From NCBI GenBank assembly GCA_009746045.1, contig RPFO01000156.1, positions 4,653,591-4,717,590 on the forward strand: a stretch of DNA of 64,000 nt. Direction: 5' to 3'. Below, one piece after another: positions 1 through 64,000 of the stretch. The notes beneath the pieces are model-generated. The model was not told the DNA's origin. It did no database searches and saw only the letters and a list, made by a program, of their open reading frames with translations. The first letter of the stretch is position 1. Each line of letters begins with the position of its first letter. Origin of the DNA: Mesostigma viride. Taxonomy: Eukaryota > Streptophyta > Mesostigmatophyceae > Mesostigmatales > Mesostigmataceae. The translations under genes and the position numbers were made by a program.

Positions 1-297
1 ATGGTTGTGGTTGTGGTTGTGGTGGCAATTTTTGCAGTGCAACGATGGCCAGGGAGCCGAGTTGTTAGGCAGATATACAGGGAAAAAGAGTAGGGCAGTG
101 GTCTGAGCGGAAACATAAGAGGACGAGCAGGAAGGGGAGGGAAAGAAGAGGACACTAGCATGTAGGATACAAAGCTGCAGGGGCTAACACAAGAGAGATG
201 CTTAGAAGGCAGCATTGTTCACATGATTGATTAGTCAGACACAATCCAGTGAGGGGCTCAATATGCCCTGGAAAGAATGTTTACAGAAACATTAAGA
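1..297. other. window edge, no gene recognised
   Basis: Short low-information sequence at the left edge. A TGGTTG-type run occupies the first 25 bases. No coding exon or known repeat family is recognised. Confidence 0.4.
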
Positions 298-427
298 CCC
301 CCACCCCCACCCCCACCCCCACCCCCACCCCCAACCCCCACCCCCACCCCCACCCCCACCCCCACCCCCACCCCCACCCCCACCCCACCCCCACCCCCAC
401 CCCCACCCCACCCCCACCCCACCCCTC
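298..427. repeat. (CCCCCA)n microsatellite
   Basis: A nearly perfect hexanucleotide CCCCCA array with a few CCCCA units. It opens long artificial reading frames on both strands (Pro/Thr/His on plus, Gly/Val on minus), which should not be taken as genes. It is not a telomere repeat of the known TTTAGGG or TTTTAGGG types. Confidence 0.95.
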
Positions 428-1150
428 TTGGACCACCCTGTGGCATTATTCTTCAACAGATATGCACTACCACTTCAGGTCTGCTAGCGCGCCAACCTGC
501 GTCAAGAAAACCTACTGCCCCTCACCCACATTCCACCCCACCCCACCCACAAACAATGCACATGTCCCAGGAAGACTACCGACCCAACCAGACAAGAGTC
601 CCGCCCATGCAAGAAGCATGCCCCAGGCGCACTAGACCCAGAACACAGGAGCAGATCAAGAAGGCAAAACTCTGCCGGTTGTGGCGCCATGCAGGGCATG
701 AGCAGCTCGGGATGGGTCACAGAGTCATAATAGCGAATGCCAGGTATGAGACAAGCTGCCATACGCACTACATCGACAAGAAACCTCAGTGCAGGCATGG
801 GATCTGCGACCACAGAATTTCCGTTATGGGAAATCTTTCTTGGCGCGAAGCCACACACAGGAAAGCCGCAGCCGACTTTGTGCCGCGTGTCTAACGGGTG
901 GGCGGCCTACGGCCCTGATGAATCAGTGCCAAAAACATAGCCCGAATTTTACATGCCAGAAATTCATTGACGTTCAGGGTGGGGGGTAACTGCGCCCTTT
1001 TATTAGCAACTTGCACCGAGGTACGCATACCAAACTTCCCAGGAAACGCCGGTGAACTGCTGGACTGGATCGCATCGACGTGTGAGGGTGTCAAATAGCA
1101 CAAGCATCTTACAGCGCACGCGACCAAGATTCCCGGGAGGTACCACGTAC
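428..1150. other. downstream part of receiver-like gene or intergenic
   Basis: This stretch lies downstream of the two recognisable receiver exons on the minus strand. Further exons of that gene would be expected here, but I could not identify the rest of the receiver fold (the Thr/Ser and Lys strands) in any frame, so I leave it unassigned. Confidence 0.3.
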
Positions 1151-1597
1151 CCACAACAGGAGGAAATAAGCGGTTTGCTCTGCATCGTTGTAGCAGCTTC
1201 AGGCAGCCGCTGTCTGCAGCGTCTGCGAGGACCACGTCGTAATCCTGCGGGCGCGCGTCGACAAGCTCGATGGTCGCATCCCCGCTTGTGCATGCGGCCA
1301 CTGTAATAACCAAACATTCGGGCGCACAAAATTATACCAACAGAACAGTCAGTCCCGCATTCGAAATCATCAATCATACTAATCTGAAGGCACCTCTCGA
1401 CGGAGATGCGCCTGCATGCGAGAGGAAACGTGCAGATCTTCAGGGAAAAAGGATTGTTGATCCAACGCACCATCATACCGGCACTCGCGCAGAAGGGACG
1501 CGACCACACCGGAGTTCTCCCCACCCTCCACAAGTAAAACACGAGCGGCCTTCCCGCCTTCCATCGCCCAATCAAGACCTTGTTGTCGTTCACCCAT
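1151..1597 (-). CDS. receiver-like (pseudo-response-regulator-like) protein, 5' exons
   Basis: Two exons are visible on the minus strand. Exon 1 (1597-1471) starts at ATG 1597 and contains ARVLLVEGGEN and SLLRECRYD, matching beta-1 and helix-1 of CheY-type receiver domains. It ends in phase 1 at a GTGCGT donor. Exon 2 (1300 to about 1151) follows TTATTACAG and resumes in frame with a Val, then IELVDARPQDYDVVLAD and GCLKLL, matching helix-2, beta-3 and helix-3. The Asp of VLAD sits at the usual phospho-acceptor position. The acidic pair of strand 1 is replaced by Glu-Gly-Gly-Glu, so phosphotransfer may be altered, as in plant pseudo-response regulators. That analogy is inference. The exon 2 donor is either G/GTACGT (exon end 1151) or GTGGGT (exon end 1155). 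Later exons, any DNA-binding domain and the C terminus were not found. Sure of the receiver fold, less sure of the family. Confidence 0.72.
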
Positions 1598-3182
1598 TGT
1601 TCCGTGCTCGATGGCTCGCTATGCACGATCTGGCCCTTGTCTTGTGCTCCTGGTACAAGCGATCTCGGCGTTGCGGTGGATACTTTCGAGTGATTTTTTC
1701 GGACGATTTCGACGCTTCTTGGCCGCTCGTCGGGAGCTTTGTCAGTGAGCTTCCGAAATCGTGAGGCCGACGATCAGCATCTGTACGGACAGAATCAAAC
1801 CGGACCAACCATGGATCAGAAAAAAGTCTCTACAAAATATCTAGGCAACAGTGAAATGTTAACCCCATTCTGGAGACCCACCTCGTGGATGGCCAGGATG
1901 GCGACTTCGACTTGAGGCAGCCCTGATATTTTCGGGCCCATCCGGATTTTTTCGATAATTTCCGTTTCCCCGATTTTTTCCACAGGTTTTGGCAGTCGCA
2001 CCTCGGATTGGTGGTTCGGGGAAGGCCACGGCCGGGCTTTTTATCCGGGTCGTCCGTTGCAGATAATCTTTTCCGCCGTGCCGCTGCGCTTTTCGGGTAA
2101 GTGGGTATTTTCATTATCCAATGATTAACCAGAGATGTAAAATGGAGAATAAGTATCAGCCGCTGCGCTTTTTGCTTGCTTGCTTCCCCACAGTTCCGTG
2201 AGAAAAAGTCGTCTTTCCGTCTCCAGCCGTATTCAAAGCAGCCTTTTCCTCGTAGGGTGCCGTACGTCAGAGACCTTTTCTCACAAAGCGTCAATGCCAG
2301 TCAGCGAGCCAGCGAGACATGCCAGCATTCCGTTTGAAACAAAAACGAATCCTAAGGGGCACCCAGCACACCAGCAGCCACCCGCGATTGGAGTTTCGCG
2401 TCACCGATAGTTTTTTGCCAACGGACGTTCGTACCGCGTACGCAATCCAAGTGGTCAGGCCTTGGCAGGAACAGACACTAGGATACGCAATCCAAGTGGT
2501 CAGGCCTTGGCAGGAACAGAAACTAGGATAGTCCGGCCAGCGGTTCTCCATCGGTTATTTCGACCACAACACGAGGTATCACATCGTATACCGTGGCCAA
2601 TAGCCAGCCACCATAATCTCGGTAAATCGGGCTACTGTATCTCGGGCTACACGACAAATCTCACGTAGTGAATCTCTTGCATTGCACTAGGCTGCCGGCC
2701 TCATTCGGGCTCCAGACCCTTGATTATTCCCTACCGGTGCCACGCGGCCACGGATGACGCAGACGGCAATCACAGAGAAACCCGGTGCTCGCGGCAGCCT
2801 AAGTGCCGACACGTGTCCAGAATTAGATCAGTTGAGAATCTTGGGATCGAGTAACTCGTGGACATCCACATCGAGGCGACACGTGGCGAGATAGCCAAGA
2901 AAGTGGAATTGCCTCGCACGTGCAAACCGTAGCTTTGGCTAGTCTTGACAATGTTACAAGCAGAATCTCTGGCATCGAGAACACCGAAGACCTCCACGTG
3001 GCGACGATGTGCAAGTGCAAATTGTAGTGCACTGCGCAGGTCCAAACTAGAAGAGGCGACCGACTTTGCCACCGTCAACGCAACACTCACTTAGTGGTCG
3101 TTTTGGATGTCTTTCTGGTGACAAATTATCCCCAGTCGTTGCAGCTGCCTCCTTTGGTATATTGAGAACTGAAATTTTCGCC
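1598..3182. other. intergenic region between divergent genes
   Basis: Region between the minus-strand receiver-like gene and the plus-strand secreted-protein gene, so it probably holds both promoters. It contains a copy of a dispersed motif (CGGGTAAGTGGGTATTTT at about 2093-2110) that recurs at 15.6, 15.7, 18.7, 21.3 and 21.8 kb, and a 45-bp tandem duplication. No exon was recognised. Confidence 0.5.
2439..2528. repeat. 45-bp tandem duplication
   Basis: Two adjacent copies of a 45-bp unit beginning TACGCAATCCAAGTGGTCAG and ending ACTAGGA. They differ at one base (cagaCact versus cagaAact). Recent local duplication in a promoter-proximal intergenic region. Confidence 0.9.
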
Positions 3183-6100
3183 ATGAAGCCCTGTCGCGGT
3201 ACGCAGCAAGTTTGGCTCTGCGTGTGCCTGGCATTGGCAGTCGTCCATGGCACTGCAGGGCAGGCATTTGACGCAAGCCAATGGACCGCATTGACGGCTA
3301 ACCCAACTGCACACAGCCCCCTCTACGAGGAGTGGCGTGAAACACGCCCCCACGTGTTCTGGGCGGAAGGCCCAGGCCAGCACATGGGCCAGGTCTGCGA
3401 CGTCTGGCGCACCCCGGAGACGACCGAGTGGCCGCTTGTGGACCAATGGGAAGGATGCGCAAGTAAGGACTGCCAGAAGGATGCACCGCCAGCCTGAACT
3501 TTAAAACCATTCCTTTTTCTTGCATTCCACAATACAACCTCGAATAGGAATTACAACGCCCCTTGCAAAGTGTGTTTGGTTGGGGGCCCCGAGCTGCCGA
3601 AGCGCGTGCGTACCGAGCGCGTGTGCGCGCGACGGTTGGCGTGGCATGGACGAGGTGACCTGCCTGCTGGCTAGGCTTTTCAGCTCGTTATCTAACTCCA
3701 ACATCTAAACTGTACGCACCGCGTGCATTTTCCTTCCATGTCCCTCTCGGCCTCACCGTGCTGTCCCAGCCCTCTTCTTGTCCGAAGTCCAGGGCAACTT
3801 CACGGTGAAGAACCTGCCCGCCAACCAGCAGAACAACTTCCACAACACCCAGAAATACAAGGTAAGTGGCCCAGCTGAATCCGTATGCCGTCCCACGTTC
3901 TCCTTCTTTCATGGGTTATTCCAGTCATGCCCTTTCCTTTGTCCATTAATTCAAGGTAATCCACCACGCCTTCTGCCACCTGATTACCGCATACTTGTGG
4001 GCATCAGGGCGGGTATGCATACATGCCACAGGGTTCCACCATCATTGTGAACAAATACAAGGTGGTTGGCGTGCCGTTTTCATGTCAGCTGGTAGTTGGA
4101 AGGATGCCGCGTCCCAAATGGCCCGTACAAATGTGGCATGCTACTACAACGGTCACGTGCACAGTAGAAGGGTCAGGTTCACAGTATCAGGAGCATGCCA
4201 CTGGTTCTATTAAAAAGAAAATCTTCTGCCACCTCCATATGATATGCATGCTGCAGTTCACTGTAGCAAAAGTACTGCTCTATACTGTAGCATGTTTGCT
4301 GCATGATACTTTCGCATGTGTGCTGCTGTGTACTGTCACATGTTTGCTGCACTATACTGTAGCGTGCTTGCTGCACTATACTGCAGCATGTTAACTGCCA
4401 TATGCTGTCAAATGTTTGCTGCTCTGTACTGTAGCATGTTTGTTGCACTGTACGTGCCACGACAATTCTGCCATCCCCGCCTTGACCTGTCCTTGCACCC
4501 GACCGACAGCCTTCACCCCTTTGTCTACTGTCCAATGTCTCATGGCCGCACCGTGCCTCTGCCCCATGTGCACAAAAACATCGGCCTGAACTGTACATGT
4601 TACGTCTGCCAGAACGCCTGGTCCTTCAACAAGCCCCTGGGCTTCAAGGACGATGCGCTGCCCATTCCCGGCACAGACATGGACGCGACCTGCTACATCT
4701 TCATGCTGAACGGGACGTACCAGATCGGGTACGAGGAGGGTGACGGCGACAGCATTGTGCCCTGCAACCCGACCCAGGGTGGCTTCCCCTTTACGAACGC
4801 CATGCTCATGACGGCCACGCGTGAGGAGCTGCAGGTGAGTACCCAGTGGCCCTGTGCACTAACTACACATTACCAGTGATACTGTGATAGTTTTATATTT
4901 TTATCTGGACCGGCATGTGTCCCTCTCTATTGATTGTTTTATATGATCGTCATTAGTTTAGTCATCTAGTTTTGTTAAGTATACACGCAGTCCAATCAGG
5001 CAGCCGTATACAATAATCTTTGAGGTTATTCGCATCATATCAAGGAGACAACCAGCGCTGAGGATGGTGGCATCGCATGGTGGGTGGCTCTCCTGTTTTG
5101 CGACCCTTCTTACCTGTCCGCACCCTTCCTGGCCCTGGGATATATATCCTTTGTTCCTTACTCGGCAAAAGACTCACCAGCATGAACAAGGAAAAAACCA
5201 TTTATACGTTTTTGAGCTTGTCATGCCGTGTGCTTCCTTTTGAGTTGCCTCATCGCCCTATCAGCTGGCATGTCCGGCACTTCAGACATTGTATGTCTTA
5301 TCTTATCCCCTGGCTCTGCTTTTATTCTTTCCTCCCTCCTGATGTGCCATGTCTGGTGTGCTTTTCCCTCCCTGCGCCACGGCCTCTGGAAACCCTCCGT
5401 TGTGAATTGCGCCACAGGAGTACTGCAACATGTGCTACCAGGCGACCTGCTCCAAGGCCTACTCCCACGACCCTCGCAGCTGCGGGAGTGGGTACTCGGT
5501 CGGCCAGGGCAGTGGCGTGGTGGTCAACGTGTCCCTGCAGGCGACGCCCGCGTACCACTGCCACCTGACCATGTCAAACGACGGCGCGTGCGAGTACGTG
5601 CAGTACAAGCAGCACGAGACCGCACGCCAGTATTACATGCCGTCTGCAGTCATCTGCGGGTGGCAGAACCTCAAGGACTTCAAGGTGATGGACTGTGACT
5701 GCACGCTCGTTGCGGGCACCGACAACGGCTGCGGTGTCGTTGAGTGCTGGAAGATGGCTGCCGAGGGGATCGCGTGCGGGAACTGTAACGGATGCCAGAA
5801 CAGCGATGCTCGTGAGTATATCTTTGGCCTCTATGACCCCGGCTCGTGGCAGACCGACGCCTTTTACCACGGTTCGTGCGGCCTCGCCCGCTACCTGCGT
5901 GGTACCCAGCCCAACAGCACCGCGCACAAACAGGCCGAGCGGATGTGCGCGGAGGCGATCTTGTGCCCGCAGCCGCAGAACTCGACGGCCACGATCAACC
6001 TGACCCAGAACCAGTGCGCTCTCTACTGCCAGATGGCGAATGCTGGTGAGAAGTTGGCTAATGACTTCCGCTGCCCGCTCCCTAACCCCGCGCGCCGGCT

Positions 6101-6212
6101 GCTCGAGGTCAGCGAGGGTTCTGCATTTGACGGGATTAAGACGGACATGGCCAGCGCCGAGGTGGTGCTCCCTAAGAAGGACAACGCCTGGTCTCGCCGT
6201 ATGAGGTTTTGA
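3183..6212 (+). CDS. secreted cysteine-rich protein of unknown function (multi-exon)
   Basis: Start ATG 3183 opens a signal peptide (MKPCRGTQQVWLCVCLALAV, cleavage probably near TAGQ). Exon 1 is 3183-3462 (phase 1). Exon 2 is 3770-3861, after TGTCCCAG and before GTAAGT. Exon 3 begins at 4008 after GCATCAG and includes GYAYMPQGSTIIVNKYK; its donor is not resolved. Exon 4 is 4510-4834, ending at GTGAGT. Exon 5 is 5418-6212, with stop TGA. Phases agree between exons 1-2, 2-3 and 4-5; the 3-4 junction is the weak point. The mature protein is rich in Cys, often as CxxC (CNMC, CTCYVC, CGNCNGC), and has many N-x-S/T sites (NFT, NGT, NVS, NST, NLT). A basic RRLLE stretch lies near the C terminus. Extracellular or lumenal location is inferred from the leader, cysteines and sequons. 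I recognise no family. A TGTAA possible polyadenylation signal lies at 6659. Confidence 0.75.
4250..4455 (+). repeat. 24-bp degenerate minisatellite in an intron
   Basis: About eight diverged copies of a roughly 24-bp unit around TGCTGCACTATACTGTAGCA. It lies in the intron between exons 3 and 4 of the secreted-protein gene and creates a false Cys/Leu-rich frame on the plus strand. Confidence 0.85.
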
Positions 6213-7064
6213 GCTAGGCCAGGAAGTTTTGCTGGCCAGGCTGGTCAGCAGGCCGCAGCTGGTCTTTTGTGACGGCTAGGAGACCTTTCCCTGCTGTGGA
6301 TCGAGATTCACACCCTGCATTATGGGTGACTTGTGGTCTTGAGGGCAGAGTGGAGTCAGAAGGTGTCTTCTTGGCTAAACGCCGGGCTGTGTGCGGCGGT
6401 GAAGGCCACAGGAATTCTTTGACCTTGACATTCTTTTTTCGAAGCACACAACATGTGGGTGCACGCACATTCGTTATTTGTTTTGACTTTTCCCCAGTGT
6501 ACTTGGTCAGGCACGATTGCTCTAGGGCTGAGTTGCTACTCAAGAGTTTGCTTCCATCTGCGCTGGGCTCATGGCAGGGATCAAGGGCCGGTGATGTGAA
6601 GTGTGGCTTTGGGTGGCTGCAGTGATGTCCAAGGAACAGTGTGGTACCAAGCAGTGAGTGTAAAATGTATACTAGATTGTGTACTTCGATGGTTTCTTCA
6701 TTTTTTTACGGCGCGTATTGTGTCTGCTATTCTTTGGGCTGGGCACGTGGCATAAATTAAGGTGCTTGCAGCTGCTTGCACAAACCCCATTTAAGGGGGC
6801 ACCCCACGATGTTTACCCCATTCATTTTAATATTGAATGATTAAAGAAATTTGTTATTTTTTGAGCGATGTGTGTTCACATAGTTTGTCACCCAGATCGA
6901 TGAGATGAAGTGACATGTATATCTATATAGGTGTGTAGATATTAATCGATCTAGGTACTAATGAACTCCCAAGAATGATTTGGTGGGTTTTGAGCATTCA
7001 TGCTCTTTGATAGCCGGCAGAGCTTGAGTCTTCCTCCTTGATGGCTCCCGCGTCCCTTACCGGC
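6213..7064 (+). other. 3' UTR and intergenic
   Basis: Follows the stop codon of the secreted-protein gene. TGTAA at 6659-6663 is a candidate polyadenylation signal of the type used in volvocine algae. The rest is AT-richer and holds no recognised gene. Confidence 0.4.
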
Positions 7065-7350
7065 CTAGCGTGAGGCTGCTGGGCAGCGTGCTACCCAGCC
7101 CATAAGTGCGCGGCTGATGTACGTTGAGAATCGCATCTCCCTGGCCTGGAACGGTCTCCGCCAATACCGGTAACAGGGCCTTTCATCTGTCACCGGCCCT
7201 GGGGCAGGCACAAGAAAGCAGGACATGTTCAAGGTCCTGGTTCTCCCGGTGCTCACTCAGTTACGGCGCCCGGCGCTGTAACTGAGACGTGCACATGAAC
7301 GGCCCTCACCGACGCACTTGAGAAGAAGCTGGACGCCGGTGCGGTCACCA
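7065..7350 (+). pseudogene. degenerate LINE ORF2 C-terminal remnant
   Basis: Plus-strand frames give YVENRISLAWNGLRQYR, then MFKVLVLPVLT, then LEKKLDAGAVT, interrupted by stops and frameshifts. The order matches the post-RT region of the LINE at 38.1 kb (RRKRILFKALVLSILLYGCG then QLDGTVT). It is an old, inactive fragment. Confidence 0.6.
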
Positions 7351-7569
7351 ACAAATCATGATGTTTGTTACCATCTGTCTCCCACTCTCCCTCCATGCCA
7401 CAGGTCTTCCTACAGATGGCCACGCGGCTCGGGCCACGGTCTTCGCGTCTAGCTCTTCAGTTGAGCAGACAACTACCCTAGTCCTTCCCACGACCGACGT
7501 TGGATTGGCAGCCATGCGTCCAGGAGTAGCGGTTGTCTCACAAGCCAACACAGACGGCCGAACTGGTAG

Positions 7570-8560
7570 GATTGAATTAATTAAGAACATAGCTCCGTGC
7601 CAAATCAGAATAGCTCCGTGGGGAGCATATGTAACACAGCATATGTAACACATATCCGGCTGAGAAGGGGCATATGGGTCAGTCTGGGCTACAACCTGCA
7701 GGTGGAGGATGTAAACTGCCACCTACACTGGGTGCACAATGTGCACCTGCACCACCATGATGAATCATACCTAAAAAAAAGGCCTGCATGACATGGGGTG
7801 GAAGATGATTATGGCTAGGCTATAGCTGGAGCATGGCATCTCAGCAGAGAGTAACTCTCTGCATCCATGGGCAAAGCATGACTAAATACTCCAAAGCTAA
7901 TGCATTGGCGGGTGTGAGCCCGTCGCGTAGGCATACATGGCCACGTCACTAAGCTTTACTAGTCTACACTACTGCTATGTAGTGCCCTAGGCTGGGGTGG
8001 CTGGGGTGGCTGGGGCGGCAGGGGTCGCCTGCCAGGGCTTGTGGGCGACGTAGATGTCCGCCCCTCTCCAGTAGACCGGCTTCTTCCCTGCCGTCTGCCG
8101 GAGCTGGAGGTAGGTTGGCCATAGCTCCCGTCGCCCTTGTTGCTGCGTCCGAAGATCAAGTCGTCCTCCAGCGTGTAGGAGGTCCCCCCAAGCCGCTTGG
8201 GGGGACCGGCTTGCGACGCTTGAGGAACTCCATCTTTTCCCCCATGGTGTCGAAGGTGAGGAGCACGGGGCATGGGCCAGCCTTATCCCGCGAGCGGGGA
8301 AGGCGGGTCACCCCCCGGCCGCGGCTTGCCCTTAACCCAGTGAGAGCCATGGGGACCATGCAGGATGTTGTTCTCAAGCGCCTGGGCAAGGGTTGCATGT
8401 GGAGGTCTCCCGTCCTGCGGCTGGTCGAAGTGCTTGACTATGACGTTAAGGCTGCACTTGTCGAGCTCACACACGAACAAGAAGAGGTGGCAGAAGATTG
8501 TCCAGGCCCACACGCCAGCCTGTGGGCCGAAGCCCCCTCCCCCCAAGCGGAAGGGGCACT
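7570..8560 (-). mobile_element. LINE family A copy 1: ORF1p C-terminal domain plus 3' UTR
   Basis: Minus-strand frames give HFDQPQDGRPPHATLAQAL, GPCPVLLTFDTMGEKMEFLK and LEDDLIFG, resembling the C-terminal domain of L1-type ORF1p (nucleic-acid chaperone). The ORF is broken by at least two frameshifts. To the left lies the 3' UTR shared with copies at 13.8, 39.0 and 56.2 kb, with signatures CTCTGCTGAGA, CACCTGCACC and a terminal CATAT/CTCCGTGGGGAG block. 5' truncated. Like the other A copies, the ORF1-like segment runs directly into a 3' UTR with no ORF2 between. Confidence 0.7.
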
Positions 8561-8654
8561 TTGCTGAGTAGCGTAGTTAGGGTTTTTTCTAGACTAGATA
8601 GCTTAGAGTTAGCTTAGTTCAGTTCCACGGCTTCGCCCACCTCCATCCATCCAG

Positions 8655-8712
8655 CAAGGAATATGTGCTACATGATCTCCCAACGGAGTCATGTTATAAT
8701 TTAATTCAATTT
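8655..8712 (+). mobile_element. LINE family A 3' end fragment
   Basis: A short match to the extreme 3' end of family A: TATGTGCTACATGATCTCCC then AACGGAGTCATGTTATAATTTAA. Compare GCTACATATACTCCCAACGG at 14.18 kb. It ends in an AATTCAATTT tail. Confidence 0.7.
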
Positions 8713-8919
8713 GATTTACTTTTGTCGAGCTTGGCCTCCTCGCGGAGGTCGAGCATCTGCTGCTTGAGCTGGGCAGCGATCGGATGGCGGAGGTGGTGGT
8801 GGTAGTGTGGTTCATCAGCATGGCTGCTCAGGTCTGGGTGGGAGGTGCATCGCCGGCATGCAGGGCCAGCAGGGGCTGGCCGCGGGCGGCGATGCATGTC
8901 CTTCACCGCCTGGGCATGA

Positions 8920-9542
8920 GTGTACTTCACCCACTGTACGACGGTGGCCGGGGTCAACGAGCAGTTGGACCGTGTTGCAGCCGCCTATGAGGCGGCCGGC
9001 TTGCGGCAGAAGGTCAGCAAAGTGGTTCGGGCGACCGCGGATCAAAAGAGTGTGCACGCAGTTGGGGTGATACACCAGCGGGACGGGACCGTCACGCCTG
9101 TGCCGGAGCGTGTATCCAAGGTCATCGCAGACACGGAGCGGATTCTGGCGCGTGGGTTTGTCTTTTACCGCGAGCTGAGCTCTGTTGTTGGCAAATGGGT
9201 GTGGATGCAGCTCATTTGCCGCCCTCTGCTATCGGTGTGGTCTGAGACTTACCGGCTGATTGCCCTCATGGAGCAGTCCTCCCTGCGGCGCCGGTGGGTG
9301 TTGCCCCGGCAAGTTCGGGCCGAGTTGGAGGCCGCGGTGTGTCTGGCACCTTTCATGCGGGCCATGCGGGCTCGCCCCCTCTCCCAGCAGGTGGTTGCGA
9401 CGGATGCGAGTAGCTCGGGGGCGGGTGTGGTGTACCAGGACCTGCCTTCCGCTACGTGTGCGCGCCTTGCAGCCTGTCGGGAGGCTCGTGGGTGGCAGAC
9501 AACGGCCCTCCCCACGGATGCTGACTGGAGCGTGGAGCGGCC
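8920..9542 (+). pseudogene. RT thumb and first part of RNase H (PAT-like element)
   Basis: In-frame segment with AGVNEQLDRV and the SVHAVGVIHQRDGTVTPVPE region typical of DIRS-group RT ends, then YRELSSVVGKWVWMQ (connection helix), then RNase H strand 1 VVATDASSSGAGVVY with catalytic Asp at residue 162 of this frame. The frame then runs out of homology: the rest of RNase H continues in a different frame at 9543, so a frameshift lies at about 9531-9542. The YxDD palm is absent upstream (VYFTHC follows a stop). Whether the shift is a mutation or a programmed slip is unknown; mutation is likelier. Confidence 0.75.
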
Positions 9543-10886
9543 ATGGAGGAGGCAGACTACCGCTTGCTGGCCGTGGGGCGTTGGCGGACGGCGGTGTCCT
9601 ACCGCTGGCGGGGTAAGGCCAAGCATATCAACGTGAAGGAGGCGATCGCGGCCACCCAGGGTCTGGAATGGTCGTGCCGTTCCCGTGCCGTGCGTGGGAC
9701 CCGTTGCATTCGCCTTGTTGACTCAAGTGCTGTGCTAGGGGCGTTTGTCCGCGGGCGGTCCTCCTCTTACCGGCTTAACCAGTTGGTCCGCCGTTACTGT
9801 GCCCTGTCCTTGGCAGCTGACACGCAGTCGCATTGGGTGTGGGTCTCTACGCACTACAACCCGGCCGATAGCGCTAGTCGGCGGCAAGGATGGGTTCCCG
9901 ACCTTACTCGCTGCGGGGATGTCCACCCCAACCCGGGCCCATCTGGCGGCCGCCCACGTACGGCAGGGGAGATGCGGCTGCTGGAGGCGGCGGTTAACCC
10001 GGTGTCTACCCTTCCCCGCTACAAGCACGCGGTGCTGACCTACATTGCCTGGGCCCCGTCTGGCTATGTTGACCTGGCGGACGCGGAGACCCTTTTCTGC
10101 GAGTGGATCTCCGCGGTGTACAACAGTAACTGTGATGGCCGGGGCTGCACCCTGTGTCAACACGCCAAGTCGGGTCTCCAGTTGTATTATCCTGACATTG
10201 TTGGCCAGTGGAAGCGGGCTGATCGGATGCTTGCTGGGTGGGGTCGCTTGGTACTGCCCGTCAGCCCGCCCCCCATGCCGTGGAGCCTTTGTTATTTTAC
10301 TGCCGTTTTGCTTCTGTCCCGGGGCCATGCACGGCTGGGGGCCTTACTTATCATCGCCTTCCAGCAGTATTTGCGCATTAGTGAGGCTCTGGGGCTGCGT
10401 GTCGGTGATGTGGCGCTACCTGGGGACCCACGGCTCGGCCCATCTGACCTTGGTCACGGGGCCCTTCTGCTCCGCGACCACAAGACTGCGCAAGGGTCTA
10501 CTCAGCATGTCATTGTGCGCGAGGATATTTCTTTGGGGTTGCTTGGGCGCTTGGTTGCGGGGCGGGCGGCAGCTGCACTTGTCTTTGGCGGGCTCGGCTA
10601 TACAGCAGCGCTCCGTGAGTGGGACGCCGTGCTGGCACACATGGGTATCGCAGGCATGTTCACTTTCCATAGCCTGCGGCATGGCGGGGCCACGCATGAT
10701 GCCGTGCGGGGTGTTTCGGCGGGGGAAATCCAGCTTCGGGGCCGTTGGCGCTCTGCCCGGTCCGTTGCCCACTACGTCGGGCTCCACCGCGCGTTGTTGA
10801 ACCAGTCCATTCCCGCCTCTTTGTGGGGGCTGGTTGCTCGCTGGGACCCCGTGCATTGGCGGCAGCACTTTGCTGGGCGGCTGTGA
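9543..10886 (+). CDS. RNase H (3' part)-2A-like-tyrosine recombinase polyprotein
   Basis: 447-residue open frame. Residues 28-112 complete RNase H: Glu33 (HINVKEA), Asp60 (RLVDSSAVLG) and Asp109 (YNPADSAS). Residues 125-133 are GDVHPNPGP, a 2A-like ribosome-skipping motif. Residues about 140-440 are a tyrosine recombinase with Arg278 (LRISEALGLR), Lys314 (DHKTAQ), His376-x-x-Arg379 (HSLRHGG) and nucleophile Tyr411 (VAHYVG). All catalytic positions of the recombinase are present. ATG 9543 is simply the first Met after the frame change and is not a natural start; the natural start was upstream in the lost RT. The recombinase would release or insert circular cDNA. Confidence 0.85.
   Translation: MEEADYRLLAVGRWRTAVSYRWRGKAKHINVKEAIAATQGLEWSCRSRAVRGTRCIRLVDSSAVLGAFVRGRSSSYRLNQLVRRYCALSLAADTQSHWVWVSTHYNPADSASRRQGWVPDLTRCGDVHPNPGPSGGRPRTAGEMRLLEAAVNPVSTLPRYKHAVLTYIAWAPSGYVDLADAETLFCEWISAVYNSNCDGRGCTLCQHAKSGLQLYYPDIVGQWKRADRMLAGWGRLVLPVSPPPMPWSLCYFTAVLLLSRGHARLGALLIIAFQQYLRISEALGLRVGDVALPGDPRLGPSDLGHGALLLRDHKTAQGSTQHVIVREDISLGLLGRLVAGRAAAALVFGGLGYTAALREWDAVLAHMGIAGMFTFHSLRHGGATHDAVRGVSAGEIQLRGRWRSARSVAHYVGLHRALLNQSIPASLWGLVARWDPVHWRQHFAGRL
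9915..9941 (+). other. 2A-like motif GDVHPNPGP
   Basis: Nine codons spell GDVHPNPGP, in frame between the RNase H and recombinase domains. The NPGP core and Asp-Val match the 2A consensus D-V/I-E-x-N-P-G-P, with His in place of Glu. In known 2A peptides the ribosome skips the bond between the final Gly and Pro, here codons 9936-9938 and 9939-9941. Activity is inferred. Confidence 0.7.
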
Positions 10887-11112
10887 CTTGGTCTCGCCGG
10901 CTTCCGGTTTTATTCTTCTTTCTCATCGGGTTTGGCTATAAAATAACTTGTCCTTGTGTGGCAAGTTAGGGGGGAATTGGTTTAACTGGCTTGTGGGTGA
11001 CCCAAAGCTGGGACATAGTACCCCCATAGCCACCATTGTCGTGGCGCTGTTGCACCTAAGCGTCCTGTGGTGCTCTTTATTTTCATGCGGCTGATAGCCA
11101 TGTAGGAGGTGC

Positions 11113-11307
11113 GGGTACAAGGGCATGGCCGGAGGGGGCCAGCCTTGTGCTGCAGTGTGGTTTCCCTACTATCATACGGGTGGCCTAAGGGCCAGCTGGT
11201 TGACTAGTCAGTGATGTTCCACCTTTGATGCTAGCACACTTATTGTAATAAACTTGATGTCAATGATGTGGTGATGCATGAAAAGCAAGCAAGGAAACCC
11301 ATGGATT
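11113..11307 (+). repeat. split direct repeat B1
   Basis: 195-bp repeat starting GGGTACAAGGGCATGGCCGG and ending AACCCATGGATT. It is repeated as B2 at 11593-11784 with three small indels (3, 4 and 4 bp) and very few substitutions. Confidence 0.9.
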
Positions 11308-11592
11308 TGCTGAGCTCTTGCTCAATTTATCTGTGGAATCTGAGCGAGCTGGGAATGCGTTGCCGTACAACAGTCTTGTTGTAGTCCAACAAAGTGTACG
11401 CTGGCAGATACACGGGCTGCTACTAGTGCGATACTGAAGTTGGCGCGGCGCCTTAGAAATGAAGGCGCGGCACCGCTTTTCGGTCGGCCAACGTAGGCAG
11501 CCCTGGTGGATTCTGCTAAAGGGTGGCTTCCCCGTTTGCGGGAAGCAGTTTTTTGCTTCCCACCCACCCACCCTGGCAATGATGTTTTTTGG

Positions 11593-11784
11593 GGGTACAA
11601 GGGCATGGCCGGAGGGGGCCAGCCTTGTGCTGCAGTGTGGTTTCCCTATCATACGGGTGGCCTAACTAAGGGCCAGCCGGTTGACTAGTCAGTGATGTTC
11701 CACCTTTGATGCTAGCACACTTATTGTAATAAACTTGATGTCATGTGGTGATGCATGAAAAGCAAGCAAGGAAACCCATGGATT
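11593..11784 (+). repeat. split direct repeat B2
   Basis: 192-bp near-copy of B1 that terminates the PAT-like element. The 285-bp A2 segment (11308-11592) lies between B1 and B2. GGAAGCAGTTTTTTGCTTCC inside A2 is a perfect short hairpin. Confidence 0.9.
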
Positions 11785-12428
11785 GGACGATAGCCATCGT
11801 CCCCCGGGGAGGGGGAGGAGTGTTACGGCCCTAACCCGTGTTTGGGCGTAACAATTCCTTAAATAAATTAGTTTGGTCAGTCGAAAGTCATTTTGATATT
11901 GTTTGAGACTTTCGATAGTTATTATGTTAGATTCGGGGACTTGGCCGAGTTATTCCATCATGCAGTCGGCCCAGGTACCCGTGGCTTTGCTTTCGGTTTG
12001 GTGTGTTACTGGTCTGTACCCGGGACTGCCAGGTACCGGGTGCCAGACTGGCGGATACTATGTACATCTACGGCTGATATTAATTGCAGCGCTAGAGATT
12101 CGGCCCCCGGCTGACCCGCTGGTATGCACGCCGACTTGGACAAATGTCGTAGGTGACAATGGCTTCCTATCTTTGGTTTGGAATGAAATCGACTTGAGCA
12201 AAACTCGTCTGCGGTCTGCCGAACCAGGGGTCAAATCTGGGCTGCACTAACGCCCTTCGTGCATTCCATGTACACGCATAATTTATCTAGTTGTGCATTC
12301 AGGGCCTAGCTAGTAATTCCGCGTACTAGCTAGAATTCAGGGCTACATTCACGTAGTCCTGGCGGATAGCAGATTCCGGGTCCATTCAGGCGTAGCCCAC
12401 GCTAGACTAGGATCTTTCGGAGTCGCTG
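11785..12428 (+). other. possible LTR remnant, otherwise unassigned
   Basis: A purine-rich tract (GGGGAGGGGGAGGAG, 11806-11820) is followed immediately by TGTTACGGCCC at 11821, and CGTAACA occurs at 11847-11853. A polypurine tract followed by TGTTACG is what the start of a 3' LTR looks like, but I see no partner LTR or pol. No gene is recognised. Confidence 0.3.
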
Positions 12429-13250
12429 GTGCGGCTCGTGACACAACGGCGTCGCCACCGGCATTGGCAGCGACCCTGCCGGCAGCGGCATCGAAGACAG
12501 CGGCACCCGTGGGCGCACCGTCTACCCCGGCAGTGGCAGCGACAGCGACAGCGGCAGCGACTCCCGGGCGGGCGGAGGTCAAGCGTCAGTCGCCTCCCCA
12601 CGGCACCACCGGCGCTGAGTCGTAACCATCGGCATCCGCTGACAACACCGACGCCATCACCACCCACCCCCCCGCGAAGGCAGGTGCCTCGGCACCCCCA
12701 TTGCAGTCCCAAGCCCCCAGCAAGGGCAAGGGACCTGCCACGGCCCAGGCTGTACGTGGCAAGGGATCGTCCATCTCCCCCAGGGGAGGAGGACGTGGAC
12801 ATGGAGACAGCCGAGGCACGCATCCCTGGGGATGACGTCGCCTCGCTCCGTGACCCAGCCCTCTGGCGTGCAGTTCAGCGCTGCGCCCGGGGCATCCAAG
12901 GGGTGGCCAGTAGTTGGCGTGTGACCCGTGGACTTTTCGTGATAGACTCGGCATGGACATGTGCTACACTAGACGTGACGGGCTCACACCCGGGCAGCCT
13001 CCTGGTTTGTTTGGTCTGTAATATGGAGGCAGATGGTACGCAAGGATAGATGGCAAGTAGTGATTAAGGAGACCACCCCCAAGTCTGTGGGGGCTCCGCG
13101 TGTGACCGCGTATGGCATTCATAGCGATTCGGGCCGCAGTGCCCACACCACTGTAACTAGGACCTAGATAGCTTACACATATCCATTCCATCCCATGTTC
13201 CCCTCCCCCTGAGGACTTATGCTCACGTGACGCAGTCACGTGTCTATTAA
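12429..13250 (+). pseudogene. LINE family B copy 1: ORF1-like remnant and 3' part
   Basis: The frame beginning at 12429 is Arg/Pro/Gln-rich, then EEDVDMETAEARIPGDDVAS and LRDPALWRAVQRCARGIQGV, a composition like the N-terminal half of LINE ORF1 proteins. From 12931 it is colinear with 36751-37070 (starts ACTTTTCGTGATAGACTCGG, ends CACGTGACGCAGTCACRTGT). At both loci this block is followed after a variable spacer by family A. Inactive. Confidence 0.5.
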
Positions 13251-13555
13251 ATAATTAATTAATTAATGGATGACGGCGGCCGTGTGGAGCACGTGTTTAA
13301 TTAATTAATCAATTGAGGTTAATGGGATGGATGTGGATGGAGTCAACAGTCTATCTAGTGCCAAACCAGGATATACGTGTTTATCTAGGTACCACGATAT
13401 ATCTAGTATGAATCACACACACAAACCACCACGTACCAGCACACGCACAAAAGACAATATACCGTGTCAAGTAGGACAGGCTTGTGCGTGCACGTGCTGT
13501 ACATAACGTAAAAACATGGTCAGATCAGCAAATATGAGGTGCCAACTGGGCATTT

Positions 13556-14235
13556 TCTTTTCTCAGACGCCGCAAGCGGCTCGAGAAGACTCTCTTCACC
13601 CTTGATGACGACTTGACCCTGGCGCAGCAGCAACGGCGACGGGAGCTATGGCCGACCTACCTCCAGCACCGGCAGACCAAGGCGGGCCAGCCGGTGTACT
13701 GGAAGGGGGCGGCCATCTACGTCGGCCACAAGCCCTGGCAGGCGACCCCCGCGGCCCCAGCGACTCCAGACGCCCCAGCTTAGGGGAATACAGCAGTAGT
13801 AGTGTAGAATAGATAGACCGTGGCCATGTACATGTACGCCTCCTAGAGGCACTATCCCAGCTAAGCCACGCGCTTTATTTAATCATGTACATGTGTGCCT
13901 ATGATGAGCCACACTCCAGATGATGCCCAGCTTTATTTAGTTCTGTTGTGCCTATGCAGGGAGTAACTCTCTGCTGAGACGCCATGCCCTAGCTTCTTTG
14001 TATAGCTATGCTGATCTTCCCCCCCATGACAGGCTCCCCCTTCGCTGGGCATAGCTTGAAGATCATGGGGATGCAAGTGCCCTGGTGCACCTCGAGCAAG
14101 GGTCCTTTACATCCCCACCCTTGCAGGAAGTAGCTTAGGATGTATGATAGGCCATATATGCCCCCTCTCAAGGGCTATGTGCTACATATACTCCCAACGG
14201 AGTTATGTTACAATTCAATTCAATTCAATTCAACT
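13556..14235 (+). mobile_element. LINE family A copy 2
   Basis: Coding part 13562-13783: LRRRKRLEKTLFTLDDDLTL, then [15 protein letters not shown] and [11 protein letters not shown], stop TAG 13781. This matches the ORF1p C-terminal domain of copies at 8.1 (minus), 37.2 and 56.6 kb (minus). A 3' UTR of about 430 bp follows and ends GGAGTTATGTTACAATTC with a (CAATT)n tail at 14211-14235. 5' truncated at the TTTCTCAGACGCC point. Confidence 0.8.
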
Positions 14236-14829
14236 GGGCATTTGGTTTCGCTAGCAAGTGTGCAACAATTCATCTAACAAAATGTAATTCAAAGTGCTGA
14301 GGATGAAAGTGCCGGACCAGTGCATCCCTACCAGATCAAACTATCCAAGCTGCCTCAAATTAGTCAAATAGGAACGTTTTAATAGGTCGGCTGATTTTCT
14401 ATTGTGTAGCGATCGCACCTGGTTATCAAGCATGGGAACTGCAATCCCCAAGCTAGTGATAGGGTGGAAAATGCCCTGAACAATATTAAGTGAGACAACA
14501 CATATAGGAGAAAGCAGTAACATGATCCAGTTGAGACTGCACCACAACAGTTCTCCTCCTCGCTGCTGGCATTGTCACAGGAGCGTATCCTGCCAGGGAC
14601 CACGAGGCCCAGCACTGACAGTGACAGACACAAGGTCTGGCTGCCAGCACCTCCAACTGCAGAGCTGTCCGCTGGATGCTACACACGCACGTGGCGATGC
14701 GGACGCTGGATGTCTGCGGGTCCTTCGTGGCTGCTCTCTTTCACTGATTGTCATAGGCAAGGCCGGACCAGCCACGTGGAGACGGGGCGAATCCCATGCG
14801 TCCCACGCTGGTTGTCCCAGGAGCCTTAC
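14236..14829. other. unassigned, possibly intron 2 of the minus-strand membrane-protein gene
   Basis: Lies downstream (minus sense) of a GTAAGG donor at 14829-14824. No further exon could be recognised before the LINE at 14.2 kb. The remaining exons may lie further left or be lost. Confidence 0.35.
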
Positions 14830-15316
14830 ATGACGGGGGGTGCTCGCAGCCTTGACCGGGCTACTTCTGCCCGAATTCGCTCCAAGGAAACCAGCAATAC
14901 GAGCAAAATGGCCACTAGGATGACGTGCGTAGGTTGAATCTTTGCGCCAAGCTTGTCCGCTGGCCCCAGTATTGACTCAAACAAATTCACCTATAGCGGA
15001 GGAGGCACGCATGGCGGGAATGACAAGAAAGAAGAAAAGCGAAATTCACGACGAATGAGCAGCGGGCTCCGCCTTGCGAATTCACCAGTGAAAACATCAA
15101 ATGCAAGTTATCTGAAGTTACTGACATTGCCAGCATTCAACTTACCATGGCTTTCAAATAGGGAGCAATTATTCCCAGAGGACCCGATTTACTCAGCTGC
15201 CGAATCGCCGCCGTCAAATTCTTGTATGTTTGCAAGAACTGGGCTAAAGACGCCGTCGCCGCAAATAAAGCCAAACATGGCGCCAGGAAGAAAAGGAACG
15301 GAAGACTGGAAAACAT
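14830..15316 (-). CDS. unidentified membrane-anchored protein, two 5' exons
   Basis: Exon 1 (15316-15146, 57 codons) starts at ATG 15316 and encodes a hydrophobic leader (FLFFLAPCLALFAATASLA) followed by LQTYKNLTAAIRQL. It ends exactly at GTAAGTTG in phase 0. Exon 2 (14990-14830, 53 codons plus 2 nt) follows GCTATAG, reads LFESILGPADKLGAKIQPTH, then a transmembrane segment VILVAILLVLLVSLE, a basic turn (RIRAEVARSRLR) and APPV, and ends at GTAAGG. Both junctions are consensus and in phase, so this looks like a real gene start. The layout (membrane anchor, basic cluster, Pro) resembles the N terminus of microsomal enzymes such as P450s, but there is too little sequence to name a family. Rest of gene not found. 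Confidence 0.6.
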
Positions 15317-15590
15317 GGCTGAAAAACCCGACAGGCCCGTCAAATACTTCAGGGCAAGAGATAGTATAGTACGTTGGTACGTTGGCGCTCGCTGCAAAAT
15401 ATTAACGCAAATTTCGTAGCAGAATTCTGTTCGCTTTGCAAGCGAACTTTTCAATATTATGCCTGTGCGGGTGTTTCTTGCTGCCTGCTCACTCAGCTTT
15501 CTGAAGGTAGTCATCGTCGCCTCGATCTTTGGTGCTGTCGAGCGCCCAGCCTCAGAGCCTTTTTGCCCCGTCGAGCCAATAATTGCCTTC

Positions 15591-15764
15591 TTTGTAGGCC
15601 TTTTTTCCGGGTAAATGGGGATTTTTATTAGCCAATAAGAATATCGTTAGGTGAAGAGGTACCACGTATCGACCAGCTGGATCGACCTTTGTAGGCCTTT
15701 CCCGGGTAAATGGGTATTTATTATTAACCAATAGGAATATCGTTACCACATATCGACCAGCTGG
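15591..15764. repeat. tandem pair of about 97-bp repeats
   Basis: Two adjacent diverged copies (15591-15680 and 15688-15764), each starting TTTGTAGGCC, containing CGGGTAAATGGG and ending CGACCAGCTGG. The core is related to the dispersed motif at 2.1, 18.7, 21.3 and 21.8 kb. Confidence 0.8.
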
Positions 15765-15782
15765 TTACCCACGGAGGGTAGT

Positions 15783-17880
15783 GTGATAGGTTTAGAAAGG
15801 AGCATGATGTGACCAGGGGAGCCAAGTGACGCGCGTAAGGTCACCGTGAGGAATGCAAGTAAACACCCTGTTGCGTCCCAGGAGAGCATGGAAGAGCTCC
15901 AAGGGGCTGGGCCTGTCATTGTTGGGCCCGGGGTCCCACACCTTGTACAGTGTTCTTGCGCCAAGAGCCAAGCGCGACGCATTGCTGACTAGTTCCAGAG
16001 GAAGATAAACCGCCTCACCACGGCGGCTTTGGTGTACTCGTGCCGCACTTTGAAAACCGTCTCGTTCCGGATAGTCCAGATCGCATATAGCATATTAGTG
16101 CGTAGCCATACCTAGGCTAGTTGATTGTCGGATAACTCAACCCCTGGGGTTCCCGCCATACCGAATATGATACAACGCACGGATAGCGTTAATGTGGAAT
16201 GTGGTAGCGCGGTCCATGCGGACCATACGTTAAACAACCATTGCCACACCCCGCTCACTTGGCAGTAGAGAAAGCGGTGCTCAATTGTTTCCGAGGGGAA
16301 GGTGCACAGGCATGTCGCATCGTGGTGAAACCGACTGCTGAGGGTCGCGTTTACCCCGATTGCCCTGTGCAGTAAAAGATGTTGAATGTCGGTCGCTCTG
16401 CGGTCCACCAAGGGGTGATCGACCGCCAGGGTACATGATAAGTTTAATCCAACTGTATCCAGGCCATTGAAAGCCCCATCGTGGGCGGCCAGGGTGGAGC
16501 TTATGGTTCTCGTGCAATAAGATGTCATAACCCCATTCTGCCGTGTACTCGTAAAGACATTTGCTGATCCTAGACATCCCCTTGTTCAAGGTCCAGCCAA
16601 ATTCCAGGGGGTCCAATGGTAAAGTATCCAACCTCGTATTGCCTACGTGTAACCAAGTGATGGCCTCCGCCGGGGTCGTGGTGGGGTCCGGCTGGAACAT
16701 GTAGGACCTTGATACTAACCACGGGACCATCCGGATACGGTGACATTGGTGGGCTGGAAGACATACACATAATGTCGCCAACTGATTGAGGCAACCATTG
16801 TGGCCTGGAAGGATGTCGGCCACTTGGACTTGAATTCCGGCCGGAGGTAACACTCCCCGGACCAGACCTTTGCATGTGGGTGTGATCCCGTCTGGGTAAA
16901 AACTGATCCAATCACCCGGTTGGAGGGCCTTGCGTGGGGCCATCATCAGAGCATGCCATGTAGCTGGGATGGCCTGGATGAGGGTGTTCCAAGCGTGTAG
17001 CGATGGCATGTTTTGCACCCAAGTAGTGTATGCCAGTAACCGATATCTGTCCCCCTGTCAGGCGTAGAGAGAGATCGAGCACTCTCAGATAGGGGGTGAT
17101 GCGCACAGGAAGCCAGCATAAGGGTTGTGCCCATGTAACGTGCCCAAGGGCTTGCGCCCATTGTCCACAATCAAATCATTGAAATAAAGAATCTGTCGTG
17201 CAACCTCCTCACGAGTGGTGGGAAAAACGAGGCGCCCAGGTTTGAGCTTGTGATAACCTAACCATAGGCGCAACCAGTACCAGGGGAGCCCCTTGTATGA
17301 TATCAGTGTGCAGCCAAGTATTCCAGCGTCAAGGTGCCATGATGTGCCATTAGCATGGGTGTAAATAGCGGAGAGGGACTTTTTTGCCAACAGGCAGCCA
17401 GGGTGCGTATTCACTTCCATGTACACGCTGATCACTTGTTTAGCATACATCGACCACAATCGCCATTGTATGTTGTGTAGCCCTAGACCACCGTGCAACC
17501 ATGACATAAAGGACATATCCCGGCTGATCCAACCATGTACCGTGTGAGATATCAAACCTTTCTGTTTCCAAACAAAATTGCTGCCTATGCGTTGGATAAG
17601 CTGTATGGTATGATCGTTGGGAGGGTGTGCCAGTCAGTAGTATAAAACCTTGGAGAACAAGAGTTGGTTGACGATCAGTGATTTTCCTCGTAAGCTCATC
17701 CGCTGGACGCCACCCCACCGCCCTGCCGTGAGGAGCACTCCTGCAAGTTTGCCCACGTGGTTCAATGGTTTCGTCATATAAAAACGCACGATGTTCAGCC
17801 AAACGTCCCTCTGGCGCGCAGCCAATGGGGCAGTTGTGCAAAAGATGGTGTTCACCTGGTTTGACCCATGTCACATGGCC
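15783..17880 (-). pseudogene. L1-like LINE ORF2, C-terminal half (copy 1)
   Basis: Minus-strand frames with several shifts give MSLRGKSLIVNQLLFSKVLY, then FVWKQKGLIS, WISRDMSFMSWLHGGLGLHN and IQWRLWSMYAKQ, then a CxC...H...C zinc-knuckle-like region (CLCTFPSETIEHRFLYC) of zf-RVT type near the 3' end. This order is the post-RT part of plant-type L1 ORF2. RT and endonuclease are missing, so it is 5' truncated and decayed. The same family as the copy at 18.67-20.70 kb. Confidence 0.8.
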
Positions 17881-18548
17881 AGGTGAGAGGGGGTTATCCG
17901 AGATGAGACAAGACGTTGGTGGAACGCATGAGACGGAGGGAGCGAGCAAGGCAGGGAGGGAGGGAGAAAAAAACGAGAGAGGGAAAGATTGCCAGACAAA
18001 AGATCGATTCGAAGAGGAAACTAAGTGTGCCGACATTACAGCGAGTAGAGATTTAGCAGAATTTTTATTGCTATGGATCCCAGGGACGTCAAAGACTGTT
18101 TGTCTCCTACTTAAGACAAATTAGGGTCCGATTATACTTTAGAACAACCATGATGGCATTCTCGTCGCCCAACTTCCCGGCTGCGCAATTGCCAGGCAAT
18201 AGTCACTACTGCATCAGGGACTGCATCACAAAGAAACCAGATTTTTGCCACCTTCAAGCAGCCTTCAAGCGTAAATTGCCAGCACCTTGGCAAAAATAAT
18301 GAAATGATGCCAATTGCATCCTTGACTGCGCTTATAGTCAACAAAGAAATTAGCCAATTAGTCCTAATTGGCGCGGCAGGCCCTTTTTTCCCGCGTAACT
18401 CGTGTGCCGGGCCGGCGCGGCGTGGCCTGGGCAGGCGCGTCGGACTTAGTGCGGTGGTGTCCCGGAACCCCGCACTCACCCCCGGCCGCACTAGAGTTTG
18501 TGTCATCAGGGCCAAATTATGCGCTTCCGTTGTTGTCCATAGCCTTGT
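17881..18548. other. unassigned spacer
   Basis: No gene recognised between the two L1-like copies. The open frames here lack any familiar domain. Confidence 0.4.
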
Positions 18549-18671
18549 GCGGTGTTATTCTGGTGTTATTCTCGTTTCGATGTCCCCGTAGACACTGAAC
18601 TTCGGCACCGTGTATCCGATGATGCAACCGTCCATGTCCCAGTGCCCCGATAATAGTACCACCGATACTAA
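18549..18671 (+). repeat. left part of a duplicated 5' flank of (CAA)n unit 1
   Basis: From GTGTTATTCTCGTTTCGATG to CCACCGATACTAA it matches 21521-21629. The continuation is displaced to 20699 by the L1-like insertion. Confidence 0.75.
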
Positions 18672-20698
18672 CTAATTTCCGGTGAAATGGGTGTTAGTTT
18701 ATTTCCATATAACAGTTAAGGTGACCCAGGTATGCCAAAAATAGCCTGAAATGCCTAGTTGTGCCTAAATTGGGGTGCCCGCATTAATAAGGCGCGCCCT
18801 GCGACCATGGTAGCCATTGTACTGAAGATATATCGTCATCCGGCATAAGTGTAAAGACCTGGTTCATGCCCATGAGTGCATGGAAGACTTCCAGTGGGCT
18901 GGGGGTGTCATTGTTAGGGCCCGGGTCCCATACTTTGTGTAGTTCCGTCGCCAGGAGCCAGTAACGACGCATTGCCAGGTTCCAAGAGGAGATAAACCGG
19001 CGAACCACGGCACCTCGCGTGTACGCGGCACGTAACGTGAATACGGTCTCGTTGCGAACTTGCCATATGGTGTAAAGCATCGTCGTGCGTAGCCATATCC
19101 ATGCCATCTGGTTGGCTGTGAGGCTCGCGTCCCGTAATCCCGTGATGCCGAAAATAACCGTAGATAGTGTGACGGTGGTGGGGGGAGCTGTAATAGCCAT
19201 CCACTTGGCCCATATACCCAGCAGCCATTGCCAAACCCCTGCGAGTTGGCACTCCAGAAATCTGCATGTGCTCAATTGTTTCATCTGGAAAGTTGCATAA
19301 GCACGCCGCCGCGTGGGAGTACCGATGGTGCAGTTGGGAGTTGACCCCGATGGCCCGATGCATAAGCAGGTGCTGGACGTCGGTGGCCCGTTTGTCAACC
19401 AATGGGTGATCAACTGCCAAGGTGATGTTCTTGATCCAGGTGTAGCCCGGCCACTCGGGGTGCCAGCGCAGGCGACCCGGGTGCATCCTGTGATTTTTAT
19501 GTAGAAGAAGCCGGTATCCCCAGTCTGCCGTGACTACTCGAAAAGGCACTTCGTCATTGGGGTGCCGCCAGATGTGAGGACCCACCCAAATTCTAGCGGG
19601 TCTAGAGCAAGCGTGTCCAGGCGCCCCTTGCCAACATGCAGCCATGTGGTGTCGCGTATCACTGTGGTGGGGTCCAGGGGTAACATGCACGCCTGTGACA
19701 GTGACCACGGGACCACTCGAATGCGGTGACATTGACATGCTGGAATGTATAGGCGTACGATCATGTAATCAATTTGCCTAGAAGTCCTTGACCGTCGGGT
19801 GTCTCATCTTGGAGCAATTGTATGGTAACGCCCGTCGACGCGACCGCAACGATGCAGCCCTTATGTATGGACGTATCGTGATCCAGGTAATAGCTCACCC
19901 ATAATCCCCGATTTGTAGGGGTTTGCGCGGGGTTGTCATCAGGGTATGCCATCCTGCGGGGATTGCTTGTAGAAGGTTGTCCCAGGCTGGTCGGCTGGGC
20001 ATGTTTGCGATCCACACGCGGATTTCCGTGTATGTCAGAAGGCGATATCGGTCACCGTCAGCCGCGTATAAATCGATGATTCGCGTAACCGGCGGGGTGG
20101 CCGTCAAAAAGCCCTCATATGGGTTGCGGTCGCTTAAAACACCAAACACATTATGCTCACTATCGCGCAGCAGATCATTGAAATATAATGGTTGGCGTGC
20201 CACCTCTTCCCGCGTGGTAGGGTCAGTAAGCCTTTGTACGAAGTGAGCGCACATGTAAGTATTGCTGCCCCCACTGCCATGATGTACCATTGGTGTGGGT
20301 ATAGGTTGTGGCGAAAGCTTCTTGTGCCATGCAACATACAACCAGGGTGTGCGTTTACGCCTATGAACTGACTGAAAGCGGTTAGGATCTGTTTGGTGTA
20401 CACTGACCATAAACGCCACTCCATATTATGTAAGCCCAAGCCTCCTTGAACCCATGGCATATAGGACATGTCCCGATCGATCCATCCCGGCACCGTGTGT
20501 GTAATGATACCCTGCTGTTTCCAAACAAATTGCTGCCGATTCGTTGGATGATCTTGGTGGTGTACTCGTTAGGTGGGTGACCTTGGCAGTAGTAAAGCAC
20601 TTTGGAGAATAACATTTGGTTGGTGAGGAGTACCCTGCCCCGTAGGCTGAGACGGGGAACCGCTGCCCATCTTGATGCCGTACTACTTAATATATCCG
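18672..20698 (-). mobile_element. L1-like LINE copy 2, with 13-bp target-site duplication
   Basis: Minus-strand LINE end: LSLRGRVLLTNQMLFSKVLY, WIDRDMSYMPWVQGGLGLHN, then RATDVQHLLMHRAIGVN and a zf-RVT-like CLCNFPDETIEH. Frames are broken. It is flanked by CCACCGATACTAA at 18659-18671 and 20699-20711, and the uninterrupted site is present at 21617-21629. This fixes both ends: a 5'-truncated copy of 2,027 bp. Its 3' end, at the left, carries the ATTTCCGGTGAAATGGGTGTT motif. Confidence 0.85.
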
Positions 20699-20766
20699 CC
20701 ACCGATACTAATATATCCGGCCGTCAGCCACTATAGATTCTCTGCTGCCCATGTGCGGCGTGGGAC

Positions 20767-21256
<490 letters not shown>

Positions 21257-21685
21257 TGGACGAAATGATATACGCACGTGAACTTAAAACTGCTATAATT
21301 ATGGAAAAAAAAAACACCCATTTCACCGGAAATAAACGCACGTGAAAACGCCGGCCACAATTGTCAGGTCGCCGTATCCACCTCAGATCATTCCCGCACC
21401 CACTTTTTCGCTCCAAAATCGGTTAGAAACGTTTTTTTTTGTTGGTTGCATTTGGACTGCGTTATCACAACAGCTCAACCACATCTACACCCACATCGCA
21501 AGCCGCCGCAACATCTGACTGGTGTTATTCTCGTTTCGATGTCCCCGTAGACGCTGAACGTCGGCACCGTGTATCCGATGCAATGCAACCGTCCATGTCC
21601 CAGTGCCCCGATAGTACCACCGATACTAAATATATCCGGCCCTCGGCCACTACAGATTCTCTGCTGCCCATGCGCGGCGTGGGAC

Positions 21686-21773
<88 letters not shown>

Positions 21774-22096
21774 CTGGACGAAATGATAAACGCACGTGAA
21801 CTGAACTGCTATAATTATGGGAAAAAAACACCCATTTCACCGGAAATAAACGCACGTGAAAACGCCGGCCACGATTGTCAGGTCGCCGTATCCACCTCAG
21901 ATCATTCCCGCACCCACTTTTTCGCTCCAAAATCGGTTATAATCGTTTTTTTTTTGTTGGTTGCATTTGGACTGCGTCGTTATCACAACAGCTCACCCAC
22001 AAGATACACCCACATCGCAAGCCGCTGCAACATCTGACTGATCAAGATCAGAGTCGAGACTACACGTAATTATGTGGGAATTATGTGCGGCGTGGG
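21257..22096 (+). repeat. tandemly duplicated flanks of the (CAA)n arrays, with (CAA)n array 2
   Basis: 21257-21520 and 21775-22037 are near-copies (start TGGACGAAATGATA, contain ACACCCATTTCACCGG, end GCAACATCTGACTG). 21521-21686 repeats 18549-18671 plus 20699-20767. (CAA)n array 2 is 21687-21774. Small indels of 3-4 bp separate the copies. Confidence 0.85.
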
Positions 22097-22809
<713 letters not shown>

Positions 22810-22849
22810 CGACGTAATTATACAATCATGAAAGGCACGGTCACTTCTC

Positions 22850-24445
22850 AGTTCTCGCCAACTCGTGAACTTTCATCTCCGAGAACATGCAACGCCCTGT
22901 CACTGAAGGGGCTGTAGAGAGATCCATACGTGAGGTGAAGACAGTGGTGCTAGCAGCAGAAACAGTGCCACTTGTGGCATCTGCCTTAGAGAGGGCAGCC
23001 TGGTGTAAGGGGATAGAAGAGCAGCTGAACCACAGGGTTAACTATTACTTTGATGGTGTGGCTGTCTCTCCCCTGGCCCTGCAGTATAGCTTACTACCTG
23101 AGAACGTGGTGCAGGCCAGTCTTAGGAAGGCAGACAGGCTGTTTGCCCAGCTGAGACGTAAGGACAAGAACTGGAATGTGCTGAGGCCTCAGGTGGGGCT
23201 GAAGGTCAGGATGTGGAAGGAACCATCTATTCCAGGCAAGCGGGGGAAGTGGCAGGATGGGGTTGTCACTCGTGTGGAAGAAGCTAACAGATCTTGCCTG
23301 ATGGCTTTGGAAAAGGATCCAAGGCACGTGTACAGGTTGTCCTGGGCTCATGTCAAGGAAAGAAGGCCACATGCAATCTGGCCTGCAGACGGGCCAGGCC
23401 CTCCCAGCTGGGTTGAGGAGCCAGACCAGAGCCAGGCAGCAGCAGCTAACAATCCTCTGGTGGTGGATGATGGTCTGTCCCTGCTGGAAGATGACGAGCA
23501 GGAAGAGGCTGCTGAAGCAACTGTCACAAGGCCAGAGGGGACGGGGCAGCCACCTAAGGCCCGGGGGCCTCTCATGGCGGACGTCATCCGAGCACTCATG
23601 CGCAGCAAACATGATCCCAAGGTATCCAAGCTCACGGGGTGGGGGTCGTGCTGGGCAGCTACAATGGAGGTAGATACCAACTCACAGGTGTCTGTCATCA
23701 GGGAAGAGGATGCTGTAGGCTTACAGATGTCCCATCCCAGTTGCCTTGCTGTGTCTGATTTCTCAGGAAAGGTGTCCATGAAGATCCTAGGGGAAGTGAG
23801 TGTGCCTATCTTAGGGGTGCCCACCACGTTCTGTGTGGTAGAGGGCTATCAGGGGCCTGCCATTCTGGGTCAGAACTTCTTGTGCATGCCAGGGGTTACT
23901 TTGAACTCTGATGAGTTGGCTCTAGAAGGCAGGGGCAGCCTCCCCCTTGAAAGATATCACTATTCCCAGGGTCTTGCAGTGGCGGTGAAGTCAGCAAGCT
24001 GAGGGTCCTCAAGGTCAGGAGCCCATAGCTGAGGACCTGTTGATCATCCCAACCACCTTTGATCCACGGCAGTTAGGGGTAAACAGGTACCAGATAGCTG
24101 CTCACAGTCCTATTCCCTGGCGCCAGCTAGTCGAGATGATGCAAAGCCCCAAGATGGCTAAGGCATGGACTCTTGGCTTTGTTGCTTCTGGGCATGAGTG
24201 GATAGTTTCCAACTGTGCAGAGCCTGTGGATGAGCTGCCAGAAGTTCACCAGCTGCTCAGATTGATGTTTGTCCTCAAGCTCAAGGAGGTAGATGGTCAG
24301 TCCAGGTGCCACACGTCAGACCAGTTGTAACCGAGTATCATGGCACTGGCCAGTTGTTAGATGAGGAGCTCTATACTCCAGGGATGCAGTGCATGACACG
24401 TGGAGGATTCTGCTGTGCATATTTCTGTCTTTTCTGGTGCCCTAT
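22850..24445 (+). pseudogene. Copia-like element A, left part: integrase end, protease-like, RT start
   Basis: The frame at 22887-24002 (371 residues) gives the integrase C-terminal half (VTEGAVERSIREVKTVVLAA, EEQLNHRVNYYFDGVAVSPL), then a retropepsin-like domain with MEVDTNSQVSVI (Asp263) and GPAILGQNFL. RT begins in a second frame (24040-24330, RYQIAAHSPIPWRQL) and a third (VPHVRPVVTEYHGTGQLLDE then ELYTPGM), so it is decayed. The 5' part (gag, integrase core) is missing. The RT is cut at 24441-24445 (CCTAT) by element B and resumes at 33651 in frame. Confidence 0.85.
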
Positions 24446-25042
24446 TGTTATATTGTGGGCTAGCTCGCAGTCACATAAAGTATTGGAATTTGTTTATGCT
24501 CGGAATTGGCTAAGTCCGGAGGTCAGCCGGCAGCGCCGCGCTGAGGTTTATTTGCTGGGCCGGCGGTCAGTGGGAATTTATGTGTACGGTCAGGCAACGG
24601 GTCGTAGGTTCTGGCTGTGGGCTATTTTGGGTTCTGGCCATTACCGTTCGTTCCGTGGGCAACGTACCTTGGTTCCGTACCGTTTGTCCAGGCAAGCAGT
24701 GGGGAGGATCTCGGTTGCGGTGCGTTATGTTGTGGAGTGTCGTTTGGGAATTATGTTGGTGTATTTCGGTTGGTTTGTACTTGGGTACGTTCTCAGGCCC
24801 ACGCCGTTGCTCAGCGTTGGGTGAAGCCACAGAGCTACTCGCAGTGATGACCTACAGCGGAGCATTGAGTCAAAGCTGTTTGGCGGCGTGAAAGGCCGAC
24901 ACGCAGGAGAAAGCTTTGAATCACGTTGCAGCAAATGCTGTCAATGGCCGACGTTGTCGACATGTCCGGGGCTGGGCGCTGAGCGAGTAATCTATTCTAA
25001 ATATTACGTCCGTTTTATTATTCGGAAATACAATACACTTAA

Positions 25043-27307
25043 CCCCTAAATGGTCTGGCTGCCGATTTTCCGCCTAAAACTGAGTTACAGCCGACGCGTC
25101 GGCCCCTTCTCGGGGGACCAAATGCCGCGAAAACTATTGAGAATTAGGAAACGTTTAGCTGAGAAGATCGAAAGTTTATAATTTTCCTCACAGCATGGTA
25201 CTAGGGTTTGCATACTTCTGACAAAGTTATAGAGGTGTTCTGGCCGGTCAAAGTACAAGGGGTCAGGGTACTTTTCACGTACAACGTGCATTCCGGAAAA
25301 CGACGACCTGGCCATGGCGGCTTGCGCCCACGCATGGCATTTACGTTTTCGTTCGAATTTTCTGACCAAACTCAGGAAATTGATTTTATACGTCCTAAAG
25401 ATGATACAGGCCAATTTTTGGTTCGCGGGAATGCCATTTGATAGGTGTCGGCAGCGTTCTTGCTGGAAAAAACTGCGATCAGGCCGGACGATAGAAACGT
25501 TGACAGCAATACCTTTCCGGCGTATTTTAAAGGATATATTGGTTTCTTTTTACTTTTTATGATACATGGTAGTCGTAAACGTGCAAGGGTGGCCAGAAAT
25601 CGCCGAATCCAGCGACCATGCTGCACAACTTTGGTGTTCCGAAATGCGCCATTTTGCGGCCACCGCCTGGGCCAAGGTAACGCCATCCATGCCTGGTAAA
25701 GCTTAATCATCGTTTTCCTATCGATGTTTGACGTTTATATATACGTTCTAGCTTGTGTAGCACATTCTTTTTGCATTATTCATGCTCTTTCTTGACCCTG
25801 GCCTGGCCCCTTTCTAAAACACCCTTCTTATAGATGCTTCCCTCAGTCAGTTGACCTGCCACAGGGTGATGGTGATAAGTTTTAGAGGCTGTATGGGTTT
25901 GAATACCTCCATATATGTTTGTTATACATTTCCCACACACATATTGCATGAGTGTGAGGCAGTTGGCTGGTCTCTGTGGCATCATCAAGCATGTAACCGG
26001 TGAGTAGAAGCTTCCCATTGTCAGCATGTGCCACCAGGTGTGCTGGCCATCACCTGGCAAGCTATAGCAGCTTAGGCCTAGTTTATCCTTGCTAGGGCAA
26101 GCTGAAATAGGCTTAAAATCACTAGTTTGTTGGTGGCTGCCTCCTAGAATGCATGCCTTGCGTAGGGTATCCGTACCACGTTACCTACGTGCATGGACAA
26201 GGTGGCACCTGCACATAGGTGCCATGTAAGGGCAGTGTGATGATGCAGTTATGTTTCCCCATCATTGTGGAAGGGAAATGTATTGTGTGGCATGGTTGGG
26301 GGCCATATTAGTAGGTATTAGTAGGTACTATGCCCACTCCTACCCCCTTGGTTGCTTTTTACCAACGGTACCCCTATGGGCTGTACTGGGTGTAACTGCT
26401 GGTATACCCACCCAAATGATGACCCCAATGGCTCAAACTGTTCAGCAACTAATTGTTTATCATCCCTGAAGTGGTAGGTGCCTAGCTCTAACAACATAAT
26501 TCAAAATGCACATTCTACCAAAAATGAAAACGCTCGTCTTGACCCCCCTGACTTTGACGGCAGTTATACATGGCCTACCCTGCATATATGTAAGGTGGCC
26601 TGACATCGTGGTGCTGGACTTTGAGGGGGGTGGCCGGCATCTGCTTATTGACGTTTCGGTGGCGCGGCCCTTGGCTCTTAGCCACGTGGCTGGGGCCTCC
26701 CTCACGGCAGGTTACACGGCGGACCGGGCGGAGCGGGCCAAGCTCCTGGCCTACGGCGACGTCGGGCACCATCGTGTGGTGCCCTTTGTCCTGGAGGAGT
26801 TTGGGGCCATGGGGCCCCTGACCTCCGCCTTCTTCAAGGAGTGTTGCCGGCTCCGGGAGGACCGGCTGGACCTGGAGGGCCAGCGGGCCCCATGGTCGGC
26901 GCGGACCTGGACGTCATATTGGCGTCAGCGCTTGTCGGTGGCGCTGACTCGGGCCATGGCTGACATCATGCTCCGCCGTACGCGGGCTGATTTTGCGGTG
27001 CAGCAGGGCTATTAGGTTCCTCCCGTTAGGCGTTTCCATTGGTCTTATCGTAGTATAGAGCTTTGACATGGCTCTGTATATAGGTTTATAGCTGGGCGTT
27101 TGCTTTGGTTTGAGTGATTTCACTCTGCTGTAAGTAATTATATTTTTAATATATGTAAGGTTGTGATATACCAACCCGAAGGGCAACTCATGGACATGCT
27201 TGGCCCCCAAGGACAGCCATTGGATATGGGTGGGTTGGATGGCATCTGGTTTGCAAAATTGTGAAGTTACAGCCGATGCATCGGCAGTATTTCTGCCCAT
27301 TTAGGGG
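25043..27307. mobile_element. piggyBac-like TTAA element, non-autonomous
   Basis: Flanked by TTAA at 25039-25042 and 27308-27311. The 3' LTR of the host retroelement keeps the empty site (ACACTTAAAGAATTT at 33627-33641), which proves a TTAA duplication. Terminal inverted repeats CCCCTAAATGG / CCATTTAGGGG are perfect over 11 bp, with a further shared CTGCCGAT. Perfect 14-bp palindromes lie near each end (25090-25103, 27272-27285), both preceded by GTTACA. TTAA duplication and ends starting with CCC are diagnostic of the piggyBac superfamily. No DDD transposase is visible, so it would need one supplied in trans. Confidence 0.88.
26506..27015 (+). pseudogene. LINE restriction-like endonuclease domain fragment inside the TTAA element
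   Basis: 170-residue frame with RWPDIVVLDFEGGGRHLLID, then SVARPLALSHVAGASLTAGY, ADRAERAKLLAYGDVG, VVPFVLEEFGAMGPLTSAFF and TSYWRQRLSVALTRAMADIM. The PD...D...ID spacing and the closing YWRQRLSVAL segment are those of the C-terminal region of LINE-type polyproteins of algae and fungi that use a PD-(D/E)XK-like endonuclease. Family assignment is from memory of the motif pattern. It could be a captured fragment or a nested insertion. GC-richer than its surroundings (25.1-26.5 kb). Confidence 0.6.
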
Positions 27308-27365
27308 TTAAAGAATTTTATTTTAACATGTACTAGGTTGGGGCCGTAATTTTACAGCATAAAAC

Positions 27366-28594
27366 ATGGCAGCGTCAGCTGGGAGAAAACGGAAAGCAAT
27401 TCATAGTGATCCGTCGACATGGGCCGCTGACCTACGAGCTGAAAAGGATCTGTTAGAACTATTTCGAAAGCGTGTAGGAACCCTTGCTAGCGACGCACCC
27501 ACGCTCGTAGTGCGTGACTATATAGAGAGAATAGAGGCTTTTCTGAAGGACCATGGTGAGAAGATCAGCAGTGTTTATTCGCTTTTCCGAGATGCCGGTT
27601 TGCTGAGCTGCGACAATTTCATTCTCGCATTTACTCTTCGAGCATGCAAGGATGAGAAGGTAAAACGGCGTCACATCCCAGGTAAGCTGCGTGAGGCGTT
27701 GTTGGAGTCGAAGGAGGGCACGACCTCTAGGCTATGCAGCATTTACACCTGGGTGCCACAACGGCCTTACTCACTCGATTTACTCAGCCTTCGCAATTTG
27801 CGGAATGAGTCTGTGCTCAATGGACTAGAGGTGTCTGAGACAGCGGTGATAGACCGTTACGTGAGGATGGCCAAGGACCTGAATTTCCAGACTGTGATGG
27901 GAGCCCTGCGTGCAGGCCAAGCCAAGGATGACCTTACCAAGGCAATAGAGATCATTACCGGCCTGGTAGAAGGGGAGGAGAGGGACATGATTGCACAGCT
28001 GAGAGCCCAGGGCAAGCTGACCGAGTCTGGGTTGATGGCCCCTGCCCCTCCCCCAGCCGCTCCCAATTCTGTGCCCCTCCCTGCACCCTCTGTGCCAAGC
28101 ACTGTTACCCTGCCAAGCCACAGGATGCAACGGGCAAGGTTGCCGGTGTCAACAACAGCAAGCCTGCTGGAGTAGGCAACGGTGGCAAGCAGCGTGGTGG
28201 AGGCCGTGCCCGTGGTGGCGGGCGCGGTGGCAGACGTGGGCTGTGGCAGGGCAGGCCATTGGTGCAGCAGCAGAGACAGCAGCAGCATTATGCCCCAGCA
28301 CAGCAGGCAATACAGCCGCATTATGCTTCACAGCCGCCGCAGCCGCAGCAGCAGTTTGCACAGCAGCAGCAACAGCGGCAGCCACAGAGGCAGGAGTCTG
28401 GTGCATGCTTCATATGCGGGAGAAAGGGTCACCTGGCACGCACATGCTACAATAGGCACGCTGACAGCATGCCAGCTCGCAGCAATAGCAATGCACAGGG
28501 CCCTGCCGTGTGTAACCGCTGCAAGCAGCCAGGACACTTTGCACGTGACACGCACCTGTGCCCGGCGGCCCAGAGTGGGGGCCGTAGGCAGTGA
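27366..28594 (+). pseudogene. gag of Copia-like element B (one frameshift)
   Basis: ATG 27366 opens MAASAGRKRKAIHSDPSTWA and an all-alpha capsid-like region to about residue 230, then a Pro/Ala linker. The frame ends at 28175, but RGGGRARGGGRGGRRG, a Gln-rich stretch and two CCHC zinc knuckles (CFICGRKGHLARTC; CNRCKQPGHFARDTHLC, the latter with His-x5-Cys spacing) continue in another frame to stop 28594. A single-base indel near 28115 explains this. Gag packages the element RNA, and the knuckles bind it. gag and pol are in the same frame after the shift, separated by the stop at 28592-28594. Confidence 0.85.
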
Positions 28595-28630
28595 CTAGGG
28601 TCCGGTGGTGAGGGTGAGGCAGCTGGTGAT

Positions 28631-31600
28631 GTGCCAAATATGCGAGCTAGTGCGGGGCAGCACGGCTCGACCCCCCAGGCTAGCTCACCCCGCCTGGGTG
28701 CTCGCGTGGCAGCGCTAGATGAGAGCGCTGGTGAGGAGGGGGACCATGCAGAGCAGGGGGCAGTTGCAGTAGGGGATGAAGCACTGTCTCAGGGAACGAG
28801 GGAGAAGGGGGTTGGAGGAGGTACTGCAGGTGTACACACTGCAGTTCTGGACGGGCCACCGGTACGAAGGTCCTCCCCACACCCGGGACCTCAGGCACAA
28901 CAGTCTCAATGTCCATTGGAGGCAGGTGGTACACTCAGTGTACTTAACATGGCAATGAGGTTACACACACGGTTGGGTCATGGCCACGCTGCAGAGCATT
29001 GGGCAGCATCACTGGGGTTTTCGGAGCTGGTGGCGACGTGCAGAGAGGTCTGGCAGAGGTGTAAGCATTGTCAGCGCAATGTGCCTAAGCCGCACAAGTT
29101 TCATGCACGTAGACCGGTGCTAGAGAGGGGCCCGGTGCAAGTGGATGTGCTCAAGTACGATGACAGGGAGTATGTGCTAGCGGTGGGGCGGTTCTCCAGG
29201 TTCAAGGCACTAGAGGTGTTGCCACGCAAGCACAAGGAAGAGCTGCTCACCAGCCTGCGCTTGGTAAAGGCCAAGTTTGCCGTGGTGTCAACTTTAGAGT
29301 GTGACCAGCAGTTCGAGTGTTGCATGAAGGAGCCGGGGTTTGAGCAGATTGTGGTGGCGGGTGCGGCAGATCACGAACATCAAGGGTTAGTGGAGAGACA
29401 TATCAGGACCTCCAAGTTTGTGATGAGTGCTATGGCCAGGATGCGCTCGCTGTCGTACCGCGATCAGGCTCTGTTGTGCAGGCAGATAGAGGAGCACATG
29501 AATCACAGGGTGATGGTCAGGGTACATGTGGATGGTGAGGAGGTAGCCGTCACGCCCCATGGGTTGGAGATGGGCCTGCTCCCGCTGGAGGCGGTAGAAG
29601 CATACCGTGATTGGCTGTGTGACCGGTACCTCAGGCTGGTGGACATGGACCTGCGCAGGGGTGATGTGTACGTGCCTAGCGAGGGAGCAAGGGTGTGGGC
29701 GTACCGGGAGGGAAGTGCTTTGGAACAGGGTTTGTGGGAGGGCCCTGTTGTGGTCAAGTCAGTGGACGGTGACCACATGTTGGCGAAGGTTGGGCGTGAG
29801 GACCGCCGCTTCGACCGACTACTGGCGTGGAAACACTTGCGGCCGTACTACGAGGGGCTAGGTGCGCCAGCAGACCTGCCCCATGAGGAAGGTGCGATGG
29901 GCTCCAGCGCGCAGGCTGGAGGTGAGGCGGGGGACCCAGGGACGGCCGCAAGGGGGGTGAGAGAGGAGACGGGGCCTGATCAGCCTGCGCCCTCTCTTCC
30001 GTCGGATGGTGGGTTGCCACTGTCCAATGGCGGTCCAGCCAGTGTGGGACCAGGCGGGCTGGGGGTTGCCCCTTCCGCTGATGGTCAGGAGGTGCAGCGC
30101 GCGACAATGTTTGCCCGTGTCATTGAGCGGCTGCAGGAAGCCCGGCGGGCAATCGCGGAACGCGAGCAGCCGGGGGGCACGTTACCACGGGCCGGCGGGG
30201 CGGGCAGGCCGTCGGCTGTAGGTGGGGCGCCTCAGGCCGGCGAGGGAGCCGTAGGAGGGCCACCACAGTCCAGCGAGGCCAATGCAGGGCCAGCCGCAGG
30301 TGGAGAGGCACAGGCCGGCGATGCTGGCGCATCGACCGCAGGTGCGGGGCTACAAGCCGATGGCGCTGATGGGTCGGCTAGCACCCGGCGCGAGTCACTG
30401 AGTGGCGGTGATGGCTCCGAGGGCGGCGGCGACGTCGCAATGGAGGCTGGTAATGAGGTAGCCTCGGTGTCTAAGCTAGTGGATTTTCAGCAGGACGGGC
30501 TGGCTGGGTGTCGGTTGGAGGTGGATACTAATGCGGTGGTGTGCTTGCTAGGTGAAGGGGTAGCTAGGCACTTCCCGCTACAACCGTCCAAGTGGAACTT
30601 TGTGGAGGACTTTTCTGGGGTGGTGCGCATGCCGGTAGTGGGCGAGGTGATGCTGACCATTCTTGGGCGTGACACTCCTTTCTGCGTGCTTGAGGGCTAT
30701 GATGGGCCGGCGATTCTGGGGCTGCCATTTCTTAATCACCCTGATGTTGTGATCCAGAGCTCTAGTTTGACCAGGGAGGGCCATGGGTCGATAGAGTTGG
30801 AATCGTACAAGGCAGTGCAACCTCTCAGTCTCGTCTCAAGCACCGTGGCTAGGCTAGCAGCACTGACAGGGACAGAGGGTGTGGCGTGGGGAAAGGATCT
30901 CCCGCCAGCGGTAGACCTGGTCATGCCTGCGTTGTTGCATCCATCCAGCATCGGTATTACCAAGCGGGACATCGCTGCACATTCTCCGATTGGCTATGAG
31001 AGGCTGGTACTAGAGATGTCGACGCAGAGTGGTTTCTCCAGCTGGTGGTGCGCGTTTCACAGGGCGCTGGAGGAGTGGCAGGGGTATGGTGTGTATGAAC
31101 CAATGGACAGTGTGCCCAAGGGGGCCAAGGTACTTCCTCTCAAGATGGTGTTGTCTCACAAGGTAAAGGCTGGGGTGGAGGTATGCTATGTGAGGCCGGT
31201 GTCGCAGGAGTTTTCGGGAACCAGTGAGCTGGCCAAGGAGGAGCTGTACACCCCAGGCCTGGCGTGGGATAGCTTCAGGATTATCACCATGCTGTATCTC
31301 GGTTTCCTGGATGAGGGCAGAGACTATGGGTGTGCGTCTATTGATGTCAAGCGTGCTTTCCCTAACTCTAGCGAGGAGGTGGCGCGTGAGGTGTGGGAAG
31401 GCACGTCACCCCTGGTGGTCCAGACACCCTCGTTTTGGATGGAGGAAGTGAGGGCAGAATTCATGGGCTTGTTGAAGGCCATAGAGGGACTGCAGAGTGC
31501 CTCGATTGTGTGGCGTATCACTTTGATGCGTGCTCTGTTTGAGCTGATGACATTCGAGGTATCCCCGTACGACCCTTCGTTGTTTGTGGCACAGACTCCC

Positions 31601-32557
31601 TCAGGTCCCTTGTTTGTACAATTGCATGGGGATGACCTGCGAGTGGTAGCACCCCGTGCTGTTCTGCATCAGTTCTATGCAGATCTCGCTAAGCGTTTCC
31701 CTGTGGGCGAGCTGCAGGTGGTGGACCAGCAGACTCCGCGTGTCTTCTGCGGTGTAGTGCAGACCCTGCGAGTGACGTCTGGTAGGCATCAGATGCACCT
31801 GGGTATTCCTGACAAGTATCGGGAGGAGCTGATGGGCTCGGTGGATGAGCTGTGTGCTAAGGGCCTGTGGAGCCGCCTGCGTGGCAAGCTAGGCTGGATG
31901 GCGGCAGTGTGTGCGCCCGATCTGGTGGTGCTGAGTAGGACGGTAGATGACGTGTTGTCGCAAGTCCATCCGTCGGTTGTGAGGCAGTATGTGGCCGAGA
32001 GCCAAGGTGTGGTGCTTTCTGGCCTGTCGGTCTCTCAGCCCGCTGTTCTTCACTGCTTTGCAGATACGTCGGGTGAGGGCAGGGAACTGACCAAGCTGAG
32101 GGCACGGATGGGTGGTCTGTTTGTGCTCTGTAACCCAGGGGGTCGGGGATCGCTGTGTGGGTGGTATTCGAGACTGTGCAGGCGTGTGGCAGTTGGCTCT
32201 GACACTAACGAGTGCCGTGGTGTGTGTGAGTGTATCAAGGCTTCGCTGTACCTCGAGCAGTTCTTGCGCTGGATGGGCAAGTGGATGGGTGTCCGTTTGG
32301 TGCTGACGACAACTGTGCATACGGATAGCCAGCCGCTTGTGAGCTTTATCCTTAACAGCTTGTCCAGGACGCGTGACCTCGATTTCCTGCTGTTGAAGGA
32401 GCTGTCTTACGCGGTGAGCGTTCTCCATCTGCCGGGGAGGCTGAACCCGGCGGACGCGGTGACCAAGCTGTTTGCAGCAGCGCGAGAGCAGTATCGCATC
32501 TTGCGGATGGTGATGGCAGGTTCTCTTGGGGATCTGCGGGAGTTGTTGGTTGTTTGA
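28631..32557 (+). CDS. Copia-like pol: integrase-protease-RT-RNase H, intact frame
   Basis: 1,308-residue open frame. Integrase zinc domain H-x4-H (HTRLGH, about 112) and CKHC (about 143). Core Asp172 (VQVDVLK), Asp225 (LECDQQ), Glu255 (GLVERH). Variable Ala/Gly-rich region about 400-600. Retropepsin-like domain about 615-710, with LEVDTNAVVC (Asp632) and GPAILGLPFL. RT with SIDVKRAF and catalytic LHGDDL (Asp1001/1002). RNase H with FADTS (Asp1145), NECRG, HTDSQ and NPADAVTK. RT and RNase H are clearly of Copia type. The protease lies after the integrase instead of before it, and has Asn where Gly is expected (DTN for DT/SG). The nominal start is the first Met-like codon in the frame; pol is probably expressed by readthrough or frameshift from gag. 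No premature stop. Confidence 0.92.
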   Translation: MPNMRASAGQHGSTPQASSPRLGARVAALDESAGEEGDHAEQGAVAVGDEALSQGTREKGVGGGTAGVHTAVLDGPPVRRSSPHPGPQAQQSQCPLEAGGTLSVLNMAMRLHTRLGHGHAAEHWAASLGFSELVATCREVWQRCKHCQRNVPKPHKFHARRPVLERGPVQVDVLKYDDREYVLAVGRFSRFKALEVLPRKHKEELLTSLRLVKAKFAVVSTLECDQQFECCMKEPGFEQIVVAGAADHEHQGLVERHIRTSKFVMSAMARMRSLSYRDQALLCRQIEEHMNHRVMVRVHVDGEEVAVTPHGLEMGLLPLEAVEAYRDWLCDRYLRLVDMDLRRGDVYVPSEGARVWAYREGSALEQGLWEGPVVVKSVDGDHMLAKVGREDRRFDRLLAWKHLRPYYEGLGAPADLPHEEGAMGSSAQAGGEAGDPGTAARGVREETGPDQPAPSLPSDGGLPLSNGGPASVGPGGLGVAPSADGQEVQRATMFARVIERLQEARRAIAEREQPGGTLPRAGGAGRPSAVGGAPQAGEGAVGGPPQSSEANAGPAAGGEAQAGDAGASTAGAGLQADGADGSASTRRESLSGGDGSEGGGDVAMEAGNEVASVSKLVDFQQDGLAGCRLEVDTNAVVCLLGEGVARHFPLQPSKWNFVEDFSGVVRMPVVGEVMLTILGRDTPFCVLEGYDGPAILGLPFLNHPDVVIQSSSLTREGHGSIELESYKAVQPLSLVSSTVARLAALTGTEGVAWGKDLPPAVDLVMPALLHPSSIGITKRDIAAHSPIGYERLVLEMSTQSGFSSWWCAFHRALEEWQGYGVYEPMDSVPKGAKVLPLKMVLSHKVKAGVEVCYVRPVSQEFSGTSELAKEELYTPGLAWDSFRIITMLYLGFLDEGRDYGCASIDVKRAFPNSSEEVAREVWEGTSPLVVQTPSFWMEEVRAEFMGLLKAIEGLQSASIVWRITLMRALFELMTFEVSPYDPSLFVAQTPSGPLFVQLHGDDLRVVAPRAVLHQFYADLAKRFPVGELQVVDQQTPRVFCGVVQTLRVTSGRHQMHLGIPDKYREELMGSVDELCAKGLWSRLRGKLGWMAAVCAPDLVVLSRTVDDVLSQVHPSVVRQYVAESQGVVLSGLSVSQPAVLHCFADTSGEGRELTKLRARMGGLFVLCNPGGRGSLCGWYSRLCRRVAVGSDTNECRGVCECIKASLYLEQFLRWMGKWMGVRLVLTTTVHTDSQPLVSFILNSLSRTRDLDFLLLKELSYAVSVLHLPGRLNPADAVTKLFAAAREQYRILRMVMAGSLGDLRELLVV

Positions 32558-33044
32558 GCTTGGACCCTGTGGAATTTTAGCCTGTGGCCAATTTGAGAAC
32601 GTTGTTTGGGCCGGGGGTGATCCTTATGCCTGCCCTATACTGATGGTGACCCGGCACGGTTGGATAATTTGCTCCATAATTGATTTGGTGGGGGAGTGTC
32701 CTTGGTTGAGGACTGGTGCGGTTGGAACGGGTTTGTAATGTGTATGGGTCGTGTGGGTGTGCCGGGGTCAAGGGTGGTCGTTTAGATCAGTCTTGTATTC
32801 TCGCTTGCTTACATGACTTACTTCAGACACTGGCAGTATGTGCAAGGCGTGAATGGGCGCCAAGTTAGAGGGGTTGGAGCTCCCCTAGTACATAGCGTCT
32901 TGTGCGTACTGTCTCCGAGAGTGTTTGTGAGTAACCCTTGGGTGGTGGTGGATATTGTGAGGATTGTTGGCATGTATGTCGACTGTGGGTTGTGGTTAAG
33001 TGGCCGAGTGGTGGATGTGACTGCTCGAAAGAAAAAGGGGCTGG
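32558..33044 (+). other. 3' untranslated part of element B with polypurine tract
   Basis: Follows the pol stop and leads to the 3' LTR. AAAGAAAAAGGGG at 33028-33040 is the likely polypurine tract that primes plus-strand synthesis. No gene. Confidence 0.7.
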
Positions 33045-33650
33045 TGTTATATTGTGGGCTCGCAGTCACATAAAGTATTGGAATTTGGTTATGCTCGGAA
33101 TTGGCTAAGTCCGGAGGTCAGCCGGCAGCGCCGCGCTGAGGTTTATTTGCTGGGCCGGCGGTCAGTGGGAATTTATGTGTACGGTCAGGCAACGGGTCGT
33201 AGGTTCTGGCTGTGGGCTATTTTGGGTTCTGGCCATTACCGTTCGTTCCGTGGGCAACCTTGGTTCCGTACCGTTTGTCCAGGCAAGCAGTGGGGAGGAT
33301 CTCGGTTGCGGTGCGTTATGTTGTGGAGTGTCGTTTGGGAATTATGTTGGTGTATTTCGGTTGGTTTGTACTTGGGTACGTTCTCAGGCCCACGCCGTTG
33401 CTCAGCGTTGGGTGAAGCCACAGAGCTACTCGCAGTGATCGATGACCTACAGCGGAGCATTGAGTCAAAGCTGTTTGGCGGCGTGAAAGGCCGACACGCA
33501 GGAGAAAGCTTTGAATCACGTTGCAGCAAATGCTGTCAATGGCCGACGTTGTCGACATGTCCGGGGCTGGGCGCTGAGCGAGTAATCTATTCTATTACGT
33601 CCGTTTTATTATTCGGAAATACAATACACTTAAAGAATTTTATTTTAACA
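33045..33650 (+). repeat. 3' LTR of element B
   Basis: 606 bp, TGTTATATTG to TTTTAACA. It preserves the uninterrupted TTAA site (33630-33633) used by the piggyBac-like element in the 5' LTR. Confidence 0.93.
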
Positions 33651-34884
33651 CCTATAGCTCTGTGCTGATTGATTTCAAGAGGGCTTTTCTCAAGGGTGAC
33701 CAAGATCAGGCTAGGCAGACTTGGAGAGATATCCCTCCTTTCTTTGTGACTGTACCTGCTGTATGGAGAGCAGCTGCTGTATGGAGAGCAGAGATAAAGG
33801 CCAGGTACCTGAGAATTCTGAAAGGGTTGGAAGGTCTCAGGTCCAGTCCCATTATCTGGAGAAAGAGCCTAGAGAAATTCTTGAAGAATACTTGTGGGTT
33901 TTCTGTGTCTCCAGTGGATCCCTGTTTGTTCCAAGGGTCCCACAATGGCCTTCCTGTCTTTGCCTCACTGCATGGTGATGACCTGCATCTCATAGGTCCA
34001 CCAGACTGGGTTGAGGCTGTTTTGGCCAAGATCCAGAAGCGGTTTGAGCTGGGTAAGATACAGTACATGGTGGAGAATGAGCCTATGGTCTTCTGTGGCA
34101 TGCAGGCTACGTTGTTCCAAGCCAAGGGCTCGTGGTTCATCAGGATGGAGGGTGGTAATAAGGCTTATCCACAGCAGATTGTAGATGCATTGCAGGAGCC
34201 CATCTCGCAGGCTAGGTGTGCTACACCATCAGGGGCATGCTGGCATGGCTTGCAAGTATATGTGCCCCTGACTTGCTGGTCTTGAGTCGACTTACTGATT
34301 CCCAGCTGGTTGAAGTGGGTGCTGAGAGTGTGGTGCAGGCTGTCATGATGTCTCCCCCTCTTATACTGGGTCCTGTGGATTTGTACAAGCCCCTTGACAT
34401 GGTTCTCTATGTGGACAGTTCTATGGATAATAGGAAGGTCACAGAGGTCAGGGGCAGAGCAGCAGCATTAGTTACCCTGGAGCAAGGTCAAACCTCACTT
34501 GTTACCTGGTACAGTCGGTTGCAGAACAGGGTTACACCCAGCAGTGATATTGCTGAGTGCAGGGCAATCTGTGAAGGGCTGCATACTGCTCTTTACTTGA
34601 GGGAGCTCTTCTACCAGCTATGTCAAGTGGCTTCCTGTAGGTTGCAGCTGCACACACTGGTGAGGACTGATAGCATGGGCATGGTGCAATTTGTGCACAG
34701 GCAGCTAACCAGGAGCAGGGACCTTGACTACTTGTTGCTCAAGGAGATGTCCTACCTAGCTCACATTGAACATGTGCCTGGTGTGGACAACCCTGCAGAT
34801 GCCCTCACCAAGCTGGAGGAGAAGGCGGAGCGGCAGTACCCCCTGCTCCGTGGGCTCATGGACCCCTTACACGGGCGGCCATAG
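33651..34884 (+). pseudogene. Copia-like element A, right part: RT and RNase H
   Basis: Resumes after the second CCTAT: VLIDFKRAFLKGDQDQARQT, SPVDPCLFQGSHNGLPVF and catalytic LHGDDLHLIG (RT). Then a frame change at about 34216-34285 into RNase H: LYVDSSMDNRK, AECRAICEGLHTALYLREL, VRTDSMGM and NPADALTKL, stop at 34882-34884. It is diverged from element B but colinear with it. The internal duplication CTGTATGGAGAGCAG at about 33759 and 33777 is a local slip. Inactive. No LTRs recognised. Confidence 0.85.
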
Positions 34885-36536
34885 AGACCAAGCCTTGCTT
34901 CAGCTTGGGTGTCCCCAGTGGGCTGCTTGACCAAAGTACCAAGTGGTGACTGGTGCTTACTGGTTGACAGCCGGTCCTTCAGGGTTAGTAGGTACACCCT
35001 CCTGGACAGGAGTTGGTGTGGAATGTCACTCCCACCAGCTGAGAATCATGCCTGGCCCTCCCCATGGGGTTCAGAAGAGTCGCCAGGACTTAAGTCGACG
35101 CCTTTGGCCTCAAACAGTTAGGCCATGCAAGGGCAACCCGAATGCTGGTTCTTACAGGTTGCTGTATATATGTTTTCTAGTGCTTGTTTCCAACCTGTTG
35201 CTAATAAAGAACCTGGTTGTGTGACCATGTGGAACATGGTTGCCAGGGAGCCACATTCTGGGTTATATAAAGCTTGAATAAAACATAATCATGTCATGTC
35301 ATTCTCATGTTGTTCTCGTGATTGTAATGTTTCTCTTGTGTGAAGTTCCAGACCTGTCACCTATAAACCTGGAGGTTGAGGTGGGGTTCAATTCCCCAGC
35401 AGAGCCACAGCCTGGCATGAGTGATTCCTGGGCTTGACACCCAGTGAAGACATGGGCTCCCCAATAAGGCAGTATTTGCATGGGTGCTATACCTGAGTCT
35501 CTTTGAGCATAAAAGGGAAAGGCTGGCCAAGGCGGGCGCCATAAGAACGGGCGCCTGTGATAACTGTGAAAGATCAGGAACTCACAATAATACGTTCTTG
35601 GCATCCTTTAATCCCAGCCATTGGACTAGGTAATGTGCCTTGACTTTAATCTACCACCAAGTTCCCAAGGAAAGGCCGGGAGCTGACCAAGGGGTCAGGG
35701 GATAACCTGGGGTGACCTCTGATTCACTGGCCAGTACACCTAGCCTGGTCCAAGGGCGTATATGTTGTTACCCAAAAGGAGGCAGGACCCTGGGCCCTAT
35801 CAGGTCTGATCAACCCCAAGGGACCAAGTGGTCTGTGGCTGAGTAGGCACAAGCAAGGTTATCGGCTTGTTTCAAGCTGGCCCAGCTCCAAAAGAAGAAA
35901 GGGTTGGAGTTAGCATTTTGGGCAACCAATATGCTAAGTGGATGCAGTTTGGAAAGACCTTTCCAACGCCGTGCTGACCGCCTGAAACAGACAAGGGACA
36001 AGAAAGATATGAAGTCCCGAAGTCCTAGCCATCCGTGGCCGACTAGGGTGCAGTCCTCTGGTACAGTGGACAGGACACGTGGCAGGACGTCCCTGCACAG
36101 GCTTAGCCTGTCTATCACGTGACTGTGGTCCACGTAGTCCAGGAGGAGCAGCAGCCTGTGACTGGTGGGGTACTGGAACTGGCACAGGGCTGCAAGGATA
36201 CTAGACCTTGCAGGCCTGTGACAGGTCCTGTACTTCCTAGGTTGCAGAGTCTAGGCAAATCCAGTGCGTCCTGGCTCTGCACTGATGCCAGTGGACGTTG
36301 TGGATTTGCTTGCACGCCTGCACGTGCCTCGTCACGCCGATGGGAACGAGGAACAACACAAAGGATATAGCTTGGTCATGGGGGATGACCAGCTATCTCG
36401 GAAAGCACGAACCGTGGCCGGTGCCACCTTGGTTGTGGAAGTGCCCACCGCGGTCGTGGCCTGGTGCAGAGATTTAAGGTTGCTGCCTTGCAACATTGGC
36501 TCAGCCGTGCTGTGAAAGACCAAGAGCTCACGTACG
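34885..36536. other. no gene recognised
   Basis: Probably the 3' flank of element A followed by unknown sequence. AATAAA-like and TTATATAAAGC motifs occur near 35.2 kb. A T-arm-like hairpin (TGGGGTTCAATTCCCCA, about 35380) has no matching acceptor stem. Weak open frames around 36.1-36.5 kb have no recognisable domain. Confidence 0.35.
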
Positions 36537-36698
36537 CTGGGAGCTCTTTCTAACTTTAGTAATGAGGATTTGTACGCTGATTTGCCCTATGTTTCCCACA
36601 TTATTAGGCACAGGCGCCTGGGCCTAGCCGGGCACCTGGCCCGCACAGATCAGGTAGATACATCAGATAGACTAGCTGGCACCAAGCCCGCCCACTGA
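36537..36698 (+). pseudogene. LINE family X ORF2 C-terminal fragment
   Basis: LGALSNFSNEDLYADLPYVS then HIIRHRRLGLAGHLARTDQV aligns with TQAELYCELPLVTHTIRHSR LLFAGHLARTDQV at 38.25-38.35 kb. Stop TGA at 36696. It is directly followed by the family B block. Confidence 0.75.
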
Positions 36699-36740
36699 GC
36701 CTGGGCGATATGTCCTCACCTGGCGTGCCCCCGGCCGCCA

Positions 36741-37070
36741 CCCGCGGACTTTTCGTGATAGACTCGGCATGGACATGTGCTACACTAGACGTACGTGTCG
36801 GGCTCACCCCCGGGCAGCCTCCTGGTTTGTCTGTAATATGGAGGCAGATGACCAGTGCGCAAGGATAGATGGCAAGTAGTGATGAAGGAGACCACCCCCA
36901 AGCCTGTGGGGGCTCCGCGTGTGACCAAGTATATGGCATTCATAGCGATTCGGGCCGCGGTGCCCACACCCCTGTAACTAGGACCTAGATAGCTTACACC
37001 ATCCATTCCATCCCATGTTCCCCTCCCACTGAGGACTTACGCTCACGTGACGCAGTCACATGTCTATTAA
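36741..37070 (+). mobile_element. LINE family B copy 2 (3' part)
   Basis: Colinear with 12931-13250: ACTTTTCGTGATAGACTCGG through TCACGTGACGCAGTCACATG. It differs by point changes and small indels, including a 4-bp ACGT insertion (GACGTACGTG versus GACGTG). Confidence 0.75.
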
Positions 37071-37508
37071 TTAAGCTGGTCGCCCACCGCCTTCCCCGCG
37101 CGCGGGGTAAGGCAGGGGCGCCCCCGCTTAATTCTTCTCATCTTTAAGAGCCCAGCGGACAAGATTTCGTTTCTCAGACGCCGCAAGCTGCTCGAGAACA
37201 CTCCCTTCACCGTGGACGACGACTTGACCCTGGCGCAGCAACAACGGCGACGGGAGCTATGACCGACCTACCTCCAGCTCTGACAGACCAAGGCGGGACA
37301 GCCGGTGTACTGGAAGGGGGTGGCCATATACGTCGACCACAAGCCCTGGCACGAGACCCCAGCGACCACCGCGGCCCCAGCGACTCCAGACGCCCCAGCT
37401 TAGGGGGATACAGCAGTAGTAGCACTTGTAGAATAGTTAGACAGTGGCCTTGTACATGCACGCCTACTACAGGCACTATACCAGCTGACTTATGAACATT
37501 AATTAGTC

Positions 37509-38891
37509 ACGGCTGCGTGCTCTCCCCATATCTATTCATCATTATGGTGGACTATATTATGCGGCGTGCACAAGCCCGCTTCGCCCGGGTGGAGGGGCGC
37601 CCGCCGGGGATCGAGGTCACGGAGTACGCCAGCTACGGCGGGGTTGACCCACCCTACCGCCTGAGCGATCTGATCTACGCTGATGACACGACACTCGTGG
37701 AAACCCCGGAGTCAGCCCAACTCTGGCTACTAGACAGCTTATCACTGGATATATCACTATTTTTCTAATGAGATTAGCATAGTACTCCGTGGCATGCCTT
37801 TGCGCATGACACACAAGTACTTACTTACTTACTTACTTATCACTGGAAGCGCGGGCGGTGGGGCTTATGATCAGCAAGAAAACGGAGGTCATGGCCATCG
37901 GCTTCCCTGCTGGGATATAGCCCCACCCACCCTCCTCTTGCTGGACGGCAGCCCCGTCCCCCCGGCGACTCGCTTCAAGCTCCTTGGCAGCTGGCTTCCC
38001 TCCACGGCCGACGACATCAACACCCGCATCAAATGGCCAGGCCTGGGCGGCCCTCCGCCGCCTCGACAGGTTCTGGACCTGTCGCTACCTGAGTGAGCGA
38101 CGCAAGCGCATTCTGTTCAAGGCCCTTGTCCTCAGCATCCTCCTTTATGGCTGCGGGGCGTGGACCCTGGACCAGGCGCTGAGCCAGCAGCTTGACGGCA
38201 CCGTCACTAGAATGCTCCGTCATATCCTCGGCGTCCGCTACCAAGAACGCCGCACCCAGGCCGAGCTATACTGCGAGCTCCCTCTTGTCACCCATACCAT
38301 CCGACACAGCCGCCTCCTCTTTGCCGGCCATCTTGCCCGCACAGACCAGGTGAATACCGATGTGGGCCCTGCCGGGGGGCTTAAGACGGGCCAACCAGGT
38401 AGACACCTCCTCCTATCATGGCAGGGTCCCCTTGTCCCATCGCAACCCACTGGCAAACTTGCGCGCGCCGGGCACCGGCGCGGCGCGACCCGGACCTATG
38501 TGACACAACTGGCAGCTTGAAGATGCAGGGCTTCTGGGACTATCCGTACTCCGTGCCCGCATGATTGACAAGGAGAAATGGGCTGCCATCTGCGATAAGC
38601 ACCTTCCCGAGGGGGATGCTCCTGTTTTCTCCCCACGGGCCCCGCGGCCCGTTGCTAGCCAGGGTAGAAGTCCGCAGGTGGAGGTTATTGGTCCTGAGGA
38701 TAGCCGCTACACTACCGCCTCGTCTGCCATTACAGTAGAGGACACTGAGCTCGGATGAGGATTACATCCCCATCTAGTGCTTAACGGTTGGGGGATGATG
38801 CAGACGATATTTGTTTAAACTTTTGTGTAATTATTTTTCTAATGAGATTAGCATAGTACTCCGTGGCATGCCTTTGCGCATGACACGCAAG

Positions 38892-38954
<63 letters not shown>

Positions 38955-38970
38955 CTACTTACTTACTTAC
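37509..38970 (+). pseudogene. LINE family X, 5'-truncated ORF2 (RT to C terminus)
   Basis: It begins inside RT motif 4 (HGCVLSPYLFIIMVDYIMRR) and continues YRLSDLIYADDTTLVETPES, an intact YADD. After a short insertion it reads LEARAVGLMISKKTEVMAIG, DGSPVPPATRFKLLGSWLPS, RKRILFKALVLSILLYGCG, DGTVTRMLRHILGV and RARMIDKEKWAAICD, to stop 38757. Several frameshifts and a stop. The element ends with TTTTTCTAATGAGATTAGCA ... GACACGCAAG and a (TACT)n tail of about 80 bp. Target duplication TTAGTC at 37503-37508 and 38971-38976. Confidence 0.88.
37750..37836 (+). mobile_element. 87-bp truncated LINE X copy inserted in LINE X
   Basis: Matches the extreme 3' end of LINE X (38833-38900; TATTTTTCTAATGAGATTAG) with its own (TACT)n tail, and is flanked by the 11-bp duplication TTATCACTGGA (37739-37749 and 37837-37847). 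Removing it and one duplicate restores the ORF2 frame (LSLEARAVGLM). Confidence 0.92.
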
Positions 38971-39304
38971 TTAGTCTCGTACATGTGCGCTCATGACGCG
39001 CCACACACCAGATGATGCCTAGCTTTATCATTTAGTAATGCTGTGACTACGCAGAGAGCCACTCTCTGCTGAGAAGCCATGCCTTAGCTTTTGTATAGCC
39101 ATGCTGATCTTCCCTCCCCATGCATGACAGGCTCCCCTTAGCTGGGTTGAGCTTGATAGATCGTGGGGGTGCAGGTGCCCTGGTGCACCTTGAGCAAGTG
39201 TCGTTTACATTCCCACCCTTGCAGGAAGTAGCTTAGAATGTATTAAAAGCCATATACCCAGGCTTCTCCGGGATATGTGCTACATTTACTCCCAACGGAG
39301 TTAT

Positions 39305-39381
39305 CAAGGAGACAACCAGCGCAGGCCAGAAATCGGGAGAATCCGGACCATGGTAGCTCGAGCCTGCCGTTATCTTGTCCT
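39305..39381. mobile_element. 77-bp insertion with 8-bp target duplication
   Basis: GGAGTTAT is duplicated at 39297-39304 and 39382-39389 around a 77-bp piece starting CAAGGAGACAACCAGCG and ending TTATCTTGTCCT. The target is the last bases of family A. The 8-bp duplication suggests a hAT-type miniature element. The ends are only weakly inverted. The same 20 bp (ATCAAGGAGACAACCAGCGC) occur at 5038-5058 in an intron. Confidence 0.55.
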
Positions 39382-39389
39382 GGAGTTAT

Positions 39390-41392
39390 GTTCCTAATTA
39401 ATTAATTAATGCACTGGAGGCATGCCACGGAGTAGGTCCGATGAAGTACTTTCCTACGCGGATACTTCACCCACGAAGGCAAGAGGCGCGACTCACTCAC
39501 CCAGGTCTGGAGTCGCACATAGCAACTCCGCGTCATCCAGACTATCCAAGACGACTGTACGCTCGGCCCTAATCAGCAGCTGAGTATGTTCTGATTTGGC
39601 ACGCCGCAAAGGTGAAAACCATTTGCGTTCAGTGCCGGTCCGCGGAAAACGCGGAAAACGCGATCTGCAAATGAATCCGACCGGAATCGAACTGGGGACC
39701 TCTCGCACCAACTTTCGCTGACTATAGGACGGACGTCTCCGGATCCTAGGGCATCGCCAACTTACACCTACAGTCATCCGCAAAGGTTCTCCTTTCCGGA
39801 GAGTGATGCAAGCCTTTCGGATTTGGTGCTAGATAAATCATTCGAGATCTGTGTGTGTAGGAGTACTACACACGTGTCTGCACTCGAGACTTGTTCAGTC
39901 TCGAAACGTGAGACGGGCTGAACACGGCTGGAACCTTCTTGAGAGGGGAAGGGGGCCTAGCTGAGTATGTGACAATTGAGGTTTCAAATGCATTGCAATC
40001 CCATGCATGCATCCGGCTTTTGATCAACTCAAAATGTTGATCACAGCATAAATATGTGGTTTTGCTGTTTCATCAATTTAACTGGACCGTACACATTATT
40101 TCATAAATCGACATAATCGATTCATTGGTTCATGCTCAGGACATGCAAAAAACGTTGTATAGACTATCGTCCCCGGCCATGGATGGTAAATGCACACACC
40201 GCATTACGTGCATGCACACATGTGTGTTGTCTCCCATGTGCATGGACATAATGGGCAACACGGTAGAAACGTCCAGGGCAAATCCTTCTGCCTATTTAAA
40301 TGGCCAGCTATATTGCCATCAGATTTGGATAACAAATTGCTGCTTGCCTCGATGATATCACCATCACAACTGGGGTCCTGTAGACAGTCAAATAAGGACA
40401 CACTTGTGTCGCCCGCCAGTGCTCGCAAAGCAACACAAGTTCTAAGCCAATGCTCATGAATGTCCATGCGCACTACAGCCATCAACAACTTCCACGCAAC
40501 ATGCACTGTAGCCATTGTTTACTGCTGCACTAGCGTACAGCTGTGTGCACACGCTCGCACAGACAAGTCTACTGAGGGCCCAGAAAAAAGGCCTGACAAC
40601 CTGCCCCACTAAGATCCTCTTCTGCTTATGAGGAGCTCAACGGCCACCCAGTCCTTCTCGCACTGCCAAGAAGGCAGGCCACAAGTGCAATAAAAACCTA
40701 CTCAACGGTCATCCGATGAGATCGTGTGTACTTCATCATGACGCATCGAGTGCTTGCCCCATCCGCATTCAAAGACCAGATGTATGCCCCACAGGGTGCC
40801 TGCCGGCTGCCGCACAGTTTCACATCAGAAGCACCCTATCTACACCCCAAGGCTCAAGGCTCGAAAAAGACCTGGCAGCACAGGCTCGACCTTGTGGTGT
40901 GCCGGTCCGTAACTAACCAGCTGACCCTGAAACAAGAGTACCTTTTTTGTCTCACTTAACAACGCACAACCCCAGCTTCCGAGGGCGCCTGGAGGGCAGA
41001 TTCTTCAGCTTTGTATTCACAACTTGTCTTGTCCTTATGCCTTCTTTTTGCATCCCACAGGCTCACACCTGGGGCATCCCTTGCCCCAGGCATCCCAGGG
41101 GACAGCAATCCGCAGGAAACGTTCCATGATACTGAACGCTGTCATCGCCGTGCGTGGATGAGATACATCGGTCCATCGGCTGCACGCGTACCATTATTGC
41201 CAACACCCACAACAGCTGGCCGCCTCGCTCACCAAGTAAGGAGGTACATGCGGGAGGTACATGTGTGCCATGCGCCGGGCCACATCACAGACGGGCCTCG
41301 CTCACCAATCAAACTCGCCCGACGCCTGCAGCATACCGAGATGAGCCGTTGCACCGCAGTAGGACAACCGGAATGGCATGAAAAACAGCATT
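39390..41392. other. no gene recognised
   Basis: Apart from the tRNA-like sequence at 39.7 kb, I see only short open frames without familiar motifs. It lies downstream of the last recognised TFIIA exon. Confidence 0.35.
39673..39746 (-). tRNA. tRNA-like sequence (degenerate, Pro-like 3' half)
   Basis: 74 nt on the minus strand. The 7-bp acceptor stem GGATCCG / CGGATTC pairs with one wobble. GTTGGTGCGAGAGG resembles the 3' side of a tRNA-Pro anticodon arm, and AGTTCGATTCC is a B-box. The D arm and the 5' side of the anticodon stem do not fold, and the T stem has two mismatches. Best read as a tRNA pseudogene or tRNA-derived SINE head rather than a working tRNA. Confidence 0.35.
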
Positions 41393-41690
41393 AGGACAAC
41401 CGGAACGACATGAATAATGGCAATCGGACAACCGAAACGACATGAATAACAGCAACAGGACAAGAGGAACGACATGAATAATGGCAATCGGACAACCGAA
41501 ACGACATGAATAACAGCAACAGGACAAGAGGAACGACATGAATAACAGCGATAGGACAACCGGAACGACATGAATAACAGCAACAGGACAACCGGAACGA
41601 CATGAATAACAGCAACAGGACAACCGGAACGCCATGAATAACAGCAACAGGACAACCGGAACGACATGAATAACGGCATTTATAGTGATT
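41393..41690. repeat. 32-bp minisatellite
   Basis: About nine copies of a 32-bp unit (AGGACAACCGGAACGACATG then AATAACAGCAAC), with sub-variants AATGGCAATC and GACAAGAGG. It creates open minus-strand frames in all phases. It lies downstream of TFIIA exon 6. Confidence 0.93.
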
Positions 41691-42089
41691 ATCGAGCTCC
41701 AACTTTTAAGCAGTAATTGCACGAACCCCGCATGGCCCACCTGACATTTCAAGCACCTTGCATTTACTGCTTGCAGCAGCTGACAGGCTAGCTAATAAGA
41801 AATAGATTATCCATGACAGTTTCCTACTGTTCTGAACCTCATTGTGCCTTCTTTCACAAACATAGACAGGGGTGACAGCTGCCAGCATCCTGCCTTCCAC
41901 TCCTCAAAACTTGCAGACTAGAAAATGGAAGAAGCCCTCAGAAGACTTCCCACACCTTAATCCCCGATATCCCCCACGGCCGCGTTTGCCTACAGGAGCA
42001 GGTACTTGCCTCTAGAGCAGGTGCTTGCCTGTGTAAAAATGAGAAACTCCCCACATGCCTTGCTACAACATGCAAGTGCTTATGAGAAG

Positions 42090-42450
42090 ACACTACGCGC
42101 CTTTTGGACTCCCCCACTTGATCTGTGGGACACGCACGCGCCTGCCAAAGAAATGGATTTCCCCATTGGGCTTTGGAGCAAAGCAAGGCAGACTTGGGCT
42201 CTTGGAGGCCTGGCTCTCGCCACTACACCGGAAAGGAGAGGTGCACGCTTGGCCTATTGAAACAAGGCAACATGTGCTTGCTCCTTTGGAAGAGGTACCC
42301 GCCCCTATATATAGTCAAAGGACAATGCCATGCACTTAGGTATTGGAACATGCATCTGTCCTGTCAAAGAGGTCCTCGCCCCTGTATTAAACAACCCCAC
42401 GTTTGCCTTTTGGAAGAGGTACTTGCACCACCCCTGTCCTTGAGCAAGCA
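42090..42450 (-). repeat. degenerate copies of the end of TFIIA exon 6
   Basis: On the minus strand TACCTCTTCCAAAAGGC, the end of exon 6 (42517-42501), recurs at 42421-42405 and as TACCTCTTCCAAAGGA at 42297-42282. Shorter partial copies lie near 42369-42386 and 42096-42108. They lie in the region after the exon and form an old, diverged tandem family. Confidence 0.65.
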
Positions 42451-42502
42451 CACCATGATGAGAAGTTTTTATTATATATAGAAAGGAGGAGCGCACACGC
42501 GC

Positions 42503-45500
42503 CTTTTGGAAGAGGTACTCGCGCCGGTTCAGGTGGGCCACCCCGTCCTTGAGCACGCACTTCCACTTGCTCTTGGTGCGTGTAACCTGGCCAGGGTGAC
42601 GCAAGGAGTCCATGCAGAAGCCACCGCAACCGATGAAGGTAAAGATAAAGAAGATGAGGACAAATAAGATGAATGAAATGGATGAGATGGATGAGATGGA
42701 TGAGATGAATGAGATGAATACAATTGAAGGAGGCTGCAGTCGGTTACATGAAAGGCTGCCACCATTCACCAGATGAACAGCTGCCACGATCTATTTAACA
42801 ACCGGCCGGCGCAAGGGGGGCGCATGGGGTGCGTGTGTGTCTGTGTCACGGATGGATCGATCAAACCAGCTCTTGAAAATCTATACCTTTTTAGATGATA
42901 TTCGATATACCACTAGGCAGTCACGTTGGCTACAATGTTACAGAAGACGCGCACATGCATGGCCTTGTACGCCCTCTTTTAGAGGGCACCAGTACATGAT
43001 GGAGGCAGGAAACTCCGCGAGGCTTTGTGTTGGCTTTGCCTCCTATCCGGCATCTGCTGCCCCCCCCCCCCCCCCCCCTTCTAATAACTAACAACCTGAT
43101 GTTTGATGACAACAGTGGGTGCCACGTCCAACTGCGCATGTACCTTGCCAGCTTGGGCAAGAACCTTCTCAAACTGGGCTAAAGCCTATCAAACTGGGCA
43201 AGAACCTTCTCGAACTGGGCCAAAGCATATCAAACTGGGCAAGAACCTTCTTGAACTGGGCCAAAGCCTATCACACTAGGCAAGAACCTTCTCAAACTGG
43301 GCCAAAGCCTATCAAACTGGGCAAGAACCTTCTCAAACTGGGCCAAAGCCTATCAAACTGGGCAAGAACCTTCTCAAACTGGGCTAAAGCCTATCAAACT
43401 GGGCAAGAACCTTCTCGAACTGGGCCAAAGCCTATCAAACTGGGCAAGAACCTTCTCGAACTGGGCCAAAGCCTATCAAAACTAGGCAAGAACCTTCTCA
43501 AACTGGGCCAAAGCCTATCAAACTGGGCAAGCACCTTCTCAAACTGGGCTAAAGCCTACCGCACTAGGCAAGGACCTTCTCAAACTGGGCCAAAGCCTAT
43601 CAAACTGGGCAAGAACCTTCTCAAACTGGGCTAAAGCCTATCAAACTGGGCAAGAACCTTCTCGAACTGGGCCAAAGCCTTTCAAACTGGGCAAGAACCT
43701 TCTCGAACTGGGCCAAAGCCTATCAAACTGGGCAAGCACCTTCTCAAACTGGGCCAAAGCATATCAAACTGGGCAAGAACCTTCTCCAACTGGGCCAAAG
43801 CCTATCAAACTGGGCAAGAACCTTCTCAAACTGGGCCAAAGCCTATCAAACTGGGCAAGAACCTTCTCAAACTGGGCCAAAGCCTATCAAAACTAGGCAA
43901 GAACCTTCTCAAACTGGGCCAAAGCCTATCAAACTGGGCAAGAACCTTCTCAAACTGGGCTTAAGCCTATCAAACTGGGCAAGAACCTTCTCAAACTGGG
44001 CTAAAGCATATCAAACTGGGCAAGAACCTTCTCAAACTGGGCTAAAGCATATCAAACTGGGCAAGAACCTTCTCGAACTGGGCTAAAGCCTCTCAAACTG
44101 GGCAAGAACCTTCTCGAACTGGGCCAAAGCCTTTCAAACTGGGCAAGAACCTTCTCGAACTGGGCTAAAGCCTATCAAACTGGGCAAGAACCTTCTCGAA
44201 CTGGGCCAAAGCTTATCAAACTGGGCAAGAACCTTCTCAAACTGGGCTAAAGCCTATCAAAGTGGGCAAGAACCTTCTCAAACTGGGCCAAAGCCTATCA
44301 AACTGGGCAAGAACCTTCTCAAACTGGTCCAAAGCCTATCAAACTGGGCAAGAACCTTCTCAAACTGGGCCAAAGCCTATCACACTGGGCAAGAACCTTC
44401 TCGAACTGGGCCAAAGCCTATCAAACTGGGCAAGAACCTACTCAAACTGGGCTAAAGCCTATCAAACTGGGCAAGCACCTTCTCGAACTGGGCTAAAGCC
44501 TATCAAACTGGGCAAGAACCTTCTCGAACTGGGCTAAAGCCTATCAAACTGGGCAAGCACCTTCTCAAACTGGGCCAAAGCCTATTAAACTGGGCAAGAA
44601 CCTTCTCAAACTGGGCCAAAGCCTATCAAACTGGGCAAGAACCTTCTCGAACTGGGCCAAAGCCTATCAAACTGGGCAAGAACCTTCTCAAACTGGGCCA
44701 AAGCCTATCAAACTGGGCAAGAACCTTCTCAAACTGGGCCAAAGCCTATCACACTGGGCAAGAACCTTCTCGAACTGGGCTAAAGCATATCAAACTGGGC
44801 AAGCACCTTCTCAAACTGGGCTAAAGCCTATCAAACTGGGCAAGAACCTTCTCAAACTGGGCTAAAGCATATCAAACTGGGCAAGAACCTTCTCAAACTG
44901 GGCTTAAGCCTATCAAACTGGGCAAGAACCTTCTCAAACTGGGCTAAAGCATATCAAACTGGGCAAGAACCTTCTCGAACTGGGCCAAAGCCTATCAAAC
45001 TGGGCAAGAACCTTCTCAAACTGGGCCAAAGCCTATTAAACTGGGCAAGAACCTTCTCAAACTGGGCTAAAGCCTATCAAAGTGGGCAAGAACCTTCTCA
45101 AACTGGTCCAAAGCCTATCAAACTGGGCAAGAACCTTCTCAAACTGGGCCAAAGCCTATCACACTGGGCAAGAACCTTCTCGAACTGGGCTAAAGCATAT
45201 CAAACTGGGCAAGCACCTTCTCAAACTGGGCTAAAGCCTATCAAACTGGGCAAGAACCTACTCAAACTGGGCTTAAGCCTATCAAACTGGGCAAGAACCT
45301 TCTCAAACTGGGCTTAAGCCTATCAAACTGGGCAAGAACCTTCTCAAACTGGGCTAAAGCATATCAAACTGGGCAAGAACCTTCTCGAACTGGGCCAAAG
45401 CCTATCAAACTGGGCAAGAACCTTCTCTAACTGGGCCAAAGCATATCAAACTGGGCAAGAACCTTCTCAAACTGGGCTAAAGCCTATCAAACTGGGCAAG

Positions 45501-48500
45501 AACCTTCTCAAACTGGGCCAAAGCCTATCAAACTGGGCAAGAACCTTCTCAAACTGGTCCAAAGCCTATCAAACTGGGCAAGAACCTTCTCAAACTGGGC
45601 CAAAGCCTATCACACTGGGCAAGAACCTTCTCGAACTGGGCCAAAGCCTATCAAACTGGGCAAGAACCTTCTCGAACTGGGCTAAAGCCTATCAAACTGG
45701 GCAAGCACCTTCTCAACCCGGGCACTAGCGTATCAAACCAAGCACATACCTTGTCAATTGGGCACGTGCCTTTCAAAGGCATCCTATCAATGTGTACCTT
45801 ATTTTTTTGTCAAACTGGGCGATCATCTTCTCAATTCAACCAGTGCCCTGACGGAATGTCCCTTATCACACTGGGGAAATACCTAAAAAGAAAGGATTGG
45901 CACATACCTCGGCAAACTGGGCACATACCTTATTCGAATGGGCACATACCTTGTCAAACTGGGCACATACCTTATTCGAATGGGCACATACCTTGTCAAA
46001 CTGGGCACATACCTTATTCGAATGGGCACATACCTTGTCAAACTGGGCACATACCTTATTCGAATGGGCACATACCTTGTCAAACTGGGCCAGCACCAGG
46101 TCGTCGTGCGTCTGGGGGTCACCCCCATCGTCATCATCCGAGTCACTCAACGCTGGCTCCCCTTCATCCGCCTGTGGTCCTTGCCAGGCAACAGCCGGCA
46201 GCATCACCAAAGCAAGGAATGAGCCACAAGGTGAAACACGAAGGTCGACAGAGCAAACTAGAGTGCACCCATGGCCCAAGTATATGTCATAAACTACAGT
46301 CTATTTTATACAGTAGTTCTAAAGTTTATTTCACATACGAGAGTATACCCATCACCCATGCATACTTCACAAACGAGAGTATATCAACTATCATGGCATA
46401 ACTGTAGTATATTTCACATACGAGACTATACCCATCACCCATGCATACTTCACAAACGAGAGTATATCAACTATCATGGCATAACTGTAGTATATTTCAC
46501 ATACGAGAGTATACCCATCACCCATGCATACTTCACAAACGAGAGTATATCAACTATCATGGCATAACTGTAGTATATTTCACATACGAGAGTATACCCA
46601 TCACCCATGCATACTTCACAAACGAGAGTATATCAACTATCAAGGCATAACTGTAGTATATTTCACATACGAGAGTATACCCATCGCCCGGGCATACTTC
46701 ATAAACGAGAGTATATCAACTATCATGGCATAACTGTAGTATATTTCACATACGAGAGTATACCCATCGCCCATGCATACTTCACAAACGAGAGTATATC
46801 AACTATCATGGCATAACTGTAGTATATTTCACATACGAGAGTACACCCATCGCCCAAGTCCCTTTCATAAACTCACATCCCGCCCGTGAAGAGAGGGAGC
46901 CACACGTGGCCAAGGAAGCTCTCTTTCCCGACCCCCCCCAAAAACAAACAAACAAACAAACAAACAAACAAACAAACAAACAAACAAACAAACAAACAAA
47001 CAAACAAACAAACAAACAAACAAACAAACAAACAAACAAACAAACAAACAAACAAACAAACAAACAAACAAACAAACAAACAAACAAACAAACAAACAAA
47101 CAAACAAACAAACAAACAAACAAACAAACAAACAAACAAACAAACAAACAAACAAACAAACAAACAAACAAACAAACAAACAAACAAACAAACAAACAAA
47201 CAAACAAACAAACACACAGATGTACAGAACGCCTGGCGAGCATGCACATTCCCCCTGCTCTTAGCAGGTTATGAAGTGCAGACATCACAGTCCAGATGAT
47301 GTCATGGGTTACACAACCGTGGCGACATACTGCAGCCCGAGGCTGACTGTCATGCCTTTGCCAGCGCTCCCACATTGGGAAAACATGAGCACGCAGGCCT
47401 GACATTGTGCAATGGATGCCATGTGCGCATGCCCCAGCCAAAAAATAGTCGAGCAACAACGCTAGCCACCCATTGGACTCCTACCCCCAGCAATCCACTC
47501 CAGCAGCTAAACAGCACCACATTGGGCTCCTATGCCACCTGGCTCCTCCACCTAGGCATCTGCCTTCCCATACATCACCCCACTCCTCCCTCCTCGTCCA
47601 CGTGCTGCTTCTTCCCCACGCCTACCCCTCCCGCGCTCTCCCACCCCCAGCAGCAGATACACACCCATGGGAGGCCCCCAGTTCGTCACCACACACCATC
47701 AGTGGGCCACTGTTTCCATTATCGAGCAGTTGCATAGCGTGATAGTGAAAAAAGTGTTGTTTGCGTGTGCAGCATGCCCATGCTCATCTGCCTGCTCAGC
47801 ATGCTGCATGCGTGCCGGATGCCAGGGGCTGCTTGCCAGGCCCGGTTCCACACATGATTGTAGATTGCCCATGCATTGGAGAGGAAGGGGCATTACGTAC
47901 CGCCCTGTGTGCAGCTGCGCTCCCACGCCCAGGAAGCACGTGGCACACGAGGCGCAACAGGGACCCACGCAAGCAAGGGCCAGGACAAGGAGAGGGCATC
48001 ATGACAAGGGGTGGCGCAGGACAAGGAGAGGGCATCATGACAAGGGGTGGCGCAGGACAAGGAGAGGGCATCATGACAAGGGGTGGCGCAGGACAAGGAG
48101 AGGGCATCATGACAAGGGGTGGCGCAGGACAAGGAGAGGGCATCATGACAAGGGGTGGCGCAGGACAAGGAGAGGGCATCATGACAAGGGATGGCGCAGG
48201 ACAAGGAGAGGGCATCATGACAAGGGGTGGCGCAGGACAAGGAGAGGGCATCATGACAAGGGGTGGCACAGGACAAGGAGAGGGCATCATGACAAGGGGT
48301 GGCGCAGGACAAGGAGAGGGCATCATGACAAGGGGTGGCGCAGGACAAGGAGAGGGCATCATGACAAGGGTGGCGCAGGACAAGGAGAGGGCATCATGAC
48401 AAGGGGTGGCGCAGGACAAGGAGAGGGCATCATGACAAGGGGTGGCGCAGGACAAGGAGAGGGCATCATGACAAGGGGTGGCGTAGGACAAGGAGAGGGC

Positions 48501-51500
48501 ATCATGACAAGGGGTGGCGCAGGACAAGGAGAGGGCATCATGACAAGGGGTGGCGCAGGACAAGGAGAGGGCATCATGACAAGGGATGGCGCAGGACAAG
48601 GAGAGGGCATCATGACAAGGGATGGCGCAGGACAAGGAGAGGGCATCATGACAAGGGGTGGCGCAGGACAAGGAGAGGGCATCATGACAAGGGGTGGCGC
48701 AGGACAAGGAGAGGGCATCATGACAAGGGATGGCGCAGGACAAGGAGAGGGCATCATGACAAGGGGTGGCGCAGGACAAGGAGAGGGCATCATGACAAGG
48801 GATGGCGCAGGACAAGGAGAGGGCATCATGACAAGGGATGGCGCAGGACAAGGAGAGGGCATCATGACAAGGGATGGCGCAGGACAAGGAGAGGGCATCA
48901 TGACAAGGGGTGGCGCAGGACAAGGAGAGGGCATCATGACAAGGGGTGGCGCAGGACAAGGAGAGGGCATCATGACAAGGGGTGGCGCAGGACAAGGAGA
49001 GGGCATCATGACAAGGGGTGGCGCAGGACAAGGAGAGGGCATCATGACAAGGGGTGGCGCAGGACAAGGAGAGGGCATCATGACAAGGGGTGGCTCAGGA
49101 CAAGGAGAGGGCATCATGACAAGGGGTGGCGCAGGACAAGGAGAGGGCATCATGACAAGGCGTGGCGCAGGACAAGGAGAGGGCATCATGACAAGGGGTG
49201 GCGCAGGACAAGGAGAGGGCATCATGACAAGGGGTGGCGCAGGACAAGGAGAGGGCATCATGACAAGGGGTGGCGCAGGACAAGGAGAGGGCATCATGAC
49301 AAGGGATGGCGCAGGACAAGGAGAGGGCATCATGACAAGGGGTGGCGCAGGACAAGGAGAGGGCATCATGACAAGGGATGGCGCAGGACAAGGAGAGGGC
49401 ATCATGACAAGGGGTGGCGCAGGACAAGGAGAGGGCATCATGACAAGGGGTGGCGCAGGACAAGGAGAGGGCATCATGACAAGGGGTGGCGCAGGACAAG
49501 GAGAGGGCATCATGACAAGGCGTGGCGCAGGACAAGGAGAGGGCATCATGACAAGGGGTGGCGCAGGACAAGGAGAGGGCATCATGACAAGGCGTGGCGC
49601 AGGACAAGGAGAGGGCATCATGACAAGGCGTGGCGCAGGACAAGGAGAGGGCATCACGACAAGGGGTGGCGTAGGACAAGGAGAGGGCATCATGACAAGG
49701 GGTGGCGCAGGACAAGGAGAGGGCATCATGACAAGGCGTGGCGCAGGACAAGGAGAGGGCATCATGACAAGGCGTGGCGTAGGACAAGGAGAGGGCATCA
49801 TGACAAGGGGTGGCGCAGGACAAGGAGAGGGCATCATGACAAGGGGTGGCGCAGGACAAGGAGAGGGCATCATGACAAGGGGTGGCGCAGGACAAGGAGA
49901 GGGCATCATGACAAGGGGTGGCGCAGGACAAGGAGAGGGCATCATGACAAGGGGTGGCGTAGGACAAGGAGAGGGCATCATGACAAGGGGTGGCGCAGGA
50001 CAAGGAGAGGGCATCATGACAAGGGGTGGCGCAGGACAAGGAGAGGGCATCATGACAAGGGATGGCGCAGGACAAGGAGAGGGCATCATGACAAGGGGTG
50101 GCGCAGGACAAGGAGAGGGCATCATGACAAGGGGTGGCGCAGGACAAGGAGAGGGCATCATGACAAGGCGTGGCGCAGGACAAGGAGAGGGCATCATGAC
50201 AAGGGATGGCGCAGGACAAGGAGAGGGCATCATGACAAGGGGTGGCGCAGGACAAGGAGAGGGCATCATGACAAGGGGTGGCGCAGGACAAAGGGGGGGC
50301 AGGCGGGGAGTTGGCGGGGCACAGGTAGGGGGCTGTGGGAAACGAGTCAGCGCTGCTCTCTTGGCCAGGTCGGGTGAGCACACGGCAGGAGAAGGTGAGG
50401 TTTGGGTACGGGTGGGGCAGGGCAGGAGGGGCAAAGGAGAGCATGGGGGGGAGGGTGCCCAGGGGGTGCAGCTGAACATAGGCCGAGGGGTGGGTGGGAG
50501 GTAAGGGGTCTGGCAGGGCCAGGGGCGGGTGGGTCGGTGGGGGGGGATAGCACAAATAGTGAGTACAGGTAGAGTGAACTACACAGGATCAGGGTACCAG
50601 GCTGCACATCAACCGAAAATTACACCGCATACAGGGCCACATTTCAAACAACTGCGGAAATGGAAGTCACAACAACAAAAATAGTAACAATAATTAAATG
50701 ATAGTAACAATCATATAATCATTATCGTTAAATGGTAACCATTGTTACCAGTCTCGCCCCTCCATTGGGAAGGCTCCCAACACAGTCCCGCGTGATATCT
50801 AGCCAATGATGGAAAAACAAAGTGAGCATAGGCCTCTGGCCAAATACAGTGTTAGTCACTCTTCGTGGCTCACTCATTGTGGCTCACTGTCTGGCATACG
50901 GCCAGACAACACCAGACAGCATCATCACTGGCTGAGGGGTCTTTACCAGCGCCCTTGTTTGCCCCCACCCCTGTCCTTACCAGCGCCCTTGTCTGCCCCT
51001 GCTCCTGTCCTTACCAGCGCCCTTGTCTGCCCCCGCCCCTGCCCTTACCAGCGCCCTTGTCTGCCCCCGCCCCTGTCCTTACCAGTGCCCTTGTTTGCCC
51101 CCACCCCTGTCCTTACCAGCGCCCTTGTCTGCCCCCGGCCCTGTCCTTACCAGCGCCCTTGTTTGCCCCCGCCCCTGTCCTTACCAGCGCCCTTGTCTGC
51201 CCCCTCCCCTGTCGCATCCGCGTCCCCGCTGCCGGTCGCGCCCCAGTCGTCGTCATCGTCGTCGGCCCCCAGCGCGTTCGCCCTTTCCCTCTTGACCGAG
51301 GAGGACCCTGAGGGACCCGACCCCTTGACGGGGGAGATGGACGGCATGGACTGGTGGGCCGACCACCCTGTGGGGGCGCCTGGCGGGGCGGCAGCCGCGG
51401 AGCCCTCGCCACCGCTGGGGGACACGCTGTAGCTGGCCGTGTCGGCGTCGGTGCGGAGCCGTTTGGATGGGTGGTGGGCTGGGTCCTGCAGGGTGGGGCC

Positions 51501-54500
51501 GGTGTCCCGACGCCGAGAGCGGGGGACAGGTTTTGCAGGGTCAGGTTTTTGCAAGCCAGATTTCACAAGCCAGGCTCTTGCCCGCCAGGATTGGCAAGAA
51601 AGGCAGCAAGTACCATCATTTTGTTCATTACCTGACATAAAAGTCACCGTCGGTGGATTTGGAAAGCTGTGTTTAGTGATGGTTGATGTGAGAAAAAGAG
51701 GTGGCTTGGGCGCCGGCTTGGGGTGATTGTTGTTGTGGCCTGCCAGGGGGTTCATGTGGAGATAACCCCGTGCTATTCAGCCACCATACCCTCTCCCTAC
51801 AACAGAGAGCGACCCTCTACCCTTGAAATCATCACGGTTGCTGCGTTGTTAAGCCTGTTCTGCCGCTCATGTTAGAACCGGAGCACGGCCACCTGCTTTT
51901 CACGAACAGAGCCCTGGAGCTAACTGACCGACTCATGGGCGAGTACTGACTGTGAAAACCATAAACAGAGCATGGACTTACGGAGCTGTTGGAGGCGGAG
52001 GAGTGCGCCATGGGGGGCAGACCCATGCCTGTGGTGTGGGGACCCCGCAGATAAGTGCATCAAGGACGCATACGATGGTTGGGGCAGGTGGGTATACATA
52101 AGATAATCCATAGCATCCAGTAGGGTTAGTGCATGGCATGGAACTTGAATAGCTTTAACACAGCTCCATCGATCTTGCGAGACAAGGACACACAGATCAC
52201 GAGAAAGTGAAATAAAACTGGATGCTGGCCATCCATAGCTAAATCTGTTCATCGATTTTCAAGTAGCACACCATTTTCCTCTTGTACACCATCAGCTGTC
52301 CCTTGGGAACTAGAATAAATAATTGTTGAGAAAATTCCATGCCAAGTGTTGGGAACCAGAATAGTTAGAAATTTCCTGATTGAAAGTTCCTGCTCGAAGT
52401 TCCGTGCCAAGTGTTCCGCATCTATTACCATGCTTATGTATTAGTATTATCACATTACCATGCTTATGAAGTACCATGCTTATATGTATTATAAGCCTTA
52501 TACTACCATTTATTACCGTGCTAATATATTACCATGCTTATCAAATACTATGCTTATATATTAGCATGCTTATATATTGCCATGCTCAACACTCCCAGGT
52601 TGCCCCGGGAAGCCCCCAGCCCGTGATGACAGGGGATTGAGGAAGGGTGCTCGTGTGAAAGCCTTGGGCACTCAAAACCACGGGAGCCAACCAGCAAGAT
52701 AATGCAGCCGGTGCTGTGATCAAGGCAGAGTAGCAGAACAGAACGCAGACATGGCCCTGCACAGTTCCACCCAAAGGGCCTTTCCACCCAAGAATGAACA
52801 AACGAACAAACGAATGGACGGACTGGGGGACAGATGGACAAGGGTGGACAGAAGGACAGACGCACGGACAAACTAATGGATGGATGAACAAATGAGCGAA
52901 GGAATAGACACAAGAAAGGTTTGGCCTGCTTGCCCCACACTATGGAACAAAACCTTGAACCCGAAACAGTCTGCCGCTTGCCCCACACAGTTGGCCCACA
53001 CAGTTGGCCCACACAGCTAACCCACACAACCACGCGATGGGCCGCGGTACGCTTCCGCGCCATGCTCCCATCAACCGACCCCGTGCCACCTCCTACCTAG
53101 TCTCTGTCCTACCTAGTAGTACTACGTAGTCATCTAACTAATAGTCCTACCTAGTCTCCTACCTAGTATCCTACCTAGTATCCTACCCAGCCGTCCTACC
53201 TAGTCGTCCTACCTAGTCGTCCTACCTAGTCGTCCTACCTAGTCGTCCTACCTAGTCTCCTACCTAGTCCCCGTGCTGGCCTACACCCTACACCCTGAAC
53301 CGTACCTAGGTTGCTCAGCACGCTCTGGCCACTCGCCATGTCAGGCTGCACCTGGCATCATGCGAGCAGAGAGAGACGGCGTGTGTGTGTTGGGGGGGAG
53401 GAAAACGCGGTGAGTGCCGACACACGGCACGAAATACAAGGGGGACTTCAACAACAAGATACCTGACAGGTAGAATACGGCGGCTACACCATGGCCCTAA
53501 ATGACGAGTCTGCGGGCTGCGCCTGGTTATGACCATCAGCCGGTTAGGCATGATGGGGCAGGGGGCGTGGGAGAGGGGATGATCAGAAGCATTAATTAAT
53601 TAACTAATTAATTAATTAATCAATAGACACGGGGGAGAGGGGATGATCAGAAGCATTAATTAATTCATTAACAGACACGGGGGAGAGGGGATGATCAGAA
53701 GCATTAATTAATTCATTAATAGACACGGGGGAGAGGGGATGATCAGAAGCATTAATTAATTCATTAATAGACACGGGGGAGAGGGGATGATCAGAAGCAT
53801 TAATTAATTCATTAATAGACACGGGGGAGAGGGGATGATCAGAAGCATTAATTAATTCATTAATAGACACGGGGGAGAGGGGATGATCAGAAGCATGCAT
53901 GGCGAAAAAGGAGGTAAGAAGAAGAAGAAGAAGAAGGCACAGAAGAAGGTCCTTAGCTGACCTTCTGCGTGCGGCCGAGAGAGAGGGAGTTTGGGGCCCA
54001 TTAACGCGTAATGACACAGATGCGGCAGATGGTGGGAATGATGCATGATGGGGTCCTACCCCATCCCTTATGGTGAGAGGCTTAACATCAACATCGTTCC
54101 CAGGGTGATCCGCGACTCCCGACGACCCAGCAGGGTTACGTAAGTTTGGCTTCCCCCCCCCCGCCTCTCTTCAAGGCAAGAAAGCCAACACCAGGAAAGG
54201 GCTTGACCGAGACAGCCCGTAGCCCGCGGCTACAGAAAACCAAGCGCGCCGCACCCCATTGCTGCACCGAATGATCCAGGGAAGCACGCAACTACGGATG
54301 CATGCACGGCAAACAAACTTACAACACTATCCTCACACAGGCGCAACGCGAGCGAAAGCAACGTGAGCGAGCCAGAAGCGGAACCACGCGTACAGCACAC
54401 ATGGGCAGGGGGGTGCTTATCGATAAAACAGAACCATCTAATGCAACTGTGGTTGGTGTGCCGTCCACCGCGTACTTTAGACAGCAGACGGGCCATCTAA

Positions 54501-57500
54501 TGCCACTGTGGTTGTTGTGCCGCCCACCGCGTACTTTAGACAGCAGCCGGAGGATAGAGTTGCGCAGGCCAGCAATCACCGCCACGTTGACAACACCCTT
54601 TGCAACCTCAACGGATACTGTGGACTTGGGTAAGGAAACCCTCAACCCACAACCCCAAACCCTGAACCCAAGGCAGCGTTGTGCTTGCCCACCGACCCAC
54701 CCTCCTCCTATACAACATTACCACGCGCTAGGTACGCGGCCGGCTTGCCCAAGCGCTGAGCCCTCACGCCCCTACACCCCTACACCTTGAACGGCAAACT
54801 CTAGACAACATCATTTACCATGTACACCACCCATTAAGTAGTAGAGTACACCACCCATGTAAAATAGTCTTACACACAGTGACATGTATAGTATTGATTG
54901 GATAGGATTGAGTATAGTATTGACATGTATAGTCTTACACACAGTGACATGGGTGGTGTTCCATGTATGTGGATGGCCTACCCAAGTCGTAAATCATCTA
55001 ACCCTTACAATTCAACCCCCACAATCATGCTAATTCATAAACAACGTAAGTATAACACGTACCATGTATGCGGCCGGCCGGCCCAGCTGGTTTCCCGCCC
55101 CATCGGCGCCAGGTGGGTACGTCCCTGGCCCGTATGCGCTAGGGTCGTACGGCAGCGCGTTGACCACCTCCGAACCCTGCAGGGCATGGATGATCGTAGC
55201 ATGGCACCGTGGTGGCGTGATGGTGGCACGATGGTGGGACGATGGTGGCGTGATGGTGGCGTGGTGGTGGCGTGGTGGTGGCAAGCTGGTGGCGTGATGG
55301 GCCATTGAGAGCAGTCCATGTCATTTATCTAATTGTGATCAACGTCATCCTAAAAGGGTCGCTTTGCCCAGTTCTGGTCATCAATAACCATGGAAGGGCC
55401 ATCAATAACCATGGAAGGGTGTCATCATAATCAATGGTACATACGCTGGCAACCCTTCCCTCTAATGCCTGCATTGACCAGAAGATCCCCTACATACGAA
55501 GCTATTAAGATTTTCTACATGATTACCCACTTTATGTCCCCTCTTAACCACTCTTACCCCACTCTTACCCCACTCTTACCCCACTCTTACCCCACTCTTA
55601 CCCTACTCTTACCCCACTCTTACCCCACTCTTACCCCACTCTTACCCCACTCTTACCCCACTCTTACCCCACTCTTACCCCACTCTTACCCCACTCTTAC
55701 CTCACTCTTACCCTACTCTTACCCAACTCTTACCCCACTCTTACCCCACTCTTACCCCACTCTTACCCCACTCTTACCCCACTCTTACCCCACTCTTACC
55801 CCACTCTTACCCCACTCTTACCCCACTCTTACCCCACTCTTACCCCACTCTTACCCCACTCTTACCCCACTCTTACCCCACTCTTACCCCACTCTTACCC
55901 CACTCTTACCCCACTCTTACCCCACTCTTACCCCACTCTTACCCCACACTTACCCCACTCTTACCCCACTCTTACCCCACTCTTACCCCACTCTTACCCC
56001 ACTCTTGAATTGAATTGAATTGAATTGTAACATAACTCCGTTGGGAGTATATGTAGCACATAGCCCAGAGAAGGGGCATATGGCCTATCATACATTCTAA
56101 GCTACTTCCTGCAAGGGTGGGAATGTAAACAACACTTGCTCTAGGTGCACTAGGGCACCTGCACCACCCAGAGTTTCAGGCAACACCCAGCTAAGGGGAG
56201 CCTGTCATAGGTGGGGAAGATCAGCACAGCTATACAAAAGCTAGGGCATGGCTTCTCAGCAGGGAGTGACCCCCTGCATGGGCACTGCATAATTAAATAA
56301 AGCTAGGTATCATCTGGAGGGTGGCTCATCATAGGCACACATGTACATGACTAGAAAAGGCTAGGCTCAGCTGGTATAGTGCCTGTAGTAGGCGGGCATG
56401 TACAAGGCCACTGTCTATCTATTCTACACTACTGCTGCTGTATTCCCCTAGGCTGGGGCTGCCGGAGTCGCTGGGGCCGCGGTGGTCGAGGGGGTCGCGT
56501 GCCAGGGCTTGTGGCCGACGTAGATGGCCGCCCCCTTCCAGTACACCGGCTGGCCCGCCTTGGTCTGCCGGAGCTGGAGGTAGGTCGGCCATAGCTCCCG
56601 TCGCCGTTGTTGCTGCGCCAGGGTCAAGTCGTCGTCCACGGTGAAGGAAGTGTTCTCGTCCCCACTCTTACCCCACTCTTACCCCACTCTTACCCCACTC
56701 TTACCCCACTCTTACCCCACTCTTACCCCACTCTTACCCCACTCTTACCCCACTCTTACCCCACTCTTACCCCACTCTTACCCCACTCTTACCCCACTCT
56801 TACCCCACTCTTACCCCACTCTTACCCCACTCTTACCCCACTCTTACCCCACTCTTACCCCACTCTTACCCCACTCTTACACTACTCTTACACCACTCTT
56901 ACCCCACTCTTACCCCACTCTTACCCCACTCTTACCCCACTCTTACCCCACTCTTACCCCACTCTTACCCCACTCTTACCCCACTCTTACCCCACTCTTA
57001 CCCCACTCTTACCCCACTCTTACCCCACTCTTACACCACTCTTACACCACTCTTACACCACTTCTTACATCCACTAATACACTCCTATAACACAACCATG
57101 AATATATCCACATGATTACCCCACATCCATGATTAGCTACAAACCTATGTCATAATTTCCTTGAACCCCATGAAACACAACCATAGCATAACCGAAATAG
57201 GTATAAGCTTGCCAAAATACGGCCTACCCATGGCCATCACACGCGAACACCCTACCCATGGCCATCACATGCGAACACCCTACCCATGGCCTTCACATGC
57301 GAACACGCTATCCATGGCCAGCACATGCGAACGCCCTACCCATGGCCATGAGAGGAGCACACCTCATCCATGGCCATAAGGATGAGTGTACCCCTGACCC
57401 CACCAAAGGATGCCACGCCGCTATCGGGTGGTAAGAGTGACAATGAAGGAAATCCCGTGGGACTGGGGTACAACTTCCAAGGATTTAGAAACAGGCGTGC

Positions 57501-58069
57501 AGAGGCAAGGAATCACATTTTAGTACAGACGGTAGACAATTCCAGCTACTTCCATGCAGCCATGCACCATGCCCACAGTGGCCACATAGCAACCCCTATC
57601 CGAACACGTTATATGCTACGAGCCCCCTCTGGCCGCCAGCAGAACGTACGCTTTGGCTGTACGGAGCCACATGGGCCATGGGTGGTGCCATGCTGGCGCC
57701 GCTGTTTTGCGCCCGCCGGCCGCCCCCGCCGTGGCCTTCGGTCACATCCCAGCTGCTATTTCCCGAGACCGCGCCAGTTTCTCTTATCTTATTTTCCCAG
57801 AGCTGCACCCAAAGGACGCCAACGACGGGAAGCACGGCAGCCCGGATGAATGGACCATCCCAAGGACACGTCTTCACAATACACGCGTGCCTCGTTGAGA
57901 AACCTTAATTGCTTAAATTACTCCCATCGTCAGCATGGCATCCTGAACCTACCTGCTGCAGACGACGAAGTACGTTTTCATCTACCCCTTCGTTTCGAAA
58001 TTCTGCTTGCACGTTTCTGATAACGTCATCTACGACCTTTCGGTACACGGTTGACGTGAGATTGGTCAT
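42503..58069 (-). CDS. TFIIA large subunit (alpha/beta), six exons found
   Basis: General transcription factor that binds TBP and promoter DNA in the nucleus. Exons: 58069-57953, 57802-57650, 55176-55063, 51485-51185, 46179-46076 and 42586-42503. Exon 1 (ATG 58069) gives [20 protein letters not shown] then [14 protein letters not shown], the conserved alpha four-helix region, continued in exon 2 by [12 protein letters not shown]. Exons 3-4 are the variable linker, with an acidic DDDDDDW patch. Exon 5 has [20 protein letters not shown] then QFDK, and exon 6 has [20 protein letters not shown] then RREYLFQK, the C-terminal beta-barrel. Every junction keeps phase (0,0,0,1,0). The exon 5 acceptor is a weaker AAG, chosen for phase. 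The last few residues (normally about GEFEW) and stop were not found: after AAG 42503 comes GCGCGT, possibly a GC donor. The introns consist largely of minisatellites. Confidence 0.93.
43060..43078. repeat. poly-C run
   Basis: About 19 consecutive C residues, just downstream in window coordinates of a sequence with no gene. It lies inside TFIIA intron 5. Possible G-quadruplex on the gene's sense strand. Confidence 0.9.
43150..45715 (-). repeat. 41-bp satellite in TFIIA intron 5, related to the exon 5 splice donor
   Basis: About 62 copies. In gene sense each unit has two halves: CCCAGTTTGAGAAG + GTTCTTG, and CCCAGTTTGATA + GGCTTTGG. The first half differs at three or four positions from exon 5's last 14 nt plus the first 7 nt of the intron (CCCAGTTTGACAAG + GTATGTG). 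It therefore looks like an amplified, diverged exon-intron boundary. It produces false frames such as [18 protein letters not shown] on the plus strand. Confidence 0.92.
45900..46092 (-). repeat. 42-bp (2 x 21) tandem repeat spanning the exon 5 5' splice site
   Basis: In gene sense, CCCAGTTTGACAAG + GTATGTG alternates with CCCATTCGAATAAG + GTATGTG. The first copy is the actual end of exon 5 (FDK) and its donor. Three further exact copies of the exon-end half lie downstream at 42-bp steps (45949, 45991, 46033), plus a diverged one (TTTGCCGAG). The reading frame stays open through all copies ([14 protein letters not shown] per unit). Confidence 0.93.
46310..46856. repeat. 83-bp satellite in TFIIA intron 4
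   Basis: About 6.6 near-identical copies of an 83-bp unit (ATATTTCACATACGAGAGTA ... CATGGCATAACTGTAGT). In gene sense it carries CTC/GTATGTGA and CTACAG motifs. Copies differ at only a few positions, so amplification was recent. Confidence 0.95.
46940..47213. repeat. (CAAA)n microsatellite
   Basis: About 270 bp of uninterrupted AAAC/CAAA in TFIIA intron 4. It encodes false KQTN (plus) and CLFV (minus) frames. Confidence 0.97.
47214..47982. other. TFIIA intron 4, unique sequence
   Basis: Non-repetitive stretch between the (CAAA)n and 36-bp arrays. No exon recognised. Confidence 0.45.
47983..50290. repeat. 36-bp satellite, about 64 copies, TFIIA intron 4
   Basis: Unit GACAAGGAGAGGGCATCATG then ACAAGGGGTGGCGCAG. 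Because 36 is divisible by 3 and the unit has no stop in most frames, it gives reading frames of 400-945 codons on both strands ([12 protein letters not shown] on plus; [12 protein letters not shown] on minus). These are artefacts of the array. One unit near 48361 lacks a single G, which shifts the plus-strand frames. Variation is confined to three or four positions (gGtg/gAtg/gCgt, gCgca/gTa). Confidence 0.96.
50945..51218 (-). repeat. 34-bp tandem repeat of the TFIIA exon 4 end plus splice donor
   Basis: About eight copies. In gene sense the unit is the last 29 nt of exon 4 (GACAGGGG.GGGGGCAGACAA then GGGCGCTG) followed by GTAAG. The first copy is the exon end itself (51213-51185). Each downstream copy keeps G/GTAAGG and also CAG/AC. 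The length is not a multiple of 3, so donor choice would change phase. Confidence 0.93.
53150..53272 (-). repeat. 13-bp minisatellite in TFIIA intron 3
   Basis: Roughly nine copies of TCCTACCTAGTCG or TCCTACCTAGT. In gene sense it reads CTAG/GTAGGACGA, again a donor-like AG/GTAGG. Confidence 0.88.
53585..53898. repeat. 48-bp minisatellite in TFIIA intron 3
   Basis: About 6.5 copies of AGACACGGGGGAGAGGGGAT then GATCAGAAGCATTAATTAATTCATTAAT. It encodes a false [16 protein letters not shown] frame on minus. Confidence 0.93.
54428..54548. repeat. 59-bp tandem duplication
   Basis: Two copies of CCATCTAATGCMACTGTGGT ... CCACCGCGTACTTTAGACAGCAG in TFIIA intron 3, with a few substitutions. No coding meaning seen. 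Confidence 0.85.
55546..56004 (-). repeat. 11-bp satellite, left block (TFIIA intron 2)
   Basis: About 42 copies of CCCCACTCTTA. In gene sense the unit is GTAAGAGTGGG, a tandem of donor-like hexamers. The array is interrupted at 56005 by a LINE family A insertion and resumes at 56660. Confidence 0.96.
56005..56659 (-). mobile_element. LINE family A copy 4, inserted in the 11-bp satellite
   Basis: Minus-strand copy: the ORF1p end ([20 protein letters not shown] then [20 protein letters not shown], minus of about 56650-56440), then the 3' UTR leftward (AAGCCATGCCCTAGCTTTTG etc.) to the (CAATT)n tail at 56006-56025. Both flanks are CCCCACTCTT satellite, so the exact target duplication cannot be told from the array. 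It is the best-preserved frame among the A copies. Because it interrupts an array, it dates the array as older. Confidence 0.9.
56660..57066 (-). repeat. 11-bp satellite, right block (TFIIA intron 2)
   Basis: About 37 copies of CCCCACTCTTA with a few CACCACTCTTA variants at the right end. In gene sense GTAAGAGTGGG. Confidence 0.96.
57225..57380 (-). repeat. 28-bp minisatellite in TFIIA intron 2
   Basis: About five diverged copies around CATGGCCATCACATGCGAAC then ACCCTACC. In gene sense it contains G/GTAGGGTG. Confidence 0.88.
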
Positions 58070-59141
58070 AGCTCACTTCTTGCCAAGTCTACCCGTAGCT
58101 CCACAGGATTGCCAAATGCCAAACCCACAAACTATTGCTTGCTCCCCATTTTAGCTTCTAGAAAACGCCGCAGCGTTGAATTCGTTTGGTTGATATGCTG
58201 GCTGCAACAAAGCCCGCACACAGCACTAAAGGAAAAAATCTCGTCTTAATTGGCAAAGACCTGCCGACTAGAAGTCGAAAGAAATAATCCTTCACACCGA
58301 CTCATGCATCCCAAGTACAATCACTGGGACTTGTGAGCGAAAATGGCGTCTTCACAAGTTCTGCTGGTGTGGTGATCGCTTCATGAATCATTCAATCATC
58401 ACGGCCACGGGCACCCCGGCATGGCACCCCAGCATTCGGCATGGCAGCAGCACAAGGCAACTGACGAGGCGCATCTTCCGTGCATGGGTAGCGCGCACGT
58501 TCACCTTGTACTGCCACATCTGGGCAGCGCGTCGCCAGGGTCGATACTCGATGCCTCGCGTCGCCGCGCCAAACACCAGGCGCTTTTGGCCGGCCAGAGC
58601 CACAACTACCTAGCAATGAAGTGTTATTCGAAGTTCAAACGGCCGGATTTTTTTGGACGTTTCTTACTACAGCCGTCCAGAATGCTGCGGTGCTAGTTGA
58701 TTTGACTGGCGGTAGTGTCGTAAACTTTCTACTTTCGAAGAAATAAAAATATATCCAGTTTACACAGGATTTTACACCTGGTTTTACATGGAAACTTAGA
58801 CTGCCATTGTCAACTTGTCATCAAAGTCAAACTTGCGTCTTGGAAAAAGTCTGTTTTCCATATCAACGAAGTCTCAACGAAGTACTGTATCGCGGGACCG
58901 GTGACCGATGCAGACCCGCAAAACTCAACGTAGAAAGCTTACGCCCTGCGTGCGCGCGTATTTTTCCGTGGGTACGGGGTGGATAATCAATTTTATGGGA
59001 CACACGCAGCCCTGGCTGTGTCCTGACTCTTGAGGTGCTGAAGATTACGATGATAATAACAAGGAAAACAGCATTATTATCAATTATTAAGGTTCATTGA
59101 ACACGGCATTCCTCCCCATTAGCGTGGCATCGAGCGCACTC
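58070..59141. promoter_or_regulatory. divergent intergenic region between TFIIA and prolidase
   Basis: About 1.07 kb between the start codons of two oppositely oriented genes, so it must hold both promoters and 5' UTRs. No TATA box could be assigned with confidence. No other gene recognised. Confidence 0.55.
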
Positions 59142-62100
59142 ATGGGCATCCAATCTAGTGTTCCCCTTGAGGGCAAAGAGAAATACTTTAGTATGGGAAA
59201 GGACACCTACCGTGTCCCTATGCGGATGCACAAACAAAACCGGTTAAAGCTACGCGAAAAGTTAGTGGCATTTGGTGGGTGCTTACCGACGGCCATGCAT
59301 CAGGGGTTTGTTAAGAGTGACTATTAAGAGTAGTTTTGTTAAAAGTGATGCATCGTTTTGCGCCTTCATCCTGCTGAAACCACGACTGGGCTATTTGTTG
59401 TACCTTTATACGTTGGTGACTTCTGCAGTTTGCGACCGCGACGGCATTTCTATCCAACGATGCCAGCAGGCAGTTGTGCTTCTGCAGGTAATTGCTCGTG
59501 CGCATGCGGGTGATGCCCGTGACTTATGCACGTCCATGTATCATACACCCGTAGTCTGTATTCAACGATATACTGTGAATGTCATGGTATAATTGTACAT
59601 GTCCCACCCTACATACGCATATCTACTACTAGTAGATACGCTTACAAGTGAAGCGATGCCACAGCCCTTAGTTGGCATGTAGTGTGTTAACCGCTACACT
59701 AGATACGCCGGTCGGTGTATTTTTACCGCGGCAGACCCGCTCCTGGCTACGGCAAAGGCTATATAATATGCCACATAGCCCTTCAATGTGCATGCTCAGG
59801 GGCCCTCGTACATGCAGGGCAATGCAAATATATTGACTAGTTCGTCTCATGCAAAACGGTTGGCTTGCCTTGCACCTGCCGCGGGTTGTTTCATCTGACA
59901 TGTCAGTAGTAGAATTATAGTAGGTGCTATGCGGTACCCCCCTGAGGATGTATCTATGCCTAATTGGTAAGCTCTTGCCGTTCAATTCTCCTGGGATGGT
60001 GGGCGCAGGGTGGCGAGGAGATCCACCGAAACGAGACGGACACCACATGGGAGTTCCGGTACGTGGCGCAATAACAACCAGCAGCAATAAATAACAAACA
60101 AGAGGTCTGGGTGTTCTGGCATGTGGCGCAAGAATGACCAGGAATAGTGACAGTTGAGATCCAGAGAGAAAAGCAATGATAACTACAATCACACCACAGC
60201 CCCCCCCCCCCCCCTACTTCTGCTAATATACCACACGTATCGACCATACTAACGGCTAACACAGAAGAGCGTCTACTGCGTGTGTAGAATGCGTGCCTGG
60301 GGCGCCAGCAGTGGGACCAATACCACTCATATGGACAGCAGTGACAGCACCACGAATATTGATGGTACCACGAATAGGGACAGCATCACAGATATGGGTA
60401 TTTCCACAACTAGAGGTAATACCGCAACTATGGCGCATGCCACATTTTTTGCTACTTGCTGGTAGCAGATGTCCCAGGGGATATCATGGTCGTTGGCACA
60501 AGCACAAACATGGAGTAATACCACAAATAGTGGCAGTAGCAGACATATGTGTGGGGCAGGGACATGCATATTCTATTTATTCATGTACTACTGTGGGGGA
60601 GTGGTGAAAATGAGGGGTGGGCAAAGGAACCTTCGCACACTACCGCTGCGAAAGGCCCTATTGTGGAGTCTATTATTGACCCTAATGCGGAGCCTATTAC
60701 GGACCCTATTATGGAGCCTACTATGGATCCTATGACAGGTCCTGTTATGGAGCCTGTTGTGAATTGCCTATTACGGATCCTCTTGTGAAGCTTATTATAT
60801 AGCCTATTGTAGACCCTATTGTGGAGTGGTCGGCTTCCTATTTTCCGGTGCCTCGAAGGGGCAGGTTAAGTTTTCTAGTGCCTCCGGAGTCCGCGGCAGA
60901 TCCATGGAATGGCTGGCGTCACCTGCTGAGTCCCCCCCCCACACCGCACACCAACCCAACCCACGCCCACACATACACCTCTGTGCATTAGCTGTTGAGG
61001 TTGTTGGGTAACCATAAATGTTTTCAAATTCAGCCTTGAAGTCTTGTCCCCCCGGTCTGCAGAGTACGGAGACCCTGGGTGTGGCCCTGGGCATCTTGTG
61101 GCCCTGGTCCCCTGGTCCCCCAGGTCCATGGTCCTGGGTCCCTGGACCGGCCCCTTCATAACCACTCTCTTGTTGTCGGCCCCCGGACATTGCGTCCCAT
61201 GTGCATGCGTGCTGCTGCCGGCTGGCCCATGCACGGGGCATCATGTAAGCGTATTGTTATGCTGCTGTTTTACACTCGCCTAATACTGCTATGCCTCTAT
61301 GATATACTCACATAATACTGTTATTATGATACTATGATAAACTCGCATAATACTGTTATTATGATACTATGATATACTCGCATAATACTGTTATTATGAT
61401 ACTATGATATACTCGCATAATACTGTTATTATGATACTATGATATACTCGCATAATACTGTTATTATGATACTATGATATACTCGCATAATACTGTTATT
61501 ATGATACTATGATATACTCGCATAATACTGTTATTATGATACTATGATATACTCGCATAATACTGTTATTATGATACTATGATATACTCGCATAATACTG
61601 TTATTATGATACTATGATATACTCGCATAATACTGTTATTATGATACTATGATATGCTCGCATAATACTGTTATTATGATACTATGATATACTCGTGTTA
61701 CTGATACTATGATTATTGTGGTATTGAATATAGAACTGTCACAGAGCAAAGCCGGTGGGTGGTGAAACCGTCTGCCACTTGCTTCACAGGGTTCAAGGGT
61801 TCCTCCTCAGAGAACATATCTGTCGTGATGTCATACTTAACTAGCACTAGTAACTTTTATACGATTGCTCTAACTGCTTCATGCTGCGATACCCTCGGCC
61901 CACCGCGGCAATGGCAACTGGAACAACCCTTCCCGAATCCTCGCGTGCGCAGCCAGGAGAGCTTCTTCGCCTACCTGTTTGGCGTCAAAGAGCCTGGCTT
62001 CTTTGGCGCGCTCGACCTGGCGACGGGCGACGCGATCCTCTTCATCCCCAAACTCCCTCCCAGCTTTGCCACCTGGTTTGGGACCATCCACCCCCCGGCG

Positions 62101-64000
62101 TATTTCAAGGCAAGTGGCCGCACGTGGTCCCCATGCACGCGGTTCGATGCCCCATCCCCACGGCTGAACCATTTATGCTTGCTCTGGATGTTAGCCAGCC
62201 ATAATTTTAGCGTACAAGGCCACAGGTCTCATTGATGTGTACACACATACCACACAACAGCACATATTTGCACACACATCCCATACAACAGCAAGTGTGC
62301 GTAACTTAATCAGCGGTGATGTGCCCTGGTTCCTCCGGTGTTGGCGCGACCGCGCGCAGCCGTGGGGCGTAGAGCCAAACGCAGTGCTGCCCTAAGCTCC
62401 AAGCCCCGCGGGGGGGCTCAAAGGACCTTGTTTCAACATTACCAAACCCTTTTTATGTGGGGCTGGATGGCCCACACCTGGCTGCCCACTTGGTGCTATC
62501 CCCACGGTGCGCGACACGATGCCCGTGTTCTGTGCCAAAAACCTGAGCGTTGTTCCATGCGTTGTTACATGGGCCCAGGACGTCCACTCTTCGCTCCACC
62601 CCACGTTGGGATTCCCATGAGCTCATTTGGATGACCCCATTTTTAGTGAGACAGAGGTTCCGGTTTGTTCTTAGGGAATGGGCATGAGCCGGTTGCAGTG
62701 GCCCGAAGTTGAACTCCATGGCCCTCTCCACCCGTGCCATGGGCATGTCAGGTAGACGGGGCGGTTGAATCCATAGCTACTTTCCAGTCTCATGGCGTTG
62801 CAGGGGGCAATCTTTGGCATTTGTCATGAATCAAAACAAATGAATCAAAGCAAAGCCCGGCGAATTGTTAGCAGCCGCTGCAATACGTCTCCCCCTATTG
62901 GCCCCTGTACTACGTTGCACCCGACCAGACTGGAGTTTCCTGAGCTGAAAACTGCCCTTTTCTTGGGTAGAGGGCCGAAGGTTTGCAACCAGCAGATGAC
63001 GCGCGCGTCTGTGGATCGATGCAGCGTGGGCCAAGGGTTGCGTTGCTGCTGGATGCTGGATGCGCAATCTATTTCCCTATGCACGGCAATTGTACAAGTC
63101 CAATGTGTGGTGGACAATGTATGCTGCTGTTTGTGCAGTCCCAAACTGCATGCCCTATTTGTGTGCCCCTATCTGCGTGCCTATCTATGTGACCCACTTT
63201 CGTGCCCTATTACCTCCCTAGCTATCACCTCCAGGCCCACTCTGGGGTGTGACCACGTCTTCTTCATCAAGCAAATGCCCCATGCCGCATGGCTTACCCG
63301 TGTTCCCTATCTGTTTGGCCTGCCAATGTGCCCCATGTAGGCCCACTACGAGGTCGACCACGTATTCTTCATCGAGCAAATGCCGCAAGTGCTGTCGCAG
63401 TGCGGCGCCGAGCGGCCCCCAGGCAGCGAGCTGTCGGCCGAGCCGGTGTCCACCTCGCACCCCAACCCGCTGCTCTACCTGCTCAAGGGGGAGAATTTTG
63501 ACAGCGGGCTGTGGGCCGAACCCGCCGACATCACGGTAAGGAGTTAGCAACTATTAATAAACATCACGGCGACGCAAAATTGCACGCAGCCGCTCCTCAG
63601 GCTCGTGTTCTCATCGCTGTCGCCGTTGCCGTCGCTGCAGATGTTTTTGTTGCCCTTGCCGTTGCGCTCGCAGTCCTGTCCTATTCCACTTCCTCTTGTG
63701 CCTGTTTACCTACGTACCAGACATACTTTCGCATTTCTATTCTACATTTACTGCGCGGCTGCTGGACAGTTGACACGCTCCTCTCATGGTCCACCATCAC
63801 GTCATCACCTTGGAATCACGTTACAATTTGTGTCCATGGGTCGCGCGCGGCTGCCGGACGGTGGACGCACTTCTCTTTCTCTGTCTCATGGTCCACCATC
63901 ATTTCACCACGTTGTATGGAATTCATGTCATGATTTGTACATACATACATACATGTCACGCGCAGCTGCTGGACAAGTTCCCCCTGGACTCGGACACACT
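59142..64000 (+). CDS. Xaa-Pro dipeptidase (prolidase), N-terminal exons
   Basis: Cytosolic metallopeptidase that splits X-Pro dipeptides. Exons: 59142-59274, 59429-59487, 60009-60058, 61953-62109, 63341-63535 and 63966 to the window edge. ATG 59142 gives YFSMGKDTYRVPMRMHKQNR then LKLREKL, matching the prolidase N-terminal FWLGNETLKVPL...NRQRL region. Exon 2 ends QQAVVLLQ, exon 3 is GGEEIHRNETDTTWEFR, exon 4 is QESFFAYLFGVKEPGFFGAL then DLATGDAILFIPKLPPSFAT, and exon 5 begins AHYEVDHVFFIEQMPQVL. All phases agree (1,0,2,0,0). The exon 4 donor is AAG/GCAAGT, a GC-AG intron. The metal-binding catalytic domain lies beyond the window. Intron 3 holds 15-bp and 35-bp repeats; intron 4 holds a decoy copy of the exon 5 start. 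An upstream in-frame start is possible but lacks homology. Confidence 0.95.
60650..60830 (+). repeat. 15-bp degenerate repeat in prolidase intron 3
   Basis: About twelve diverged copies of CCTATTATGGAGCCT / GACCCTATTRYGGA. It creates a short false frame. No splice signals matched. Confidence 0.75.
61290..61697. repeat. 35-bp satellite in prolidase intron 3
   Basis: About 11.6 near-identical copies of ATACTCGCATAATACTGTTA then TTATGATACTATGAT. No exon sequence is included in the unit. Confidence 0.95.
63235..63283 (+). pseudogene. decoy partial copy of prolidase exon 5
   Basis: CACCTCCAG/GCCCACTCTGGGG then TGTGACCACGTCTTCTTCAT then CAAGCAAATGCCCCA parallels the real exon 5 start at 63341 (GCCCACTACGAGGTCGACCA then CGTATTCTTCATCGAGCAAA). 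The copy includes a good acceptor but has an extra base that shifts the frame to a stop. It lies 106 bp upstream of the real exon, within intron 4. Confidence 0.8.

Follow-up and report, generated by a model that had tools for sequence, protein, structure and literature searches.

According to passages in PMC2572611 and PMC4526556 that cite Turri et al. 1995, a minisatellite provides multiple splice donor sites in the human IFI6 gene (also G1P3 or 6-16), and IFI6 isoforms that use downstream repeat units as donors are reported in a portion of PMC4526556. The array that we describe here, in the TFIIA-alpha/beta gene of Mesostigma viride, is similar in that a donor-like unit lies at an exon end and several donors are offered. 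The IFI6 unit is reportedly 12 nt long and starts near the end of exon 2. Unlike IFI6, the TFIIA units include 15-29 nt of coding sequence from the exon end and number up to 142 half-units that span 85% of the intron; moreover, the distal TFIIA donors are mostly dead, and further cases occur in other introns of the gene.

In fission yeast, two introns, those of SPOG_01682 and SOCG_00815, are built from tandem 24-nt repeats that resemble exon sequence close by (a portion of PMC3629103). These introns and TFIIA intron 7 are both tandem repeats that resemble a nearby exon. However, the fission-yeast repeats are interpreted, in the same portion, as having given rise to a new intron out of proto-splice sites, whereas in TFIIA the array stops short of the acceptor, and it seems that an intron already present has grown. 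Tandem duplication is also a standing model of intron gain (part of PMC4974935). Both this model and the TFIIA locus involve tandem duplication at an exon-intron structure, the copy being concealed by splicing, but no new intron is shown in TFIIA and up to about 140 copies are present in place of one or a few. Introner elements are repeated sequences that form introns and have similar copies scattered over many introns. A passage of PMC3629103 names introner-like elements. Repeated sequence forms the intron in those elements and in TFIIA alike, but dispersal was not found among the eight introns of this one gene, where no TFIIA donor block has a match in another TFIIA intron (best match 13-15 of 22).

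Beyond IFI6 and the intron-gain papers, a literature search by word matching, with partial coverage, brought up no description of intronic satellites made from an exon end. What is new at this locus is the scale, the recurrence within one gene and the clear direction of copying; the class of exon-end/donor repeats itself is already known. An earlier sequence-only reading of this DNA had considered such a satellite to be an undescribed class, for which the human minisatellite and the fission-yeast introns are precedents.

The TFIIA gene and its intron 7 array

Within the window (the whole 64-kb stretch of DNA that was analysed), the host gene of the array encodes the TFIIA-alpha/beta large subunit on the minus strand (Pfam PF03153, E 3.4e-41). 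The gene model has nine inferred exons running from 58069 to 41302 (minus strand) and predicts a protein of 329 aa that is free of interruptions and ends in ASGEFDW, given the assumption that the first donor of intron 7 is used. Both conserved ends of the product align with solved TFIIA large subunits in structure alignments, the solved chains being, we presume, human and yeast. Exons 3-5 and much of exon 6 were placed by open frame and splice-site fit only. The gene had thus been correctly named as TFIIA from the sequence, and what had been numbered exon 5 and intron 5 are exon 7 and intron 7 in the gene model. Exon 7 (46076-46179, minus strand), the source of the array, is backed by the gene model, Pfam and the structure alignments. 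It is followed by intron 7 (42587-46075, 3489 nt) and by exon 8 (42503-42586), which encodes VTRTKSKWK...LFQK and ends at a GC donor; both are minus-strand features of the gene model. Seven of the TFIIA introns are GT-AG and intron 8 is GC-AG. GC starts were seen in two of the ten inferred introns of the window, AAG/GCGCGT at 42502 (minus) and AAG/GCAAGT at 62110 (plus; the slash marks the exon-intron boundary), which suggests that GC-AG introns are not rare in the Mesostigma viride genome.

Exon 7 ends in GCCCAGTTTGACAAG at 46076 (minus strand), and intron 7 opens with GTATGTG. The copied block is 21 nt long and combines the last 15 nt of exon 7, encoding AQFDK, with the first 6 nt of intron 7 (GTATGT); the founder block, GCCCAGTTTGACAAG/GTATGT, lies at 46070-46090 (minus). 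It begins a proximal array at 45899-46090 (minus), for which TRF gives a period of 42, 4.6 copies and 98% matches, and in which the unit scan and frame test find nine intact in-frame donors. Unit A is represented by the exon copy and three further exact copies. Its sister unit B (GCCCATTCGAATAAG/GTATGT), with five clustered changes relative to A, has four copies; A and B alternate strictly at 21-nt steps, and the ninth proximal unit is A with two changes. The donor reads AAG/GTATGT in eight of the nine units and GAG/GTATGT in the other. On a donor matrix that was not fitted to the species, AAG/GTATGT scores 9.8, the second highest value among the eight true TFIIA donors. As in a splice-donor minisatellite, the repeat unit contains a donor-like sequence on the sense strand and the first unit is the end of exon 7. 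When the exon 7 donor block was aligned to its own intron it scored 60, as against 32 for the best of 60 dinucleotide shuffles, 21 for the best of 18 other boundary blocks and 14 for the reverse-complemented intron.

These results (TRF, unit scan and boundary scores) confirm most of what the sequence-only reading had described, namely a tandem repeat of exon end plus donor at the start of a TFIIA intron, 42-bp steps with a diverged sister in alternation, and a unit that places splice donors, here nine of GTATGT type, in series. The array is larger than was reported. The proximal array does lie in the interval proposed for it, 45900-46179, but 46076-46179 is exon 7 and the array runs on to about 43117.

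Diverged and irregularly spaced copies occupy the roughly 160 nt between the proximal array and a second one (45739-45898, minus; unit scan), and some of the anchors in this stretch, with 3-4 mismatches in 11, may be chance. The second array (43154-45738, minus; TRF and unit scan) is a 41-bp higher-order repeat of 63 copies with 94% matches. It is built of 21- and 20-nt half-units, GCCCAGTTTGAGAAG GTTCTT and GCCCAGTTTGATAG GCTTTG, both from a founder-type block; the exon part is retained and the donor has decayed (sense donor score 1.1, on the same unfitted matrix). Two diverged distal units, one of them with AAG/GTACAT, were located by the unit scan at 43117-43158 (minus). In total, up to 142 half-units, founder included, extend from 46090 to about 43117 and span 2959 of the 3489 intron nucleotides (about 85%). 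The anchor scan, which allowed at most four mismatches in 11, gave 146 half-units, and the last four were dropped as isolated four-mismatch matches. Their isolation indicates that anchors with four mismatches can be chance, so a few in the irregular stretch may be as well. Among 136 of the 141 non-founder units (those with 20-22 nt spacing; five longer-spaced ones were left out), identity to the founder was 87% in the exon part and 50% in the donor part; deeper units keep the exon part and have mostly lost the donor. The deep unit types are changed at 7 of 12 donor sites versus 3 of 30 exon sites (p 0.002, from a post hoc hand count over two lineages).

RNA of the proximal array (45880-46179, minus) folds as a long rod, with a z of -5.0 against dinucleotide shuffles. 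Within it, GGUAUGUGCC pairs with itself through G-U pairs, UUCGAA is a palindrome, and the donors would sit in stems. No function is claimed for this rod, as the z value is inflated by a repeated, partly self-complementary 10-mer.

The direction of copying can be judged from the protein. AQFDK at the end of exon 7 aligns with CQYDK and CLYDK of solved TFIIA, where the junction reads VVVCQYDK IHRSKNKWK in chains taken as human and LMLCLYDK VTRTKARWK in the chain taken as yeast, and the segment that comes next in those proteins is exon 8 here. The sequence-only reading had itself raised the prospect that the array might predate the exon. Since the exon 7 end encodes a motif common to other TFIIA large subunits, the exon end is the older of the two and the source of the newer array. 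Pieces of exon 8, namely part of the conserved LKDG...REYLFQK region and NRREYLFQK, are likewise copied three times within intron 8 on the minus strand. One copy, at 42405-42451, takes in parts of the 3' half of the exon and the donor region. A second copy of the exon end lies at 42285-42305, and a third, of 14 nt with a GC donor (14/14), at 42095-42108. The protein motifs therefore set the direction of copying, exon to intron, for both intron 7 and intron 8. The exon end at intron 6 lacks a conserved motif, so direction is not readable there.

Boundary copies and background duplication

Boundary blocks of at most 40 exon and 15 intron nucleotides were aligned to the rest of their own intron for ten introns of two genes, TFIIA and a neighbouring prolidase-like gene whose N-terminal domain is supported by a Pfam match to AMP_N. 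Each block was set against 60 shuffles, 18 boundary blocks from other introns and the reverse-complemented intron. Copies scoring above shuffles and other boundaries were found for 4/8 donors of TFIIA (intron 3, 26; intron 6, 78; intron 7, 60; intron 8, 40) and for both acceptors of the prolidase-like gene (49 and 29). None of the eight TFIIA acceptors and neither of the two prolidase-like donors had an own-intron copy above controls, the second of these donors scoring 18. Four of the six positive cases (78, 60, 49 and 40) exceeded every reverse-complement control (maximum 32, n=20). Two of those 20 control blocks reached 32 and 26, which makes the scores of 26 and 29 weak. By a strict count, then, three of ten donors and one of ten acceptors are clear, with one weak case each. 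In a separate, simpler test with 22-nt blocks, none of 779 exonic blocks scored as high as the donor block in introns 3, 6 or 7; in intron 8, 0.6% did.

The highest-scoring case is a 34-bp array of about eight copies at the donor of exon 6 (51185-51485, minus; gene model), in which 29 nt of exon end are joined to GTAAG (50939-51213, minus; TRF and alignment). The copy of the exon 3 donor boundary at 54719-54751 (minus; boundary and 22-nt tests) is weak, with 76% identity over 33 nt and a score of 26 versus 25 for the best other-boundary control. On the plus strand, the prolidase-like exon 63341-63535 has its acceptor boundary copied at 63233-63282 (84% over 50 nt; boundary test). Here AG and about 47 nt of exon start (63339-63387) are copied upstream within the exon's own intron, in a mirror image of the donor cases. 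The following prolidase-like acceptor boundary has a copy at 63753-63768 (plus; same test) that is short and weak; its score of 29 comes from a 16-nt core at intron 2 of that gene, and the exon concerned is inferred from about 63966, at the window edge.

Several other arrays lie in the TFIIA introns on the minus strand. In intron 2, TRF found an 11-bp array of donor-like GGGGTAAGA units at 55548-56006 and a further part of it, past an intervening segment, at 56660-57068. The segment that splits this 11-bp GGGGTAAGAGT array (56010-56659, minus) contains a short open frame, translated by eye, and is possibly a mobile-element insertion. The end of exon 2 was considered as the source of the 11-bp arrays, and the boundary test found no copy of it. 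A 13-bp array of donor-like TAGGTAGGA units is present in intron 4 (53091-53269; TRF), and the end of exon 4, tried as its source, gave no significant match. About half of intron 6 is taken up by a 36-bp array (47981-50291, 64 copies, 98% matches), which is without a strong donor-like unit (sense -2.2) and for which no link to an exon boundary was found.

Are boundaries special in this respect? With low-complexity blocks left out, 52% of 953 TFIIA intron blocks are followed downstream, within 1500 nt, by a copy that scores at least 26. At the same threshold the figure is 8% for 37 exon-interior blocks and 6% for 2941 other blocks of the window. The three positive exon-interior blocks lie in exons 6 and 8, beside boundary copies. 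TFIIA donors have copies at score 26 in 4/8 cases, as often as intron interiors do; the idea of the boundary as a duplication hotspot is therefore not supported, and nothing shows a process aimed at donors. The difference between 52% of intron blocks and 8% of exon-interior blocks is what would be expected of duplication that takes no account of edges but is purged from exons. The most economical reading is one of heavy tandem duplication, blind to exon edges, with selection removing it inside exons and splicing hiding the copies that straddle a boundary.

Donor-like sites and the rest of the window

Donor-like sites and arrays were scored with the same donor matrix, which is not fitted to Mesostigma viride. 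In TFIIA introns, strong donor-like sites, here those scoring at least 7, number 105 in sense orientation versus 16 antisense; outside arrays the counts are 7 and 16. TRF gave 57 rows for the window, and the units of 37 were scored. Within the TFIIA span 20/25 rows were used (excluding four whose period was at most 5 and one that repeated the array of another row), and outside it 17/32 were used, leaving out short periods, second rows and two overlapping 12-bp rows at 28360-28393. A strong donor (score at least 7) is present in 5/20 TFIIA arrays on the sense strand, or four if the split 11-mer is counted once, and in 0/20 antisense. At a looser score of 5 the gene has eight sense arrays and one antisense, and 0/17 arrays outside the gene reach that score on either strand. 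Applied to the score-5 counts, a sign test returns p 0.016 at 7 to 0 and 0.031 with the 11-mer counted once; with the two boundary arrays also dropped, p is 0.125 and no longer significant. For two of the donor-like units, the 11-mer of intron 2 and the 13-mer of intron 4, no source was found in their own exon ends. The sense excess of donor-like arrays is suggestive, with few independent arrays behind it. Purely boundary-blind duplication does not predict such an excess, and we count it against our preferred explanation.

Tandem arrays crowd the part of the window with the two host genes (41300-64000), and positions 1-41300 have fewer, apart from long (CAA)n runs. The first 41 kb also hold ORFs of a retroelement (RVT_2 at 28595-32554; below cut-off at 33578-34282) and of a recombinase (phage-integrase family, 9525-10883), the latter match being below cut-off in the frame scan and above it for the single ORF. 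A Pfam search for other host genes, covering six frames of 1-15 kb and 34.5-41.4 kb and the plus-strand frames of 58-64 kb, returned only the phage-integrase match and AMP_N. For 15-34.5 kb, 41.4-58 kb and the minus-strand frames of 58-64 kb, Pfam was run on nine long ORFs and the assembled TFIIA only. Rfam at gathering thresholds gave nothing. The TFIIA piece and the RVT_2-bearing ORF had no confirmed relatives in viral contigs, and in pattern searches one array pattern was absent from viral contigs and another from GTDB contigs.

Origin and implications of the array

We consider it probable, at about 0.75, that boundary-blind tandem duplication from the edge of exon 7, hidden by splicing, built the intron 7 array, and our confidence in this comes mainly from introns 6-8. 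A short tandem duplication, from the last 15 nt of exon 7 to 6 nt into the intron, would have created a second exon end and donor. If the exon-proximal donor continued to be used, the extra copy would have become intron, leaving the protein unchanged and the duplication nearly neutral. Slippage, the presumed route, or unequal exchange may then have expanded the copies in at least two rounds. The round that we take to be older would be represented by the 41-bp array, with about 63 dimers and mostly dead donors, and the presumably recent one by the 42-bp dimer of 21-nt units with intact donors that adjoins the exon. Intron 7 would in this way have grown until about 85% of it consisted of exon-boundary copies, and boundary-blind duplication would also have acted at other donors and acceptors of TFIIA and the neighbouring gene.

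The nine proximal donors may instead be functional alternatives, several of them in use, with the 21-nt step kept because it is in frame. All nine are GTATGT and in phase 0, and by the frame test each would give full-length TFIIA; the predicted isoforms carry 0 to 8 inserts of seven residues beside the conserved QFDK, and read-through of the intron stays open for 207 nt. A precedent is offered by the IFI6 isoforms reported in part of PMC4526556 to take downstream repeat units as donors. However, such inserts would break a motif common to other TFIIA proteins. At intron 6, moreover, the 34-nt step shifts the frame so that the modelled acceptor yields full protein with the first of eight donors alone, yet the downstream donors look intact; intact donors alone therefore do not show use, and we regard this explanation as unlikely. 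It is similarly doubtful, if worth considering, that 5' splice sites are recurrent satellite seeds here, with exon ends and donors repeatedly amplified into the downstream intron. The preponderance of sense over antisense donor motifs would then stem from transcription or splicing intermediates that promote duplication, or from donor arrays that serve long introns, for example through U1 binding. If true, introns would lengthen by 'exon-edge shedding', a route seldom considered. U1 snRNP protects long introns from premature polyadenylation (telescripting), and donor arrays kept as U1 docking sites or decoys against it would fit the sense bias among TFIIA introns and arrays given above. We give this only a slim chance, in view of the few independent arrays, the matrix not fitted to the species and the loss of donors from the long 41-bp array.

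An intron born by the Rogers model, in which intron 7 would derive from a duplicated exon segment bearing AGGT and then have expanded, is improbable on our estimate. AG/GT does occur in all nine proximal units, the CCAG at the acceptor is followed by GT as the first letters of exon 8, and part of PMC3629103 describes fission-yeast introns composed of 24-nt exon-like repeats. Against this, the two splice sites do not both derive from unit copies: the acceptor lies about 530 nt past the last unit, and the intron contains no copy of the acceptor block, which scores 18 where shuffles reach 24. A still fainter prospect is that the array came first and that an intronic satellite spread into the exon end or overwrote it by gene conversion. 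The introns are rich in arrays and the exon unit is identical to three A units, but that unit encodes residues common to other TFIIA proteins at the same place, the exon 8 copies point the same way for a second conserved motif, and this reading is very unlikely. Simple and tandem repeats are abundant in the window and could have been collapsed or expanded in assembly. An artefact of this kind is scarcely credible when the units differ by many point changes in a mixed pattern and the feature recurs at independent boundaries.

Given its probable origin by boundary-blind duplication, this locus would capture an intron as it grows through duplications that cross an exon edge, and a conserved protein motif settles which way the copying went. 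Intron 7 is a natural test of how the spliceosome chooses among up to nine near-identical donors spaced 21 nt apart. The array is also a natural test of whether selection kills decoy donors, the donor part of the 41-bp array having decayed far more than the exon part. If such events are common in the Mesostigma viride genome, duplication at boundaries would offer a simple route to long introns, to alternative donors and, occasionally, to new introns.
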